Shown here: positions 1 to 64,000 of the stretch, one piece after another | How the letters are laid out: each line of letters starts with the position of its first letter | Numbering within the stretch: the stretch's first letter is position 1 | Origin: Helicobacter cetorum | Lineage (GTDB): Bacteria > Campylobacterota > Campylobacteria > Campylobacterales > DZAY01 | Reading direction: 5' to 3' | Length of the DNA stretch: 64,000 bases | Assembly: GCA_022729735.1 (NCBI GenBank) | Contig: DZAY01000005.1 | Location: forward strand, 1-64,000 | Notes under the pieces: generated by a model | The model's database searches: none | Seen by the model: only the letters and a program-made list of their open reading frames with translations | Told to the model about the DNA's origin: nothing | Position numbers and translations under genes: made by a program

Positions 1-154
1 TTTGATTGTTGAGAATATCTTGATTGATTTTATTACCTATTTCCCAATACATCATGGTCATTGAGCTATTTACGGCAACAGCAACATTATTTTTGGTTTG
101 TTCGATAAGGTTTTTAATTTGTTCAAAAAGGTTACTATTGGTTAATTTATTCAT
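1..154 (-). CDS. DUF1016 / YhcG-like PDDEXK family protein, N-terminal part, truncated by window edge
   Basis: Reverse complement of 154..1 reads MNKLTNSNLFEQIKNLIEQTKNNVAVAVNSSMTMMYWEIGNKINQDILNNQ, resembling the DUF1016 N-terminus (VNxxMTxxYWxIGxxI). The start overlaps the hsdS stop (ATGA). Not in the ORF track because it runs off the edge. Confidence 0.75.
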   Translation of the reverse strand, partial: MNKLTNSNLFEQIKNLIEQTKNNVAVAVNSSMTMMYWEIGNKINQDILNNQ

Positions 155-1443
155 TGACTTACCTCTTTTGTCGGGAAAAGTTGTTGCATTAGCCCTTTTT
201 TATGCTCTTTGAGAGCTTGTAGCTTTTTGGTTTGTTGGGTTATTTGCTCATCAAGCGAACTCAAACAATCGGCGTTTTTTTGTTGTTCGTTTGGTTTTGG
301 TAATTTAATACTAAGTTTAGAAATATCTTTGTTATAAATGTGCTTTACTGTTGTCCCTGAAACTAACTTTATAATTTCTTTTTTACTAAGATTTAAAAAA
401 TATGACACAAACAAAGAATTAACTTCTTTTTTTGGTCTTAAAAGATTTACATCACCACCAATAATAATTCCATCTTCAAAGATTGCACTTGCCGTTGCTA
501 ATCCTTCAGGTGTAACATCTGAGCTTGGCATTAAAATATCATTTTTTTGACTAAATTGACCATTTTCAATATTTGTATATGATTTGATTTCAGTTATTTT
601 TTCTTTATAGATAGTGAATAATTCACCATAATGAATACATTTATTTAAGCCATTTTCAATAATATCTGCTTTTGAAAATACACTGCCTCGCAAAAAATTA
701 AATAAATTGCCTAATTCTTTCTCCTCCCACTCCCCATCATTTACAAATTCAGGGAATCGAAGTCGTGGGATACTCTCGCCCTCTCGTGGGAAAAGGTTTT
801 GCAAAAGTCCTTTTTTGTGCTTCTTGAGTAGTTCTACTTTTTTGCTTTGAGCAGAGATAAGAGAATCAAGCGAACTCAAACAATCGGCAATTTTTTGTTG
901 TTCGTGGAGTTTTGGAATAAAAATATTTACTTGTTTTAAGTCAGTTTTATTAATTTTTGGATGCCCACTTCCAGAAATTGCTTTTGAAATATGTTTTTGA
1001 CCTTTTTCACTACTTAAAAAATAATATGGAAACGAATTATATATATGTGATTTAAATTTCATCATTATCATATTTGGAGCTAATGTTGCTGGGAAATTTA
1101 TTTTAGGCATTTGCCATACTTCTCCAACATTAGCTCCAATATTTGCAATTAATAATTCTTGACCATTTAAAGCAGATTTTTTTAAAAATTCATAGCTTGA
1201 TTTATCAATATATTTTTGTTCAGAATGTCCTAATCCTAATCTTAAATCCATAAGTCTCACATATATTGCAAAATTTTTAAAATTAACAACATTAACATTT
1301 TCTCTTAAAGATTGAAAGCTTCCATTTGCCACAAAATCTGTCATTATTAAAATAATATTGTTTAGTGTCGTCTCTTCCCACTCTCCACTATTCGCAAACT
1401 CTGGGAATCTCATTTTTGGTATATTTTTCATTTTCTCACTCAT
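151..1443 (-). CDS. hsdS: Type I restriction-modification specificity subunit S
   Basis: 430 aa with two half-subunits, each starting (M/L)RFPEF..xGEWEE and ending EQQKxADCLSSLD...KKHKKGLLQNLFP. Confidence 0.95.
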   Translation of the reverse strand: MSEKMKNIPKMRFPEFANSGEWEETTLNNIILIMTDFVANGSFQSLRENVNVVNFKNFAIYVRLMDLRLGLGHSEQKYIDKSSYEFLKKSALNGQELLIANIGANVGEVWQMPKINFPATLAPNMIMMKFKSHIYNSFPYYFLSSEKGQKHISKAISGSGHPKINKTDLKQVNIFIPKLHEQQKIADCLSSLDSLISAQSKKVELLKKHKKGLLQNLFPREGESIPRLRFPEFVNDGEWEEKELGNLFNFLRGSVFSKADIIENGLNKCIHYGELFTIYKEKITEIKSYTNIENGQFSQKNDILMPSSDVTPEGLATASAIFEDGIIIGGDVNLLRPKKEVNSLFVSYFLNLSKKEIIKLVSGTTVKHIYNKDISKLSIKLPKPNEQQKNADCLSSLDEQITQQTKKLQALKEHKKGLMQQLFPTKEVSQ

Positions 1444-4429
1444 AAGCTTTTAATCCTGAAATCTCTTGCCCTTTGGCTAATTTTTTAAGCAATGGAATTA
1501 AATCTTGCATTAACTCTTCCTCTTTTTGTTTTCGCTGTTTCCAATTTAATTTTAAAGGAGCTAAAAGGTCAGTCAAAAGTTCGCCATCAAAAATCATCCT
1601 ATTTATAATAATTTCTATAAACTTATGAAACTCTTTTTTATCTATTGCATGTTTTTGTGCTATCTCTTCAAGTTTGATATTTGATTTATTTGCTTTAAAC
1701 TCTTCATAACCTTTTTTTATATCCTCTTCATTTAGTTTTGAATTTGGTTGCAAGACTTCAATATACTCTCTAATATCCTCTTTTTCATCGATAAACTTTG
1801 AATCACTTTCGATAATTCCCAAAAGTTCATCTTTTGTCATTTTTCGCTTTTTAGACTCTTGTGTATAGTTTGAAATCAATCTCATGATAAAATCATAATC
1901 TATCAAAGCAGAAGCAAAAAGGACAAATTCAAAATCTAATTGATTTAGTTCATTTTGTTGGTCAAGTTTTGGTGTTTTTTCTATTATCTGTTTGGCTGTT
2001 TCAAGATACATACTTTTAAAAGCTCTAATCGTATCTTGTGGGATTATCTGCTCAATTTTGTTTTTATTATCTTCTGTTAAATCTGTATATTGTTCTAATT
2101 GTGTTTTTAATCGCTGTATCTCTTTAAATAGATTTATAAACTGTCCTTTTGCTTCATGTCCTTTTAGGTTACTTATTTGTTCTGGTTTAAATGCTAAACC
2201 TTGAGAATTCATAAATGAAGCCAATTTTTTTACACCAATTTGGAGATTTTCAATAACAGCTGGAGCAGAATCTACGAGCCATATCTCTTTTATTTGTTTA
2301 GAAGATTTACCTGAAAAAGTGGTTATTGCTTCCTCAACCTCTTTTTGTTGTCCTCTAAAATCTAATATATTTCCATACGGTTTTGTATCGTTTAAGACTC
2401 TATTGGTTCTACTAAAAGCTTGAATAAGTCCATGATATTTTAGATTTTTATCTACATAAAGAGTATTTAAATATTGTGAGTCAAAACCTGTTAAAAGCAT
2501 ATCTACAACTATTGTTATATCAATCTTATCTTTATGAGGATAATCTCTATTTGGATATTTTTGTTTTTTAATTCGCTCTTGCACATCTTGATAATAACGG
2601 TCAAAATTTGCAATATTATGATTTGTTTTAAATTGATTGTTATAATCTTCTAAAATTGATTTTAAAGCCTCTTTTTTCTCATTTGGATTTACTTCATTAT
2701 CTGCTTTTTCTTGAATTAAATCTTCTTGAAGTTGTTTTATATCTTTTTTACTTTTATCATCATCTATAACACTAATAGGAGGAGAGAATACAGAAGCGAT
2801 ATTTAAAGGTTTATACTCTTCATCTAATTTCTGTTTTTCTGCTTGAATGGTTTTAAATAGTTTATAATATAAAATAGCATCATTAATTGATGCAGTTGCA
2901 AAGATAGCATTAAATTTACGATTTGAAGTTGCTCCGTCATGTTTATCCAAAATAGCTTCTACAATAGCTTTTTTTGTGATACTCTCTTTGGCTTCAATCT
3001 GTTTATCTGGTTTATAATATTCGATATGAAATTTTAAAACATTTTCATCATCGATAGCATTTGTGATAGTGTATGAGTGTAGCTCTTTTTGAAATATATC
3101 AATAGTAGTTTTTAAAGTTAATTCTTCTCCATTTATCTGTTTAGATGTTGCATTTTCTTCAAATATTGGTGTTCCTGTAAAGCCAAATAGTTGAGCTTTT
3201 GGAAAAAACTCTTTTATAGCTTTGTGATTTTCTCCAAACTGTGAGCGGTGACACTCATCAAAGATAAAAACTATCCTTTTATCACTAATTGATTTTAGTT
3301 GTTCTTTGTATTTTTTTTCATTACTATCATTTAGAGCAACTCCTAATTTTTGAATAGTTGTAACTATAACTTTATTTGTGTAATCAGTAGAAAGTAACCT
3401 TTTTACAAGAGTATCTGTATTTGTGTTTTCTTCAACACACTTTTCTTGAAAACGGTTAAACTCATCTCTTGTTTGTTTATCTAAATCTTTTCTATCAACT
3501 ACAAAAAGGCACTTTTCTATGTCAGGATTATCTTTTAAAAGTGTTGAAGCTTTAAACGATGTGAGAGTTTTACCACTTCCAGTTGTATGCCAAATGTAGC
3601 CATTTCCACAGTTTTGATGGATACAATCAACTATCGCTTTTACTGCATATATCTGATATGGTCTCATCATGAGTAGTTTTTGTTCGCTTGAAACTAACAC
3701 CATATAACGGCTAATCATTTCAGCTAAAGTGCATTTATTTAAAAAACTATCACTAAAAGCATTAAGCCCTGTAATTTTGTTATTATCGTAATCTGCAAAT
3801 TTATAAATAGGCAAAAATCTCTCATCTGCATTAAAAGTAAAATGACGGTTATTATTATTTGCAAAATACATTGTATTTGTTTGATTGCTTACGATAAAAA
3901 TTTGTATAAAAGAGAGAAGTGTTTTTGTGTAGCCATTACCAACATCATTTTTATAATCTATGATTTGTTGCATAGCTCTTCTTGGATTTATTTGTAAAGT
4001 TTTAAGTTCTATTTGAACTACTGGAACACCATTAAGAAGTAAAATAACATCATAACGATGATAAGAGTTATCTGTATTTATTCGTAGTTGATTTATAACC
4101 TCAAAACTATTTTTACACCACTCTTTAATATTTACAAGTGTGTAATGAAGAGTTTTGTTATCATCTCTAATAAAACTATTTTTTTCTCTTAAAAGTTTTG
4201 CAGAATTAAAAACATCAGCAGTTATAATAGTATCTAAGAGCCTTGCAAATTCGCTATCACTTAAATTTACAAAATTTAGCTCTTCAAATTTTTGTCTGAA
4301 ATTTTGATTTAATGAGTTTTTGTCTCTAATATCAGGACGATAGATATATTTTAAATCGATTAATTTATTTATAAAATCTTGTTCTATTTGGTTCTCTTTT
4401 ATCATGTTTTTAAATTCTTTCTTAAACAA
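1436..4429 (-). CDS. hsdR: Type I restriction endonuclease subunit R
   Basis: 997 aa. Nuclease motif RYDVILLLNGVPVVQIELK, Walker A WHTTGSGKT, DECHR box, GFTGTP, ..QAFSRTNR. The true start may be the internal Met at 4405. Confidence 0.95.
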   Translation of the reverse strand: MFKKEFKNMIKENQIEQDFINKLIDLKYIYRPDIRDKNSLNQNFRQKFEELNFVNLSDSEFARLLDTIITADVFNSAKLLREKNSFIRDDNKTLHYTLVNIKEWCKNSFEVINQLRINTDNSYHRYDVILLLNGVPVVQIELKTLQINPRRAMQQIIDYKNDVGNGYTKTLLSFIQIFIVSNQTNTMYFANNNNRHFTFNADERFLPIYKFADYDNNKITGLNAFSDSFLNKCTLAEMISRYMVLVSSEQKLLMMRPYQIYAVKAIVDCIHQNCGNGYIWHTTGSGKTLTSFKASTLLKDNPDIEKCLFVVDRKDLDKQTRDEFNRFQEKCVEENTNTDTLVKRLLSTDYTNKVIVTTIQKLGVALNDSNEKKYKEQLKSISDKRIVFIFDECHRSQFGENHKAIKEFFPKAQLFGFTGTPIFEENATSKQINGEELTLKTTIDIFQKELHSYTITNAIDDENVLKFHIEYYKPDKQIEAKESITKKAIVEAILDKHDGATSNRKFNAIFATASINDAILYYKLFKTIQAEKQKLDEEYKPLNIASVFSPPISVIDDDKSKKDIKQLQEDLIQEKADNEVNPNEKKEALKSILEDYNNQFKTNHNIANFDRYYQDVQERIKKQKYPNRDYPHKDKIDITIVVDMLLTGFDSQYLNTLYVDKNLKYHGLIQAFSRTNRVLNDTKPYGNILDFRGQQKEVEEAITTFSGKSSKQIKEIWLVDSAPAVIENLQIGVKKLASFMNSQGLAFKPEQISNLKGHEAKGQFINLFKEIQRLKTQLEQYTDLTEDNKNKIEQIIPQDTIRAFKSMYLETAKQIIEKTPKLDQQNELNQLDFEFVLFASALIDYDFIMRLISNYTQESKKRKMTKDELLGIIESDSKFIDEKEDIREYIEVLQPNSKLNEEDIKKGYEEFKANKSNIKLEEIAQKHAIDKKEFHKFIEIIINRMIFDGELLTDLLAPLKLNWKQRKQKEEELMQDLIPLLKKLAKGQEISGLKAYE

Positions 4430-4561
4430 AATATTTTGATGATTATATCTTAAAAGTATTATATTTTTAAAAAAAAGTGTGATTTCTAATTATTTGATTA
4501 AGCATTCAAATTATCAAACTCAAGTTAAAGAGTGGGAGAAGTTAGAGCAAAAGCTCTAAAC

Positions 4562-7183
4562 TTAAAACTCTATCTTATCGCTTTTCTTCATTGCTGTTTG
4601 GATAGATATTTGAGGTCTATTATTTACCAAATTTACTTCTATTTTAGAGCCATTTTCAAAGCTATTTTTAGAAGTTTGTCTTATTTTACTATTAACTTCA
4701 AATTGTGATTTTGTTTCGCCACTATTATCAGTTTCGATATTAACTTTTGTTGTATCATCAATTTGTGCAGTAGTTGTAACTCCGTTTTCGCTAATTATCG
4801 TTTCAGCTCCTGCGATTTTTACTTCAGCAATAGACTCTTCACCATTTATAGAAACTGTGTGAATCATAAAGCCATCTGAATTAGTTTGGGCTGTTGAATT
4901 TTCATAGCTCGTTACAACAGTTCCATCATTTTTGATTTCCGTCGTTGCTCCAACTACATTAGCCTCGGCTTTTGCAATTTTTTCTTCTCCAGTTGTTTTA
5001 TCAATCGTTTTCATAATATGCACAGCTTTACCATCAGCTTTGCCATCAACTACGATTTCAATTTTTTTACTTTCACTCTCAACAACTCCTTTTGTCTGAA
5101 CTGTGCCATCTTCTTTGATTATTACAGTTGAGTTTGGAACTTCTGAACTTGCTTTTGTAGATTTTCCATTATTTGATATTTCGTGAGAAACTTTTCCATC
5201 AGAATTTACCGAAGTTTTTACATCATTTAAGCTCACTTCCACAGTTCCATCAGATTTTATATCAACTTTTGAACCAACAGCTAAAGAGCCAATTGTTGAT
5301 GTTGTTTCAACTCCAGAACTATTTTTCATTGTGATTGTATTTAGAGTTGTGCCGTTTTCTTTAATTGTAGAATTTACTTTTATTTCACTATTTTCTACTT
5401 TTGCTGACATATTTATAATAGCATTATTGCCATCTTTTGTGCTTGTAATTACAGTATTCGAAACTTCAGAATTTATAACTTTTCGCTCTTCAATAACTCC
5501 ATCTTTGCTATATTGCACAGTAATTGATTTTGTGCCATCAGAATTGTTTTCAATTTTATCTAATATATTTGTAAGTTTAAATCCTGTCTCAAGATTATCC
5601 ATTGTAACCGTTTGTCCAGCTCCTGTTGTATCTAAAATTTCAATACTGTTTGCTGGAGTTTGTGGAGTTGGTGTTGTTGGATTTTGAGTTGTTGGCTCAA
5701 TATATACTGGATTATAATTATAGTCTGGAATATAAACACTACTTAAAGAACTACTACTTGAACTTGATAAACTTGAAGATGAACTTGCAACACTTGAAGA
5801 TGAACTTGCAACACTTGAAGATGACAAGCTACTTAACGAACTTGATGAACTTTCACTTGACAAACTCACACTTGAACTACTACTAATTATAGTTTCACTT
5901 GAATTAGTCGAACTTGATGAACTTTCAATGCTTGACGAACTTGAAATGCTTGAGCTTGAACTATTTGTTTCACTTGATGAACTTGAACTACTTGATGAAC
6001 TTGAACTAATTGGTAGAGTTACACATTTTGCACTATTTGTTGTATTTATATCTAAATTATTAATAGTGAAATTAGTCTCATCAGCTAAAATTTTTACATT
6101 CAGTTCGCAAGTTTCATAAGTTGTTGTGCCATTTGCTTTGACATTTACTACATAATTTCCAGCTGTTTCAACATTTTTGAATTGCAAAACATTTAGAGCT
6201 GAAATTTGAAATTTTGCACTATCATTTCCATCAACAATTTCATAATTATTTCCACTCATATAATCACTAATAGTAATAACATCTGTTTCGCCATTTACAA
6301 TCATTGGATTTAAGAAATCAATAGCAACTCCACCAGGGTCTTTTATAACTCCATTTGCAACTCCATCATCATCAAACTCGCCACCATCGACTAAATCAAA
6401 GTTGATTTGAACTTGATTATTTGATAAGTTTTTTGTAGATTTAGCTATATTTTTCCAAACACCACTACTATTTTTTTTGTAATATGTAAATGTTTTTATA
6501 CTTTTATCAACAACAATACTCATATTTGCAGTGCCACCAACTGGCACATTTCCTACATCAAAGCTCAATAGTCCAAGTGGAAGTTTCACACCTTTTGGAA
6601 GAGTAGTTGTAGATGATGATTCAAAATTTGTAATTGAGTAACCAACATTTGTAGAGAGTGTAACTTGTTGATTATTTGCTGTGATTGTTTGAGTATGAAT
6701 ATTTACATAATTAACGGTTACATTCATATCTTTTGATACAATTATTTTACCATCACTCACTTTTAGATTTAAATTTACAACACCATATTTATTGCTTTTT
6801 GGAGAAACTGTAAAGTTCAAATCTTTATTGTGATAGTTTGTATAATTTATAGGATTTGTCAAACTTGGAGTTATGGTTATAATTTCACTATCATTCATAT
6901 CGATTGTTACATTTAAATCATTTCTATCAATATCAGTAATACTATTTAATGTGATATTAAAATCTGCAAAATTCATATCTTTTGTAATATTGCTTAGAGT
7001 CTGTGTAAATGTTGGGGAGCTATTAGCTACTAAATAGTGAGGTATAGAGCCAGTGTGTGGAAGTGAAGCATCGGTTGAAACTTCACTATCGGGTATAAAA
7101 GTAAGCTGTTGTGCTGTTGGATTAGCAAAACTTACTGTTGTAACCATTAGAGATGTTAAAGCTAAATCTATTTTTTTCATCAC
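4562..7183 (-). CDS. Secreted surface protein: cadherin-like and choice-of-anchor-U-like regions, poly-Ser linker, repeated beta-rich C-terminal domain
   Basis: Signal peptide MMKKIDLALTSLMVTTVSFA. Region VDKSIKTFTYYKKNSSGVWKNIAK...DLVDGGEFDDDGVANGVIKDPGG. About 120-aa Ser-rich tract. C-terminal repeats of the form (I/V)K.DGTV. Confidence 0.75.
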   Translation of the reverse strand: MMKKIDLALTSLMVTTVSFANPTAQQLTFIPDSEVSTDASLPHTGSIPHYLVANSSPTFTQTLSNITKDMNFADFNITLNSITDIDRNDLNVTIDMNDSEIITITPSLTNPINYTNYHNKDLNFTVSPKSNKYGVVNLNLKVSDGKIIVSKDMNVTVNYVNIHTQTITANNQQVTLSTNVGYSITNFESSSTTTLPKGVKLPLGLLSFDVGNVPVGGTANMSIVVDKSIKTFTYYKKNSSGVWKNIAKSTKNLSNNQVQINFDLVDGGEFDDDGVANGVIKDPGGVAIDFLNPMIVNGETDVITISDYMSGNNYEIVDGNDSAKFQISALNVLQFKNVETAGNYVVNVKANGTTTYETCELNVKILADETNFTINNLDINTTNSAKCVTLPISSSSSSSSSSSSETNSSSSSISSSSSIESSSSSTNSSETIISSSSSVSLSSESSSSSLSSLSSSSVASSSSSVASSSSSLSSSSSSSLSSVYIPDYNYNPVYIEPTTQNPTTPTPQTPANSIEILDTTGAGQTVTMDNLETGFKLTNILDKIENNSDGTKSITVQYSKDGVIEERKVINSEVSNTVITSTKDGNNAIINMSAKVENSEIKVNSTIKENGTTLNTITMKNSSGVETTSTIGSLAVGSKVDIKSDGTVEVSLNDVKTSVNSDGKVSHEISNNGKSTKASSEVPNSTVIIKEDGTVQTKGVVESESKKIEIVVDGKADGKAVHIMKTIDKTTGEEKIAKAEANVVGATTEIKNDGTVVTSYENSTAQTNSDGFMIHTVSINGEESIAEVKIAGAETIISENGVTTTAQIDDTTKVNIETDNSGETKSQFEVNSKIRQTSKNSFENGSKIEVNLVNNRPQISIQTAMKKSDKIEF
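5771..5826. repeat. 21-bp tandem repeat inside the Ser-linker coding region (2 exact copies plus a partial)
   Basis: acttgaagatgaacttgcaac twice in tandem, then acttgaagatgac. Confidence 0.9.
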
Positions 7184-7189
7184 TTATCC

Positions 7190-9694
7190 TTAATTACAGT
7201 AATGTTTTAGCCACATTGCACTGTTTGATGGTATCTCATCTACACTGTTCCAGCTATTATCAATTGAATTTAAATAGAATATTTTTGTATATCCAGAGCA
7301 ACTATTAGGAGTTATATTATCTCTTGTAAAATCACTCCATTTCATAGGATGTTTTACAGCTACCAAATGCCAACTATCTGATGATAATCCTTTGTAATAT
7401 GCTAACTGTTCTGTTTTGTTTTTTATATCATTTGTTCTATCACTACTACCTTTTACCCAAATAGTATCAGAGTTACCAAATATCCAAAGTCCTGTTTTTG
7501 GTGTAATATTTGATGGTGTAGGAGTCCAATTTGAGCCACTAAAGTTATAAATATCAGTTAAAACAGTTCCATCACCATTTTTAATATCAGCACTATTAGC
7601 ACTATATCCATTTTTAATAGATTTCATATTCCATTTAGATTTAGCAACTCCCATTATTTCCAAAGTTTCTAAATCAGTTGTGTTATAACCACTATCTATT
7701 AGAGTTTTGTCGCTATTGGCACCATGACACTCACTAAGATTTCCAAATACATTTCCACCTAAAGAGTTAAAGAAATTATCCATTGAAGTATTAAAATCAT
7801 TATGGCAATCATTCGCTCCACTTATCGTGCTATTGTTTGCAATTACAGAGTTTTTTATAGTTATTAGTCCTTGTCCAGAGATACTATTTTGAGATTTTTT
7901 ATTTATATGAAGACCACCAGCACCACTTATTGTAGTTTGATTATTTACTATTTTTGAGTTATAGATATCAATAATCGTTCTTTGTGATGGATTATCCCCA
8001 ATATCTGCATATATAGCCCCACCATAACTCGCTCTATTTCCAGTCATTGTAGATTCAAATAGCTCTGTATGATATTTCGTATTCTCGCCATTATCCCAAA
8101 TAGATATAGCTCCACCATAAGTGGCATTATTATCTTTAAGAAGAGAGTTTTTAAATATAGCTCTACTAAATGGTCTGTAACCGCCTGAAGCCAAATAAGC
8201 AACACCACCTCTATCAATTGCATAGTTTCTAATAAAAGTAGAATCGTTTGCTACAAATATGCCTTCGCTATCTTCGCTCACAAAAAAAATAACTCCGCCA
8301 TGCTTGGTAGCATTATTCTCTTCAAAGTGTGAGTTATTTACAATAAGAGGAACATCACTATCATCTGGCCTAATGTAAAAGACACCACCACCTTCAGAAG
8401 TATGTGTCGAGTAATTTTTCGTGAAGTTTGAATCATTTATGACAGTCTTCACTGCCCCATCGTAACTTTCTAAATATATTACTCCACCTTTTCCACCATT
8501 ATTCCCAGTTGCTACCACTCTATTTATCTCCACATCCATTGAGCCTTCAGCATTAGCTTTTAAGTATAAAGCACCGCCTGAGCTACCCGATAAGACTCTG
8601 TTATCTGTAAAATTACAATCATTTATCAATAGCTTCTGATGACCTGCTCCTTTTGTTCGCACTCTCATTACTCCGCCATCATTGTCACTACTATTACTTT
8701 CAGTAAAACTGGAGTTTTCAAATATATATTTTAAATTTCCTCTCATGTTTAAGTCAAAAACACCACCTCCATATTTTGTAGCATTCTTGATAAAAGTTGA
8801 GCCACCAACATAAAGCGAACTGTAAGAATCGCTGTCATGAATAAACATAACTCCACCATCATTACTACCTATATTTAACTCAAACTTACTATTTGTGATA
8901 TTTGTATCTATAAAACCTTTGTTTGGTTTAAGATAAAACACGGCAGCTTTGCCATCACCAACATGAAATGTTTTATTATTTGTGAAGTTTGAATCGCTAA
9001 CTTTGATATATGTATCTCTTGCACTATCGTTAAACAAAACACCACCCTTGACTTGTGAAGAGTTATTGTAAAGTTGTGAGTTTGCTATTGTAATGTAGTT
9101 ATATCTGCCAATATTAAAGTTGCTATTGTTGTAGCCACCTTCTAATCCGTGAATAAATATTACACCACCACTAATTTTATTATTCCCATCATATTCAAGT
9201 TCAAGTATTGTTGTATTATTTTCACTCAAAATCGAATTTGAGATATTAAGGTCAGCATCATATAGATATATCGCCCCACCTCTCGCTCCACTATTGTGAG
9301 ATAGATTTGAATCTATGATAGTAATCCTTGAGTTGTAAGCACCTATTGCACTACCATTTCCATCATCTGTATTTTGAGTAGCATTTTTTATTGTGATATT
9401 TGAAAATGTAACATTAGAATCAACTACACTAAAGATATAACTTGTATTTGGATTTACCGTTACATCTGCTTGTGCTTGAATTATATCTGTTTGATGATTT
9501 GCTCCTTGAAATGTTAAATTTTTACCTGAAATATTAACCTCTGTTGCAGTAATCGTGCCATTAATAGTAATTGTATCACCACTTGTTGCACTTGCAACTG
9601 CTCCTGCTAAATCATCTCCCGTAACTGTAACTGTTGCTGAATGCAGTAAATTTGTCATTAACAAACTTGAAACAACTATCGAAACTCTACTCAT
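7190..9694 (-). CDS. Secreted right-handed beta-helix (pmp-like GGA(I/V)-repeat) surface protein
   Basis: ORF 7190..9763. The likely start is at 9694 (AAAAAAAAGGGTTCAAATGAGTAGAG) followed by signal peptide MSRVSIVVSSLLMTNLLHSA. Many GG(A/V)(I/L/M)(Y/F) and N(S/N).FT.N repeats. C-terminal Trp/Cys module ...WLKHYCN. Confidence 0.8.
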   Translation of the reverse strand: MSRVSIVVSSLLMTNLLHSATVTVTGDDLAGAVASATSGDTITINGTITATEVNISGKNLTFQGANHQTDIIQAQADVTVNPNTSYIFSVVDSNVTFSNITIKNATQNTDDGNGSAIGAYNSRITIIDSNLSHNSGARGGAIYLYDADLNISNSILSENNTTILELEYDGNNKISGGVIFIHGLEGGYNNSNFNIGRYNYITIANSQLYNNSSQVKGGVLFNDSARDTYIKVSDSNFTNNKTFHVGDGKAAVFYLKPNKGFIDTNITNSKFELNIGSNDGGVMFIHDSDSYSSLYVGGSTFIKNATKYGGGVFDLNMRGNLKYIFENSSFTESNSSDNDGGVMRVRTKGAGHQKLLINDCNFTDNRVLSGSSGGALYLKANAEGSMDVEINRVVATGNNGGKGGVIYLESYDGAVKTVINDSNFTKNYSTHTSEGGGVFYIRPDDSDVPLIVNNSHFEENNATKHGGVIFFVSEDSEGIFVANDSTFIRNYAIDRGGVAYLASGGYRPFSRAIFKNSLLKDNNATYGGAISIWDNGENTKYHTELFESTMTGNRASYGGAIYADIGDNPSQRTIIDIYNSKIVNNQTTISGAGGLHINKKSQNSISGQGLITIKNSVIANNSTISGANDCHNDFNTSMDNFFNSLGGNVFGNLSECHGANSDKTLIDSGYNTTDLETLEIMGVAKSKWNMKSIKNGYSANSADIKNGDGTVLTDIYNFSGSNWTPTPSNITPKTGLWIFGNSDTIWVKGSSDRTNDIKNKTEQLAYYKGLSSDSWHLVAVKHPMKWSDFTRDNITPNSCSGYTKIFYLNSIDNSWNSVDEIPSNSAMWLKHYCN

Positions 9695-9865
9695 TTGAAC
9701 CCTTTTTTTTAAATTTATGTCGCTTTTATATCGCATAAAGTTATTATAGCATATAAAATTCAACTTTTTTGCATATAAAATTAATTTTATATTTTAGTTT
9801 AAATTTTAAAAAAATATTAGATTTAAAATATACTGTATTCAAAATACGAGCTTTGAAGAACTTTT

Positions 9866-9923
9866 GGTCGCGAAATGGTCGCGGATTGGTAACGAAAAAG
9901 TCGCGGATTGGTCTCGGAATGGT
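9866..9923. repeat. Degenerate 11-bp tandem repeat (consensus GGTCGCGGAWT), about 5 units
   Basis: GGTCGCGAAAT GGTCGCGGATT GGTAACGAAAAA GTCGCGGATT GGTCTCGGAAT GGTAATG. Locally GC-rich within very AT-rich intergenic DNA. Confidence 0.8.
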
Positions 9924-10102
9924 AATGCTTGTAAAATTTAGTAAGTTTTATATTTTGTTTTATATATTAATTTATAAAAATAATATTTTTTTAATAAAAT
10001 GCTTTAGCAAATGAAATAAAAAATTTAAATATAGCAAAGCTAGAAAGATGTCGATATAAAAAATGTAGTGTGAATTAGGAATTTTTAAGATAAAGACAAG
10101 AT

Positions 10103-11655
10103 ATGAAAAAACTCCCAATAGGAATTCAAACATTTCAAGATATTAGAGATAAAAATGAAAATTATGTTTATATTGATAAAACAGAAATTGCATTAAAGTT
10201 AATAACTAATGGCAGATATTACTTTTTATCTCGCCCAAGAAGATTTGGAAAGTCTCTATTTCTATCAACTCTAAAAGCAATATTTCAAGGTAAAAAAGAG
10301 CTATTTGAAGAGCTTTATATTTATGATAAGTGGGATTGGAATACAAAATATCCTGTAATTCATATAAGTTTTGGAAGTGGGGTTTTAGATACTCAAGAGA
10401 AGATACAAGATAAGATAGAAAAAAACTTTAAAGATGCTCAAGAGTTATTAGATATAAAATGCGAAAAACTTAATAATATGGCTATATGCTTTTTAGAATT
10501 AATACAAAAAGCTTACGAAAAATATAATAAAAAAGTTGTAATTTTAGTAGATGAGTATGATAAACCAATATTAGATAATATCGATAATATTGAAATGGCA
10601 AAAGTTGCGAGAGAAGAGCTTAAAAATATTTATTCAGTTATAAAAGATAGTGATGAGTATATCAAGTTTGCATTTTTAATAGGAGTTAGTAAGTTTTCTA
10701 AAGCTTCTATATTTAGTGGATTAAATAATTTAGAAGATATAAGTTTAAACAAAAGATATGGAAATATTTGTGGCTATACTCAAAAAGATTTAGAGAGTTG
10801 CTTTGATGACTATTTTGATGATGTGGATATGAATAGAGTAAAAGATTGGTATAACGGTTATAATTTTTTAGGAGATAGTCTTTATAATCCTTTTGATATT
10901 TTGCTATTTTTAAGCAATGATAAAACTTTTGATAACTACTGGTTTGCAACAGGAACCCCAACATTTTTGATGAAATTAATAGAAAAAAACAGCTACTTTT
11001 TACCAAGTTTAGCAAATTTGATAGTTGATAAAAAGCTCTTAGATAGTTTTGATATAGAAAATCTTGATTTAGAAGTTATTTTATATCAAGCTGGATATTT
11101 GACTATTGAAAAAACAGAAATAACACCATTTGAGACAATTAATTATAAACTAAAACTACCACAAATAAAGAGGTTAAACTATCATTTAATGATTTCATAA
11201 TTGATAGACTATTTGGTGATAGAGATAAAAATAGTAAAAAAATAGATATTTATAAAGCCTTATTTGATAAAGATTTAGAAACCTTTAAAATTTCATTAAT
11301 ATCGCTGTTTGCTTCAATTCCATATAATGACTATACAAACAATCAAATGCAAAATAGTGAAGGATTTTATGCGACTGTAATTTATGTTTATTTGCAAAGT
11401 TTAGGGCTTGAAATAATTGGCGAAGATGTAACAAATAGAGGTCGAATTGATTTAACAATCAAATTCTTAAATAGCATTTATATTTTAGAGTTTAAAATAA
11501 CAAATGAAGAACCATTAGCACAAATAAAGTCTAAAAAATATTATGAAAAATATTTAAATGAAAACAAAGATATATTTTTGATTGGAATTAAGTTTGATAA
11601 ATTTGATAAAAATATAAAAGAGTTTATGTGGGAAAAGTTAGAGCGAAAGCTCTAA
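10103..11655 (+). pseudogene. AAA-ATPase-like (PF09820 type) plus C-terminal PD-(D/E)XK (DUF1703 type), frameshifted
   Basis: N-terminus KKLPIGIQTFQDIRDKNENYVYIDKT...YYFLSRPRRFGKSLFLSTL is typical. The reading frame breaks near 11158-11165 and resumes as NKEVKLSFNDFIIDRLFGD...GRIDLTIKFLNSIYILEFKI...KLERKL*. Confidence 0.85.
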
Positions 11656-11689
11656 AACTTAATCTCATCTTTTTTAATTCATAAAAAAA

Positions 11690-12928
11690 TCAAATATATT
11701 GTGGTATTACAACTTCTAAACTCTCTATTTCTTCTTCAAATTCACTATTTGCAACATACTCTCTAAAAGCTCTTTCTTGATGTTGATTACTTCCTCCACC
11801 ATTTTGATTTGAGTTAAAGTTCATAGATACATCAGCAAAGCCCATATTTATAAGTGAGTTTTTAAACTCCATAGAGTTTTGCATAAATAGTTGCATTGCA
11901 TTTGGATTTGAGTTTAAATTTAGCACTAAACTATTTCCACGACTAAGAATTGTTACATCTACATCACCTAAATTTGATGGTGAAAGTTCCATTACAAATT
12001 TCATAATAGGTGGTTTATATATATCAATTTTTTCTTTTAAATCTGTTACAAATTTTTTGACTGTTTCTTTAGAATCTCTAATTTTTTGTTCAATACTATC
12101 TTTTGATAAAGCTACAACTTCACTCTCTTTTTTGATATTTTCTACACTTTTTACATCAATTTGTGACTTAGTGTTATCTACTAAAATATGATTATCATTA
12201 GTTACTTCTCTTGGAATTAAAGGTGATAAAATCGTATTACTATTTTCTACTGTTTTTATTTCAGCTTTTAGAGCTTCGCTAAATGGTTCATTTTGCTTCA
12301 AGTCAGCTCTGATTTTTGATTCTATATTTTTTAATAGTTCAGATAAAGCACTCTCTTTTGAAACTTTTTTATCACTTTTATCATTTTTTTCACCTACTTG
12401 TTTTATATTTTTATCATCTTTTGCTGGTGTGATTTGTGAAATTTGCTCTTTTGTTGGCTGTTTTATATCTTTTTGCAAACTATCTAAAATAGCAAATTTT
12501 TCTTCAGTTGAAACTCTATTTATTTTAGTTTCTATATTTTGAGCAGTGTTTTGATTAATATTTTGAGTTTGCAGAACTTCTCTAATTGCATCAACCTCTT
12601 TAATAGTTGATAAAGATATATTTTTTACATTTAATCCTCTATTTTGAGCAATATTTATAAGCTCATCTATATTTTTAGCACTTTTAAACTCATCTAAACT
12701 CTTAAATTTAGACAAAAAATCGCTTAATTCACTCTTTGATGATTTAAATTTATTTAAAATATCACTTTCACTATTTATAACACCAGCAAAATTTGGTAAA
12801 TTACTCTTAACCTCATCTGAATTTCCCATTAAACTATTTAATAAGTTAGAAAATGTATCATCACTTAAATCTGTTTTTTGAGTTTTATTTGCTGTGGCTT
12901 TTGTATTTTTGAGTAAATCAATTAACAT
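11690..12928 (-). CDS. fliK: Flagellar hook-length control protein FliK-like
   Basis: C-terminal Flg_hook domain PPIMKFVMELSPSNLGDVDVTILSRGNSLVLNLNSNPNAMQLFMQNSMEFKNSLINMGF. Start chosen at 12928 from the RBS GGGGACAATTATG (ORF extends to 13012). Confidence 0.75.
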   Translation of the reverse strand: MLIDLLKNTKATANKTQKTDLSDDTFSNLLNSLMGNSDEVKSNLPNFAGVINSESDILNKFKSSKSELSDFLSKFKSLDEFKSAKNIDELINIAQNRGLNVKNISLSTIKEVDAIREVLQTQNINQNTAQNIETKINRVSTEEKFAILDSLQKDIKQPTKEQISQITPAKDDKNIKQVGEKNDKSDKKVSKESALSELLKNIESKIRADLKQNEPFSEALKAEIKTVENSNTILSPLIPREVTNDNHILVDNTKSQIDVKSVENIKKESEVVALSKDSIEQKIRDSKETVKKFVTDLKEKIDIYKPPIMKFVMELSPSNLGDVDVTILSRGNSLVLNLNSNPNAMQLFMQNSMEFKNSLINMGFADVSMNFNSNQNGGGSNQHQERAFREYVANSEFEEEIESLEVVIPQYI

Positions 12929-13032
12929 AATTGTCCCCATTTTTAGCAGAAAACAAGCAAATTTTATTCCTTTTACTGTTTTGTCAAAATTTTGTGATAA
13001 AATTAAATCCATTTATAAAAAAGGGGGCATTT

Positions 13033-13503
13033 ATGGGATTTAATTTAGATGAGTTTAAAAGAGGTGTAGCAAAGTTTGTAGATAGTGCATCAAAAAAGAT
13101 AAAACAATATACACCAGAGAGTTTTTCTAAAGAGAAAAAGTTTATAAATAGTGTCGTTGCAAGTTTGGCTTTGATGGCTGTTGCAGATAAAAAAGTTGAA
13201 ACAAGTGAAGTTGTAAAATCATTGGATATTATAAATAGTATGCAAGAGATAAGAGAGCTTGAAATGCAAAAAGATGCAATTGAACTATTTGATATACATA
13301 TTGAAAAACTCACTTCTGTAATTGATAGTGATGTGAAATTCCAAATGGAAGTTGGAAAAGTTTTAGCTGACATTGAAAAGGTAAAATCATATCCAGAGTA
13401 TATTCCAATTATTAAATCTATCCTTGATAATATCTCTATGAGTGATGGTTATATTGCACAAGCAGAAGTAGAGATGAAAAATAAAATTTTATCGCTACTT
13501 TGA
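13033..13503 (+). CDS. TerB-like domain protein
   Basis: RBS AAAAAAGGGGGCATTTATG. VVASLALMAVADKKVETSEVVKSLDII resembles TerB. Confidence 0.7.
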   Translation: MGFNLDEFKRGVAKFVDSASKKIKQYTPESFSKEKKFINSVVASLALMAVADKKVETSEVVKSLDIINSMQEIRELEMQKDAIELFDIHIEKLTSVIDSDVKFQMEVGKVLADIEKVKSYPEYIPIIKSILDNISMSDGYIAQAEVEMKNKILSLL

Positions 13504-13504
13504 T

Positions 13505-13545
13505 AAATTATGTGAAGTTAAATTCAACTTCACATAATTTTCTCT
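13505..13545 (+). terminator. Rho-independent terminator
   Basis: Perfect 15-bp stem AAATTATGTGAAGTT - AAATTC - AACTTCACATAATTT followed by a T-rich tail (TTCTCTT), directly after the TerB-like stop codon. Confidence 0.8.
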
Positions 13546-13609
13546 TATAAAGTTGTTATTAGTTTATTTATTATAAACTTTTTATAAAATTTTTATGTTA
13601 GAGGAACAA

Positions 13610-13981
13610 ATGATGCAAAAAACTATTATGGTTGTAGATGATTCTCCAATGATGAGACTGGCTGTAAAAAATGCTTTGGAAGAGTATGGGTTTAAAATTA
13701 TTGAAGCTGGAGATGGTAAAGAAGCACTTTCAAAACTGGAATTAGCTCCTATTAATTTAATCATTTGTGATTTAAATATGCCTGAAATGGATGGATTAAC
13801 TTTTGTAAAAACATATAGAGCCATACCAAAATATCAATATATACCTGTATTAATGCTAACAACTGAAACTTCACAAAGTAAAAAAGAAGAAGGCAAAATG
13901 GCTGGAGTTAGAGCTTGGATGGTTAAACCTTTTAATAAAGAGGTTTTAATATCAGCTATCCAAAAATTAACAGCTATATAA
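13610..13981 (+). CDS. cheY: CheY-like response regulator
   Basis: MQKTIMVVDDSPMMR...LIICDLNMPEMDG...MLTTE...VKPF. RBS GAGGAACAA before the ATG at 13610. Confidence 0.9.
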   Translation: MMQKTIMVVDDSPMMRLAVKNALEEYGFKIIEAGDGKEALSKLELAPINLIICDLNMPEMDGLTFVKTYRAIPKYQYIPVLMLTTETSQSKKEEGKMAGVRAWMVKPFNKEVLISAIQKLTAI

Positions 13982-13992
13982 AGTAGCAAAAA

Positions 13993-14283
13993 GTGGTAAT
14001 AGTAAAAGATGAGAGTTTAATTATCTCTCCTGATGATGAATTGACAATTAAAACTGTGCAAGTTTTTTATGATGAGTTGTCTCAATTTTTAGCAACTGAT
14101 TATAAAAAAGTTTTGCTAAATTTAATAGGTGTAATTAATATTGATAGTGCTGGGTTTCAACTATTAGTTGCCCTCAAAAAAGAGGTTGTTGCGATTGGAA
14201 AGTCGTTTGAAATTATTGGTATATCAAGTGAAGTAGATGACACTATTTCACTATATGGTGCTAATAAATTTTTTGAAAATTAA
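13993..14283 (+). CDS. STAS-domain protein
   Basis: 96 aa, GTG start. VLLNLIGVINIDSAGFQLLVALKKEV matches the STAS core. Confidence 0.85.
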   Translation: MVIVKDESLIISPDDELTIKTVQVFYDELSQFLATDYKKVLLNLIGVINIDSAGFQLLVALKKEVVAIGKSFEIIGISSEVDDTISLYGANKFFEN

Positions 14284-14295
14284 AAGGTAAAAGAG

Positions 14296-16320
14296 ATGTT
14301 TTTTACTGATGAACAACTAATTGAAGCTATAAAACAGTTTAAAGAAGAGAGCATAGATTTATTAGATGGTATGGAATCTGCTCTGCTTGAAATTCAAGAA
14401 AATGGAATGTCAAATGATAGAATAAATGCTGTATTTAGAGCAGCACATACTCTAAAGGGTTCTGCAAGTATGCTTAAGTTAGAACATTTAGTAGAATTTA
14501 CACATACAGCTGAAAATCTATTAGATGATATTAGAAATGGCAATATATCAATCACAGATGATATGATTAATAGTTTTTTGAAATGTAAAGACCATTTACA
14601 AAATTTGGTTATGTTTTATGCTTCAAATTTAAATCATGAGTTAGATGAGCATACAAAATCGCTTAGCAAACTATTAATAGATGAACTTCAAACTTATGGA
14701 GCAAAAAAGCAAGAAAAAGAGGTAATAACTCTCAAAAAAGTTGAAAAAGAGTCCCAAAATAGTGGTTATGATATAAATGTAATATTTGGCGAACATCTTT
14801 TTAAAGTTGGTATGGAGCCAATACACTTTATAAAATTTTTGGCAACTCTTGGAACTATTGAAGAGTTAAATATAAATTTAGACAAAATTGAGAGATTTAG
14901 AGATTACAATCCCACATCTTGCAAAATTGAAGCTTTTATCAAAATAAAAACAGATGCAACAGTTGATACGATTGAAGATGTTTTTGAATTTATAAGAGAT
15001 GATATAACTTTAAGTATAAAACCATGGAGCAATATAAAAACAGATAAAAAAGTTGTAGAAGTTATTGAACATACTCAACCAATTCAAAGAGCAATAAATC
15101 AACCTTCAGATGAGCATCAAAATCCAATTATTTCAAGCACACTGCGAGTTGAAAGCGAAAAAATCGATACTCTTATAAATTTGATTGGTGAAATGGTAAT
15201 AGCTAATGCAAATGTTGTGCAAAAGTCATTGGAGCTGAATAATGATGAGATGATAGAATCTGTGCAAATTGTATCTCATATGTTAGAAGAGATACGAGAA
15301 AGTGCTATGAAAATTAGAATGGTGCAAATTGGAGAAACTTTTAATAAATATAAAAGAATTGTTCATGATATTAGCAAACAGCTTGGAAAAGATGTAGAGT
15401 TAATAATTAGTGGTGGCGAAACTGAACTTGATAAAACTCTTGTAGAAAAGATTAATGACCCATTAGTTCATATTGTAAGAAATGCTATGGACCACGGGAT
15501 TGAATCTGTAAATGAAAGAGTTCAAAATGGGAAGAAACCAAAAGGAAGATTGTCTCTAAATGCTTTTCACGATGCAGGAACAATTGCTATTGAGATTTCA
15601 GATGATGGCAAAGGTTTAGATGAAGAAAAAATTTTAGAAAAAGCTATTAGTAAAGGTTTGATAGAACCAAATACAAAGTTATCCCAAAAAGATATTTTTA
15701 ATCTAATATTTGAAGCAGGTTTTTCAACAGCAGAGCAGGTTACAAATATATCTGGTCGTGGTGTTGGAATGGATGTTGTTAGAAGAAATATTCAAGCATT
15801 AAGAGGTATTGTTGATATTAAAAGTGCTAAAGATAAAGGTAGCACTTTTACAATCAGATTGCCACTTACTTTAGCTATTATTGATGGTTTTTTAATTAGA
15901 GTTGGAAATACTTATTATGTTATTCCACTTGAAATGGTTATAGAGTGTGTTGAATTGCCAAATAATAATAGTGAAAAAATGAGTGGTAATGATTATATAA
16001 ATTTGAGAGGTTCTATTTTACCGATTTTAAGCATTAGAGAGTTTTTTGGTGAAGATTTACCAAAAGAGAGTTCAAGAGATAATGTAGTTGTTGTAAGATA
16101 TGGAGAAAAAAAGTTTGGACTTATTGTCGAAGAGCTTTTAGGAGAGTTTCAAACAGTAATAAAACCTCTTGGAAAAATATTTAAAGGTGTAAAAGGTATT
16201 GGTGGCTCGACGATATTGGGAAATGGACAAGTAGCATTGATACTTGATTTACCAATGTTAATACACTATTTACTATCAAATACATCTCAAAATACAAGTG
16301 ATGAAGTAAAAGTTTCTTAA
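14296..16320 (+). CDS. cheA: Chemotaxis histidine kinase CheA (no C-terminal REC)
   Basis: HPt AAHTLKGSASML, N box VHIVRNAMDHGIES, GVGMDVVRRNI, C-terminal CheW-like domain. Confidence 0.95.
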   Translation: MFFTDEQLIEAIKQFKEESIDLLDGMESALLEIQENGMSNDRINAVFRAAHTLKGSASMLKLEHLVEFTHTAENLLDDIRNGNISITDDMINSFLKCKDHLQNLVMFYASNLNHELDEHTKSLSKLLIDELQTYGAKKQEKEVITLKKVEKESQNSGYDINVIFGEHLFKVGMEPIHFIKFLATLGTIEELNINLDKIERFRDYNPTSCKIEAFIKIKTDATVDTIEDVFEFIRDDITLSIKPWSNIKTDKKVVEVIEHTQPIQRAINQPSDEHQNPIISSTLRVESEKIDTLINLIGEMVIANANVVQKSLELNNDEMIESVQIVSHMLEEIRESAMKIRMVQIGETFNKYKRIVHDISKQLGKDVELIISGGETELDKTLVEKINDPLVHIVRNAMDHGIESVNERVQNGKKPKGRLSLNAFHDAGTIAIEISDDGKGLDEEKILEKAISKGLIEPNTKLSQKDIFNLIFEAGFSTAEQVTNISGRGVGMDVVRRNIQALRGIVDIKSAKDKGSTFTIRLPLTLAIIDGFLIRVGNTYYVIPLEMVIECVELPNNNSEKMSGNDYINLRGSILPILSIREFFGEDLPKESSRDNVVVVRYGEKKFGLIVEELLGEFQTVIKPLGKIFKGVKGIGGSTILGNGQVALILDLPMLIHYLLSNTSQNTSDEVKVS

Positions 16321-16342
16321 AATACCAAAAAAAGGATGTGAA

Positions 16343-18266
16343 ATGTCGTTTGCTAATATGGGAATAAAAAAACAGCTAACAACACTTGTTGGAGTTGCTG
16401 TTGTTGGTTTAATTTTGGTTGTAATTGTAAGTGTTATACAGATGAAAACAATATTTGAAAAAGCTAATTTTAATACAGTTAATGTCATTCCAAGTATGTC
16501 AGTTCTTAATAATGTAACTGATAATGTTGGTAAAATGCGAATTAGAGTATTAAGACATATGATGATTGATGATGTTGCTATAAAAATAAAACTTGAAAGT
16601 GAAGTTAAAGAGTTTCAATCAGAAATTGATAAAGAGTTTAAAAAGTATGACACTAGTATGATTTTTGATGATGAAGATAGACGACTATTAGCAAACAATA
16701 TTACGATACTTAATGAATATATAGATTTAGCAAAAAAGATAATGGAGTTATCAAGACAAAATAAAAAAGAAGAGATGGAAATAGTATATGAGGCAATTCA
16801 ACCAGTAGCAAGTAAATTAGCAAGAGCAATTGCTGACCACTATGAATATAATGATAGAATGGCAAAAAAGATGTCAGAAGAAGCAAACCAAGCAGAAAAT
16901 AGTGCTATGATTATGGAGCTTGTAATATCACTAATTATCGCTATTTTGGTAATTGTAATAGGTATTTATGTAGTTCAAAATATCATAAAATCAGTTAATG
17001 AAGTTTTGAATGTTGCAAATAGAATTGCAGAAGGTGATATGTCTGCTAAACTTGTAGTTGATAGAAATGATGAGATTGGTCAATTAAAAAGTGCAATGAT
17101 TAGTATGCTAAATACTGTAAAAACTGTGCAAATAGAGATTAATAAATTAATAGAGTCTGCTAAAAATGGTGAGCTTTCTGCAAAAGCAAATGCTGAAGGT
17201 TTAAAGGGTGAGTGGAAGAGTCAAATTGATGGAATTAATTTAATGCTTGATACTTATATATAGTGCTGTTGTAAAAGATGGAGTAAGTGCATTAATAAAA
17301 CTATCAGATGGTGATTTAACAACAAGAATAAATCGTGATTACAAAGGTGATTATGATGTATTTAAACAGTCTGTAAATAAACTTTCAGAGCGATTACAAA
17401 ATATTGTGCTTGAAATACTTAGCTCAAGTAACCAAATAGCTGGAGCAAGTGAGCAAGTAAGTGGAACTGCTCAAAGTTTATCAAATGGTGCAACAGAGAT
17501 GGCAAGTAATTTAGAAGAGACTACAAGTGCGATAGAAGAAATGACAGGCTCAATAAATCAAAATGCTCAAAATGCAAGAACTACAAATGAGTTAGCAACA
17601 AAAGCAAGTATAATGGCTGAAGATGGTGGAAGAGCAGTAAATCAAACAGTAGATGCTATGAAAGAGATTGCTGCAAAAATTGGAATAGTTGGAGATATTG
17701 CATATCAAACAAATTTATTGGCATTAAATGCAGCAATAGAAGCAGCAAGAGCTGGGGAACACGGTAAAGGATTTGCTGTTGTAGCTGCTGAAGTTAGAAA
17801 ACTTGCCGTTAGAAGTCAATCAGCAGCACAAGAGATAAAAACAATTACAGCAAATAGTGTGCAAGTATCAGAAAAAGCTGGTGAATTACTAAAAGAGATG
17901 GTTCCACAAATCAAGAAAACAGCAGATTTAATTCAAGAAATCGCATCAGCAAGTTCTGAACAAGATAGTGGAATTATGCAAATAAATACAGCAATGTCTC
18001 AATTAGACCAAGTAACACAACAAAATGCTGCTGGAAGTGAAGAGTTAGCAAGTGCATCAGAAGAAATGAGCGCTCAAGCACAACAGTTACTACAAATGAT
18101 GGAATTTTTCAAGGTAGATGATGGAAGTATGAGTAAAAAAAATAGATATGTTTCACCAAATGAAAACAGAAATACATCTAAAAATGTTGCTCCAAAAGCA
18201 ATACCTAACAATACCCATTTTGCAAAATCGATACCAATTGATAAACATGGATTTGAAAAGTTTTGA
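16343..18266 (+). pseudogene. Methyl-accepting chemotaxis protein, split by a frameshift in a (TA)4 tract
   Basis: ORF 16343..17263 (4HB, TM, HAMP) and ORF 17247..18266 (signalling domain [37 protein letters not shown]). Adding one TA at about 17254-17262 yields a continuous ...[14 protein letters not shown]... protein. Confidence 0.85.
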
Positions 18267-18287
18267 TAAAAATAATTAGGAAAACTT

Positions 18288-18803
18288 ATGGATGATGAGA
18301 TAAATATGATAGAAGGTGCTGTAAATGAGCAGTATCAGCACCTAACATTTACCGTTCAAGAAGAGATATTTGCTATTAGTGTTTTGAATATAAAAGAGGT
18401 TATTGAATACTCTACAATTACAAGAGTTCCTCAAATGCCAACTTTTATTGTTGGAGTTACAAACATCAGAGGAAATGTAATTGCTGTGATGGATTTATCT
18501 AATAGACTATCTTTGGGGCATACATCAAAAGATAAAAAAACTTGCATAATAGTAGAAACTCATGATGATAGTGATAGTTTTGAAATAGGATTAATTGTTG
18601 ATAGTATTGACCAAGTTTATACACTTCCACCAGATATAGTAGAAGAGTCTCCAGAATTTGGTGCAAGAGTTAGAAAAGAGTTTATTAAATGTATGGCAAA
18701 AATTGGGAATGGGTTTGTATCGGTATTAGATTTATCCACACTATTAAATGTGAGCGAACTCTCAAAAAATAGTAAATTTGTAAAATCAACTAAGGAAAGC
18801 TAA
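18288..18803 (+). CDS. cheW: Chemotaxis coupling protein CheW
   Basis: LTFTVQEEIFAISVLNIKEVIEY...VPQMPTFIVGVTNIRGNVIAVMDL. Confidence 0.93.
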   Translation: MDDEINMIEGAVNEQYQHLTFTVQEEIFAISVLNIKEVIEYSTITRVPQMPTFIVGVTNIRGNVIAVMDLSNRLSLGHTSKDKKTCIIVETHDDSDSFEIGLIVDSIDQVYTLPPDIVEESPEFGARVRKEFIKCMAKIGNGFVSVLDLSTLLNVSELSKNSKFVKSTKES

Positions 18804-19747
18804 TGCAAGAGTCACAAAAAGAGTTAAATCAGCCATTAGTAAATTATGAAGAAGATGATGATTTAATTGGATTAATCACAAGTAATGCAGATGCGAGTGG
18901 GCAGTATGTAATTTTTAGAAATGCTAAAGATAAACTTTATGCAATTAATGTAGCAAAAGTTGAAGAGTTAATCGCATGTAGTGAAATAGATATTTCAGAG
19001 AGTTCAAATAAAAACTCTCTTATCTTTGGTGTTGCAAAGGTTAGAGGAAATGTAATTCCTATCATAATTTTTGATAAATGGTTAGGTGATTATGATAATA
19101 GTTGCGAATATGAGCTTGTTATGATTTGTCAATATGGTGGTGAGCGATTAGGAATTATTATAAAAAATGTGCTTGGAATTTTGAGTATTGATAGCAAAAC
19201 TATGATTGATAACTCTGATAAAGATGATAAAACCAGCTTTATTACAGAAATTACACTTGGTGGAGTTCGTGGATTATGTTTTGTATTTGATTCTGATAAG
19301 CTACTTTTGGAAGTTTTTCCAAAAATCGAACAAAATGAGAGTGCTAAAAAAGATAATTTAACCATGAATAGAAAATTAAAAGGCAAACTTTTATCAGCTG
19401 ATGATAGTATGGTAATACGAACTGCTTTAGGAAATGTTTATGATAAGCTTGGAATTGATTATGAGATGTTTAAAGATGGTGCTCTACTTTTAAAAAGACT
19501 CTTTGAACTACCACCTGAAACTGTATCAATAATTGTTACAGACCTTGAAATGCCTGTTATGGATGGAATAAAACTAATTGAAGCCATCAAAGAAAACTCA
19601 ATTTATAGTGATATTCCAATAGTTGTAAATACAAATATGGCAAATGGAAGTGTATCTGAAAAGTGTTATGGACTTGGTGTGAATTATATTATTTCAAAAT
19701 TAGATGTTGAAGAGTTAAGCAATACTATAAAAAAATATGCAAGATAA
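18803..19747 (+). CDS. cheV: CheV-like protein (CheW domain plus REC)
   Basis: CheW-like YVIFRNAKDKLYAINVAKVEELI...VRGNVIPI followed by REC LSADDSMVIR...IIVTDLEMPVMDG. Confidence 0.9.
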   Translation: MQESQKELNQPLVNYEEDDDLIGLITSNADASGQYVIFRNAKDKLYAINVAKVEELIACSEIDISESSNKNSLIFGVAKVRGNVIPIIIFDKWLGDYDNSCEYELVMICQYGGERLGIIIKNVLGILSIDSKTMIDNSDKDDKTSFITEITLGGVRGLCFVFDSDKLLLEVFPKIEQNESAKKDNLTMNRKLKGKLLSADDSMVIRTALGNVYDKLGIDYEMFKDGALLLKRLFELPPETVSIIVTDLEMPVMDGIKLIEAIKENSIYSDIPIVVNTNMANGSVSEKCYGLGVNYIISKLDVEELSNTIKKYAR

Positions 19748-20564
19748 TATGAAAAATATTCTATTAACTACCAAAGAGTTTGAACTTTTTAAAGAGTTAA
19801 TCCATACTCTAACTGGCATTCATATGAAACCTGAAAAGAGGGTTTTAATAGAGAGCCGACTTGCAAAACGGATTAGACATTTTGAGTTAAATAGTTATAG
19901 AGAATATTATGATTTTATTTTGCAAGATAGCAAAGAACAACAAAATTTTATAGATATAATAACAACTAATGAGACAAGTTTTTTTAGAGAAGCTCACCAT
20001 TTTGAATTTTTAAAAAGTGAAGTTTTACCAACTAAAAACTCTATGGTTAGAATTTGGAGTGCTGCTTGTAGTATTGGTGCTGAAGCATATAGTGCTGGTA
20101 TGATTTGTGATGAATATTTATCAACACGAAATATTAAGTTTGAAATATTATGCACTGATATAAATATAGATGTGATAAAAACTGCACAAATGGGACTTTT
20201 CCCATCAAAATTTGCATCTCAAATTCCTCAAAAATATCTTAAAAGATATTGCTTAAAAGGCAAAGGAGATTATGCAGGAAGTTTTGTAATTACTAATGAG
20301 TTAAAATCAAACTATCTATTTAAAAGAGCAAATTTGCTTGAGCCATTAAGCAGTGAGTTTGGTGAATTTGATGTAATATTTTTACGAAACATGTTAATCT
20401 ATTTTGATACTTTGGAAAAAAAAGTAATTGTTGATAATGTTGTATCTAAACTAAAAAAAGGTGGTTATCTATTTATTGGACACTCTGAAAGTTTGAAAAA
20501 TATCACAAGCTGTGTCGAACAAGTAAAACCAACAATATATATAAAAGGAGTTTGTTGTGGCTAA
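19737..20564 (+). CDS. cheR: Chemotaxis protein methyltransferase CheR
   Basis: TTNETSFFREAHHFEFL...RIWSAACSIGAEAYSAGM...FDVIFLRNMLIYF...GYLFIGHSESL. Confidence 0.95.
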   Translation: MQDNMKNILLTTKEFELFKELIHTLTGIHMKPEKRVLIESRLAKRIRHFELNSYREYYDFILQDSKEQQNFIDIITTNETSFFREAHHFEFLKSEVLPTKNSMVRIWSAACSIGAEAYSAGMICDEYLSTRNIKFEILCTDINIDVIKTAQMGLFPSKFASQIPQKYLKRYCLKGKGDYAGSFVITNELKSNYLFKRANLLEPLSSEFGEFDVIFLRNMLIYFDTLEKKVIVDNVVSKLKKGGYLFIGHSESLKNITSCVEQVKPTIYIKGVCCG

Positions 20565-20967
20565 AAAAGTTATATTTTTAGATGATAGTAGGTCGGTATT
20601 AAAAACTATTTCATACTCTATTTCTGAATTGGTAGAAAATGGTGTTATTGAAATTGCAATGATTGAAGATAGTGAAGCTTTTGCTAATGGTTTAAAAGAT
20701 AACTCAATTGAGTTTGATATTTTATTTTGTGATATAAATATGCCAAATATTAGTGGTTATGATATTACAAAAATTGCAAGAAGCATAGACAAATATAAAA
20801 CTAAAATGATTATAGCTTTGACTACTGAAATAAGTGAAGAGAGTAAAAGGCTTGGAAAAGAAGCTGGTTTTAATGGTTGGATTACAAAAATTAGCTCTCC
20901 TGAAGTTATGAAAAGCACAATCACAAATACAATTAAAGCTATCAATGCAAAAGAGGCAAAACAGTGA
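20557..20967 (+). CDS. CheY-like response regulator
   Basis: VIFLDDSRSVLKT...ILFCDINMPNISGYD...ALTTE. Confidence 0.88.
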   Translation: MAKKVIFLDDSRSVLKTISYSISELVENGVIEIAMIEDSEAFANGLKDNSIEFDILFCDINMPNISGYDITKIARSIDKYKTKMIIALTTEISEESKRLGKEAGFNGWITKISSPEVMKSTITNTIKAINAKEAKQ

Positions 20968-21794
20968 TAGAGAAAAACTATACAAAAATTTTGAATAAAA
21001 ACTATACTAATGATTGCTTTGCGCAGATTGAAAAACTGAATGCAAAATTAATAGAATCTGAAAAATCAAGAACAAGATTTTTATCAATTTTGCGAAATGA
21101 GCTTGATAATCCTTTGGTTGCTATGGTATCTCTATTAAGTCAATTGGCAAAAAAATTTCAAAATAAAAATGATGAAGATTATGAAATTTTACATTTAGTT
21201 CATATGGATGCACTAAAACTAAATTTTCAACTCTCAAATATTATTGCTATGGCATCAGTTGAAACTGGTGTTTTAGAAAAAAACACAACAGCATTTAATA
21301 TAAATTCTATGTTAATTGATATTGATATAGCATTAAGTCATGTTGTTGAAAAAAAAGATATAAAAGTAAATAAAAGTATATCTTCTCTAAATGATGGGGA
21401 AGTTTTTAATGATAGAGATAAGATTTATATAATTTTAATAAATATTATTGCAAATGCTTATGAATATAGCAAACCAAATACAGCAGTAAATATTTCTATT
21501 AAAGAGAGTGAAAATAGATTAATATTTTCTGTAAGTAATATTGGTGAAGAGATAAAAGATGAGGGTGCAATATTTGATGCTTTTTATCAACAAAAGCAAG
21601 GTTTTGGCAGAGCTCATCAAGGACTTGGAATTGGATTATCTATTACAAGTGCATTTGTAGATTTTTTGGGTGGGAATATTAGTGTAACAAGAGATGGTGA
21701 ATATAATATATTTACTATTGATATTCCTACATTTTCATCAAATGGCGAAGTATCATTTTATGGCGAACTTGATTCATTTATGTTTGATAACTAA
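20964..21794 (+). CDS. Histidine-kinase-like protein (HisKA-like plus HATPase), degenerate phosphoacceptor
   Basis: FLSILRNELDNPLVAMVSLLSQL aligns with FLxxxSHELRTPL with Asn at the His position. HATPase N box IIANAYEYS and GLGIGLSIT present. Confidence 0.8.
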   Translation: MIEKNYTKILNKNYTNDCFAQIEKLNAKLIESEKSRTRFLSILRNELDNPLVAMVSLLSQLAKKFQNKNDEDYEILHLVHMDALKLNFQLSNIIAMASVETGVLEKNTTAFNINSMLIDIDIALSHVVEKKDIKVNKSISSLNDGEVFNDRDKIYIILINIIANAYEYSKPNTAVNISIKESENRLIFSVSNIGEEIKDEGAIFDAFYQQKQGFGRAHQGLGIGLSITSAFVDFLGGNISVTRDGEYNIFTIDIPTFSSNGEVSFYGELDSFMFDN

Positions 21795-21796
21795 TA

Positions 21797-22258
21797 ATGG
21801 AACAAAAAATTATCTATTCTGAACAGCTATATGTAGCTGTAAATAAGACAGAAATAGTAACGGTTTTAGGTAGTTGTGTTGCTGTTTGTCTATTTTGCAC
21901 AAAAACAAAAATAGGTGGAATGAACCATTATCTTTTACCATTTTGGAATGGAAACGGCTTGAAAAGTTTGAAATATGGAAATATATCAACGGAAAGATTG
22001 ATTGAAGGAATGTTAGCTGAAGGTGCAGAGTTAAGACGAATTGAGGCAAAAATTTTTGGTGGAGCTGTTTTAAATATAAATGAAGAGCTATCAGTTGGCT
22101 CTCGAAATGTCCAAATTGCTATGAAAATTTTAAATGATTATAGAATTCCAATTGTTGCATCTGATATTGGAGGAAACAGAGGTAGAAAAATAATTTTTAG
22201 TAATGAAGATGGTAGTGCATATCTAAAATATAGCTCAAATAGTATTGAGAAAAAATGA
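21797..22258 (+). CDS. cheD: Chemoreceptor glutamine deamidase CheD
   Basis: VTVLGSCVAVCLF...GGMNHYLLP...RRIEAKIFGGAVL. Confidence 0.92.
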   Translation: MEQKIIYSEQLYVAVNKTEIVTVLGSCVAVCLFCTKTKIGGMNHYLLPFWNGNGLKSLKYGNISTERLIEGMLAEGAELRRIEAKIFGGAVLNINEELSVGSRNVQIAMKILNDYRIPIVASDIGGNRGRKIIFSNEDGSAYLKYSSNSIEKK

Positions 22259-23322
22259 TAAATCTTTTTATAATAGATGATAGTGCAACAGCAAGAATTG
22301 CAATAGCAAATATAGTAGAAAAAGAGCCTGACATAACACTTTTAGGTGTTGCACCAGACCCTATTTTTGCACTTGAAAAGTTTAAAAAAAAGGGTTGGCC
22401 AGATGTTATAATTCTTGATATTGAAATGCCACGAATGGATGGAATTGCTTTTTTAAAAAAGTTAATGATAATTCATCCAATTCCTGTAATTATTTGTAGC
22501 TCTGTTGTCCAACATGGCTCACCAAAATCTATTAAAGCTATGAGTCTTGGTGCGGTTGATATTGTAATAAAACCTACATATCAAATTAAAGATTTTTTTG
22601 AAGAGAAGAGAGAAGATTTTTTACAAACGATTAGAGCTGCTTCAAAATCAAAACTAAAAAATATCTCAAAAACAGAAATTTTCATAAATCAAGTCGAAGA
22701 AAAAATGAGTGCTGATGTTATAATTCCAGCAATAAATAAAAGTATCAATTATAATTTAGAAGAAAAATATGTAGCTATTGGTAGTAGCACAGGAGGGGTT
22801 CAAATTTTAGAAGCTATTATTACAAAACTTCCAAAAATGAGTGTTCCAATTTTGATAGTTCAACATATGCCAGAAGGTTTCACTTCTGCTTTTACAAATA
22901 GATTAAATAGACTTAGTAAATTACATGTAAAAGAGGCTGTAAGTGGTGATAAATTGACAAAAGGCTCTGTTTATATTGCTCGTGGTGGAGTTCATATGAT
23001 GATAAAAAATCGTGGAAATGGATTGTTTATTGAAATAAAAGATGGACCAAAAGTTTCAAGACATAAACCAAGTGTTGATGTATTATTTCGCTCGTGTGCA
23101 AATGAATCTCCACAAAATTGTGTAGCATTTATATTAACTGGAATGGGAGATGATGGAGCAATGGGAATGAAAGAATTATTTGATAAAGGTGCAACTACTT
23201 ATGCACAAGATGAAAAAAGCTCAATAGTATATGGAATGCCAAAAGAAGCAGTTATGCTTGGTGGAGTAAAAAAGTCTGTAAATATAGAAGAGATAGTTGG
23301 ATTAATTACAAATTTAAATTGA
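22255..23322 (+). CDS. cheB: Protein-glutamate methylesterase CheB
   Basis: REC IILDIEMPRMDGIAFL plus methylesterase AIGSSTGGVQIL...VQHMPEGFT...LTGMGDDGAMGM. Confidence 0.95.
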   Translation: MINLFIIDDSATARIAIANIVEKEPDITLLGVAPDPIFALEKFKKKGWPDVIILDIEMPRMDGIAFLKKLMIIHPIPVIICSSVVQHGSPKSIKAMSLGAVDIVIKPTYQIKDFFEEKREDFLQTIRAASKSKLKNISKTEIFINQVEEKMSADVIIPAINKSINYNLEEKYVAIGSSTGGVQILEAIITKLPKMSVPILIVQHMPEGFTSAFTNRLNRLSKLHVKEAVSGDKLTKGSVYIARGGVHMMIKNRGNGLFIEIKDGPKVSRHKPSVDVLFRSCANESPQNCVAFILTGMGDDGAMGMKELFDKGATTYAQDEKSSIVYGMPKEAVMLGGVKKSVNIEEIVGLITNLN

Positions 23323-23334
23323 TAAAGGAAAATC

Positions 23335-24351
23335 ATGACACTTGCAGAAATAAAACCATTTACAAAAGATTTATCACTTTTAATCGTTGAAGATGAAGAG
23401 ACTATTAGAAAGTCTTTGGTAGATATATTTTCAATGGTATTTGCATATGTCGGAGAAGCATCTAATGGAGCTGATGGACTTAAACTTTTTTTTGATAGCG
23501 AGAAGAGTTTTGATATAATATTTACTGATATAGGTATGCCAAATATGAGTGGCATTGAGATGATAAAAGAGATTAGAAAAAAAAATTCGCTTGTACCAAT
23601 TATTGTCTTATCTGCATTAAACGATTCAAATCTTTTAATAGAGCTTATTAATATTGGTGTTGATAGCTTTATAACAAAACCATTTACACCACATAGCAAT
23701 TTGAATATGATATATAGATTGGCATCAAGAGTTAGTGATGCTAAATTAATAGATTGTTATATAAAAAAAATAGAAGAGCAAAATATAGCACTTATGCAAA
23801 AAGATAGCGAATTAAATAAATATAATAATAAGATAAAAGAGCAAACTATTGAAACTACTCAAGAAGAGATAAAATATGAGCCAAAACAAGAGATAGATAA
23901 TTCAGATTATTATGATAATTTACCTGATGATGATAGAACAGAGTTAATAGAGTTAGTTGAAGAGCTTGAAGGATATGTGCTTTTATCATTTCAAAATGGT
24001 GTTATAAATGATATTTATATTGACCATTTAGCTCTTAGTTTTTATAAATTTGGACATATTCTATTTAGATTTCCGATATTTACAAATCTTGGCTCAGCTA
24101 TATTCAATCTTTCAACAACTATTAATGAATATAAGAGTGAGTTTGTAAATAAACAAGATTTTATACTCCCATTTTTAGAAAATTTAATTTTTGTTTTGAG
24201 TAAATATGTAGAAGATGTATGGAAAAAACCAGCAAAAAATCCAAACTTTTATGATGCTTCAATTATAAATGATATTGAAACATTTTTGACACTTGTTAAG
24301 GGAGAACAAGAAAACAGTGGAAACAGTGAAGATTTATTAGAGTTTTTTTAA
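23335..24351 (+). CDS. Response regulator with C-terminal effector region of unknown function
   Basis: LLIVEDEETIRKSL...IIFTDIGMPNMSGIEM...ITKPF, followed by about 200 aa without an obvious DNA-binding fold. Confidence 0.85.
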   Translation: MTLAEIKPFTKDLSLLIVEDEETIRKSLVDIFSMVFAYVGEASNGADGLKLFFDSEKSFDIIFTDIGMPNMSGIEMIKEIRKKNSLVPIIVLSALNDSNLLIELINIGVDSFITKPFTPHSNLNMIYRLASRVSDAKLIDCYIKKIEEQNIALMQKDSELNKYNNKIKEQTIETTQEEIKYEPKQEIDNSDYYDNLPDDDRTELIELVEELEGYVLLSFQNGVINDIYIDHLALSFYKFGHILFRFPIFTNLGSAIFNLSTTINEYKSEFVNKQDFILPFLENLIFVLSKYVEDVWKKPAKNPNFYDASIINDIETFLTLVKGEQENSGNSEDLLEFF

Positions 24352-24506
24352 TTTGAAAAACCAAAAGTTAAAATATGGAGTTAAAAATGCAAAAAGATGA
24401 AGTCATAAATAAAATTTGTTTTAGAAATGATTGAAAATATTGAAAAAATTATTAATAGACATAAATATTAAATATAAAAATGGAATTAGATAATGAAAGG
24501 TAATTT

Positions 24507-26045
24507 TTGAATTTATTAATAGTTTTTATAATTATAGTAGCAATATTGATAATTTTTATAAAACTAAAAGAGTTTAAAAATATAAAAATTTTAAAACAGA
24601 TATTAGCACTTTCTGTTGATGGTATTCATATAATATCGGAAGATGGAAAACTTATATTATGTAGTGACTCTTTTGCAAAAATGCTTGGTTATGAAATAAA
24701 TGAGATAAATAAATTGAGTGTATTTGATTTTGATATTGGTCTAAGTAAAGAAATTATGTATGAACGATTAAAAAAAACAGCAGATGGTGAAGTTACTTTT
24801 GAGACTCAACATACAAAAAAAGATGGCACTATAATTGATGTTGAAATTTATATGAAAGGATTTATCCTTGATAATAAAAGATGCTTTTTTGCTTCATCAA
24901 GAGATATTAGTGATAGAAAAAGAAAAGCAGAAGAGTTAGAAAGAATTAATTATGAGTTTGAAATAGCTCAAGAAATAGCAAATTTGGGAAGTTGGGTTTG
25001 GTATATAAATGAGCAAAAGTTTAAAGGTTCAAAAGAAACAAAAAGATTATACAAATATGATAGAGATGATGAGGTAACATTTGAAACTCATTTAAATATA
25101 ATTCATAAAGACGATAGAGAAGCTGTAAAAAATAGATTTGCAGAAGCTTTTAATAGTGGAATTTATGACTCTACTCATAGAGTTATTATAAATAATGAAA
25201 TTAAATGGATGAGAGAAAAAGCAAAATTTATAAAAGATAAAGATGGAGATTATTTCAAAGCTTATGGAATAGGACAAGATATTACAGAGTTAAAACAAAA
25301 TGATGAAAAAATATTAAAACTCAATAATGAGCTTATTACAAAAAGTAAAATGGCTCAACTTGGAGAGATGCTTAGAATTATTGCACACCAATGGAAACAA
25401 CCACTTAGTATAATATCATCTCAAGCAACAGTGCTATTTTATGAAAAAGAGTTTTCAGGGACATATAGCGAAATAAATGTGCAAAATTTTTTGAATGAAG
25501 TCATAAAACAGATAGAGTATTTAAGTCAAACTATTGATGATTTTAGACATTTCAATAATCCAAATAAAAAACCAACTTTGATAAATTTAAAAAATACAAT
25601 TGAAAATAGTTTGGAAATTTTAGAATATGATATACATAGATTTGATATAAAAATTAAAAAAAATTTAAATATATCAACATCTATATTAATGAATGATAAT
25701 GAGTTTATGCAAGTTATTATTAATTTAATCAAAAATTCTAAAGATGAGTTTGTTTCAAAATCAATTTCCAATCGATATGTAATAATTAATGGCTATGAAG
25801 ATAGCAATTATATAATTGTGGAATTTATAGACAATGGAGGTGGAATAAAAGATAATATTTTGCCTCATATATTTGATATATTTTTTACTACAAAAAATAG
25901 TCAAAACGGAACAGGACTTGGACTTGATTTATGTAAAACAATTATTGAAAACCATATGAATGGGACAATTGTAGCTGATAATATTGAAACAGAGTATGGA
26001 TTTGGAGCAAGATTTACAATAAAAATTCCAAAGAAAGATAGTTAA
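24507..26045 (+). CDS. PAS-domain sensor histidine kinase
   Basis: N-terminal TM, two PAS domains, HisKA GEMLRIIAHQWKQPLSII, HATPase DNGGGIKD...GTGLGLDLCKTII. TTG start. Confidence 0.9.
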   Translation: MNLLIVFIIIVAILIIFIKLKEFKNIKILKQILALSVDGIHIISEDGKLILCSDSFAKMLGYEINEINKLSVFDFDIGLSKEIMYERLKKTADGEVTFETQHTKKDGTIIDVEIYMKGFILDNKRCFFASSRDISDRKRKAEELERINYEFEIAQEIANLGSWVWYINEQKFKGSKETKRLYKYDRDDEVTFETHLNIIHKDDREAVKNRFAEAFNSGIYDSTHRVIINNEIKWMREKAKFIKDKDGDYFKAYGIGQDITELKQNDEKILKLNNELITKSKMAQLGEMLRIIAHQWKQPLSIISSQATVLFYEKEFSGTYSEINVQNFLNEVIKQIEYLSQTIDDFRHFNNPNKKPTLINLKNTIENSLEILEYDIHRFDIKIKKNLNISTSILMNDNEFMQVIINLIKNSKDEFVSKSISNRYVIINGYEDSNYIIVEFIDNGGGIKDNILPHIFDIFFTTKNSQNGTGLGLDLCKTIIENHMNGTIVADNIETEYGFGARFTIKIPKKDS

Positions 26046-26134
26046 AAAATTAATAAATTTCCATTTTGTATTAAAAAAGGTTTATATAATTATAAAAGTA
26101 TGTTAAAATTGCAAAATTTTTTTAGGAGTTAATT

Positions 26135-27937
26135 TTGCAAAATATTAGAAATATTGCCGTTATTGCCCATGTTGATCATGGTAAAACAACATTAGTTGAT
26201 GGATTGTTAAGACAATCAGGAACATTTAAAGCACATCAAGAGGTTTCAGAAAGAGTTATGGATAGCAATGATATTGAAAAAGAGCGAGGAATTACTATCT
26301 TAGCTAAAAACACTGCTATTGTGTATCAAGATACAAAGATAAATATTATCGATACTCCAGGCCATGCTGATTTTGGTGGAGAAGTTGAACGAGTTTTAAA
26401 AATGGTTGATGGTGTATTACTTTTAGTTGATGCTTATGAAGGTGTTATGCCTCAAACAAAGTTTGTTGTAAAAAAAGCATTAGCTTTAGGAATTAGACCA
26501 ATTTTGGTTGTAAATAAGATTGATAAACCTTCAGCAGAACCAGAGCGAGTTGTAAATGAGATATTTGACCTATTTGTAGCACTTGGTGCAACAGATGAGC
26601 AGTTAGATTTTCCAGTAGTATATGCTTCAGGAATTGGTGGATTTGCGAAATTAAATGTTGATGATGAGTCTGATAACTTAATTCCAATGTTTGATGTAAT
26701 TTTAAGTCATGTTCCAAAACCTTCAGGCTCTCCAGATGATTCAACTCAAATGCAAGTATTTACACTTGATTATGATAACTATGTAGGTAGAATTGGAATT
26801 TCAAGAATATTTAATGGAAAAGTGAAAAAAAATCAACAAATTATGCTTGCAAAAGCTGATGGTGAAGTAGTTGCTGGAAAAGTTACAAAATTAATCGGAT
26901 TTTTGGGAATTGATAGATTTGATATAGAAGAAGCAGAAGCTGGAGATATTGTAGCAATTGCTGGATTTGAAACTATGGATATTGGAGATAGTTTAGTTTG
27001 TCCAAATAATATTTTACCACTTGACCCACTACATATTGAAGAGCCAACTCTATCTGTAATTTTTGCTGTAAATGATTCACCATTAGCAGGAACAGAAGGA
27101 AAACATGTAACTTCATCAAAAATAAAAGATAGATTACAAAAAGAAGCACAAAAAAATATTGCAATGAAATTTGAAGACCTTGGCGAAGGTAAATTTAGAG
27201 TTAGTGGAAGAGGCGAGTTACAAATCACAATTTTAGCTGAAAATTTACGAAGAGAAGATTTTGAGTTTAGTATTTCGCGACCAGAAGTTATTACAAAAAC
27301 TGAAGGAAATCTAAAATTAGAACCATTTGAGTATTTAGTTGTAGATGTTCCATCTGACTATTCTGGAACAGTAATTGAAAAACTTGGCAAGAGAAAAGCA
27401 GAAATGAAATCTATGACTCCTATGGTTGATAATAGTGTAAGAATTGAATTTGAGATTCCTGCAAGAGGTTTAATTGGATTTAGAAGTGAATTTTTGACAG
27501 ATACAAAAGGTGAGGGTGTATTAAATCACTCATTTTTAGAGTTTAGACCATATGTTGGAACTGTTGAAAGTAGAAAAAATGGTGCATTAATTTCTATGGA
27601 AAATGGTGTAGCTATCGCATTTTCTTTGGGAAATATTCAAGAAAGAGGCTCTCTATTTGTAAAACCTCAAGATAAAATTTATGTTGGAATGGTAATTGGT
27701 GAGCATAGTAGAGCAAATGATTTAGAAGTAAATCCTGTTAAAGCTAAACATTTAACAAATATGAGAGCTTCTGGTTCTGATGATGCAATTAAACTTGTTC
27801 CACCACGAGATATGAATTTAGAGAGAGCTTTGGAGTGGATTGAAGATGATGAAATTTTGGAAATTACTCCAAAAACTATTAGAGTTAGAAAAAAATATCT
27901 TGACCCAAATATGAGAAAACGAATGCAAAAAAATTAA
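26135..27937 (+). CDS. typA: Translational GTPase TypA/BipA
   Basis: [22 protein letters not shown]...[12 protein letters not shown]...[14 protein letters not shown]. Full length 600 aa. Confidence 0.97.
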
Positions 27938-27953
27938 TCATAATGGAGTAGTC

Positions 27954-28572
27954 ATGAGAGATAGTTTAAAAAAAGCTTTTGAATTTAGACATGCCTGCAA
28001 ACTATTTGATAGTGAAAAGAAGATTTCTAAAGAAGATTTAGATTTTATTTTAGAAACTTCTGCTCTATCTCCATCATCTTTTGGAATGGAAGGAAGTAGA
28101 TTAATAATCGTTCAATCTCAAGATTTAAAAGAACAATTACAAATTACAACCACTATGTTGGAATCAACCACAAATTAGTAGTTGTAGTGATTTAATCGTT
28201 ATAACATCTCTAACAAAAGATTTAGAACCAAATAGTGAATATGTCAAAAACATGTTTAAAAGAAGAGATTTTCCAAATGATATGTATGAAGCTTATCTTA
28301 AAAGATATGAAGATTTTATGCAAGAGCGAGATTTAGCATGTTGGTCTTCTAAACAGAGCTATATTTTGGCTACATCTATTATGATTAGTGCATCATACAT
28401 TGGAATTGACTCTTGTCCAATTGAAGGTTTTAATCAAGCAGAAGTTGAAGAGTGTTTAGAAATAGATACAAAAAAATCTCAAATTTCTCTATTAATTGCT
28501 CTTGGATATAGAATAAAAGAGCAACCAAGCAGATATAGATTAGATATTAATGATTTGATTGAGTATAGGTGA
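27954..28572 (+). pseudogene. Nitroreductase-family protein, frameshifted
   Basis: ORF 27954..28178 (FEFRHACKLFD...ALSPSSFGMEGSRLIIV) and ORF 28252..28572 (ASYIGIDSCPIEGF). The shifted frame reads CWNQPQISSCSDLIVITSLTKDLEP between them; break near 28157. Confidence 0.85.
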
Positions 28573-28662
28573 TTAATTTTTAACATATTAAGTCTCTATA
28601 ATTTATCAAATGTTAATTGATTTTTATATAAAATGCTTTCAAAATTTTTAAAAGGTTGAAAT

Positions 28663-29343
28663 ATGGAAGGAAATTTATTTCTATTTCTTGGTCTAATCTC
28701 ACACGACCACACATTTATATACCTGTCACACACTATTTTAGTGGCTGGATTAGTGCTATTTTTAGCTAAAGTTGCAGTTAGTTCTCTTCAACTCGTTCCA
28801 AAAGGAGCTCAAAATATTTTAGAAGCTTATCTAAAATTTGTAGTTACAATGGGTGCTGATGTTATGGGAGAAGAGAATGCTAAAAAATATATGCCATTGA
28901 TTGCTACAATTGGACTAATGGTATTTATCTCTAATATGATTGGTATTATTCCAGGATTTGAATCACCAACAGCAAATATTAATTTTACTTTGACTTTGGC
29001 TCTTATAGTATTTATCTACTATAACTATCAAGGTATCAAAAAGAATGGTTTTGTAAGCTATTTCGCACACTTTGCTGGACCTATGAAAATTCTTGCTCCT
29101 CTAATGTTTCCAATTGAGATAATTTCTCACTTATCAAGAATTGTATCTCTGTCCTTCCGACTTTTTGGAAATATCAAAGGTGATGACCTATTCTTAGCAG
29201 TTCTATTAATGCTTGCTCCGTGGATTGTGCCACTACCAGCTTTTGGAACACTACTATTTTTTGGTATATTACAAGCATTTATATTTATGATACTCACTTA
29301 TGTATATATAGGTGGAGCTATTATGATGGAAGATAATCACTAA
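28663..29343 (+). CDS. atpB: F0F1 ATP synthase subunit a
   Basis: [23 protein letters not shown]...[17 protein letters not shown]. Confidence 0.95.
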
Positions 29344-29346
29344 AAT

Positions 29347-29628
29347 ATGTTTAGACAAAATGCCCTTGAGATACTAATTAATGTTCTCTTGGGTTTTGCT
29401 TGGGGAATTTCTCTACTTGGAGCAATTGTTTCATTTGACCTCTTTTATGGCTTTGGCTTAGTTACTGCTATTGTTGCTTCTCTTATTGGCTCACTTTTTG
29501 GAATTTTTATGGTTTTAAGTTTAGAATTTATGCTACTTCAAATTGAGCGAAACAAGAAACTCGATAAACAAAATGAGAATTTAGAAAAAATTTTACATAA
29601 GTTAGATGAAAAGTTATCTAATAACTGA
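29347..29628 (+). CDS. Small two-TM membrane protein, unknown function
   Basis: 93 aa, two hydrophobic helices plus a charged tail; tightly packed between atpB and a thiE-like gene. Confidence 0.65.
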   Translation: MFRQNALEILINVLLGFAWGISLLGAIVSFDLFYGFGLVTAIVASLIGSLFGIFMVLSLEFMLLQIERNKKLDKQNENLEKILHKLDEKLSNN

Positions 29629-30160
29629 CCCACATTATTATAGTAGTTCTTCAGATATTTTTAAATCCAAACTACAAAAAGCTTTAAAAGATTTCAGAGT
29701 AGATTATGCTCTATTTAGAGATAAAAAATCACTAAACAGAGTTGAGTTAGCAGAAGTTTTTATAAATTGTTTAAAAAATTCTAATACAAAATCTTTAATA
29801 CATACAGACATAAACTTAGCAAAAAAATTAAATGCTTTTGGTGTTCATTTAGATTCTAATTCATTTGATAAAATATCAAATGTAAAAGAGTTAGGACTAT
29901 TTTGCATAATCAGCACTCATACAATTTCTGAAGCAAAATTGGCTTATGAAATGGGAGCTGATGCAATAACTTTTAGTCCAATATTTGAAACTCCAAATAA
30001 GGGCAAACCTCAAGGTTTAGAGAAGTTAAAACAAATAGTTGATACAATTCCCATAAAGCTATTTGCTCTTGGTGGAATTATTGGCATTCACGAAATTGAG
30101 TTATTAAATGGAGTTAATCCTTACGGATTTGCTTCGATTAGATATTTTATAAAGGAATAA
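29606..30160 (+). CDS. thiE: Thiamine phosphate synthase / TenI-like protein
   Basis: [10 protein letters not shown]...[39 protein letters not shown]...LFALGGI. Confidence 0.75.
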
Positions 30161-30162
30161 AA

Positions 30163-31587
30163 ATGTTTGAAACAGTTATTGGATTAGAAGTGCATGTTCA
30201 GCTAAATACAAAAACAAAAATATTTTGTGGTTGTGCTACAAGTTTTGGAGATGAGCCAAACAAAAATACCTGCCCTGTATGTTTGGGACTTCCTGGGGCT
30301 TTGCCTGTATTAAATAAGGAAGTTGTGAAAAAAGCTATTAGTTTTGGAACTGCTGTAAATGCAAAAATTAATAGAGAGTCTATTTTTGCAAGAAAAAACT
30401 ACTTTTATCCAGATTTACCAAAAGCTTATCAAATATCTCAATTTGAACTCCCAATTGTTGGAGAAGGTGAGCTATTTATAGATTTTGAAGATGGAAATAG
30501 GAAACGAATTAGAGTTACAAGAGCTCATTTAGAAGAAGATGCGGGAAAAAATATTCATGATGGAGATGAAAGTTTAGTAGATTTAAATAGAGCTTGCACA
30601 CCACTATTAGAAATAGTAAGTCATCCAGATATGAGTAATGCAACTGAAGCGATACTTTATCTAAAAAAACTGCACTCAATTGTGAGATATTTAGGAATTA
30701 GTGATGCAAATATGCAAGAAGGCTCTTTTAGATGTGATGCAAATGTATCTATTAGACCAAAAGGTGATGAAAAACTATATACAAGAGTTGAAATTAAAAA
30801 TTTAAATAGTTTCAAATTTATCCAAAAAGCAATTGAGTTTGAAGTTGAGAGACAAATAAATGCTTGGGAAGATGGTATTTATAGCAAGGAAGTAGTGCAA
30901 GAGACAAGACTATTTGATACTATAAAAGGTGTTACAAGAAGTATGAGGGGCAAAGAAGAGAGTGCAGATTATAGATATTTTCCTGACCCTGATTTATTGC
31001 CACTAATTATTCCAGATGATTTAATGCAAGAAGCGATAGTTATTCCAGAATTGCCCGACCAAAAACGAGAGAGATTTGTAAAAGAGTTTGGACTAAAAGA
31101 GTATGATGCAACAGTTTTGACATCAACAATTGAGATGGCAAACTTTTTTGAAGAGATGTTAAAAGATGGAATTGAGCCAAAGAATGGTGTAAGTTGGCTA
31201 ACAGTTGAGCTTCAAGGCAGACTTAAAAATGGTTTAACTATTGAAACTTCTCCAATAAATGCTAAAACTTTAGCAACACTAATTAAGCGAATTGAAGATA
31301 AAACTATAAGTGGAAAAGCTGGTAAAGATGTGCTTGATTATTTAATGGAAAATTCGCTTAGTGTTGATGAAGCAATCGAAAAATTGGGATTAAAACAGGT
31401 TAGTGATGAAGGTGCAATTATTGCGATTATTGATGAAGTAATTTCTAAAAATATGGATAAAGTTGAGCAATACAGAGCAGGAAAAGTGCAACTACTTGGA
31501 TTTTTTGTTGGACAAATTATTAAACTTAGTGGTGGTAAAGCCAATCCAAATTTAGTAAATGAGTTAGTAAAGCAGAAACTAAGCTAA
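30163..31587 (+). CDS. gatB: Asp-tRNA(Asn)/Glu-tRNA(Gln) amidotransferase subunit B
   Basis: [23 protein letters not shown]...[17 protein letters not shown]...[17 protein letters not shown]. Confidence 0.97.
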
Positions 31588-32471
31588 TGGTTGGTGTTTT
31601 TGGTGCTGGTAAATGGGGAAGTGCTTTAGCTTTTGCTCTCTCATTTAAACAAAATGTAAAAATTAGTTCAAAAACTAAGAGAGAGCTAAATAATTTTACA
31701 ACTTTAGAAGATGTTTTAGATTGCAAATATTTAATAGTTGCTATCTCTTCTCAAGAGATAAAGAGTTGGTTTCAAAATAGTTTTAAATTTAAAAATCAAA
31801 AAATTTTGATAGCAAGTAAGGGAATAGATGTAAAAGAGGGGAAATTTTTAAATCAAATTATTGAAGAGTTTGTTCCAAAAGAGAATTTAGCATTTTTGTC
31901 TGGTCCCTCTTTTGCAAAAGAGGTAATGCAAGGTTTACCAACGGCTCTTGTAGTTAGCTCTACAAATTTAGAGTTAGCAAAAGAGTTTTCTACTCTCTTT
32001 CCAAAATTTATTAAATGTTATAGTGATGATGATGTAATTGGTGCTGAAATTTGTGGAGCTTATAAAAATGTTTTAGCTATTGCTTCTGGAATTTGTGATG
32101 GATTGGAGCTTGGAAATAATGCAAGAGCATCTTTGATTGCAAGAGGACTTGTTGAAATGGAGCGATTTGGTCTATTTTTTGGAGCAAAAGTTGATACATT
32201 TTTGGGTTTAAGTGGTGCTGGTGACCTATTTTTAACTGCGAGTTCAAATTTGAGTAGAAATTATAGAGTTGGATTTAAATTAGCAAAAAGAGAAAAATTG
32301 GAAAATATATTATATGAGATTGGCGAAGTTGCCGAAGGTGTTGTAACTGCAAAAGCGATTAAAAAAATTTCAGAGCGAGAAAAAATCTACACTCCAATAG
32401 TTAATGAAGTGTATAATATTCTGAATGGTAAAGAGCCAAAAGATAGCTTAAGTGATTTACTTCAAAGATAA
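31587..32471 (+). CDS. gpsA: Glycerol-3-phosphate dehydrogenase [NAD(P)+]
   Basis: GVFGAGKWGSALA...LSGPSFAKEV...AEICGAYKNVLAIASGI...GLSGAGDL. Confidence 0.95.
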   Translation: MVGVFGAGKWGSALAFALSFKQNVKISSKTKRELNNFTTLEDVLDCKYLIVAISSQEIKSWFQNSFKFKNQKILIASKGIDVKEGKFLNQIIEEFVPKENLAFLSGPSFAKEVMQGLPTALVVSSTNLELAKEFSTLFPKFIKCYSDDDVIGAEICGAYKNVLAIASGICDGLELGNNARASLIARGLVEMERFGLFFGAKVDTFLGLSGAGDLFLTASSNLSRNYRVGFKLAKREKLENILYEIGEVAEGVVTAKAIKKISEREKIYTPIVNEVYNILNGKEPKDSLSDLLQR

Positions 32472-32473
32472 AT

Positions 32474-33070
32474 CTATTTTATATATTGGATTATTCCACT
32501 TTTAGCACTATCACTTACAACAACTCCCATTGACACAATAGTCTTTAGTGCATCATCTATACTAATATCTAAAATATCAACATCTTTTTTGTGCATAATT
32601 ACTACAAATCCATTTGTAGGATTTGGAGCAGTTGGAATAAATATTACATAATAGTCATTTGAAACTTTTGCTGTGATAAATCCTAATGATTTTGCATTTG
32701 AGTTTGGAAAATCAACCATAACTACATCTTTAAATGAGCTACCATCTCGCTTAAATATTAAATTTATACTATCTTGTAAAAATCTATAAATTGTTTTAAT
32801 AAATGGAATCTTATCGACAAGTCTTTCTAATAAAGTTATCATAAAAAACTTACCATTTTTTTCAACTACATATCCAATAATCATTAAAGCAGTAACACCT
32901 AAAACAATTAAAATTGCTAAAACTGTATAACCACCATCTAAATATTCTGCTGTGCTAATGAGTAGATAGTAACCAAACTTAATAGCCCATAAAATTATCT
33001 GAATAATGATAAAAAGAGGAATTATTGCTAAAATTCCTATCCATAAATATTTAAAAAGAGTCTTAAACAT
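32474..33070 (-). CDS. DUF502 family membrane protein
   Basis: LFKYLWIGILAIIPLFII...VVEKNGKFFMITLLERLVDKIPFIKTIYRFLQD...FIPTAPNPTNGFVVIM. Confidence 0.88.
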   Translation of the reverse strand: MFKTLFKYLWIGILAIIPLFIIIQIILWAIKFGYYLLISTAEYLDGGYTVLAILIVLGVTALMIIGYVVEKNGKFFMITLLERLVDKIPFIKTIYRFLQDSINLIFKRDGSSFKDVVMVDFPNSNAKSLGFITAKVSNDYYVIFIPTAPNPTNGFVVIMHKKDVDILDISIDDALKTIVSMGVVVSDSAKSGIIQYIK

Positions 33071-33168
33071 TTTAAATCCTTGAGAGAGTGTTTTAAATAG
33101 TGATATTTTACCTTATATTTAGCTCTTTTTGATATTATTTTGTAAAAAATTAAATAAAGGATTCTTGT

Positions 33169-33900
33169 TTGAGTGGTATTAATAAAATAGACCCTGAGTC
33201 TTTGGAATTTAAAAACGAGTTAGAGAAGACTCTAAAATTTACAGATAAGGTTTTGAAACAGTTTAATTTAGCTTATAATGTAGATGTAGAGATTGTAAAA
33301 TCTGTGCAATTTGGATTAACAAGAAATAAGTTAATTTATGACAAAAGGTATTGTCCATGTTTTTTTGTAACACAAACTGAAGAAGATAGAATTTGTCCTT
33401 GCAAACCTGCTTTAGAAATTGAAATTCCAAATGAAGGAAAATGTCATTGTGGAATATTCTGCACACCTGAAATAGCAAAACATGATGCTTTAGAAGAGAG
33501 TTTAGAAGAAGTGGTTCATACTCACTCAAGAGGATTGACAAAAGAAGAGTGTGAAGTGCTTTTAGCAAAAGAGCAGTTTGATTCAGAAGAGTTAGAAGCT
33601 TTAATTGAAGCGAGAAATTTAGGTATGGTTAAGTTTATTTTAGTTGATGTGCGAGAGTGGATGGAAAATAAATCATTTAAAATCAAAGGCACAGATTATC
33701 TTGTTCCAACTACAAGTTTTTATCAATCGATAGAACAGTTAGAAAATGTGAAAGATGAAAAAATTATAGTTTATTGTCATGTTGGTAGTAGAAGTGCATA
33801 TTGTCAAAGAATATTGAATGATTTAAAATATTCAAATGGAAAAGTTGGAAATTTAGCGCATGGTATTGTTGGATATTATGGAGAAATTGAGAGAGGATAA
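33169..33900 (+). CDS. Ferredoxin:thioredoxin reductase catalytic domain fused to a rhodanese domain
   Basis: RYCPCFFV...ICPCKPALEIEI...CHCGIFC cluster motif, then FILVDVREWMEN...IIVYCHVGSRSAYC. Confidence 0.88.
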   Translation: MSGINKIDPESLEFKNELEKTLKFTDKVLKQFNLAYNVDVEIVKSVQFGLTRNKLIYDKRYCPCFFVTQTEEDRICPCKPALEIEIPNEGKCHCGIFCTPEIAKHDALEESLEEVVHTHSRGLTKEECEVLLAKEQFDSEELEALIEARNLGMVKFILVDVREWMENKSFKIKGTDYLVPTTSFYQSIEQLENVKDEKIIVYCHVGSRSAYCQRILNDLKYSNGKVGNLAHGIVGYYGEIERG

Positions 33901-33902
33901 GA

Positions 33903-34349
33903 ATGAAAGTATTATTAATAAAAGATGTAAAAGGGCTTGGAAAAGCTGGTGAGATAAAAGAGGTTAAAGATGGTTATGGGAATAACTTTTTAATTGGCAA
34001 AGGGTTTGCAAAATTAGCAACAGATGCAGTTATAAAGCAGTTTCAAGCAAAAGAGAGAGCAAAAGTAGAAGCAGAAGCAAAAGAGATTGAAAATTTAAAA
34101 AATTTAAAATCAAAAATAGAAGAATTAAAAATTTCAGTTACCAAAAAAGTTGGTGCAAATGGAGCATTGTATGGAGCTATCACAAAAGAAGATATTGCAA
34201 CTACTCTATTAGCTCAACATAAATTAGAAATTGATAAAAAGTGTATTGAGTTAAAAGAGCCTATTAAATCAACAGGACTTTATGAAATTGATTTAAAATT
34301 AGGACATGGAATTCACTCTAAACTATCTCTTGATGTAATGGCTGAATAA
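33903..34349 (+). CDS. rplI: 50S ribosomal protein L9
   Basis: [36 protein letters not shown]. Confidence 0.97.
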
Positions 34350-34882
34350 TGTTTGATGCAACTACCATTTTAGCTTACAAAGGTGAAAAACTATCTGTCA
34401 TTGGTGGTGATGGACAAGTTACATTGGGAAATACTGTATTTAAAAATAATGCTACAAAAATTAGAACTCTATATCAAGGCAAAGTATTAGCTGGATTTGC
34501 GGGAAGCACAGCTGATGCTTTTAACCTATTTGATATGTTTGAAAAAATTTTAGAAAATAGAAAAGGTGATTTACTAAAATCTGTAATAGATTTCTCTAAA
34601 GAGTGGCGAAAAGATAAACTACTTAGAAGATTAGAAGCTATGATGATAGTTTTAGATAGAAATAATCTATTTATTTTGAGTGGAACAGGTGATGTGATTG
34701 AGCCAGAAGATGGAAAAATAGCAGCAATTGGAAGTGGTGGCTCTTATGCACTCTCATCAGCAAGGGCATTAGATAAATTTGCAAATATAAATGAAGAGAC
34801 TTTGGTTAAAGAAAGCTTAAAAATTGCAGGTGAAATTTGTATCTACACAAATACAAATATTAAAATATTAACTTTAGAATAG
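34349..34882 (+). CDS. hslV: ATP-dependent protease subunit HslV
   Basis: [28 protein letters not shown]...[17 protein letters not shown]. Confidence 0.97.
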
Positions 34883-34891
34883 AGGAAAAAT

Positions 34892-36223
34892 ATGTTAAAT
34901 ATGACTCCAAAAGAGATTGTAAAATATTTAGATGAGTATATTATCGGGCAAAAAGATGCCAAAAAAACGGTAGCAATTGCTCTTAGAAATAGATACAGAA
35001 GAATGCAATTAGCAGAAGATTTGCAAGATGAAATAATGCCAAAGAATATATTAATGATTGGCTCAACAGGTGTTGGAAAAACAGAAATAGCAAGAAGACT
35101 TGCTAAAATGCTTGGATTTCCATTTGTAAAAGTTGAAGCAAGTAAATATACAGAAGTTGGATTTGTAGGTAGAGATGTTGAATCGATGGTTAGAGATTTA
35201 GTTTATGAGTCTTTAAGATTAGTAAAAGATGAACATAGAGAAAAAAATAGAGATGGAATTGATGATTATGTAATCAAAAAAATTGTTGAAAAGCTACTTC
35301 CTCCACTTCCAAAAGGTGCAAGTGAAGAGAAAAAAGAGGAGTATTCAAGAAGCTTTGAGAAGATGAGAGTTAAAGTTTTAAATGGTGAACTTGACCACTT
35401 GAAAATTGAAATAGAAACTCCAAAGCGAAATGTAGATTTAGGTGATTCTAATCTTCCACCAGAAATAATAAAAGTTCAAGAGTCTTTAGCAAAAGTATTT
35501 GTAAATAGCTCAAAAGATGATATGAAAAAAGAGGTAACTATAAAAGATGCAAAAGAGTTACTAAAAAATGAAGCGAGTGAAAAAATTCTTGATACTGAAG
35601 CTATGAAAATTGAGGCTTTAAAAAAAGCTGAAGTAGGTGGAATTATATTTATTGATGAGATAGATAAGATAGCCGTTAGCTCGAAATCTCAAGGCAGAAA
35701 TGACCCAAGCAAAGAAGGAGTGCAAAGAGATTTACTTCCAATTGTTGAAGGTAGCACAGTTAGCACAAAATTTGGTTCTATAAAAACAGACCATATTTTA
35801 TTTATTTCAGCAGGAGCATTTCATGTTAGCAAACCAAGCGATTTAATACCAGAACTTCAAGGTAGATTTCCGTTGAGAGTTGAGTTAAACTCTTTAGATG
35901 AAAATGCTTTGTATGAGATTTTAACAAAACCTAAAAATTCACTTCTAAAGCAGTATCAAGCACTCTTAAAAGTTGAAAATGTAGATTTAGTATTTGAAGA
36001 TAGTGCGATTAAAGCAATTGCAAAACTGTCACAATTAGCAAATGAAAAGACTGAAGATATTGGAGCAAGACGACTTCATACAGTTGTAGAAAAAGTGTTA
36101 GAAGATATTAGTTTTAATGCAGATGAGCATAGTGGAGAAGTTATAAAAGTTAGTGAAGAGTTGGTGCATTCTAAGCTTGATAAATTGGTAGAAAATGAAG
36201 ATGTTGCAAGGTATATTTTATGA
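34892..36223 (+). CDS. hslU: ATP-dependent protease ATPase HslU
   Basis: MTPKEIVKYLDEYIIGQKDAKKTVAIALRNRYRR...GSTGVGKTEIARRLAK. Confidence 0.97.
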   Translation: MLNMTPKEIVKYLDEYIIGQKDAKKTVAIALRNRYRRMQLAEDLQDEIMPKNILMIGSTGVGKTEIARRLAKMLGFPFVKVEASKYTEVGFVGRDVESMVRDLVYESLRLVKDEHREKNRDGIDDYVIKKIVEKLLPPLPKGASEEKKEEYSRSFEKMRVKVLNGELDHLKIEIETPKRNVDLGDSNLPPEIIKVQESLAKVFVNSSKDDMKKEVTIKDAKELLKNEASEKILDTEAMKIEALKKAEVGGIIFIDEIDKIAVSSKSQGRNDPSKEGVQRDLLPIVEGSTVSTKFGSIKTDHILFISAGAFHVSKPSDLIPELQGRFPLRVELNSLDENALYEILTKPKNSLLKQYQALLKVENVDLVFEDSAIKAIAKLSQLANEKTEDIGARRLHTVVEKVLEDISFNADEHSGEVIKVSEELVHSKLDKLVENEDVARYIL

Positions 36224-37095
36224 GTAGAGCTGGATTTGTTGCAACTGTTGGGAGACCAAATGCAGGAAAAAGCACACTTTTAAACTATTTAGTTCAAGAA
36301 AAAGTTGCAATGGTATCTCATAAACAGAATGCTACAAGAAAGCGACTAAATATTATTGTAATGGATGGAGAAAATCAGCTAATTTTTGTTGATACTCCAG
36401 GATTGCATAAAAGAGAAAAACTATTAAATCAATTTATGTTGCAAGAAGCTTTAAATGCAATAAGCGATTGTGATTTGATACTATTTTTATCGCCAATTAG
36501 TGATAGTTTAGAACATTATGAAGAGTTTTTAAGTTTAAGCAAAGATAAACCTCATATTGTTTTAATTACAAAGTGTGATGGATTTAGTAGTGAAGAGATT
36601 GCAAAAAAACTTCAAGAGTTTGAAAAATATAGTGATAAATTTTTAGAAATTTTACCTTTTAGTATAAAAAGAGATAAATATCGAGAAACTTTGATAAAAA
36701 CTGTTTCAAAATATCTACCAAATGCACCACACTTTTATGACCCAGAAATCTTAACAGATAGCCATTTGAGGGAACTTTATAAAGAGTTTATTAGAGAATC
36801 TTTATTTGATAATTTAAGTGATGAACTACCTTATGAGAGTGATGTAATAATTGATAAGATTGAAGAGGGTGAGAGATTAGATAGAGTGTTTGCTACAATT
36901 ATTGTTGAAAAAAGCTCACAAAAAATGGTTGTAATTGGTGAAGGTGGAAAAACTATTAAGCGAATTGGAAAGAGTGCGAGAGAAAAAATAGAAGCTTTAA
37001 GTGGTAAAAAAATATATTTAGAGCTATTTGTTTCAATCAAAAAAGGTTGGAGTAAAGATAAGGCTTCATTAAAAGATTTAGGATATGAGATTTAG
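36220..37095 (+). CDS. era: GTPase Era
   Basis: GFVATVGRPNAGKSTLLNYL...FVDTPGLH...VIGEGGKTIKRIG KH domain. Confidence 0.97.
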   Translation: MSRAGFVATVGRPNAGKSTLLNYLVQEKVAMVSHKQNATRKRLNIIVMDGENQLIFVDTPGLHKREKLLNQFMLQEALNAISDCDLILFLSPISDSLEHYEEFLSLSKDKPHIVLITKCDGFSSEEIAKKLQEFEKYSDKFLEILPFSIKRDKYRETLIKTVSKYLPNAPHFYDPEILTDSHLRELYKEFIRESLFDNLSDELPYESDVIIDKIEEGERLDRVFATIIVEKSSQKMVVIGEGGKTIKRIGKSAREKIEALSGKKIYLELFVSIKKGWSKDKASLKDLGYEI

Positions 37096-37103
37096 GAGTA
37101 AAA

Positions 37104-38102
37104 TTGATGATTATTAGGGCTTTAGCAATATGTTTAATTTCTTTATCGCTATCTTTAGCGAATGATGATGGAATGGTTGAGTTAGTCAATGATTATAGAT
37201 TAAATGGCTTAGGTGATATTGTTTCAAAGTTAGAAAAAAAGTTTGAAAAAGAGTTGCAATCTCCAAAATATTGGAACTCATATATAAAATCAAAAGATAC
37301 AACTTGGGGCTATTATGAGACAATTGAAAATGTATTTGTTTGCTCTAAAGAGACAAATAAGTTCCATTTTTATAAATTAAAAAATAATAAATATGAGTTG
37401 GATAGCGATATTTTTGCTTTTGTTGGTGAAAATCGTGGAAATAAATTATCAGAAGGAGATTTGAGAACTCCTGTTGGTGCTTATGTATTGACAAAAAAAC
37501 TCTCAACTGTTGATCAATTTTATGGACCATTAGCATTTGTAACATCATATCCAAATATGTATGATAGAATTAACAATAGAAATGGTAGTGGAATATGGAT
37601 ACATGGTTTGCCAATTAATGGTGATAGACCATTTTATACAAAAGGTTGCATTGCTTTGGATAATAACTATATGGTAAAACTTTCAAAAGATATTGATATT
37701 GATAAAACAATTCTTTTATCATATGAAAATCATCCAGTAGAAGCAGAAAAAGCTGACATAGCACTTGTATTAGCAACTTTATATCAATGGAGAGTAGCTT
37801 GGAGAGATAATGATTTAAAAAAATATTTAAGTTATTATAGTGAAGAGGAGTTTAAAAGAGCAGATGGTATGAGTTTTAGAGATTTTGTGAAATATAAAGA
37901 TAGAATTTTTTCAAAAAATGAGAAAAAAAGTATTACATTTACAAATATAGATGTTGCTCCTTATCCTACAAACTGTAATAAAAAGATTTTTAGAGTTACC
38001 TATTTTCAAGATTATAGAGCTTCAACTTATGCTTCAAAAAGTGTAAAAGAGTTATATTTTTTGGTTAAAGATGGAAAAGCTAAAATCTTGGTTGAGCAAT
38101 GA
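37104..38102 (+). CDS. L,D-transpeptidase (YkuD) family protein, Csd6/Pgp2-like
   Basis: Signal peptide; LRTPVGAYVLTKKL...IWIHGLPINGDRPFYTKGCIALDN (HG..SxGCI-type active site). Confidence 0.85.
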   Translation: MMIIRALAICLISLSLSLANDDGMVELVNDYRLNGLGDIVSKLEKKFEKELQSPKYWNSYIKSKDTTWGYYETIENVFVCSKETNKFHFYKLKNNKYELDSDIFAFVGENRGNKLSEGDLRTPVGAYVLTKKLSTVDQFYGPLAFVTSYPNMYDRINNRNGSGIWIHGLPINGDRPFYTKGCIALDNNYMVKLSKDIDIDKTILLSYENHPVEAEKADIALVLATLYQWRVAWRDNDLKKYLSYYSEEEFKRADGMSFRDFVKYKDRIFSKNEKKSITFTNIDVAPYPTNCNKKIFRVTYFQDYRASTYASKSVKELYFLVKDGKAKILVEQ

Positions 38103-39394
38103 AAAAAGTAGTTACTCTTTTACTAATCTCTCTTTCTCTTTTTGGTGCAGAATTACACTTTGATACATTTAAAAAATTAAGTGGTGTAGGACATACACTA
38201 CTAATTATTGGTGGAATTCACGGAGATGAACCAGGTGGATATTTCGCACCATCAGTAATAGTTACACACTACAAAGTTAAAAAAGGAAATTTAGTAATTA
38301 TTCCAAATCTAAATGCTGATAGTATAGTTGCAAATCAGCGAGGCATATATGGTGATATGAATAGAAAATTTGCAAATGTAGATAGTAAAGACCCAGATTA
38401 TAAAATTGTAAATGATATTAAAAATATGATATTGGATAAAAATGTAGATTTAATTTTAAATCTTCATGATGGAAGAGGATTTTTTAGAAATAGTTGGCAA
38501 AATTCTATTTTTAATCCTTCAGCTTGGGGACAAGCATATATAATTGACCAAAAAGAGATAAATAATAGTAAGTTTGGAAATTTGGATGCTATTGTTCAAA
38601 GAGTTATTGAAAATTTAAATAAAAACTTAGAAAAAGAGCATCATATATTTAATATTAAAAACACAGAAACAAAATTTAAAGATGAAGAGATGAAACATTC
38701 ACTCACATATTTTGCAATTACAAATAATAGACCTGCTTTAGCTATTGAAACGAGTAAAAATATAGAAGAGCTTTGTCAAAAAGTGTTGTATCAATTGAGG
38801 TCAATAGAAGAGTTTATGAAGATTATGGAGATTGAATATGAGAGAGATTTTGAGCTAAACTTAAACTCTATTAAAAAAATTATTTATGATTTTGGCACTT
38901 TAAATATAAATGGAAATATTGAGCTTGATTTAAATAGTGTAAGAAAAAATCTTAATTTTATCCCATTAAATAACAATAATAAAAATGATTTTAGCTTTAG
39001 TAGTCCAATTGGAAAAGTTAAAAAAGATGGTGATAATTATAATATTTATATTGGAAATATATTAATTACAACTCTAAAAGCTCAATATTTTTATCCAAAT
39101 TGCGATTTAAGCGAGGTGGAGTTTATCATTGATGGTAAAAATCAAAAAGTTAAAGTTGGCTCAACTATAAATGTAAAAAAGGATTTTTTAATTAAAGATA
39201 TTAAAGATATTAAAGGTATTAGAGTTAATGTAATAGGTTTTGTAACTCAAAATAGAGTTTCTCAAGATAATGTATTAATTGAAAAAGGTGATATTTTGAG
39301 CCGTTTCTCATTAGATGAAAATAGTAAAACTTACAGAGTAGAGTTTTATAAAGAAAATAACTTTTGTGGGATGATAAATGTTAAATTTGAGTAG
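38099..39394 (+). CDS. M99-like metallocarboxypeptidase, Csd4/Pgp1-like
   Basis: Signal peptide; LLIIGGIHGDEPGGYFAPSVI (HxxE), DLILNLHDGRGF, PALAIETSKNI. Confidence 0.83.
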   Translation: MKKVVTLLLISLSLFGAELHFDTFKKLSGVGHTLLIIGGIHGDEPGGYFAPSVIVTHYKVKKGNLVIIPNLNADSIVANQRGIYGDMNRKFANVDSKDPDYKIVNDIKNMILDKNVDLILNLHDGRGFFRNSWQNSIFNPSAWGQAYIIDQKEINNSKFGNLDAIVQRVIENLNKNLEKEHHIFNIKNTETKFKDEEMKHSLTYFAITNNRPALAIETSKNIEELCQKVLYQLRSIEEFMKIMEIEYERDFELNLNSIKKIIYDFGTLNINGNIELDLNSVRKNLNFIPLNNNNKNDFSFSSPIGKVKKDGDNYNIYIGNILITTLKAQYFYPNCDLSEVEFIIDGKNQKVKVGSTINVKKDFLIKDIKDIKGIRVNVIGFVTQNRVSQDNVLIEKGDILSRFSLDENSKTYRVEFYKENNFCGMINVKFE

Positions 39395-40952
39395 TTTAAA
39401 ACTTAAAATGCCAACACTAAAACAACAAAGTAGTGTTGGAAGTTTATTTAAAAGTATTGCTTATCTTCCATTAATAAAAGAGAGTGATACAGTTAGCTCA
39501 AAAGATGTTTTAACATTTGATGGAGATAAGTTTGCTATTAAAAAAGATAAATTTAAAAAAGATGAATTTATTGTTGCAAATATTTCAAGTAAATTTATAA
39601 TAAACAGCTCTATTGAATTAGAAATTGATGATGAATCTCTACTTGGAGATATTTTGGAATTGAAAGCTTATGAAGAGCTTGGATTAGAACAAAATGTAGA
39701 ATATGTGCTTAAATATTCACTAAAAAGTAAATCAGATGATTTAAAGCGAGAGTATGATGTATTTGCACTAAGCCATAATATAATTCATAATGAAACAAAA
39801 AATTATCTCCCAAAAGTTCCATCAATTGATTATATTAGTTCATCTCCATTTTTATTCAAAACTTTGTATGAACTAAAAAAACTTGACTCTAATAAAGCGC
39901 ACTGTTTTATATATTTTGGTGTTGATGATGCTTTTTTAGCTATTTATAAAAATGGAGCATTTTTATATTTTAAAAGTATCGATTTCTCAATTAAACAACT
40001 ATATGATAAATTTTTTAACTATTTCATTGGACAAATGGATTTTGAAGATTTTATAGCAATTATTTCGACTGATGGATTGAAAAATAGTGATGTAAAATAT
40101 AAAAATGGACTAAGTGAGTTATATGATGAAATGAATAGATACCTATTTGATATACTTATTTATGCAAAAAGACTTCACTCTTTAAATGATATTGATACAA
40201 TATTTCTTGATGGAGATTTTGGAATAGAGAGTGATTTTTATGACTCATTTGGCTCATTTAGTATGAGTGTTGTATCAAAATTCAATTTTGATTACGGTTT
40301 TGAAACCCCAAATGAGATTACTCATATCTCTAAACTTGCACTACTTTATGCAAATGAGGCTCTATATAGAAGTGTAGAATACTCTTTATATAACTTTACA
40401 ATATATAAAAGACCAGACCCGTTTTTTAAAACAGAGTTTGGAAAATTTGTGGGAGTTATTTTAATATCTACATCTCTTATGAGTATATATCCAATATATA
40501 CAGGTTGGCTGTTAAAAGTTGAAAGTGATACAAATGTTAAACTTTTAAAAGAGTTAAAAGAACTATCAGACAAAAAAGTCTATTATGAGCAAAAAATTGC
40601 AGAGTTTAATAATCAAAAAAGTGAATTACTAAAAAAACAAAATAGTGCAGTGCTTGACTACAACTACTATAACTCTATTTTAGATGAGTTAAACAAAGGC
40701 TTTAATAAGGGGTTAAATAAAACTCAACTTATGGTAAATTTTGTAAAAGAGTTAAATAGTGCAAATGTATTTACAATTTCAATAAATATAAAAGATGAAG
40801 AGTTAGAAGCTCTTGTATATTCTATTAGTGAAGATGAGATAGCAAATTTAATTAAAAATTTAAGAGCTAAAGGGTTTGATATTGATATTAAAAAGATTTA
40901 TAAAGATAGTGATGAAAGCTTTAAAAGCAAACTAAAAGTGAAACTACTATGA
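39378..40952 (+). CDS. Type IV pilus / T2SS inner-membrane assembly protein (MshI-like; PilM-like region plus PilN-like TM and coiled coil)
   Basis: Cytoplasmic region, single TM (VGVILISTSLMSIYPIY), coiled coil; first gene before PilO/secretin/ATPase genes. Confidence 0.6.
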   Translation: MLNLSSLKLKMPTLKQQSSVGSLFKSIAYLPLIKESDTVSSKDVLTFDGDKFAIKKDKFKKDEFIVANISSKFIINSSIELEIDDESLLGDILELKAYEELGLEQNVEYVLKYSLKSKSDDLKREYDVFALSHNIIHNETKNYLPKVPSIDYISSSPFLFKTLYELKKLDSNKAHCFIYFGVDDAFLAIYKNGAFLYFKSIDFSIKQLYDKFFNYFIGQMDFEDFIAIISTDGLKNSDVKYKNGLSELYDEMNRYLFDILIYAKRLHSLNDIDTIFLDGDFGIESDFYDSFGSFSMSVVSKFNFDYGFETPNEITHISKLALLYANEALYRSVEYSLYNFTIYKRPDPFFKTEFGKFVGVILISTSLMSIYPIYTGWLLKVESDTNVKLLKELKELSDKKVYYEQKIAEFNNQKSELLKKQNSAVLDYNYYNSILDELNKGFNKGLNKTQLMVNFVKELNSANVFTISINIKDEELEALVYSISEDEIANLIKNLRAKGFDIDIKKIYKDSDESFKSKLKVKLL

Positions 40953-41578
40953 AAACTTTGACATTTAGCGAGAGATTTAATAACTCAATAAAAAGTAAAA
41001 AAAAGAGCGAACAAGCAATTATATTTGTATTACCAATCATAATAGCTATATCTTTATCTACATATCTTATTATGCCAACAATGGATAAAAGATTAAAAGA
41101 AGCACAAAAGAGAAATGCTCAAATAGAGTCTCAAATTTCAACGGTTAAAACATATTTATACTCTATTGGTGCTTTGAGTGGAATAGATGTAGAAAAAGAG
41201 TTAGGTATAAAATTAAGTGAAATTGAAAATGACATTTTAAAAAATAATTTAGAAAAAGATAAACTTAGGTATTCACTTTTGGAATTGAATTCAAATCAGA
41301 GTGATTGGACAAATCTACTAAACACTCTTGCAAATAGAGCCTTAGAGCTTAATCTAAAAACTAATGTAATTTCAAAAGATAATATTGATAGTAATTTGAC
41401 TTATCTTAAAGAGCGAGAGTTTGATTTTGTTGGTAGTGGAGATTTTAAAGATATTATAAGATTTATGAATTTTATAGAGTTACAAACAGGATTGGTAAAA
41501 ATAAAAAGCATAAATTTAGATTATAAAGATGAAATTAATTTCAGAATTAAAATCACCATCATGGAGCTTATTATATGA
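40949..41578 (+). CDS. PilO/MshJ-like assembly protein
   Basis: N-terminal TM then coiled coil; ferredoxin-like C-terminus IIRFMNFIELQTGLVKIKSINLDY; position in operon. Confidence 0.6.
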   Translation: MKTLTFSERFNNSIKSKKKSEQAIIFVLPIIIAISLSTYLIMPTMDKRLKEAQKRNAQIESQISTVKTYLYSIGALSGIDVEKELGIKLSEIENDILKNNLEKDKLRYSLLELNSNQSDWTNLLNTLANRALELNLKTNVISKDNIDSNLTYLKEREFDFVGSGDFKDIIRFMNFIELQTGLVKIKSINLDYKDEINFRIKITIMELII

Positions 41579-42009
41579 AAAAAACTGTAATTTTTTTAAT
41601 ATCTATTTTAAATATTTTCGCAGAGCCACTATTTGTAGTTCCAAAAATGGATATTGATAAAAATATAGATGATATATTTGACCCATTTCCTCAAAAAATT
41701 ATAGAAGAAAACTCTACTGATTATAGTCAAGATGGAACGGAAATTGCTCCACCTATTGATATTGTTCAAACACTAAAGTTTGAAGCAAAAATTGATAATA
41801 GAGTGTTGCTTAGTGGCAAGTGGTATAAAAAAGATGATAACATCTCAACTTATAAGATTGTAGATATTAATAAAACCGATGTTCGCCTCTTAAACAGCGA
41901 AACCAATGAGACACTTTATATATCAGTTTTTGCAAAACAAGATAATATAAAAAGTAGGATTTTAGATGAAAATAAAACTCTTAATCTTAATGTCTATCAT
42001 GGTAAGTAG
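41575..42009 (+). CDS. MshK/PilP-like small periplasmic protein (CtsR-like position)
   Basis: Signal peptide MKKTVIFLISILNIFA; IDNRVLLSGKWYKKDDNISTYKIVDINKTDVRLLNSETNETLYI; immediately precedes the secretin. Confidence 0.55.
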   Translation: MKKTVIFLISILNIFAEPLFVVPKMDIDKNIDDIFDPFPQKIIEENSTDYSQDGTEIAPPIDIVQTLKFEAKIDNRVLLSGKWYKKDDNISTYKIVDINKTDVRLLNSETNETLYISVFAKQDNIKSRILDENKTLNLNVYHGK

Positions 42010-43609
42010 TTTAGGTGCAAATAGTTGTCAATCAAGACTTTTTACTATCGATAGCAAAGATTTAACTATTAGCAAATTTTTAAACTATATGGCACAAGAG
42101 TGTTCATTAGGAGTTCTCTATAAAGATAGATATGCAAAAGATTTAGCAGAGAGTAGTAATTTAAATCTTTATCTTAAAGATGTAACTCTAAATGAGCTTT
42201 TAGAAATTACTTTGAAAGAGAATAAACTTGCTTATGAATTTAATAATAAAATAATAAAAGTTAGCTATGAAGTGTCAAAAACATTTACACTTGACTATAT
42301 TAGTGGCACAAGAACTGGTAAAAGCACAACAAACATCGACCTTTCATCAGGAGTTGGAACAACTAATGTAGCTACTGCTAATAGTGGTAGTGGTGGAACT
42401 GCTGGTGGAGGTTCAAATATTAATATTGAGTCAGGAAGTGATTTTAATGTTTGGACACAAATAAAAACAGATATTGAAGAGATTTTGAAAAGTTCAAACT
42501 CTGATGGAAATATGAGTGGTTATCAACCAACTGTATTTATAAATGAAGGTGCAGGATTTATAAATGTAACTGGAAATATTGAGCAGATAGATAGAATAGA
42601 ACACTATATAAATGAAATTTCAAAAAAATTAACAAATCAAGTATTAATAGATGTGACAATTTTGAATGTTACACTAAATCATAACCAAAAAACTGGTATA
42701 GATTGGGGACAGTTACAAAGCATTTTAAATGTTGGTGTTGATTACTCATTAGGATATGGAGATAGTAGAAAAAGAGATGGAAATAAAGAAACAGTTGGTA
42801 TTGTGAATAATGGAAATGGTGGTTCAAATAGTTTAAGCCTTTCTTTAAGTGATGCACCAACACCATCAACAGGATTAGATGGCACAACTTCAACTACAGC
42901 AGGTGGCAGTGAAATACAATCTGAATTTAATGCAAATCCAGCTCTTTTGAATGGACAAAAAGTTTATGATGCAAAATCTATATTAAATAGTTCATCTTTT
43001 GCAATTAGTGGAAATGTAAATTTTAATGAAGTGATTAGATTTCTAAAAACTCAAGGAGATGTAAAAAGTGTATCAAATCCTAAAGTATTAACTCTAAATA
43101 ATCAACCAGCAATTATAAGTGTTGGTGAGCAGATATTTTATAGAACAATACAAGTTACATCAACAACAACACAAGCGACTCAAACAAATACAGCCACATC
43201 AATAGAAAATGTATTTACAGGAGTTTTGCTTGATATTACTCCAACGATTACTAATTCAAATGAGATTATTTTAAAAATTAATCCATCAATTAGCTCACCA
43301 AGAAATGATATAGCATTTAATGGAAATATTAGAGAAATGCCACCAGATATATCAAAAAAACAGCTTAACTCTGTGGTAAAAGTTAAAGATGAAGATAAGA
43401 TTATAATTGGAGGACTTATAAATACAACTCTTCAAGATGATGAGTCAAAAGTCCCATTTTTAGGAGATATTCCTTTAGTTGGAAATCTATTTAGACAAGA
43501 TACAAAAGGTGAAGTAATATCAGAATTAGTAATTATAATTACTCCACATATTATAAAAAGTGATAAAGCTCCATCTTTAAAAGATTTAGGTTATAACAAT
43601 GTCGAATAG
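41966..43609 (+). CDS. Secretin (MshL/CtsD-like)
   Basis: VLIDVTILNVTLNHNQKTGIDWG...SNPKVLTLNNQPAIISVGEQIFYRT...DEDKIIIGGLI...VPFLGDIPLVGNLFR. Confidence 0.92.
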   Translation: MKIKLLILMSIMVSSLGANSCQSRLFTIDSKDLTISKFLNYMAQECSLGVLYKDRYAKDLAESSNLNLYLKDVTLNELLEITLKENKLAYEFNNKIIKVSYEVSKTFTLDYISGTRTGKSTTNIDLSSGVGTTNVATANSGSGGTAGGGSNINIESGSDFNVWTQIKTDIEEILKSSNSDGNMSGYQPTVFINEGAGFINVTGNIEQIDRIEHYINEISKKLTNQVLIDVTILNVTLNHNQKTGIDWGQLQSILNVGVDYSLGYGDSRKRDGNKETVGIVNNGNGGSNSLSLSLSDAPTPSTGLDGTTSTTAGGSEIQSEFNANPALLNGQKVYDAKSILNSSSFAISGNVNFNEVIRFLKTQGDVKSVSNPKVLTLNNQPAIISVGEQIFYRTIQVTSTTTQATQTNTATSIENVFTGVLLDITPTITNSNEIILKINPSISSPRNDIAFNGNIREMPPDISKKQLNSVVKVKDEDKIIIGGLINTTLQDDESKVPFLGDIPLVGNLFRQDTKGEVISELVIIITPHIIKSDKAPSLKDLGYNNVE

Positions 43610-44420
43610 TAATAAATTTGAAAAAGCAAAGGATTGTTTTGCAGATGCTGAAGGTGTAAGGTTTATAAATTTAGATACATCTGTTTTGGCATTTGAAAAA
43701 TTGGCTGAAAGTGTTGAAAATAGTCATATCAAAATGACTCTATTAAGTGGTCTCCCTGGAACTGGCAAAAGTGTATTATTGGAAAAAATATATGAGAGAT
43801 ACAAAGAAAATATGAATATTTTGCTTGTAAAAATACCATTTGACTCAATAGAATCTCTACTTTGGCAAATAAATAATATGTTTATATTTTTGGCAGATAG
43901 AGATATAGATGAGATGAAAAGTTTTACATTGATGCTTGATAAAATTGCAAATGGATTAAATGATAAACAGATTATAATTCTTTTAGATGAAGCACAAATA
44001 TATGCAGAAAAAGAGTTAGAATATATTAGACTTTTATCTGATACCAAAAAATTTAAATTTATATTAGCTCTTCATGAGTTAAAAAATGAGACAGTAATTG
44101 TTAGAGAATATTTCAAATCAAGAATTTGGCAAATAATCAAACTTGAAAACTTATCAAGAAGTGAAGTTCATGTATATATTGAAAAAAAACTATTGGCATA
44201 TAGTTTATATGATGTTATAGTTCTGTTTTCAAAAACAAATTATAGTTTGATTTATAAATTAACTCATGGTAATCTTAGAAACATAAATAAATTGCTCTTT
44301 TTAGTATTTAATATAGTTGATTATTACTCAAAACATGATGGAACAAAGGTAGATATGGCTAAAATTCCAAATAAAATTATTGAAATGGCGGCAATTGAGT
44401 TAGGATTTATAAATGGGTAG
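43599..44420 (+). CDS. AAA ATPase, MshM/ExeA/CtsP-like
   Basis: LLSGLPGTGKSVLLEKIY Walker A, IIILLDEAQIY Walker B, in the operon after the secretin. Confidence 0.8.
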   Translation: MSNSNKFEKAKDCFADAEGVRFINLDTSVLAFEKLAESVENSHIKMTLLSGLPGTGKSVLLEKIYERYKENMNILLVKIPFDSIESLLWQINNMFIFLADRDIDEMKSFTLMLDKIANGLNDKQIIILLDEAQIYAEKELEYIRLLSDTKKFKFILALHELKNETVIVREYFKSRIWQIIKLENLSRSEVHVYIEKKLLAYSLYDVIVLFSKTNYSLIYKLTHGNLRNINKLLFLVFNIVDYYSKHDGTKVDMAKIPNKIIEMAAIELGFING

Positions 44421-45144
44421 ATATTCAGAATTAGAAAATAGATGGTTAAAATATAAGATAAAAACTCTTATTTATAAACTAATAATACCTCTGTTTGTTA
44501 TACTTATTTTACTTTTAATATACTTCTTTATAAAAGATGGAGTAGATACTAATCAAACTATTATTGAAACAAATACCACAACTCCAGAAAGTTCATATAG
44601 CTCTACTTCAATATCACCAGAATTAAATAAAACATTAAAAGCAGATTTTGGATTTGTAGATAGAATAAAAGATAAAGTTCAAAAAGAAGGACTTGCTCCA
44701 CCACCTCCACCAACAACAAAAATAGATTTACCTCCACCAATAGTTATACCTGCAAGTAGTAGTAGCAGTAGTAGCTCTCAAAAATCTTCAAGTAGCTCTA
44801 CAATGGGGTTTAATCTTCAATCTAAAGAGATGAATACAAAAGCAGATAAATTAGAGCTATTAGAGAGTAAATTCAAACAGAGCAATGATATAAAAGATGC
44901 TTTAGAGCTTTCAAGAGAGTTTTACAAAGTCAAAAACTATCCAAAAGCTCTAAATTGGGCAATTATTGCAAATGGTATTGATAGTAAAAATGCTGATAGT
45001 TGGATTATGTTTGCTAAATCTAAATATAAAATTGGAGATAGAGGAAAAGCTATTGAAGCTTTGGAAATATTTTCTAAAACAAGCAATTCAACAAGAGATG
45101 TTCTATTAGTGCTTGAAGCTATGAAAAGAGGAATTTTAGAATAA
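44413..45144 (+). CDS. MshN-like bitopic membrane protein with Pro/Ser linker and TPR-like C-terminus
   Basis: TM LIIPLFVILILLLIYFFI; PPPPPTTKIDLPPP; SSSSSSSSQKSSSSS; TPR-like YPKALNWAIIANGIDSKNADSWIMFAKSKYKIGDRGKAIEAL. Confidence 0.65.
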   Translation: MGRYSELENRWLKYKIKTLIYKLIIPLFVILILLLIYFFIKDGVDTNQTIIETNTTTPESSYSSTSISPELNKTLKADFGFVDRIKDKVQKEGLAPPPPPTTKIDLPPPIVIPASSSSSSSSQKSSSSSTMGFNLQSKEMNTKADKLELLESKFKQSNDIKDALELSREFYKVKNYPKALNWAIIANGIDSKNADSWIMFAKSKYKIGDRGKAIEALEIFSKTSNSTRDVLLVLEAMKRGILE

Positions 45145-45677
45145 TGAGACCAGTTTTACTTATTTTTATATTTTCACTCACACTATTTGCAAATACAAGA
45201 GATTCTATTATGCAAATGTATAGCAGTGAAAATTATGAAAAAGCTTGTTTAGTTGGTAGTAGATTATTTGAAAAATATCCAGATGAAGATTTTATATCAA
45301 TGGTGGGATTTGCTTGTTTATATTCTGATTATGTAGATAAATTGATAATTCCTATTACAAAATTGAGAGATACAGAAGGTGGGCGAAAAAATTCTGCATT
45401 TTTTGCAATTGCACTAATGCAAAAAAAACTGTTATATTCTGCACTAATTGATAATATTGATATATTTGGAATTTCTATTCCAAGTATTGATTATGTTTTA
45501 TCAAAAATTTTTAATAAATATGTGCGAAAAGAGTTTATTTTAGAAAATGGAACATATATTATAAAAGATGGAGATTTGGAATACAAAATGAGAGTTGTTC
45601 AAAGTGGAGGTTACAAAAAAATTCAAGTTGATATATTTAAAAACTCTAAATTTATAAAAACTCACTACTATTGGTAA
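45144..45677 (+). CDS. Hypothetical secreted protein in pilus/competence operon
   Basis: Signal peptide MRPVLLIFIFSLTLFA; overlaps the upstream stop and is 4 bp before the GspE-like gene. Confidence 0.6.
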   Translation: MRPVLLIFIFSLTLFANTRDSIMQMYSSENYEKACLVGSRLFEKYPDEDFISMVGFACLYSDYVDKLIIPITKLRDTEGGRKNSAFFAIALMQKKLLYSALIDNIDIFGISIPSIDYVLSKIFNKYVRKEFILENGTYIIKDGDLEYKMRVVQSGGYKKIQVDIFKNSKFIKTHYYW

Positions 45678-45681
45678 GATT

Positions 45682-47460
45682 ATGGCAGAAATAACACAAC
45701 CTCAACAACCTGTAAAAATGAGAATAGGTGATAGATTAGTTCAAGCTGGATTAATCACCAATGAGCAGTTAATGCAAGCTTTGGGAGTGCAAAAAACTTT
45801 AACTGTTAGAAAAAAAATTATTAGAGTATTGGCAGATTTAGGTTTTATTGATGAAGATAAACTTATGGAATTCTTTGCCGAGCAAGGACGACTTGGCAAC
45901 TTAAATCTTGACTCAATTATTGAAGATTTTCCTGCTAATGAAGATGAAATACTTAAAAAGCTTAGTGGTGCATTAAAATTAGAGTTTATAGATTTGGAAA
46001 ACATAGATATAGATTCTAAAATTGCTACATCTGTTCCATTTGCTCAACTAAAAAAATTCTTAGCAATTCCAATTAATGAAAGTGAATTTAATATCTTAGT
46101 TGCATTTCGAGACCCATTAGATTTTAATGCTCAAGAGTTAATACAAAGGTCATTTAAGCGAAAACCTATAAAAGTTGTTGTTGCAAAGCGAGAACAAATT
46201 TTAAAATATTTAACTAAATTAGAAACAAATTTGAGTGTTTTGGATTTAGTTGTCAAAATTCGTCAAGAAATTTCACTAAATACTAATACAGAAAACATAG
46301 GTAAATCTACAAGTATTTTAAAGTTAATAGAGGTGATTTTAAAAAGTGCAATTACAAGTAGAGCAAGTGATATTCATATAGAGCCAACAATTAATGGTTG
46401 TATTGTAAGGCATAGAATTGATGGACTTTTGCAAGAGAGTTTTTCATTTGATGAAGATATTTTCCCGCCACTATCTTCAAGAATTAAACTCTTAGCATCA
46501 CTTGATATTGCAGAAAAACGAAAACCTCAAGATGGAAGATTTAGTGCAAAAATAGCAAATAAAGATTTTGATTTTAGGATTTCAACTCTTCCAACACTTT
46601 TGGGTGAATCGATAGTTATTAGGATACTTGATAAGTCAAAAATTATGATTAAATTAGAAGATTTAGGATTAAGTGAAAGCACATTTAAACGACTAAAAAA
46701 AGCGATGTCTTCACCACATGGAATGATTTTTGTAACAGGACCAACAGGAAGTGGTAAAACAACAACTCTTTATGCAGCTCTAAGTGCAATAAAAAGTGTA
46801 TCTAAAAAAATTCTAACAGTTGAAGACCCAGTTGAATATCAATTACCAATGGTTCAACAAATTGGTGTAAATGAAAAAGTTGGATTAACTTTTGCAACGG
46901 TTTTAAGAAGTATATTAAGACAAGACCCAGATATTATAATGATAGGTGAGGTTAGGGATACAGAAACCTTAAGAATTGCTATTCAAGCTGCATTAACAGG
47001 ACATTTAGTTTTTTCTACACTTCACACAAACGATGCAATTAGTGCAATTACAAGACTACTTGATATGGGAATTGAGAGTTACTTTGTAAGTAGTTCAGTT
47101 GTTGCAATCCAAGCACAAAGATTAATTCGGAGATTATGTGTGCATTGTAAAAAACCGACAGATTTAGCTGATAATGTATATGAAGAGATAAAAGATTATA
47201 TTCCAAAAGAGCATCAATTTTATAAAGCAATAGGATGTGATAAATGCTCAAATACAGGATATTTTGGGCGAGATATGGTTACTGAAATTTTACTTATAAA
47301 TGATAAAATATCTCACTATATAGCACAAAGAGCAGATATAACTTTAATCAAAGAAGAAGCATTTAGAGATGGGTTTAAAACAATGTTTGAAGATGGTGTA
47401 TTAAAAGCTTCAAAAGGTATTACAACGATGGAAGAAGTTTATAGGGTTACAAAATTATAA
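45682..47460 (+). CDS. GspE/PilB-family secretion ATPase (MshE/CtsE-like)
   Basis: SRASDIHIEP, FVTGPTGSGKTTTLYAAL, RQDPDIIMIGEVRDTET, TGHLVFSTLHTN, C..C zinc motif. Confidence 0.95.
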   Translation: MAEITQPQQPVKMRIGDRLVQAGLITNEQLMQALGVQKTLTVRKKIIRVLADLGFIDEDKLMEFFAEQGRLGNLNLDSIIEDFPANEDEILKKLSGALKLEFIDLENIDIDSKIATSVPFAQLKKFLAIPINESEFNILVAFRDPLDFNAQELIQRSFKRKPIKVVVAKREQILKYLTKLETNLSVLDLVVKIRQEISLNTNTENIGKSTSILKLIEVILKSAITSRASDIHIEPTINGCIVRHRIDGLLQESFSFDEDIFPPLSSRIKLLASLDIAEKRKPQDGRFSAKIANKDFDFRISTLPTLLGESIVIRILDKSKIMIKLEDLGLSESTFKRLKKAMSSPHGMIFVTGPTGSGKTTTLYAALSAIKSVSKKILTVEDPVEYQLPMVQQIGVNEKVGLTFATVLRSILRQDPDIIMIGEVRDTETLRIAIQAALTGHLVFSTLHTNDAISAITRLLDMGIESYFVSSSVVAIQAQRLIRRLCVHCKKPTDLADNVYEEIKDYIPKEHQFYKAIGCDKCSNTGYFGRDMVTEILLINDKISHYIAQRADITLIKEEAFRDGFKTMFEDGVLKASKGITTMEEVYRVTKL

Positions 47461-48704
47461 TGAGATATTTTGATGTTACAGTCTTAATTAAAGGCAAAAA
47501 AGAGATAGTTAAAATTAAAGCAGAAAGTCGTCAAGATGCTATTTCAATTGCAAAAAATAGAGTTGTTGGAATTCCATTAAGAGCAATTGAGGGCAATCCA
47601 TCTTTGATGAACTTATATGATGAGCATATAGGTAATATCAAAAATAAAATTATTCCAAAAAAAAATATAAAAATAGAAACTATAATTGGAGCTATGCGAC
47701 AATTAGCTGTAATGACTGGAGCTGGAATATCTATTCATCAATCAATCCAAAATATAATTGATATGACAAATGAAAAAGATTTTAAAGAGATTATGCAGAC
47801 AGCTTATGATGGAATAAACTCTGGAAAAAGTTTAAGTGAAGCTCTTTTACCATACAAAAAAGAGCTTGGAAATTTGACAATTTCTATGATAGATTTGGGT
47901 GAAAAGACAGGAAATTTACCAGAATCACTTGCAATGCTTACAAAAACTTTAGAAGATTTAAAAGAGAATAGAGATAAATTTAAAAAAGCTCTAAGGTATC
48001 CATTGATTACTTTAACTGCTATGGCAATCGCATTTGTTATTCTAATTTTATTGGTTGTGCCAAAATTTAAAGCAATTTTTGCATCATTTAAAGCAGAACT
48101 GCCAATGCCAACAAAAGTTTTACTTGCAATAGAACATGCTTTATCAAATTATGGATTGCTTATTTTAGGATTTTTTGTAGCCCTATATTTTGCATTTAAA
48201 TATATGTATGGAGCTAATGAAAATTTTAAAAATAGTGTAGATAGATACACTCTAAAGCTCTATTTAATTGGTGATATTATCTATTTATCTTCATTAAATC
48301 TATTCATGATTTCAATATCACAATTAGCAAAAGCAGGAATTCCATTAACTGATGCTCTAAATTCTGGAATTAGTATGGTTGATAATAAATATTTAAGAGA
48401 TAAACTTTCACTAATTTCAGCTTCAATTCAAAAAGGTGGAGATTTAACAACAGGTTTTAAAGATAGCGAACTATTTGAAAATATGATTATTCAAATGGTT
48501 CATGCTGGAGAAATTAGTGGTAGTTTAGATGAACTGCTTGGCAAAGGGGCTCAATATTATAAGATGAGATTTGATAATATTTTGGATAACATCTCATCAT
48601 ATATTGAGCCTTTAATGTTGGCATTTATCGCAGGATTGGTGCTTTTATTAGCATTAGGAATTTTCTTACCTATGTGGGATTTATCATCAGCTGTTAAAAA
48701 GTAA
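47460..48704 (+). CDS. GspF/PilC-family inner-membrane protein (MshG/CtsF-like)
   Basis: AMRQLAVMTGAGISIHQSIQN...MIDLGEKTGNLPESLAML...MVHAGEISGSLDELL. Confidence 0.95.
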   Translation: MRYFDVTVLIKGKKEIVKIKAESRQDAISIAKNRVVGIPLRAIEGNPSLMNLYDEHIGNIKNKIIPKKNIKIETIIGAMRQLAVMTGAGISIHQSIQNIIDMTNEKDFKEIMQTAYDGINSGKSLSEALLPYKKELGNLTISMIDLGEKTGNLPESLAMLTKTLEDLKENRDKFKKALRYPLITLTAMAIAFVILILLVVPKFKAIFASFKAELPMPTKVLLAIEHALSNYGLLILGFFVALYFAFKYMYGANENFKNSVDRYTLKLYLIGDIIYLSSLNLFMISISQLAKAGIPLTDALNSGISMVDNKYLRDKLSLISASIQKGGDLTTGFKDSELFENMIIQMVHAGEISGSLDELLGKGAQYYKMRFDNILDNISSYIEPLMLAFIAGLVLLLALGIFLPMWDLSSAVKK

Positions 48705-48715
48705 AAAGGAGTGAT

Positions 48716-49513
48716 ATGAAAACATTTGCAGTAATTGGAAATCCAATTTCTCACTCTCTCTCTCCACAAATGCAAAATTATGCAATTTCAAAATTAAAAA
48801 TTGAAGCTATGTATCTTAGATATTTGTTAGAAGATGGGAATAGATTAAAAGAAAAGTTTTTAAAGCTTAAATTAGATGGAGCAAATATTACACTTCCATA
48901 TAAAGAGTTTGCATATAATTTAGTTGATGAGGTTAGAGGCGATGCAATTGGAATGAAATCTGTAAATACAGTAGTTTTAGAAGATGGCAGATTAATTGGC
49001 TACAATAGTGATGGCTTTGGATTTATGAAATCTATTGAAGAGTTTGAAGCAAAAAATATACTGCTACTTGGTGCAGGTGGCACGGCAAGGAGTATTGCTT
49101 ATATCTTAAAATCAAATGAAATTGATGTAACTATTTTAAATCGCTCAAAAGAGCGATTAAGCTATTTTAAAGAATTTAAAGTTGCAACTTTTGAAGATTT
49201 TAACAGTTTTGAAGATTTTGATTTAGTTGTAAATAGCACTTCAGCAGGGCTTAAAGATAGCTACCTTCCAGCTCCAATTGATATATTAAATAGAGTTTTT
49301 GAAAGAGGTGCTAATGCTTTTGATGTAATTTATGGCAAAAAAACCCCATTTTTAGAGTTAGCAACAGCTCATAATAGAAAAATTAAAGATGGAGCTTCTA
49401 TGTTAATTTATCAAGGAGCTATGTCTCTTAATCTATTTTTAAATTCACAATTTAGTGTTGAGGAGATTGCAAAACTGCTAAGAGATGGACTTTCTAAAGA
49501 AGCCCTGCTTTGA
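48716..49513 (+). CDS. aroE: Shikimate dehydrogenase
   Basis: FAVIGNPISHSLSPQMQNYAI...GANITLPYKE...LLLGAGGTARSI...VNSTSAGL...ASMLIYQGAMSLNLF. Confidence 0.96.
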   Translation: MKTFAVIGNPISHSLSPQMQNYAISKLKIEAMYLRYLLEDGNRLKEKFLKLKLDGANITLPYKEFAYNLVDEVRGDAIGMKSVNTVVLEDGRLIGYNSDGFGFMKSIEEFEAKNILLLGAGGTARSIAYILKSNEIDVTILNRSKERLSYFKEFKVATFEDFNSFEDFDLVVNSTSAGLKDSYLPAPIDILNRVFERGANAFDVIYGKKTPFLELATAHNRKIKDGASMLIYQGAMSLNLFLNSQFSVEEIAKLLRDGLSKEALL

Positions 49514-50265
49514 GCTATAATCCAGATATTTTAAATTATAAACCAATTTTAAAATTAGATGAGATTGAAATTTTAGAAGATATAAATAGTCAAATCTCTT
49601 TGAAAAAATTTTTATCAAATAAAAATTTAGTAGAAAAATTTGGTTTTGATTTTATATATACAAGTGCAAAAATAGAAGGTAATACTTACTCTAAAGCTGA
49701 TGCAATTACACTTTTAGATTATGGACGAACTGCTGGAGGAAAAAGCTTTAGCGATGCAAAAATGTTAATAAATTTAAATAAAGCTTTTAAATTTATTTTA
49801 CATGGTGATTGTGAAATTAATAAATTAAAACTTAGACAAATTCATACTATTTTAGCTGATGAGCTTATAGATGATATAGATTTAGGTTCTGTACGAAAAA
49901 GAGGAGTTTTGATTAAAGGTAGTAATTACACTCCTTTAGCTGATTTTATTACTTTAGAGAGTGAGCTTGATAGATTAATCTCTATTTATAAAACTATTCA
50001 AAATCCATTTGATAAAGCTTTGTATCTTCATAATAATCTTGCTTATTTACAATATTTTATCGATGTAAATAAACGAACTGCAAGAGTGGTTTTGAATTTA
50101 TCGTTAAAATGTGATGATAAAATGATTTTAATACCAGATGAAGAAAAAATAGAGTTATATATTGATGGCATTTTAGACTATTATGAGAGTGGAAATAGTC
50201 AAAAATCAAAAGAGTTTTTTATTATAAGTTATCAAAAAGTTGCAAATCTTGCAAAAGGTTTTTAG
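49510..50265 (+). CDS. Fic-like protein with divergent catalytic motif
   Basis: N-terminal TSAKIEGN (S/TxxxE(G/N) inhibitory motif) and QYFIDVNKRTAR in the position of HxFxDGNKRTAR. Confidence 0.75.
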   Translation: MSYNPDILNYKPILKLDEIEILEDINSQISLKKFLSNKNLVEKFGFDFIYTSAKIEGNTYSKADAITLLDYGRTAGGKSFSDAKMLINLNKAFKFILHGDCEINKLKLRQIHTILADELIDDIDLGSVRKRGVLIKGSNYTPLADFITLESELDRLISIYKTIQNPFDKALYLHNNLAYLQYFIDVNKRTARVVLNLSLKCDDKMILIPDEEKIELYIDGILDYYESGNSQKSKEFFIISYQKVANLAKGF

Positions 50266-50823
50266 ATGATAGATTTAATTGCTATAAAATTAATTGAAGC
50301 ATTAGGTGGTTTTTTATTTGAAAATTATATAAATAAAATGGCTGAAATATCATTAGAAAATGCTCCAAGTTGGTATGAAAATGTGGTTGATGAGAGTAAA
50401 ATATATGTTTTTTATGCAGAGTCTGGAGGAGTTGATATAATTCCAAAAGCAAAAAACAGAACAAGAGAACTTATGATAGAAAAGATTGATAATATAATTG
50501 AGATAGTTATATATGATAATTTTAGAGATATTCAAAGTGGAGCTGAAAATAGATTAATTCAAGAGTGGAAAGTTGATAATAATTTACCTATTTTTGTAGA
50601 TAAATCTATAACTTATGACAAGATAGAGCAAGTTGGAGCAAGAGAAGAAGGTTTTTTTACAAAAAAAAGAGATGCAATGGTATTTATTAGAGCATATATT
50701 CCCAAAAAAGTAGTTTTTGAATATCAAAAAGAGAGAATTATAAATTTAAAAAATGGGTTATTAAAAGAAAAATCAGATAGTGCATTTGATGAGTTAGAAG
50801 ATGAAATAAAAGAGTTTGAATAA
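50266..50823 (+). CDS. Hypothetical protein (weak LPP20-like resemblance)
   Basis: 185 aa ORF starting at the base after the Fic-like stop codon. Confidence 0.55.
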   Translation: MIDLIAIKLIEALGGFLFENYINKMAEISLENAPSWYENVVDESKIYVFYAESGGVDIIPKAKNRTRELMIEKIDNIIEIVIYDNFRDIQSGAENRLIQEWKVDNNLPIFVDKSITYDKIEQVGAREEGFFTKKRDAMVFIRAYIPKKVVFEYQKERIINLKNGLLKEKSDSAFDELEDEIKEFE

Positions 50824-50826
50824 AAA

Positions 50827-53430
50827 TTATTTTTCTAATTTCAAAATTTCTACAATATCTCTATCAATTTCCAATAAATCAAATGTATTAATATCAATTA
50901 ATAGTTTATTAAATAGCTCTTGTAGTGATTTATTATCTTTAATTAAACTCTCTATTTCTGCTGAAACATTTATATAATCATCAAATTCAGAACTTTCTCG
51001 TAAAAGTCTTAATTTTTGAATTAGAGGTTGTATCTTTTCTATGTCTTGAGCAGTTATTTCAACTTTTTCTAAAATTTTTATATCATCTTTTTGATATTTG
51101 AGATATTTTTTTAACTCATTTAAAATATCATCTAATTTTGATGGTTTGGAGATATAACCATCAAATTTCAAAAGACTATTTTTTATATCAATTACAGAAG
51201 CAGTCAGTGCGATAATTGGCACATCTAAAAACTCTTTTATCTTTTCTGTGGCTTCATAACCATCCATAACAGGCATTCTAATATCCATAAGTATCAATTC
51301 TGGTAAAAACTCTCTTGCTTTAGCAATAGCATCAGCTCCATCAACAGCTTCTAATGTTTGAATATTAAACATTTTTAAAGTATCTACAAATATTTCTCTA
51401 TTAAAATCAATATCATCAACAACCAATACTTTTTGATTTAAAAACTTAATATAATCTTTAGATTTGGAATTATTCTCTTTTACCTCATCATCTCGCTTTT
51501 TTACTTCTTTAATATCTTTTAGCACAATTGTAAATACAGAACCTTCTCCGATTTTACTCTCAACATATATTTCACCATTCATAATAGATAATAGTTTTTT
51601 GGTAATGGCAAGTCCCAATCCAGTGCCTTCATACTTTCTACTATTTTTATTCTCTTTTTGCACAAAGACATCAAATATTGAAACTTTATCACTATCTAAA
51701 ATTCCAATTCCACTATCTGCAACTTTAATTACCAAATTTGTTTCATCAAACAAAGCTACAACATTTATAAATCCACTCTCTGTAAATTTAACACCATTTC
51801 CTATTATATTTATTAAAATTTGTCTCAATCTACTCTCATCTAATAGTAAATATTTAGGAATTGAATCATCAATATTTATATCAAATTTAATCCCTTTTTG
51901 CCCACATTTATAATCAAAAATTGTTTTTAAATCAAATATTAAATTTCTTATATCCACACTATGTAAATTCAGTGTAAGTTTTCCTGTATCAAGTTTGGAA
52001 AAATCTAAAATATCATTTATTAAATTCAAAAGATTTTTAGAGCTAATTTGAATAGACTCTACATAATTTTTTTGTATTTGAGATAACTCACCTTTTGATA
52101 ATAGTTCGCTAAATCCTATGATTGCATTCATTGGAGTTTTTATCTCATGAGTTAAATTTGTAAAAAATTGAGATTTAATTAAATTTGCTTTTTCTGCTTC
52201 TTCTTTGGCATATTTAAGAGCTTCTTGAGTTAATTTTATATCAGTAATATCTTGATTTGTTCCAACAACTCTAACCTTTTCTTCACTCTCTACCAATCTA
52301 CCTTTGGCTTGTATATATTTTATTTCACCATTTATTACTATTTTAAACTCAAAATTACAACTTTCACAACCATCAGTTTCTATTTTTTTCAATAAATCTA
52401 ATACATATCGCTTATCATCTTTATGCACTTTTTCTAAAAATTCACTTAATGAGTAAAAACTTTTCTCTTCTAAGTTGTATATTCTTCTCATCTCTTCAGA
52501 AATTTTAATCTGATTTCCATCCAAAGTAGATTCAAAACTTCCAAAATGTGCTATTTTTTGAGCCTCTTCAAGTGAGTTTTTTGTCTCTTCTATTACTTGA
52601 TGGCTCATTTTTTCATCTGTAATATCATACATTATCCAAACAACACCACCATTTAAATTATTACTATCAAGAGCTTTCCCAAAAATTCTAACCCAAAGAA
52701 CTTTTGCACTTTTTGTTTTGAGCTGATAATCAATTTCTACACAATCACCATTGATTAATTTATCATAATAGTTTTTAAAAAAGTTTCCAAAATGGTAACT
52801 ATCTAAATGTATAAGCTCCACACTATTTCCAATAATCTCACTTTCACTATACTCAAATGTATCCAAAAATTTTTGATTTACTTTAGAAAAAAATCTTCCA
52901 TTAATCAAAAATATGATTGACATTTGTGTATTATTAAAAATTGCTTCAAGCTCTGTATTTTTATGTTGTAACTCTACATCTTTATGTTTTAACTCTGTAA
53001 TATCTGTAAAAATTGATAAAATCACCTCTTTAGAGTGATAATAAAATCGCATTGCTGTTAAAACTGCCCACTTATCTGTTTCTCCACCCATACTTTTTAC
53101 TCGTAAAGGATAATTTACAATATATTTCTTATCTCTGATACTATCAAATATATCTTTTCTTGCTTTTGCATCTTCATAAAAATCTTTTGTGCAGTAGTTT
53201 GAAAGCTCTGTTTTGTTTGTATTTACTATATTAAAAAATCTTTTAGCTGGTCCATTTGCTTTTATAAAAGTTCCACTTTCCAAATCTGTAATTACAACAG
53301 GGAGAGGATTTATTTCAAAAAGCAGTCTAAAGTTATCAATATCTCTTTTATATTTAACTCTCTCAAAATAGATATATAATCCCACAAAAAATATATTTAG
53401 TGCTATTGAGAAAGCTAAAACAATATCCAT
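50827..53430 (-). CDS. Hybrid sensor histidine kinase (multiple PAS, HisKA, HATPase, REC)
   Basis: FFTNLTHEIKTPMNAIIGFSELL; VADSGIGI; GTGLGLAITKKLL; REC VLVVDDIDFNREIF...LILMDIRMPVMDGYEA. Confidence 0.93.
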   Translation of the reverse strand: MDIVLAFSIALNIFFVGLYIYFERVKYKRDIDNFRLLFEINPLPVVITDLESGTFIKANGPAKRFFNIVNTNKTELSNYCTKDFYEDAKARKDIFDSIRDKKYIVNYPLRVKSMGGETDKWAVLTAMRFYYHSKEVILSIFTDITELKHKDVELQHKNTELEAIFNNTQMSIIFLINGRFFSKVNQKFLDTFEYSESEIIGNSVELIHLDSYHFGNFFKNYYDKLINGDCVEIDYQLKTKSAKVLWVRIFGKALDSNNLNGGVVWIMYDITDEKMSHQVIEETKNSLEEAQKIAHFGSFESTLDGNQIKISEEMRRIYNLEEKSFYSLSEFLEKVHKDDKRYVLDLLKKIETDGCESCNFEFKIVINGEIKYIQAKGRLVESEEKVRVVGTNQDITDIKLTQEALKYAKEEAEKANLIKSQFFTNLTHEIKTPMNAIIGFSELLSKGELSQIQKNYVESIQISSKNLLNLINDILDFSKLDTGKLTLNLHSVDIRNLIFDLKTIFDYKCGQKGIKFDINIDDSIPKYLLLDESRLRQILINIIGNGVKFTESGFINVVALFDETNLVIKVADSGIGILDSDKVSIFDVFVQKENKNSRKYEGTGLGLAITKKLLSIMNGEIYVESKIGEGSVFTIVLKDIKEVKKRDDEVKENNSKSKDYIKFLNQKVLVVDDIDFNREIFVDTLKMFNIQTLEAVDGADAIAKAREFLPELILMDIRMPVMDGYEATEKIKEFLDVPIIALTASVIDIKNSLLKFDGYISKPSKLDDILNELKKYLKYQKDDIKILEKVEITAQDIEKIQPLIQKLRLLRESSEFDDYINVSAEIESLIKDNKSLQELFNKLLIDINTFDLLEIDRDIVEILKLEK

Positions 53431-53432
53431 AA

Positions 53433-54101
53433 CTACTCCTTGTATGCTATTTTGTCCTCTATATTGGCTTCTTTAAAACCTTTTAATCTCAATCTACAAC
53501 TATCACAAACTCCACAAGCCTTATCTTCATCTAAATAACAACTCCAAGTTAGCTCTAATGGAACTCTTAATTTTATCGCTTCTTTGACTATATCTCTCTT
53601 TTTTAGATTAATTAAAGGTGTAGCAATTTTAAGTTTTGTAGCATATTTTGTTCCAATATTTATGGACTTTTCAAAACTATTTATAAACTCTGCTCTACAA
53701 TCAGGATAACCACTACTATCTTCTTCAACAACTCCAATAAAAATTGCTTCAGCTTTTTCTTTTTCAGCAACTGCTGTTGCAATACTTAAAAATATTCCAT
53801 TTCTAAATGGCACATAAGTAACTGGAATAACTCCTTCTATAATTCCATCAGTTGGGACTTCTATATTTATATCGGTCAAAGCAGAATGTCCAATAGCTTT
53901 AAAAAAATCTAAATCTATTTCTATCTTTTTTGCACCAAGAGTATCAGAAATTGCTCTAAAAGCTTCTAACTCTTTTTTCATTGTTCGTTGAAAATAGTTA
54001 AAATGGAGTGTTATTATTTCGTAATTTTGCTCTTTTGCAATATATGCACAAAGAGAACTATCCATTCCACCACTTAATATACAAATTGCTTTTTTTTTCA
54101 T
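53433..54101 (-). CDS. queC: 7-cyano-7-deazaguanine synthase
   Basis: [19 protein letters not shown]...[13 protein letters not shown]...[20 protein letters not shown]. Confidence 0.96.
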
Positions 54102-54183
54102 AAATTGTCCTTTCAGCTTGACTTAAAATATTTAAATAACCTTGATTTCGGATAAGAAGTAGAAAGAGGTTATATTAATCAAA

Positions 54184-54855
54184 TTAATTCTCCTCTATAA
54201 CCAATCCTGTAATTGGCTTTATTATTATGCTTTTTTGAGTTCCAGAGCTGTGAGTTAGTGTTATTTTGCAATCAGAAGTGATTAAAGATGATGTGTTATA
54301 AGGATTTGTTGATGTGTTGTTTTTGTATGGTCTGCCAAGTTCATCAAAAAATATTCTTCTACTTTGATTTATTCCTTGGTTATTGGTGCAAGATGAAGAA
54401 AATTTTATATCTGTAATACCAAAATTGTATAGTTGCATTCTTTTATTAACTCTATCATCATCAATAGATAATATACCACTTTGACCACCACTTAAATATT
54501 TATCTCTATTTTGAGAATCTTTAGGATTTAAAATATCAATTGCTATATTATCTCCTATATTTACATCTCCATCTTGATTTAAACTATCTTGATATATAGA
54601 AAAAGCCCAAACATCTGTCACATCAACACTTCTATTAAAATTTAACTGCCATCTATCCTTAAACCATTCTGGATTATTTTTATCATACATATCTTGAGAT
54701 AGTGCTAAATGCTGTGTGTATCTTAAATAATATACAACCTCATCAACTGCTTCTTGTAACTCATCTCCATCAAATTTAAATGAAATAAAACTTGCTAAAA
54801 TACCTCCAATAATAATTACAAATATTAACTCTATCATTGTAAATGCTTTTTTCAT
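54184..54855 (-). CDS. Type IV prepilin-like / pseudopilin
   Basis: N-terminus KKAFTMIELIFVIIIGGILASF. Confidence 0.85.
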   Translation of the reverse strand: MKKAFTMIELIFVIIIGGILASFISFKFDGDELQEAVDEVVYYLRYTQHLALSQDMYDKNNPEWFKDRWQLNFNRSVDVTDVWAFSIYQDSLNQDGDVNIGDNIAIDILNPKDSQNRDKYLSGGQSGILSIDDDRVNKRMQLYNFGITDIKFSSSCTNNQGINQSRRIFFDELGRPYKNNTSTNPYNTSSLITSDCKITLTHSSGTQKSIIIKPITGLVIEEN

Positions 54856-55253
54856 GGTTTTTGCACCGTTCTTCTATGAAATCTAATTGGCTCATTAGTT
54901 ATACACTCTCTTGTAGTAACTATTACATCAATAACTGCCGTCCCATTTGTCTCTGGAGTATCACCAATATATTGATAAGTTATATTTATATCAAATACAT
55001 CACTTACATTTATATCTGAAAAAGTTAAATTTTCAGTTGAATAATTATGCTCACTCATTCTAAAAATTGCATATTCTGTGGCACTTCTTGCTAATAGTTC
55101 TGCTTGTGTTCTTAAATATGTGTCTTGTGTTTGCTTTGTGATAATTGATGAGATAGTCATAATATATGTGCCAAATAGAGCAATTACAACCATAATAATA
55201 ATTGCCAAAAGTATTCCAAAACTTTTTCTCAAAATATTGCCCTCTCTTTGCAA
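54852..55253 (-). CDS. PilX/MshP-like minor pilin-associated protein
   Basis: N-terminal hydrophobic helix KSFGILLAIIIMVVIALFGTYIMTI, no canonical prepilin site; between pilin genes. Confidence 0.6.
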   Translation of the reverse strand: MQREGNILRKSFGILLAIIIMVVIALFGTYIMTISSIITKQTQDTYLRTQAELLARSATEYAIFRMSEHNYSTENLTFSDINVSDVFDINITYQYIGDTPETNGTAVIDVIVTTRECITNEPIRFHRRTVQKP

Positions 55254-56176
55254 ACAGTAGCATTTATATCTTCATACTCTGGCAAACAGTGGTTTATACA
55301 GACTCTAATTCTCATAACTCCACTCTCTTGAATAAATCTAAATGATTCCACATTTGTGGCTAAAGGCTCTTGTTTTGTATTTATATCACTATATTTTTCT
55401 CCATTCCACGGACGATAGTCATAATAAAGAGTTAAATTGTAATCGTTGTCATTATTTGGATTGATATTTTTATCCATTCGCAGAGCATAAGCACTATCAA
55501 CTAAATAGTATTGTTCAAAAAGTGCTGTATCTTCTAAGTTTTTACTTCTATCAATATTGAAATTATCATTATTAATTACTGTAATATCAAAAATTCCTGT
55601 TGCATTATTATCAAATTTATAACCAAAACCAGCAATTAAATCATTTCCAAAGTAGTAACCTCTATAATCTTTATCTGTAAATACAAGAGCCACTTTTTTG
55701 TTTGTAAAAACATCAATATCATTAAATATTGCTCCATCTATATCTTGCACAACTGATAGATTTGTATCTGGTGAATAAATAGTATGAAATTTAAAAACAG
55801 TATCATATATAGATGAGTTCATATTTATATATCCACTCCACCCAAGAGTAACAGTTACTCCATCATTTGATATACCTCTTTGAGACTCATAAGCTATCCC
55901 TATCCACTCAAGTGTATCGTAAGTATCATCAACAGCTTCAATAGATTTATAATTTGCTCCATTTATTGAGCCAACTACACTATTTTTTATTCTATATTGC
56001 AATCTACTTGCTATCTGTTCGGTTATAACTTTTGTTTGAAACTCAAGCTCATTTGTGATTTTTGAAGTTAAATATTTTTCATAAATTCCAATTACAATAT
56101 TAAAAGATATTGCACTAACTATTCCCAATACTACAATTACAAATATCATCTCTAAGAGTGAAAAAGCTTTTCTCAT
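55229..56176 (-). CDS. Type IV prepilin-like protein (MshO-like position)
   Basis: N-terminus RKAFSLLEMIFVIVVLGIVSAI; 315 aa. Confidence 0.85.
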   Translation of the reverse strand: MRKAFSLLEMIFVIVVLGIVSAISFNIVIGIYEKYLTSKITNELEFQTKVITEQIASRLQYRIKNSVVGSINGANYKSIEAVDDTYDTLEWIGIAYESQRGISNDGVTVTLGWSGYINMNSSIYDTVFKFHTIYSPDTNLSVVQDIDGAIFNDIDVFTNKKVALVFTDKDYRGYYFGNDLIAGFGYKFDNNATGIFDITVINNDNFNIDRSKNLEDTALFEQYYLVDSAYALRMDKNINPNNDNDYNLTLYYDYRPWNGEKYSDINTKQEPLATNVESFRFIQESGVMRIRVCINHCLPEYEDINATVCKERAIF

Positions 56177-56832
56177 TGCACTTTCCTAATCTCAACTACT
56201 CCAATATTTCCTGCTACATAGTTTAGCTCTGCTATTAGCTCTTTTTTACAATCATAAGATTTAATGCTAATTTGCTTTAAATTTGTTGAAACACTGCTAT
56301 TTTCATACCAATTAGTTTTATTACTGTCTGTATAGTCATCTTTTATATATTTAACTGTTACATTTATATCATATCCATTTAACTCTTCACCATAACCATT
56401 AAATGAGCTTATACTTGTTTTTGGTGCAGTTGGAATTAATATTGGTATTGGAGATAAATTTGGTGGTGTTGGATTATTTACAGCTTGAGCTACTGTGCAA
56501 GTTCTAAATAAACTTTCACCAATTCCAGCTACATTTTCAAATATACTTCTCTCTCCTAAAGTAGCATTAATATCACTATTTAACATATTTTGACATGTTG
56601 AGTTAATAACAGTTAATATTTTATTTACATTTTCATTTTTATTTTCATCATCCCATGGAAATGATAATATTATATTCATTAAAGCTATTGAGTGAAATAT
56701 TGCTTGTTGCTTGATAGCTTCTTCATCACTTTTATTTGCTTCTGTCATAAGAAATGGAATTGTTAGCATAGATATAGATATTATAACTATGCTAAATACA
56801 AGTTCAATTAGTGAAAAAGCTCTTTTTACCAT
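56173..56832 (-). CDS. Type IV prepilin-like protein (MshD-like position)
   Basis: N-terminus VKRAFSLIELVFSIVIISISML. Confidence 0.85.
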   Translation of the reverse strand: MVKRAFSLIELVFSIVIISISMLTIPFLMTEANKSDEEAIKQQAIFHSIALMNIILSFPWDDENKNENVNKILTVINSTCQNMLNSDINATLGERSIFENVAGIGESLFRTCTVAQAVNNPTPPNLSPIPILIPTAPKTSISSFNGYGEELNGYDINVTVKYIKDDYTDSNKTNWYENSSVSTNLKQISIKSYDCKKELIAELNYVAGNIGVVEIRKVQ

Positions 56833-59800
56833 TGCATTCTAATAGATGAATTTACATCTTGTTTTTTTACTTTAACAGTATCATCTACAGTTTTACCACT
56901 TCCACCCCAATCATTAGTTAGACTACTGATAAACTCCAATGAGAATGTTGGATGATTTAGTGGAGATTGTGAAGTAGCAAATTCTATATATGCTCCTCCA
57001 AATTTTGTATAATATAGATACTCTGGTATTGATAAATGGACTATCTCTTTATGTTTTTCATTAGTTCCACTATATGAGAAGTTTCGAGTTATATCACCAT
57101 TATTAAATGGTATCGGAGCTAATGAAGTTCCACTCATATTTTCATTTGGTTTTAGATTAATAGCTTTTACTTCTGAAACACTATCTTTAGAATTTATATA
57201 CCAACCAATATCATTTGGACTAACACTAAATCCACTTATTCCCATTTCAACCTTATTACAAGTTTTGCAATATATTTCAGAGTAAATTTTTGCATCAACA
57301 CTTTTATCATAAATAGTTACATCTTTACCTTTTACTCTACCATAATAGAATGTTGCATTTTTATCTGGATTTGTTGTTACATTTCCTTCTACCAAACTAT
57401 TATCTTTAATTGTAAAGTTAATATCAACTTGAGTTCCATTTATAAACCTTGGCTCAAGTAAAGTATTATAAGCTCTACTATAATTAAATCTATAATCATT
57501 TAAATTAAGTGTTGTTTCACCATCAATAAAGCTTAAATCTTCATTGTTAAAACTTAAATTATCATCTACATGAATTGGATTATCTGGAATATTAAAGATA
57601 TTACTTAATGTAATATTCTCTTCATACAATCCATTTGAGTAGTTTTTGGTTATTTCATTTAGATGGTTTATAGCTTTAATCTTGAGTGATAAGTTTCTAA
57701 CTAATGCACTCATATTTAAATCATTAGAATAGTATGTAAAGTTAGCATCTGAAAAGTTATTATCTAAATATGGTTGATTTATAAATGTAACTTCAAACTG
57801 TTTTGGAGTGAATTTAACCATATTTGAGTTAGCACATATATCACATCCAACTTTTCCTTCACTATCTTTAGCATTACTACAACTATTAGAAACACAATCA
57901 TTTGGTTGGTCTATTTCAGTCCATTTTTTATCAGTAAGATTTAAATCAATATATCCAATATCAGAGTAGTTAAAATCAACCAAAGTTACTGCTGTGCCAT
58001 TTATTGTAAATGGAGAGCCTTTTACAAAATTTCCATTTAAAGAGTTATCTATATCAATTTTATTTGGCATATATTTATTGTAAATAATAGTTAAATTAGT
58101 ATCTCCTTGAATATATCCGTTATCAGAAGCACTAAATTGTAACTCACTATGTGTTAATCCTGCAATATATGAAGACCTTAAAAACAGCATCGTTAAGCTA
58201 TATGGTTTAATTGCAAAGCTATCTAAATTTTCTTCACCTTTTTTATCATCAATAACTTCTGCATCTTGTTTATTAATTAGTGCATCTTCTTCACTAATCA
58301 ATCTCCACTCCAATATAGGCTGAAGATGTTTATAACTTTCATTTATTGCTGGAATAGTAAATGTATATGATGTGTGGTCTTTATTTATAACTTCCCAACT
58401 GCTAAAAGGCACAACTACTGTATTGCCATTTGTTACATCTACTATTTTGACTCTTACTTGATAATTTTTATCTCCAATTGTTTCTGGATTTACCGCAGTT
58501 ATAGTTAAATCAAAAGCTTCTCCAGCAGTTTTTGTTGTAATACTATTATTATGTTCGCCACTTCTAAGAGGATTTAATATATCAAAATCTGTCAAAGTTG
58601 GTGGAACTAACTTTATATCATCACCACTTTCTATCTCTATTCCTTCAAAACTATTTCCACCAATCACATTTTCACTAAAATCTGTTTGATATGTAGCTTT
58701 GAAATCTGTTGTATCTTCGCTTTTTGCTCTTATAGTATATGTGAAAGTCTCTTCACCATATTTATTAAGCGACAGAGAATTAGGAACATTATCACTATTT
58801 ACTAACTCAAATTTATCTTCATCTAATAATATATCAACAATATTTATATTGGTTAAATCATAATCATGTTGATTTTTTATAGTTACACTAACTGTTATTG
58901 TTTCTCCAACTTCAGCTGGATTATCAGTAGTAATATCATTTCCATCTCTATCTTTTAAGTTTGTTGTAAATAGTAAAGGCTCTTTTAGTGCTGAAGTTGC
59001 AACAACTCCTACAAAATATTTATCGCTATTATCTACACTAAAATCAATCTCATTTAATAAAGTAAAGTTTAAAACAATTTTATTATCTGATGCTTCTTCA
59101 AATTTATTTAGATAGCTTTGTGTATCGACTAACATTTTATCATCACCACCACTATTACCACCATAACCAAATATTGTTGTATTTGCATCTTTGAGATTGA
59201 AATTTTTTGTAGAGTTTCGCTCAAATATTCCATTTGTCTCATTTTTTTCACTTCTATTTGCAATACCAACAAATCCATCTTGAATAGCAACATTTCTAAT
59301 TTTTTTGATAGTTGAATTATCTTCATAAGCAACTACCAAAATCCATCCAGCAAATCCACTACTATACTCTATTCCACTTATTGAATAATCTCCTGAACTA
59401 TTTATCTCATTTGTTACATCAAGTGAGCCTTGATAAGCTAAATTATTACTATCTATAACTATATTTGTATTTGGATAAGTTACAGAATTGCTTTTAAAAG
59501 TTATACTGTCTGCTGTTTTATAAAGTATATCATCTCTATAATTACTTAAATATCCATACCAATATAGTCTTGCATACTCTATTTTTGCATTAGTTGGAAT
59601 ATTGCTTATAGAGATAATTCCACTTGTTCCACTAAATACTTTATAATCTCCTTGTAAATTTTTTGAAAAAATAGTATCAAATGGTTTTGGTTTAGCCATC
59701 AATCCTATATTTATAGTTTTAAAATCATCTTTTTTAGCTGATGGTATAAATGAAACATCTGAAGTTAGTTTTACATAATTTGTTATATTACTACCAATCT

Positions 59801-62800
59801 CTTTACCTTTTACATCTATTTTGATAGTTGTAGTATCTACACTTATATCTCCAAGTGGTATAGTTATATTTCCATCTGCTATATCTTCTGGAGCTATATT
59901 TATATATGTTGAACCTCCATCTATACTGTATTTGATAGATTCTATATTTGTCTCATTTAAATCTACTAATAGTTTAGAGTTAGTAAGTGTATGAGATGAT
60001 AATTTTGAAATATCTACAATCAAAGAAAACTCTGTATCAATTGGAATAACTCCATTATCACCAATCCCAACTCCATTACTATCTTCCATTTTTAGAGATA
60101 GCATTACATCAGCTTCCAAACCTTCTCCAACAATAATTCTTTGAGGATTACTTTTTCCAAGTGTTTTTGTATCAAGTGAGCTTTTTGCTTCTACTTGTGA
60201 ATAGAAATCTCTATCACTATTTGGAGATTTTATAGTAAAGCTAAATTCAGAGAAATTTCCATCTTTATTTATAGTTCCATTTAATTGACACTCTAAATTA
60301 TTACTAATTGTATATGGAGGAGGTGGAGGACAATCCCAACCATTAGCTGTAACTAAACCAGTAAATACAAAACCGTCTAAAAGACTTACAGAAATTTTTG
60401 GATTATCTTCATTAAAAGGAGCTTTATTAGTTAATTTAACTGTATAGTTTATAGTCTTATTATAGCCAACACTTACATCTCCATTACTATTTTTTGGAGT
60501 TACATTAGCTTCTACTGAAAATTTAGATACATATATAGTTGTATTTATAAATGCATTATCCACACACTTTGGAACTACATTATTGAAATTCATTTTTAAA
60601 GTATCACTCACATAATTTACCATATATGTATTATTAATCTCTCCATTTTGAGGATAAGAGATAATATCAGAGTTATATTTGTATTCTGCTTTTCCATTTA
60701 CAGCTATTTGACCACCATTTGTAGCATTAGCTCCAGTTCCAACTCTAACTTTTAATTTATATTCACTATCCACATAATCAACTTCATCATCACCAACTGC
60801 ATTTGTTTTTTGGACACCATTTAAATAAGTTCCATTAGTTTTGTTATATCCAAGTGGTGCATCAAATATTTTATCTATTTGAACTTTTGATGCCTCTTCT
60901 GTTCCTATATTTGATACATTTACTTCAAATACTAATCTATCTCCTAAAAAGATAGATGTATTTTCATCAACAATCAAATCATTTTTATAAATTGTTTCAA
61001 GATAACAAACTTTTGGAGAGTATAGCTCTGTTGCGAATGCAACCATTCCAGGATAATATTGGTCGCCAGATGTTTCAAGTCTTATCGTTGTTGAAGTTTG
61101 AGAATTACTAATAATATTAGAACCAGTCGTTCCAACACTAAACACATCTATATCAATTCCCATATTATTATTTAAAGTTGGATTTCTTGGAGTTCCATTA
61201 TTTATAGACGAGTTAAATACATTATTTATATTTGAAGCATCTACATTTTGAAAATTGCCAATTTTATCAGTAAGTTGAAATTTATCATCTCTATATGGTA
61301 AATCGCCTTCACCTGCAAATACAAAAAGTTCTGAATTTACATTTCCACTTGCTGGAGTTAAAAATCCACTTATATTAATATCTACCCTTCTATATCCTGT
61401 GCTATCTTGAACATTTTTATATCCTGTAAATAGAGATAAGTTTTTATAACTATCTTGTAAATCTTCATAAGCAACAGTTAATGCCCAAGCACCATAGTAG
61501 TTTGTTTGTCCCTCATCAACATATAAGTCTGCAACTGTATAAGTTCCACTATCTTTAATTAAATTTGTAATGTTTTTATAACATTGATATGATTCTCCAT
61601 TATAAAAACATTTTCCACCATCTAAAGCATCAATTTCAGTGTAATTTGGGGATAATGGTGTTTTTAGTTTTAATCTATTAATATTAGTTCGCTCTTCCAC
61701 ACATATATTACTCCAAGTTCTACAAGTTCCATTAGACCAATATCTTGTACATTGAGTTTCTGTTCTTATACATTCTGAAATATTTTCAGTTCTACCTTGC
61801 CAACTAAGCAAAGCATATTTAATTTTTGCATCTGGTCTTAATACCAAATCTGCACTACTTGAATTAAATGTTGAGCTATTATTATCAACATCTACATAAT
61901 AAGTCCTTACATCATTATTTGCTTTTGTAGAGTTTGGCACACAATTGCCACCACTTTTTTCACATAAAACCACATTACCTATTAATTTTATATTTCCATA
62001 TAAATTGCTATTATAAACTAATCTAAAATCTTCATATCCAGTTTGTAGATTTGAAGTAGCTTTATTTATAGTTATAATCATAATATCATTTACACTTCCA
62101 TAACCATCACTTACATTAAAATTAAAACTATCATTACTATCATCTCCATAAGTGTGAAGATACTCTATTTTTCCATCATCAATATCTTTTTGAGTGAAAT
62201 TTTGACTTGTTGAAGTTATAGCTACACCACTATAATATATGACACCTTTTGTAGGAAGTGCTGTAATTGTATATACTAATTGCGAAGTATTTTCTTCATT
62301 ATCAGTAGCTTTTAGATTAGAGTTTGTAACTATTTTTCTCTCATTTTGATTAACTGTTATAGATTTATTTATGATTTGTGGAAGTGAATTTATTTTGATA
62401 CCCAAACTCGATGACACAATATTAAAACCATCAGTTAGATTAAAATACAATCTACTAAGTGAAATAGTTCCATTACTAACAAAAGTAACTCTTCCATAAT
62501 CTATATCACTTTGAGTGAATGTTCCTCCAACTCCTAAATTAACTCCATTTAGCTTGATAGTTCCATTTGTAGGTAAAGTCGTAATAGTATAAACTAATTG
62601 TGCTGGATACTCTTCAGCATCAGTTGCTGGTAAATTTAAATTTATAATCTTTGCACTCTCATTTACATTTACAAATAGATTAACAGGAGTAATAACTGGT
62701 GCATCATTTATAGGATTTACATAAATTTGCATAGTTCCAAGTGGTGATGAGCTTAATGTTCCATCAGTTACACCAAAATTAAAACTATCGCTTGTTGTCT

Positions 62801-63725
62801 CACTACCATCATGTTTATAGCTTATATTTCCATCATTTATATCTTTTTGAGTAAATGTGCTATTTGTATCTAATAAAACTCCATTTTTATATAAATTTCC
62901 ATGTATCGGCAAAGAGTTTAAATGATATACTAACTCTTCTGGTTTTTGTTCTTTATCAGTCGTATTTAACTCTGTACCTTTTATAACTTTTGTTGTATTT
63001 TCATCTATTCTCATTTCGCTAATTTTAATTTCTGGTGGAGTAATATTTGCACACTCATTCACATTCAAATTCAAAAGAGCATTGCTATCATATTCTACAT
63101 TTCCTCCACCGTTTATTCTTATTTCTTTTCCTGAAACAATAGCACCTTTAACTGTTCTATTTACATGTATATTAGCATTAGGTGCATATATAAAAGCATT
63201 AAGAGGAGATGATGTTTGCACTGCAAAATTATTTGTACCAAGATATATTATAACAAGCTTAGATGATTCTGTGTTATCAAACTTCCCATCTAATGTAATA
63301 TTTCCATTGATGTAAATTATAGTAGTACTACTTCCTGTTAGATGAACGGTTTTACCACCATTTAACTGAAAGTTTGAAAAATAGTGTGTGCCGTCTGTGA
63401 GATATAAATCAGTATCATTTTGATGAGCAAGGTCTGGGAAATTTGTATAACTACCAGAACTATTTAATTCAAGTGCTTCAACATTCATATTGCTTTTATA
63501 ACACTCTAAACCATCACATCTTGAATTTAAATTATTCCCAGAAAGATTTGTAGTATCTAATACTCTATCTCCTGTTGAAGTTAATGTTCCATCTATATAA
63601 ATAGTTCCACCAGATAGATTTGATACAGCATTACTAAAAACCAAGGAGCATTGAGGTGAAGCAATAGCACCCATATTAAACCCAAAAACTATTAACCCAA
63701 AAACAATACGAATAAAATTTTTCAT
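56826..63725 (-). CDS. Giant (2299 aa) secreted surface protein: CSPG/cadherin-like repeats, duplicated module with DUF11-like segments, Cys-containing C-terminal region; candidate pilus-associated adhesin
   Basis: Signal peptide; three repeats of the form ...LVY.(I/L)..LP..G.(I/L)...G.....FTQ(K/S)DI..G.(I/V); duplicated AKI.YA.L.W.G / AW.L.VAYED modules; cotranscribed with four pilin-like genes. Confidence 0.75.
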   Translation of the reverse strand: MKNFIRIVFGLIVFGFNMGAIASPQCSLVFSNAVSNLSGGTIYIDGTLTSTGDRVLDTTNLSGNNLNSRCDGLECYKSNMNVEALELNSSGSYTNFPDLAHQNDTDLYLTDGTHYFSNFQLNGGKTVHLTGSSTTIIYINGNITLDGKFDNTESSKLVIIYLGTNNFAVQTSSPLNAFIYAPNANIHVNRTVKGAIVSGKEIRINGGGNVEYDSNALLNLNVNECANITPPEIKISEMRIDENTTKVIKGTELNTTDKEQKPEELVYHLNSLPIHGNLYKNGVLLDTNSTFTQKDINDGNISYKHDGSETTSDSFNFGVTDGTLSSSPLGTMQIYVNPINDAPVITPVNLFVNVNESAKIINLNLPATDAEEYPAQLVYTITTLPTNGTIKLNGVNLGVGGTFTQSDIDYGRVTFVSNGTISLSRLYFNLTDGFNIVSSSLGIKINSLPQIINKSITVNQNERKIVTNSNLKATDNEENTSQLVYTITALPTKGVIYYSGVAITSTSQNFTQKDIDDGKIEYLHTYGDDSNDSFNFNVSDGYGSVNDIMIITINKATSNLQTGYEDFRLVYNSNLYGNIKLIGNVVLCEKSGGNCVPNSTKANNDVRTYYVDVDNNSSTFNSSSADLVLRPDAKIKYALLSWQGRTENISECIRTETQCTRYWSNGTCRTWSNICVEERTNINRLKLKTPLSPNYTEIDALDGGKCFYNGESYQCYKNITNLIKDSGTYTVADLYVDEGQTNYYGAWALTVAYEDLQDSYKNLSLFTGYKNVQDSTGYRRVDINISGFLTPASGNVNSELFVFAGEGDLPYRDDKFQLTDKIGNFQNVDASNINNVFNSSINNGTPRNPTLNNNMGIDIDVFSVGTTGSNIISNSQTSTTIRLETSGDQYYPGMVAFATELYSPKVCYLETIYKNDLIVDENTSIFLGDRLVFEVNVSNIGTEEASKVQIDKIFDAPLGYNKTNGTYLNGVQKTNAVGDDEVDYVDSEYKLKVRVGTGANATNGGQIAVNGKAEYKYNSDIISYPQNGEINNTYMVNYVSDTLKMNFNNVVPKCVDNAFINTTIYVSKFSVEANVTPKNSNGDVSVGYNKTINYTVKLTNKAPFNEDNPKISVSLLDGFVFTGLVTANGWDCPPPPPYTISNNLECQLNGTINKDGNFSEFSFTIKSPNSDRDFYSQVEAKSSLDTKTLGKSNPQRIIVGEGLEADVMLSLKMEDSNGVGIGDNGVIPIDTEFSLIVDISKLSSHTLTNSKLLVDLNETNIESIKYSIDGGSTYINIAPEDIADGNITIPLGDISVDTTTIKIDVKGKEIGSNITNYVKLTSDVSFIPSAKKDDFKTINIGLMAKPKPFDTIFSKNLQGDYKVFSGTSGIISISNIPTNAKIEYARLYWYGYLSNYRDDILYKTADSITFKSNSVTYPNTNIVIDSNNLAYQGSLDVTNEINSSGDYSISGIEYSSGFAGWILVVAYEDNSTIKKIRNVAIQDGFVGIANRSEKNETNGIFERNSTKNFNLKDANTTIFGYGGNSGGDDKMLVDTQSYLNKFEEASDNKIVLNFTLLNEIDFSVDNSDKYFVGVVATSALKEPLLFTTNLKDRDGNDITTDNPAEVGETITVSVTIKNQHDYDLTNINIVDILLDEDKFELVNSDNVPNSLSLNKYGEETFTYTIRAKSEDTTDFKATYQTDFSENVIGGNSFEGIEIESGDDIKLVPPTLTDFDILNPLRSGEHNNSITTKTAGEAFDLTITAVNPETIGDKNYQVRVKIVDVTNGNTVVVPFSSWEVINKDHTSYTFTIPAINESYKHLQPILEWRLISEEDALINKQDAEVIDDKKGEENLDSFAIKPYSLTMLFLRSSYIAGLTHSELQFSASDNGYIQGDTNLTIIYNKYMPNKIDIDNSLNGNFVKGSPFTINGTAVTLVDFNYSDIGYIDLNLTDKKWTEIDQPNDCVSNSCSNAKDSEGKVGCDICANSNMVKFTPKQFEVTFINQPYLDNNFSDANFTYYSNDLNMSALVRNLSLKIKAINHLNEITKNYSNGLYEENITLSNIFNIPDNPIHVDDNLSFNNEDLSFIDGETTLNLNDYRFNYSRAYNTLLEPRFINGTQVDINFTIKDNSLVEGNVTTNPDKNATFYYGRVKGKDVTIYDKSVDAKIYSEIYCKTCNKVEMGISGFSVSPNDIGWYINSKDSVSEVKAINLKPNENMSGTSLAPIPFNNGDITRNFSYSGTNEKHKEIVHLSIPEYLYYTKFGGAYIEFATSQSPLNHPTFSLEFISSLTNDWGGSGKTVDDTVKVKKQDVNSSIRMQW

Positions 63726-63874
63726 AGTTTAGCCTTTTTTTAACTTATCAATCTTGATATTTTTAATAATACTTAAATAAACACTTATTGCAACAAATAC
63801 AAATCTAATATATTTTACTCTTTTTTTTATAAAATATAGTATCTATTTTATAATTTTTAGTAAGTTAATTTCTT

Positions 63875-64000
63875 TTAGAAACAGTTATGTTTCAACCAAA
63901 ATGAACTATTTTTTGAAATATTAGAATTGCTCCATCTATTACTAATACTATCATAATAAAAATATTGAGAAAAATCTCCTAATTTACAACTACTTGGAAG
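63875..64000 (-). CDS. C-terminal end of a secreted surface protein (truncated by window edge)
   Basis: Reverse complement in frame: LPSSCKLGDFSQYFYYDSISNRWSNSNISKNSSFWLKHNCF*, similar to the C-terminus of the beta-helix protein (NSCSGYTKIFYLNSIDNSWNSVDEIPSNSAMWLKHYCN*). Not in the ORF track. Confidence 0.8.
   Translation of the reverse strand, partial: LPSSCKLGDFSQYFYYDSISNRWSNSNISKNSSFWLKHNCF

Follow-up and report, generated by a model that had tools for sequence, protein, structure and literature searches.

How a 2299-aa surface protein, encoded end to start with four pilin-like genes, could belong to a pilus is the question raised by the window analysed here, a 64,000-nucleotide stretch of Helicobacter cetorum DNA from an assembly of 2.5 Mb in 66 contigs. 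A sequence-only reading had proposed a giant adhesin at the pilus tip, of the MshQ or PilY1 type, coupled to the pilin-like genes and served by an assembly operon on the opposite strand. The observation is real and its broad interpretation sound: the MshQ-like tip idea was largely right, and its generality understated. We consider it probable that the giant and the pilins make up the tip of a type IV pilus of the MSHA class, with the giant as a tip adhesin docked by a plug and bearing a variable head.

All five open reading frames described for the unit are present on the minus strand (Table 1). The overlaps of 7 bp (giant and pilI), 4 bp (pilI and pilJ) and 4 bp (pilK and pilH) were confirmed, but the remaining one, of 25 bp between pilJ and pilK, would require pilK to start at a TTG at 55253. 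In alignments, pilK relatives begin with MRKGF; the equivalent start codon in the window is an in-frame TTG at 55232, and a start there turns the pilJ/pilK overlap into a 4-bp TTGA instead of 25 bp. Start 55232, with the short overlap, is thus the probable one. The order giant-pilI-pilJ-pilK was found again in dozens of genomes, and the arrangement is therefore not due to chance. A promoter and terminator scan was uninformative, with no excess over shuffled sequences for anything, and turned up no terminator-like site on the region's minus strand.

The GFxxxE prepilin motif is carried by three of the four minor pilins; pilK lacks Glu5, as is usual for GspK. Against the GspH profile, pilH scored 21 bits, under that profile's cut-off. 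The C-terminus of pilK is conserved in two forms, mostly RRT[IL]QK[PLI] or [ST][LM]QRP, which follow the two locus classes (W and R, respectively) described below.

Within the giant, the CSPG/cadherin repeats noted earlier were recovered as three Cadherin_3 repeats, all far above cut-off. They are followed by a beta-rich domain, module A, which is present in 17 of the collected giants, the window's included. Its AF2 model has pLDDT values mostly of 80-95 across the first ~345 residues, and the module is distantly DUF3344-like, with a DUF3344 match in three members. Searches of the PDB with this model gave no significant match from which a function could be read, only jelly-roll-type matches. 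Module A is a widespread domain, and in the window's giant it has no Pfam match of its own. The proposed duplication of a module within the giant is supported, though the pairwise signal between the copies is weak (they score 94, and the best of 200 shuffles 86). The C-terminus, previously called Cys-rich, is only modestly so (6 Cys per 574 aa).

Table 1. Features of the pilus locus in the window (aa, residues of the encoded protein).
Feature	Coordinates	Strand	Evidence
MshI/PilM-N-like	39378..40952	+	gene order; homologues in compact operons
MshJ/PilO-like	40949..41578	+	gene order
MshK/PilP-like	41575..42009	+	gene order
Secretin, MshL/CtsD-like	41966..43609	+	PF00263, 160.6 bits
AAA ATPase, MshM/CtsP-like	43599..44420	+	AAA_22, 45.5 bits
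TPR protein, MshN-like	44413..45144	+	weak TPR-type match; gene order
Conserved 177-aa operon protein, unnamed	45144..45677	+	present in relatives' operons
Extension ATPase, MshE-like with MshEN domain	45682..47460	+	T2SSE 443 bits, MshEN 57 bits
Inner-membrane platform protein, MshG/GspF-like	47460..48704	+	T2SSF, 166 bits
Minor pilin pilH, MshC/GspH-like, 223 aa	54184..54855	-	GFxxxE, 24.2 bits
Minor pilin pilK, MshP/PilX/GspK-like by order	54852..55232	-	alignment, sequence, C-terminus pattern
Minor pilin pilJ, MshO/GspJ-like by order, 315 aa	55229..56176	-	GFxxxE motif
Minor pilin pilI, MshD/GspI-like by order, 219 aa	56173..56832	-	prepilin motif; position conserved
Putative giant tip protein, MshQ-like (DUF6701), 2299 aa	56826..63725	-	ORF; DUF6701 above curated cut-off
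Predicted disordered tail, aa 2270-2299, ending SIRMQW	56829..56918	-	pLDDT ~30 in AF2 model
Constant C-terminal plug (DUF6701), aa 1726-2279	56889..58550	-	family HMM, 546 bits
Second, degenerate module A copy, ~aa 1427-1596	58938..59447	-	HMM 97.8 bits, profile partly trained on this copy
DUF11 domain, aa 922-1003	60717..60962	-	25.9 bits, cut-off 24.6
Module A, beta-rich domain, aa 572-909	60999..62012	-	HMM, 458 bits
Candidate laterally shared head cassette, aa 277-1199	60129..62897	-	identity to G023, of another family
Cadherin_3 repeat 3	62070..62375	-	76.3 bits
Cadherin_3 repeat 2	62415..62690	-	56.4 bits
Cadherin_3 (CSPG-type) repeat 1	62745..63035	-	86.4 bits
DUF7305-like N-terminal domain, aa 87-214	63084..63467	-	Pfam 44.1 bits, cut-off 27
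Likely Sec signal peptide, aa 1-25	63651..63725	-	sequence, by eye

The assignment to an MshQ-like family was borne out by a sequence profile. Residues 1690-2299 of the giant match the Pfam family DUF6701 at 34.8 bits (cut-off 27), and relatives reach 81.4 bits; at E 0.01, the match extends to only 9 of 28 aligned family members (best E 6e-23), so that this family is divergent when compared with MshQ. MshQ of Vibrio and Shewanella carries a C-terminal DUF6701, which we take to be the domain of MshQ; the Pfam description itself speaks only of a family of unknown function. The likeness to MshQ rests on this profile together with the neighbourhood, as the giant gene adjoins MSHA-type minor pilins. 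A search of plasmid sequences, in which a gammaproteobacterial MshQ was sought, gave no match, and no sequence relative of the plug was found in the PDB. The plug is predicted to be a chain of Ig-like sandwiches (AF2 model, mean pLDDT 77.7 over the modelled segment). Foldseek yielded generic Ig/MG-like matches only (TM ~0.15), and a more specific fold for the plug was rejected on this basis.

The plug is the sole part common to all collected relatives, and its position is always C-terminal. The proteins that bear it span ~530-4080 aa, and the smallest (L040 and L059; 572 and 581 aa) consist of little beyond a leader and the plug. Giant surface proteins across the order can thus be accounted for by different heads on one base. 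The size of the window's protein and its cadherin repeats, which had been taken as unusual, are not, because heads vary freely on the common plug, and giant size as such was discarded as a novelty. The heads of relatives carry ConA/LamG, pentaxin, H-type lectin, Calx-beta, Big_9/cadherin and GEVED domains, several of which are sugar- or cell-binding folds. Across the family, as judged from sequence comparison, the plug is constant and the N-terminal head variable.

We found that part of the window's head is closely matched in a genome of another family (G023). Residues 277-1199, the cassette, are 66% identical to G023 at the amino acid level (about 80% in residues 701-1000, and up to 82%) and 74% identical in DNA over 2783 bp. 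Elsewhere, identity between the window and G023 is 29% for the plug, 27% for the N-terminal 200 aa, 65% for GspE and 62% for Era. A cassette up to 82% identical alongside a plug of only 29% indicates lateral head exchange, and the simplest reading of these sequences is that heads have been exchanged between lineages onto divergent plugs. The same pattern could arise if strong constraint on heads were combined with fast drift of plugs. This would be in keeping with identity at fourfold-degenerate sites, which in the cassette is just moderately higher than in GspE (61% versus 48%, against 44% and 38% expected from composition alone). However, it sits poorly with the comparison between G023 and G004, two genomes of one family, whose cassettes are 60% identical, less than the 66% between the window and G023, whereas GspE shows the reverse (85% versus 65%). 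Moreover, fourfold-site identity reaches 68% in the cassette core, while the N-terminal 200 aa are as divergent as given above. Constraint without exchange is therefore a doubtful explanation.

The plus-strand operon at 39378-48704 has the gene order MshI-J-K-L-M-N-E-G, where the names MshI, MshJ, MshK and MshN are ones we assigned from position, after the MSHA order. The proposed link between this operon and the giant and pilins on the opposite strand is upheld by 31 sampled loci in which the giant, then the pilins, then the assembly genes run in one direction in MSHA order; in some of them, one to three further genes separate the giant from the pilins. As all three sets form one operon in these loci, the two oppositely oriented halves seen in the window belong to one system. 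The suggestion that the window holds a complete machine was slightly wrong. Two tandem pilins, MshA/B-like by eye, lie on another contig of the assembly (C45) and are likely the major pilins; two PilT-like (retraction) ATPases and one prepilin peptidase are also encoded on other contigs of the genome. The same genome carries an apparent separate type II secretion system (L175, L176 and L177, contig C54), with a second secretin, pseudopilins and a second GspE. Ahead of mshI, positions 36220-39394 encode Era, one uncharacterised protein and a cell-shape carboxypeptidase of family Peptidase_M99, a neighbourhood seen again at locus L070 and partly at L179 and L180. Between the two pilus halves, positions 50827-54101 encode a PAS-histidine-kinase-receiver hybrid and QueC.

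Of the 160 genomes sampled from the order Campylobacterales, 119 (in 48 of 63 genera) have matches to the plug profile, and 119 likewise have strong pilJ matches. Both genes occur in 115 genomes, the giant only in four (these have a divergent giant and no strong pilJ), pilJ only in four and neither in 37, an association with an odds ratio of 266 (Fisher p 3e-27; this statistic ignores phylogeny). Joint absences are spread over several families, among them parts of f10, f11, f19 and f23 and all sampled members of f9 and f14. The giant and MshM occur together in 110 genomes, with the giant only in nine, MshM only in 11 and neither in 30. MshM was dropped as a marker common to all such machines, since some giant-bearing genomes retain a secretin operon that lacks it (G002, L071). 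The secretin is present in 40/40 nearest sampled genomes and pilJ in 115 of the 119 that bear a giant; a giant without the machine, named in the sequence-only reading as the observation that would refute it, was thus not seen in these 40 genomes. Operon structure and phyletic co-occurrence together bear out the coupling of the giant to the minor pilins.

The giant ends in a short tail that is disordered in the model. Of 139 intact proteins, 101 end in W, 36 in R and two in another residue, and we defined two classes by this last residue. Tails of the W class mostly end in [KR][KR][ILMV]xW and those of the R class in G[VI]K[LIV][FYL]R. Only 3 of 439 well-filled columns are invariant among W-class plugs, and the terminal W is one of them, although invariance of that residue within a class holds by construction because the class is defined by it. 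The weight instead rests on two letters covering 137 of the 139 proteins and on the way in which the letter follows the type of locus. All 31 compact loci, with giant, pilins and assembly genes together, are R-ended, while pilin-only loci comprise 63 W, 3 R and 1 other; in two of these three R-ended loci the contig stops less than 2.4 kb downstream. Loci without adjacent pilins comprise 27 W, 1 R and 1 other. When trees of the plugs, with the tail left out, and of pilJ were built, R members formed essentially one group in each, and the W and R classes are thus two anciently separated pilus systems. Since this is essentially one ancient split, the correlation of classes counts as roughly one event and not as repeated co-evolution; independent co-evolution of motif and pilins was rejected for this reason. 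Elsewhere (L084, L105, L114, L116, L121 and L145), two or three giants stand in tandem with no pilins next to them, and all of these giants retain a W-ended tail.

Several known systems resemble this one. The giant shares with MshQ of Vibrio and Shewanella the C-terminal DUF6701, neighbouring MshD/O/P-type minor pilins, the MshI-G assembly operon and a putative adhesin role. In the MSHA locus, mshQ comes last, after the pilins, whereas the giant gene comes first, ahead of them. Unlike in the MSHA locus, the assembly operon of the window is on the other strand and not contiguous, and unlike MshQ, the giants reach five copies per genome and include orphan copies. PilY1/PilC proteins likewise have a constant C-terminal part, a variable N-terminal head and minor pilins alongside, of the FimU/PilV/PilW/PilX type. 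However, the giant has no PilY1 beta-propeller (PF05567), its plug being an unrelated, Ig-like one, and the PilY1-type assignment was therefore not sustained. A PF05567 search of its own genome and relatives (40 genomes) was silent, as was the control search. As judged by gene set and order, the assembly genes are similar to the Campylobacter jejuni Cts genes, and we know of no giant tip protein in the Cts transformation system. MSH pili have already been detected in Epsilonproteobacteria (PMC6668835), and type IV pili were noted in Thiovulum (PMC9938260). The window operon has mshE, mshG, mshL and mshM of the MSH class of Denise et al. 2019, as judged from Pfam profiles and gene order, but its major pilins are unlinked; the paper is silent on MshQ and on head/plug structure (PMC6668835). 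Among the MSHA components, MshM, MshQ and MshF have been counted as those of unknown function (PMC9815625). In a search of open-licence papers we found nothing on DUF6701, and none that described a division into plug and head, a terminal key, orphan or tandem copies, or head exchange.

We propose that the signal peptide sends the giant to the periplasm, where pilH-I-J-K would form a priming complex that stays at the pilus tip. The DUF6701 plug would be held on this tip complex, most likely via the flexible tail. The final residues of this tail ([KR]x[ILMV]xW in the W-ended class) may bind a minor pilin, probably pilK, by beta-strand addition. We propose this binding of the tail because the analogous PilY1 has been modelled at the tip with predicted strand complementation to PilX (PMC13190605). 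A pilus built by MshI-J-K-L-M-N-E-G from major pilins encoded elsewhere would then carry the giant out through the secretin, and the N-terminal head would bind surfaces, probably glycans or other cells, with heads exchanged between lineages.

The terminal peptide could instead be a secretion or outer-membrane sorting signal, with the giant a surface adhesin exported like a type II substrate and no part of the tip. A C-terminal aromatic residue does recall outer-membrane beta-signals, a second secretion system is apparently at hand in the genome, and the motif is kept in giants without adjacent pilins. However, the model has no beta-barrel and a disordered tail, the motif class tracks the pilus system, and the giant is tightly co-occurring and operon-coupled with pilins. 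Further, a V. cholerae dmshQ mutant has less surface MSHA, as expected on loss of a priming or tip part, and its pili still support phage transduction; MshQ is described there as a putative adhesin (PMC7096442). We therefore regard a sorting signal as unlikely. Less likely still is that the operon serves mainly for DNA uptake, as a competence pilus whose giant binds or steers DNA. The order of genes in the era-linked assembly operon is like that of the Campylobacter Cts transformation genes, and CtsD, CtsE and CtsP act in transformation; yet all sampled members of f9 and f14 lack the giant and strong pilJ while having the secretin, A. butzleri is transformable but lacks a ctsP homologue, and the heads bear glycan- and cell-adhesion-type domains.

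The tip-adhesin reading extends, more tentatively, to the whole order. Possibly, giant tip adhesins on a common plug are interchangeable, with a class-specific W/R docking key in the last 4-6 residues that fits the minor-pilin tip of its own class; orphan genes, whether dispersed or in tandem, would compete for the W-key tip, and heads would be exchanged laterally. The terminal key is an unusually testable element of this scheme, as it gives a target of six residues for studying how a pilus tip retains its adhesin. If the key model is true, the pilus that carries an orphan adhesin would be predictable from the adhesin's last residues. On contig C38, a 1622-aa ORF lies ~150 bp upstream of the giant on the same strand (L045:3875-8743, minus strand); it has no Pfam match at 0.001, and part of it resembles the window ORF at 4562-7183.
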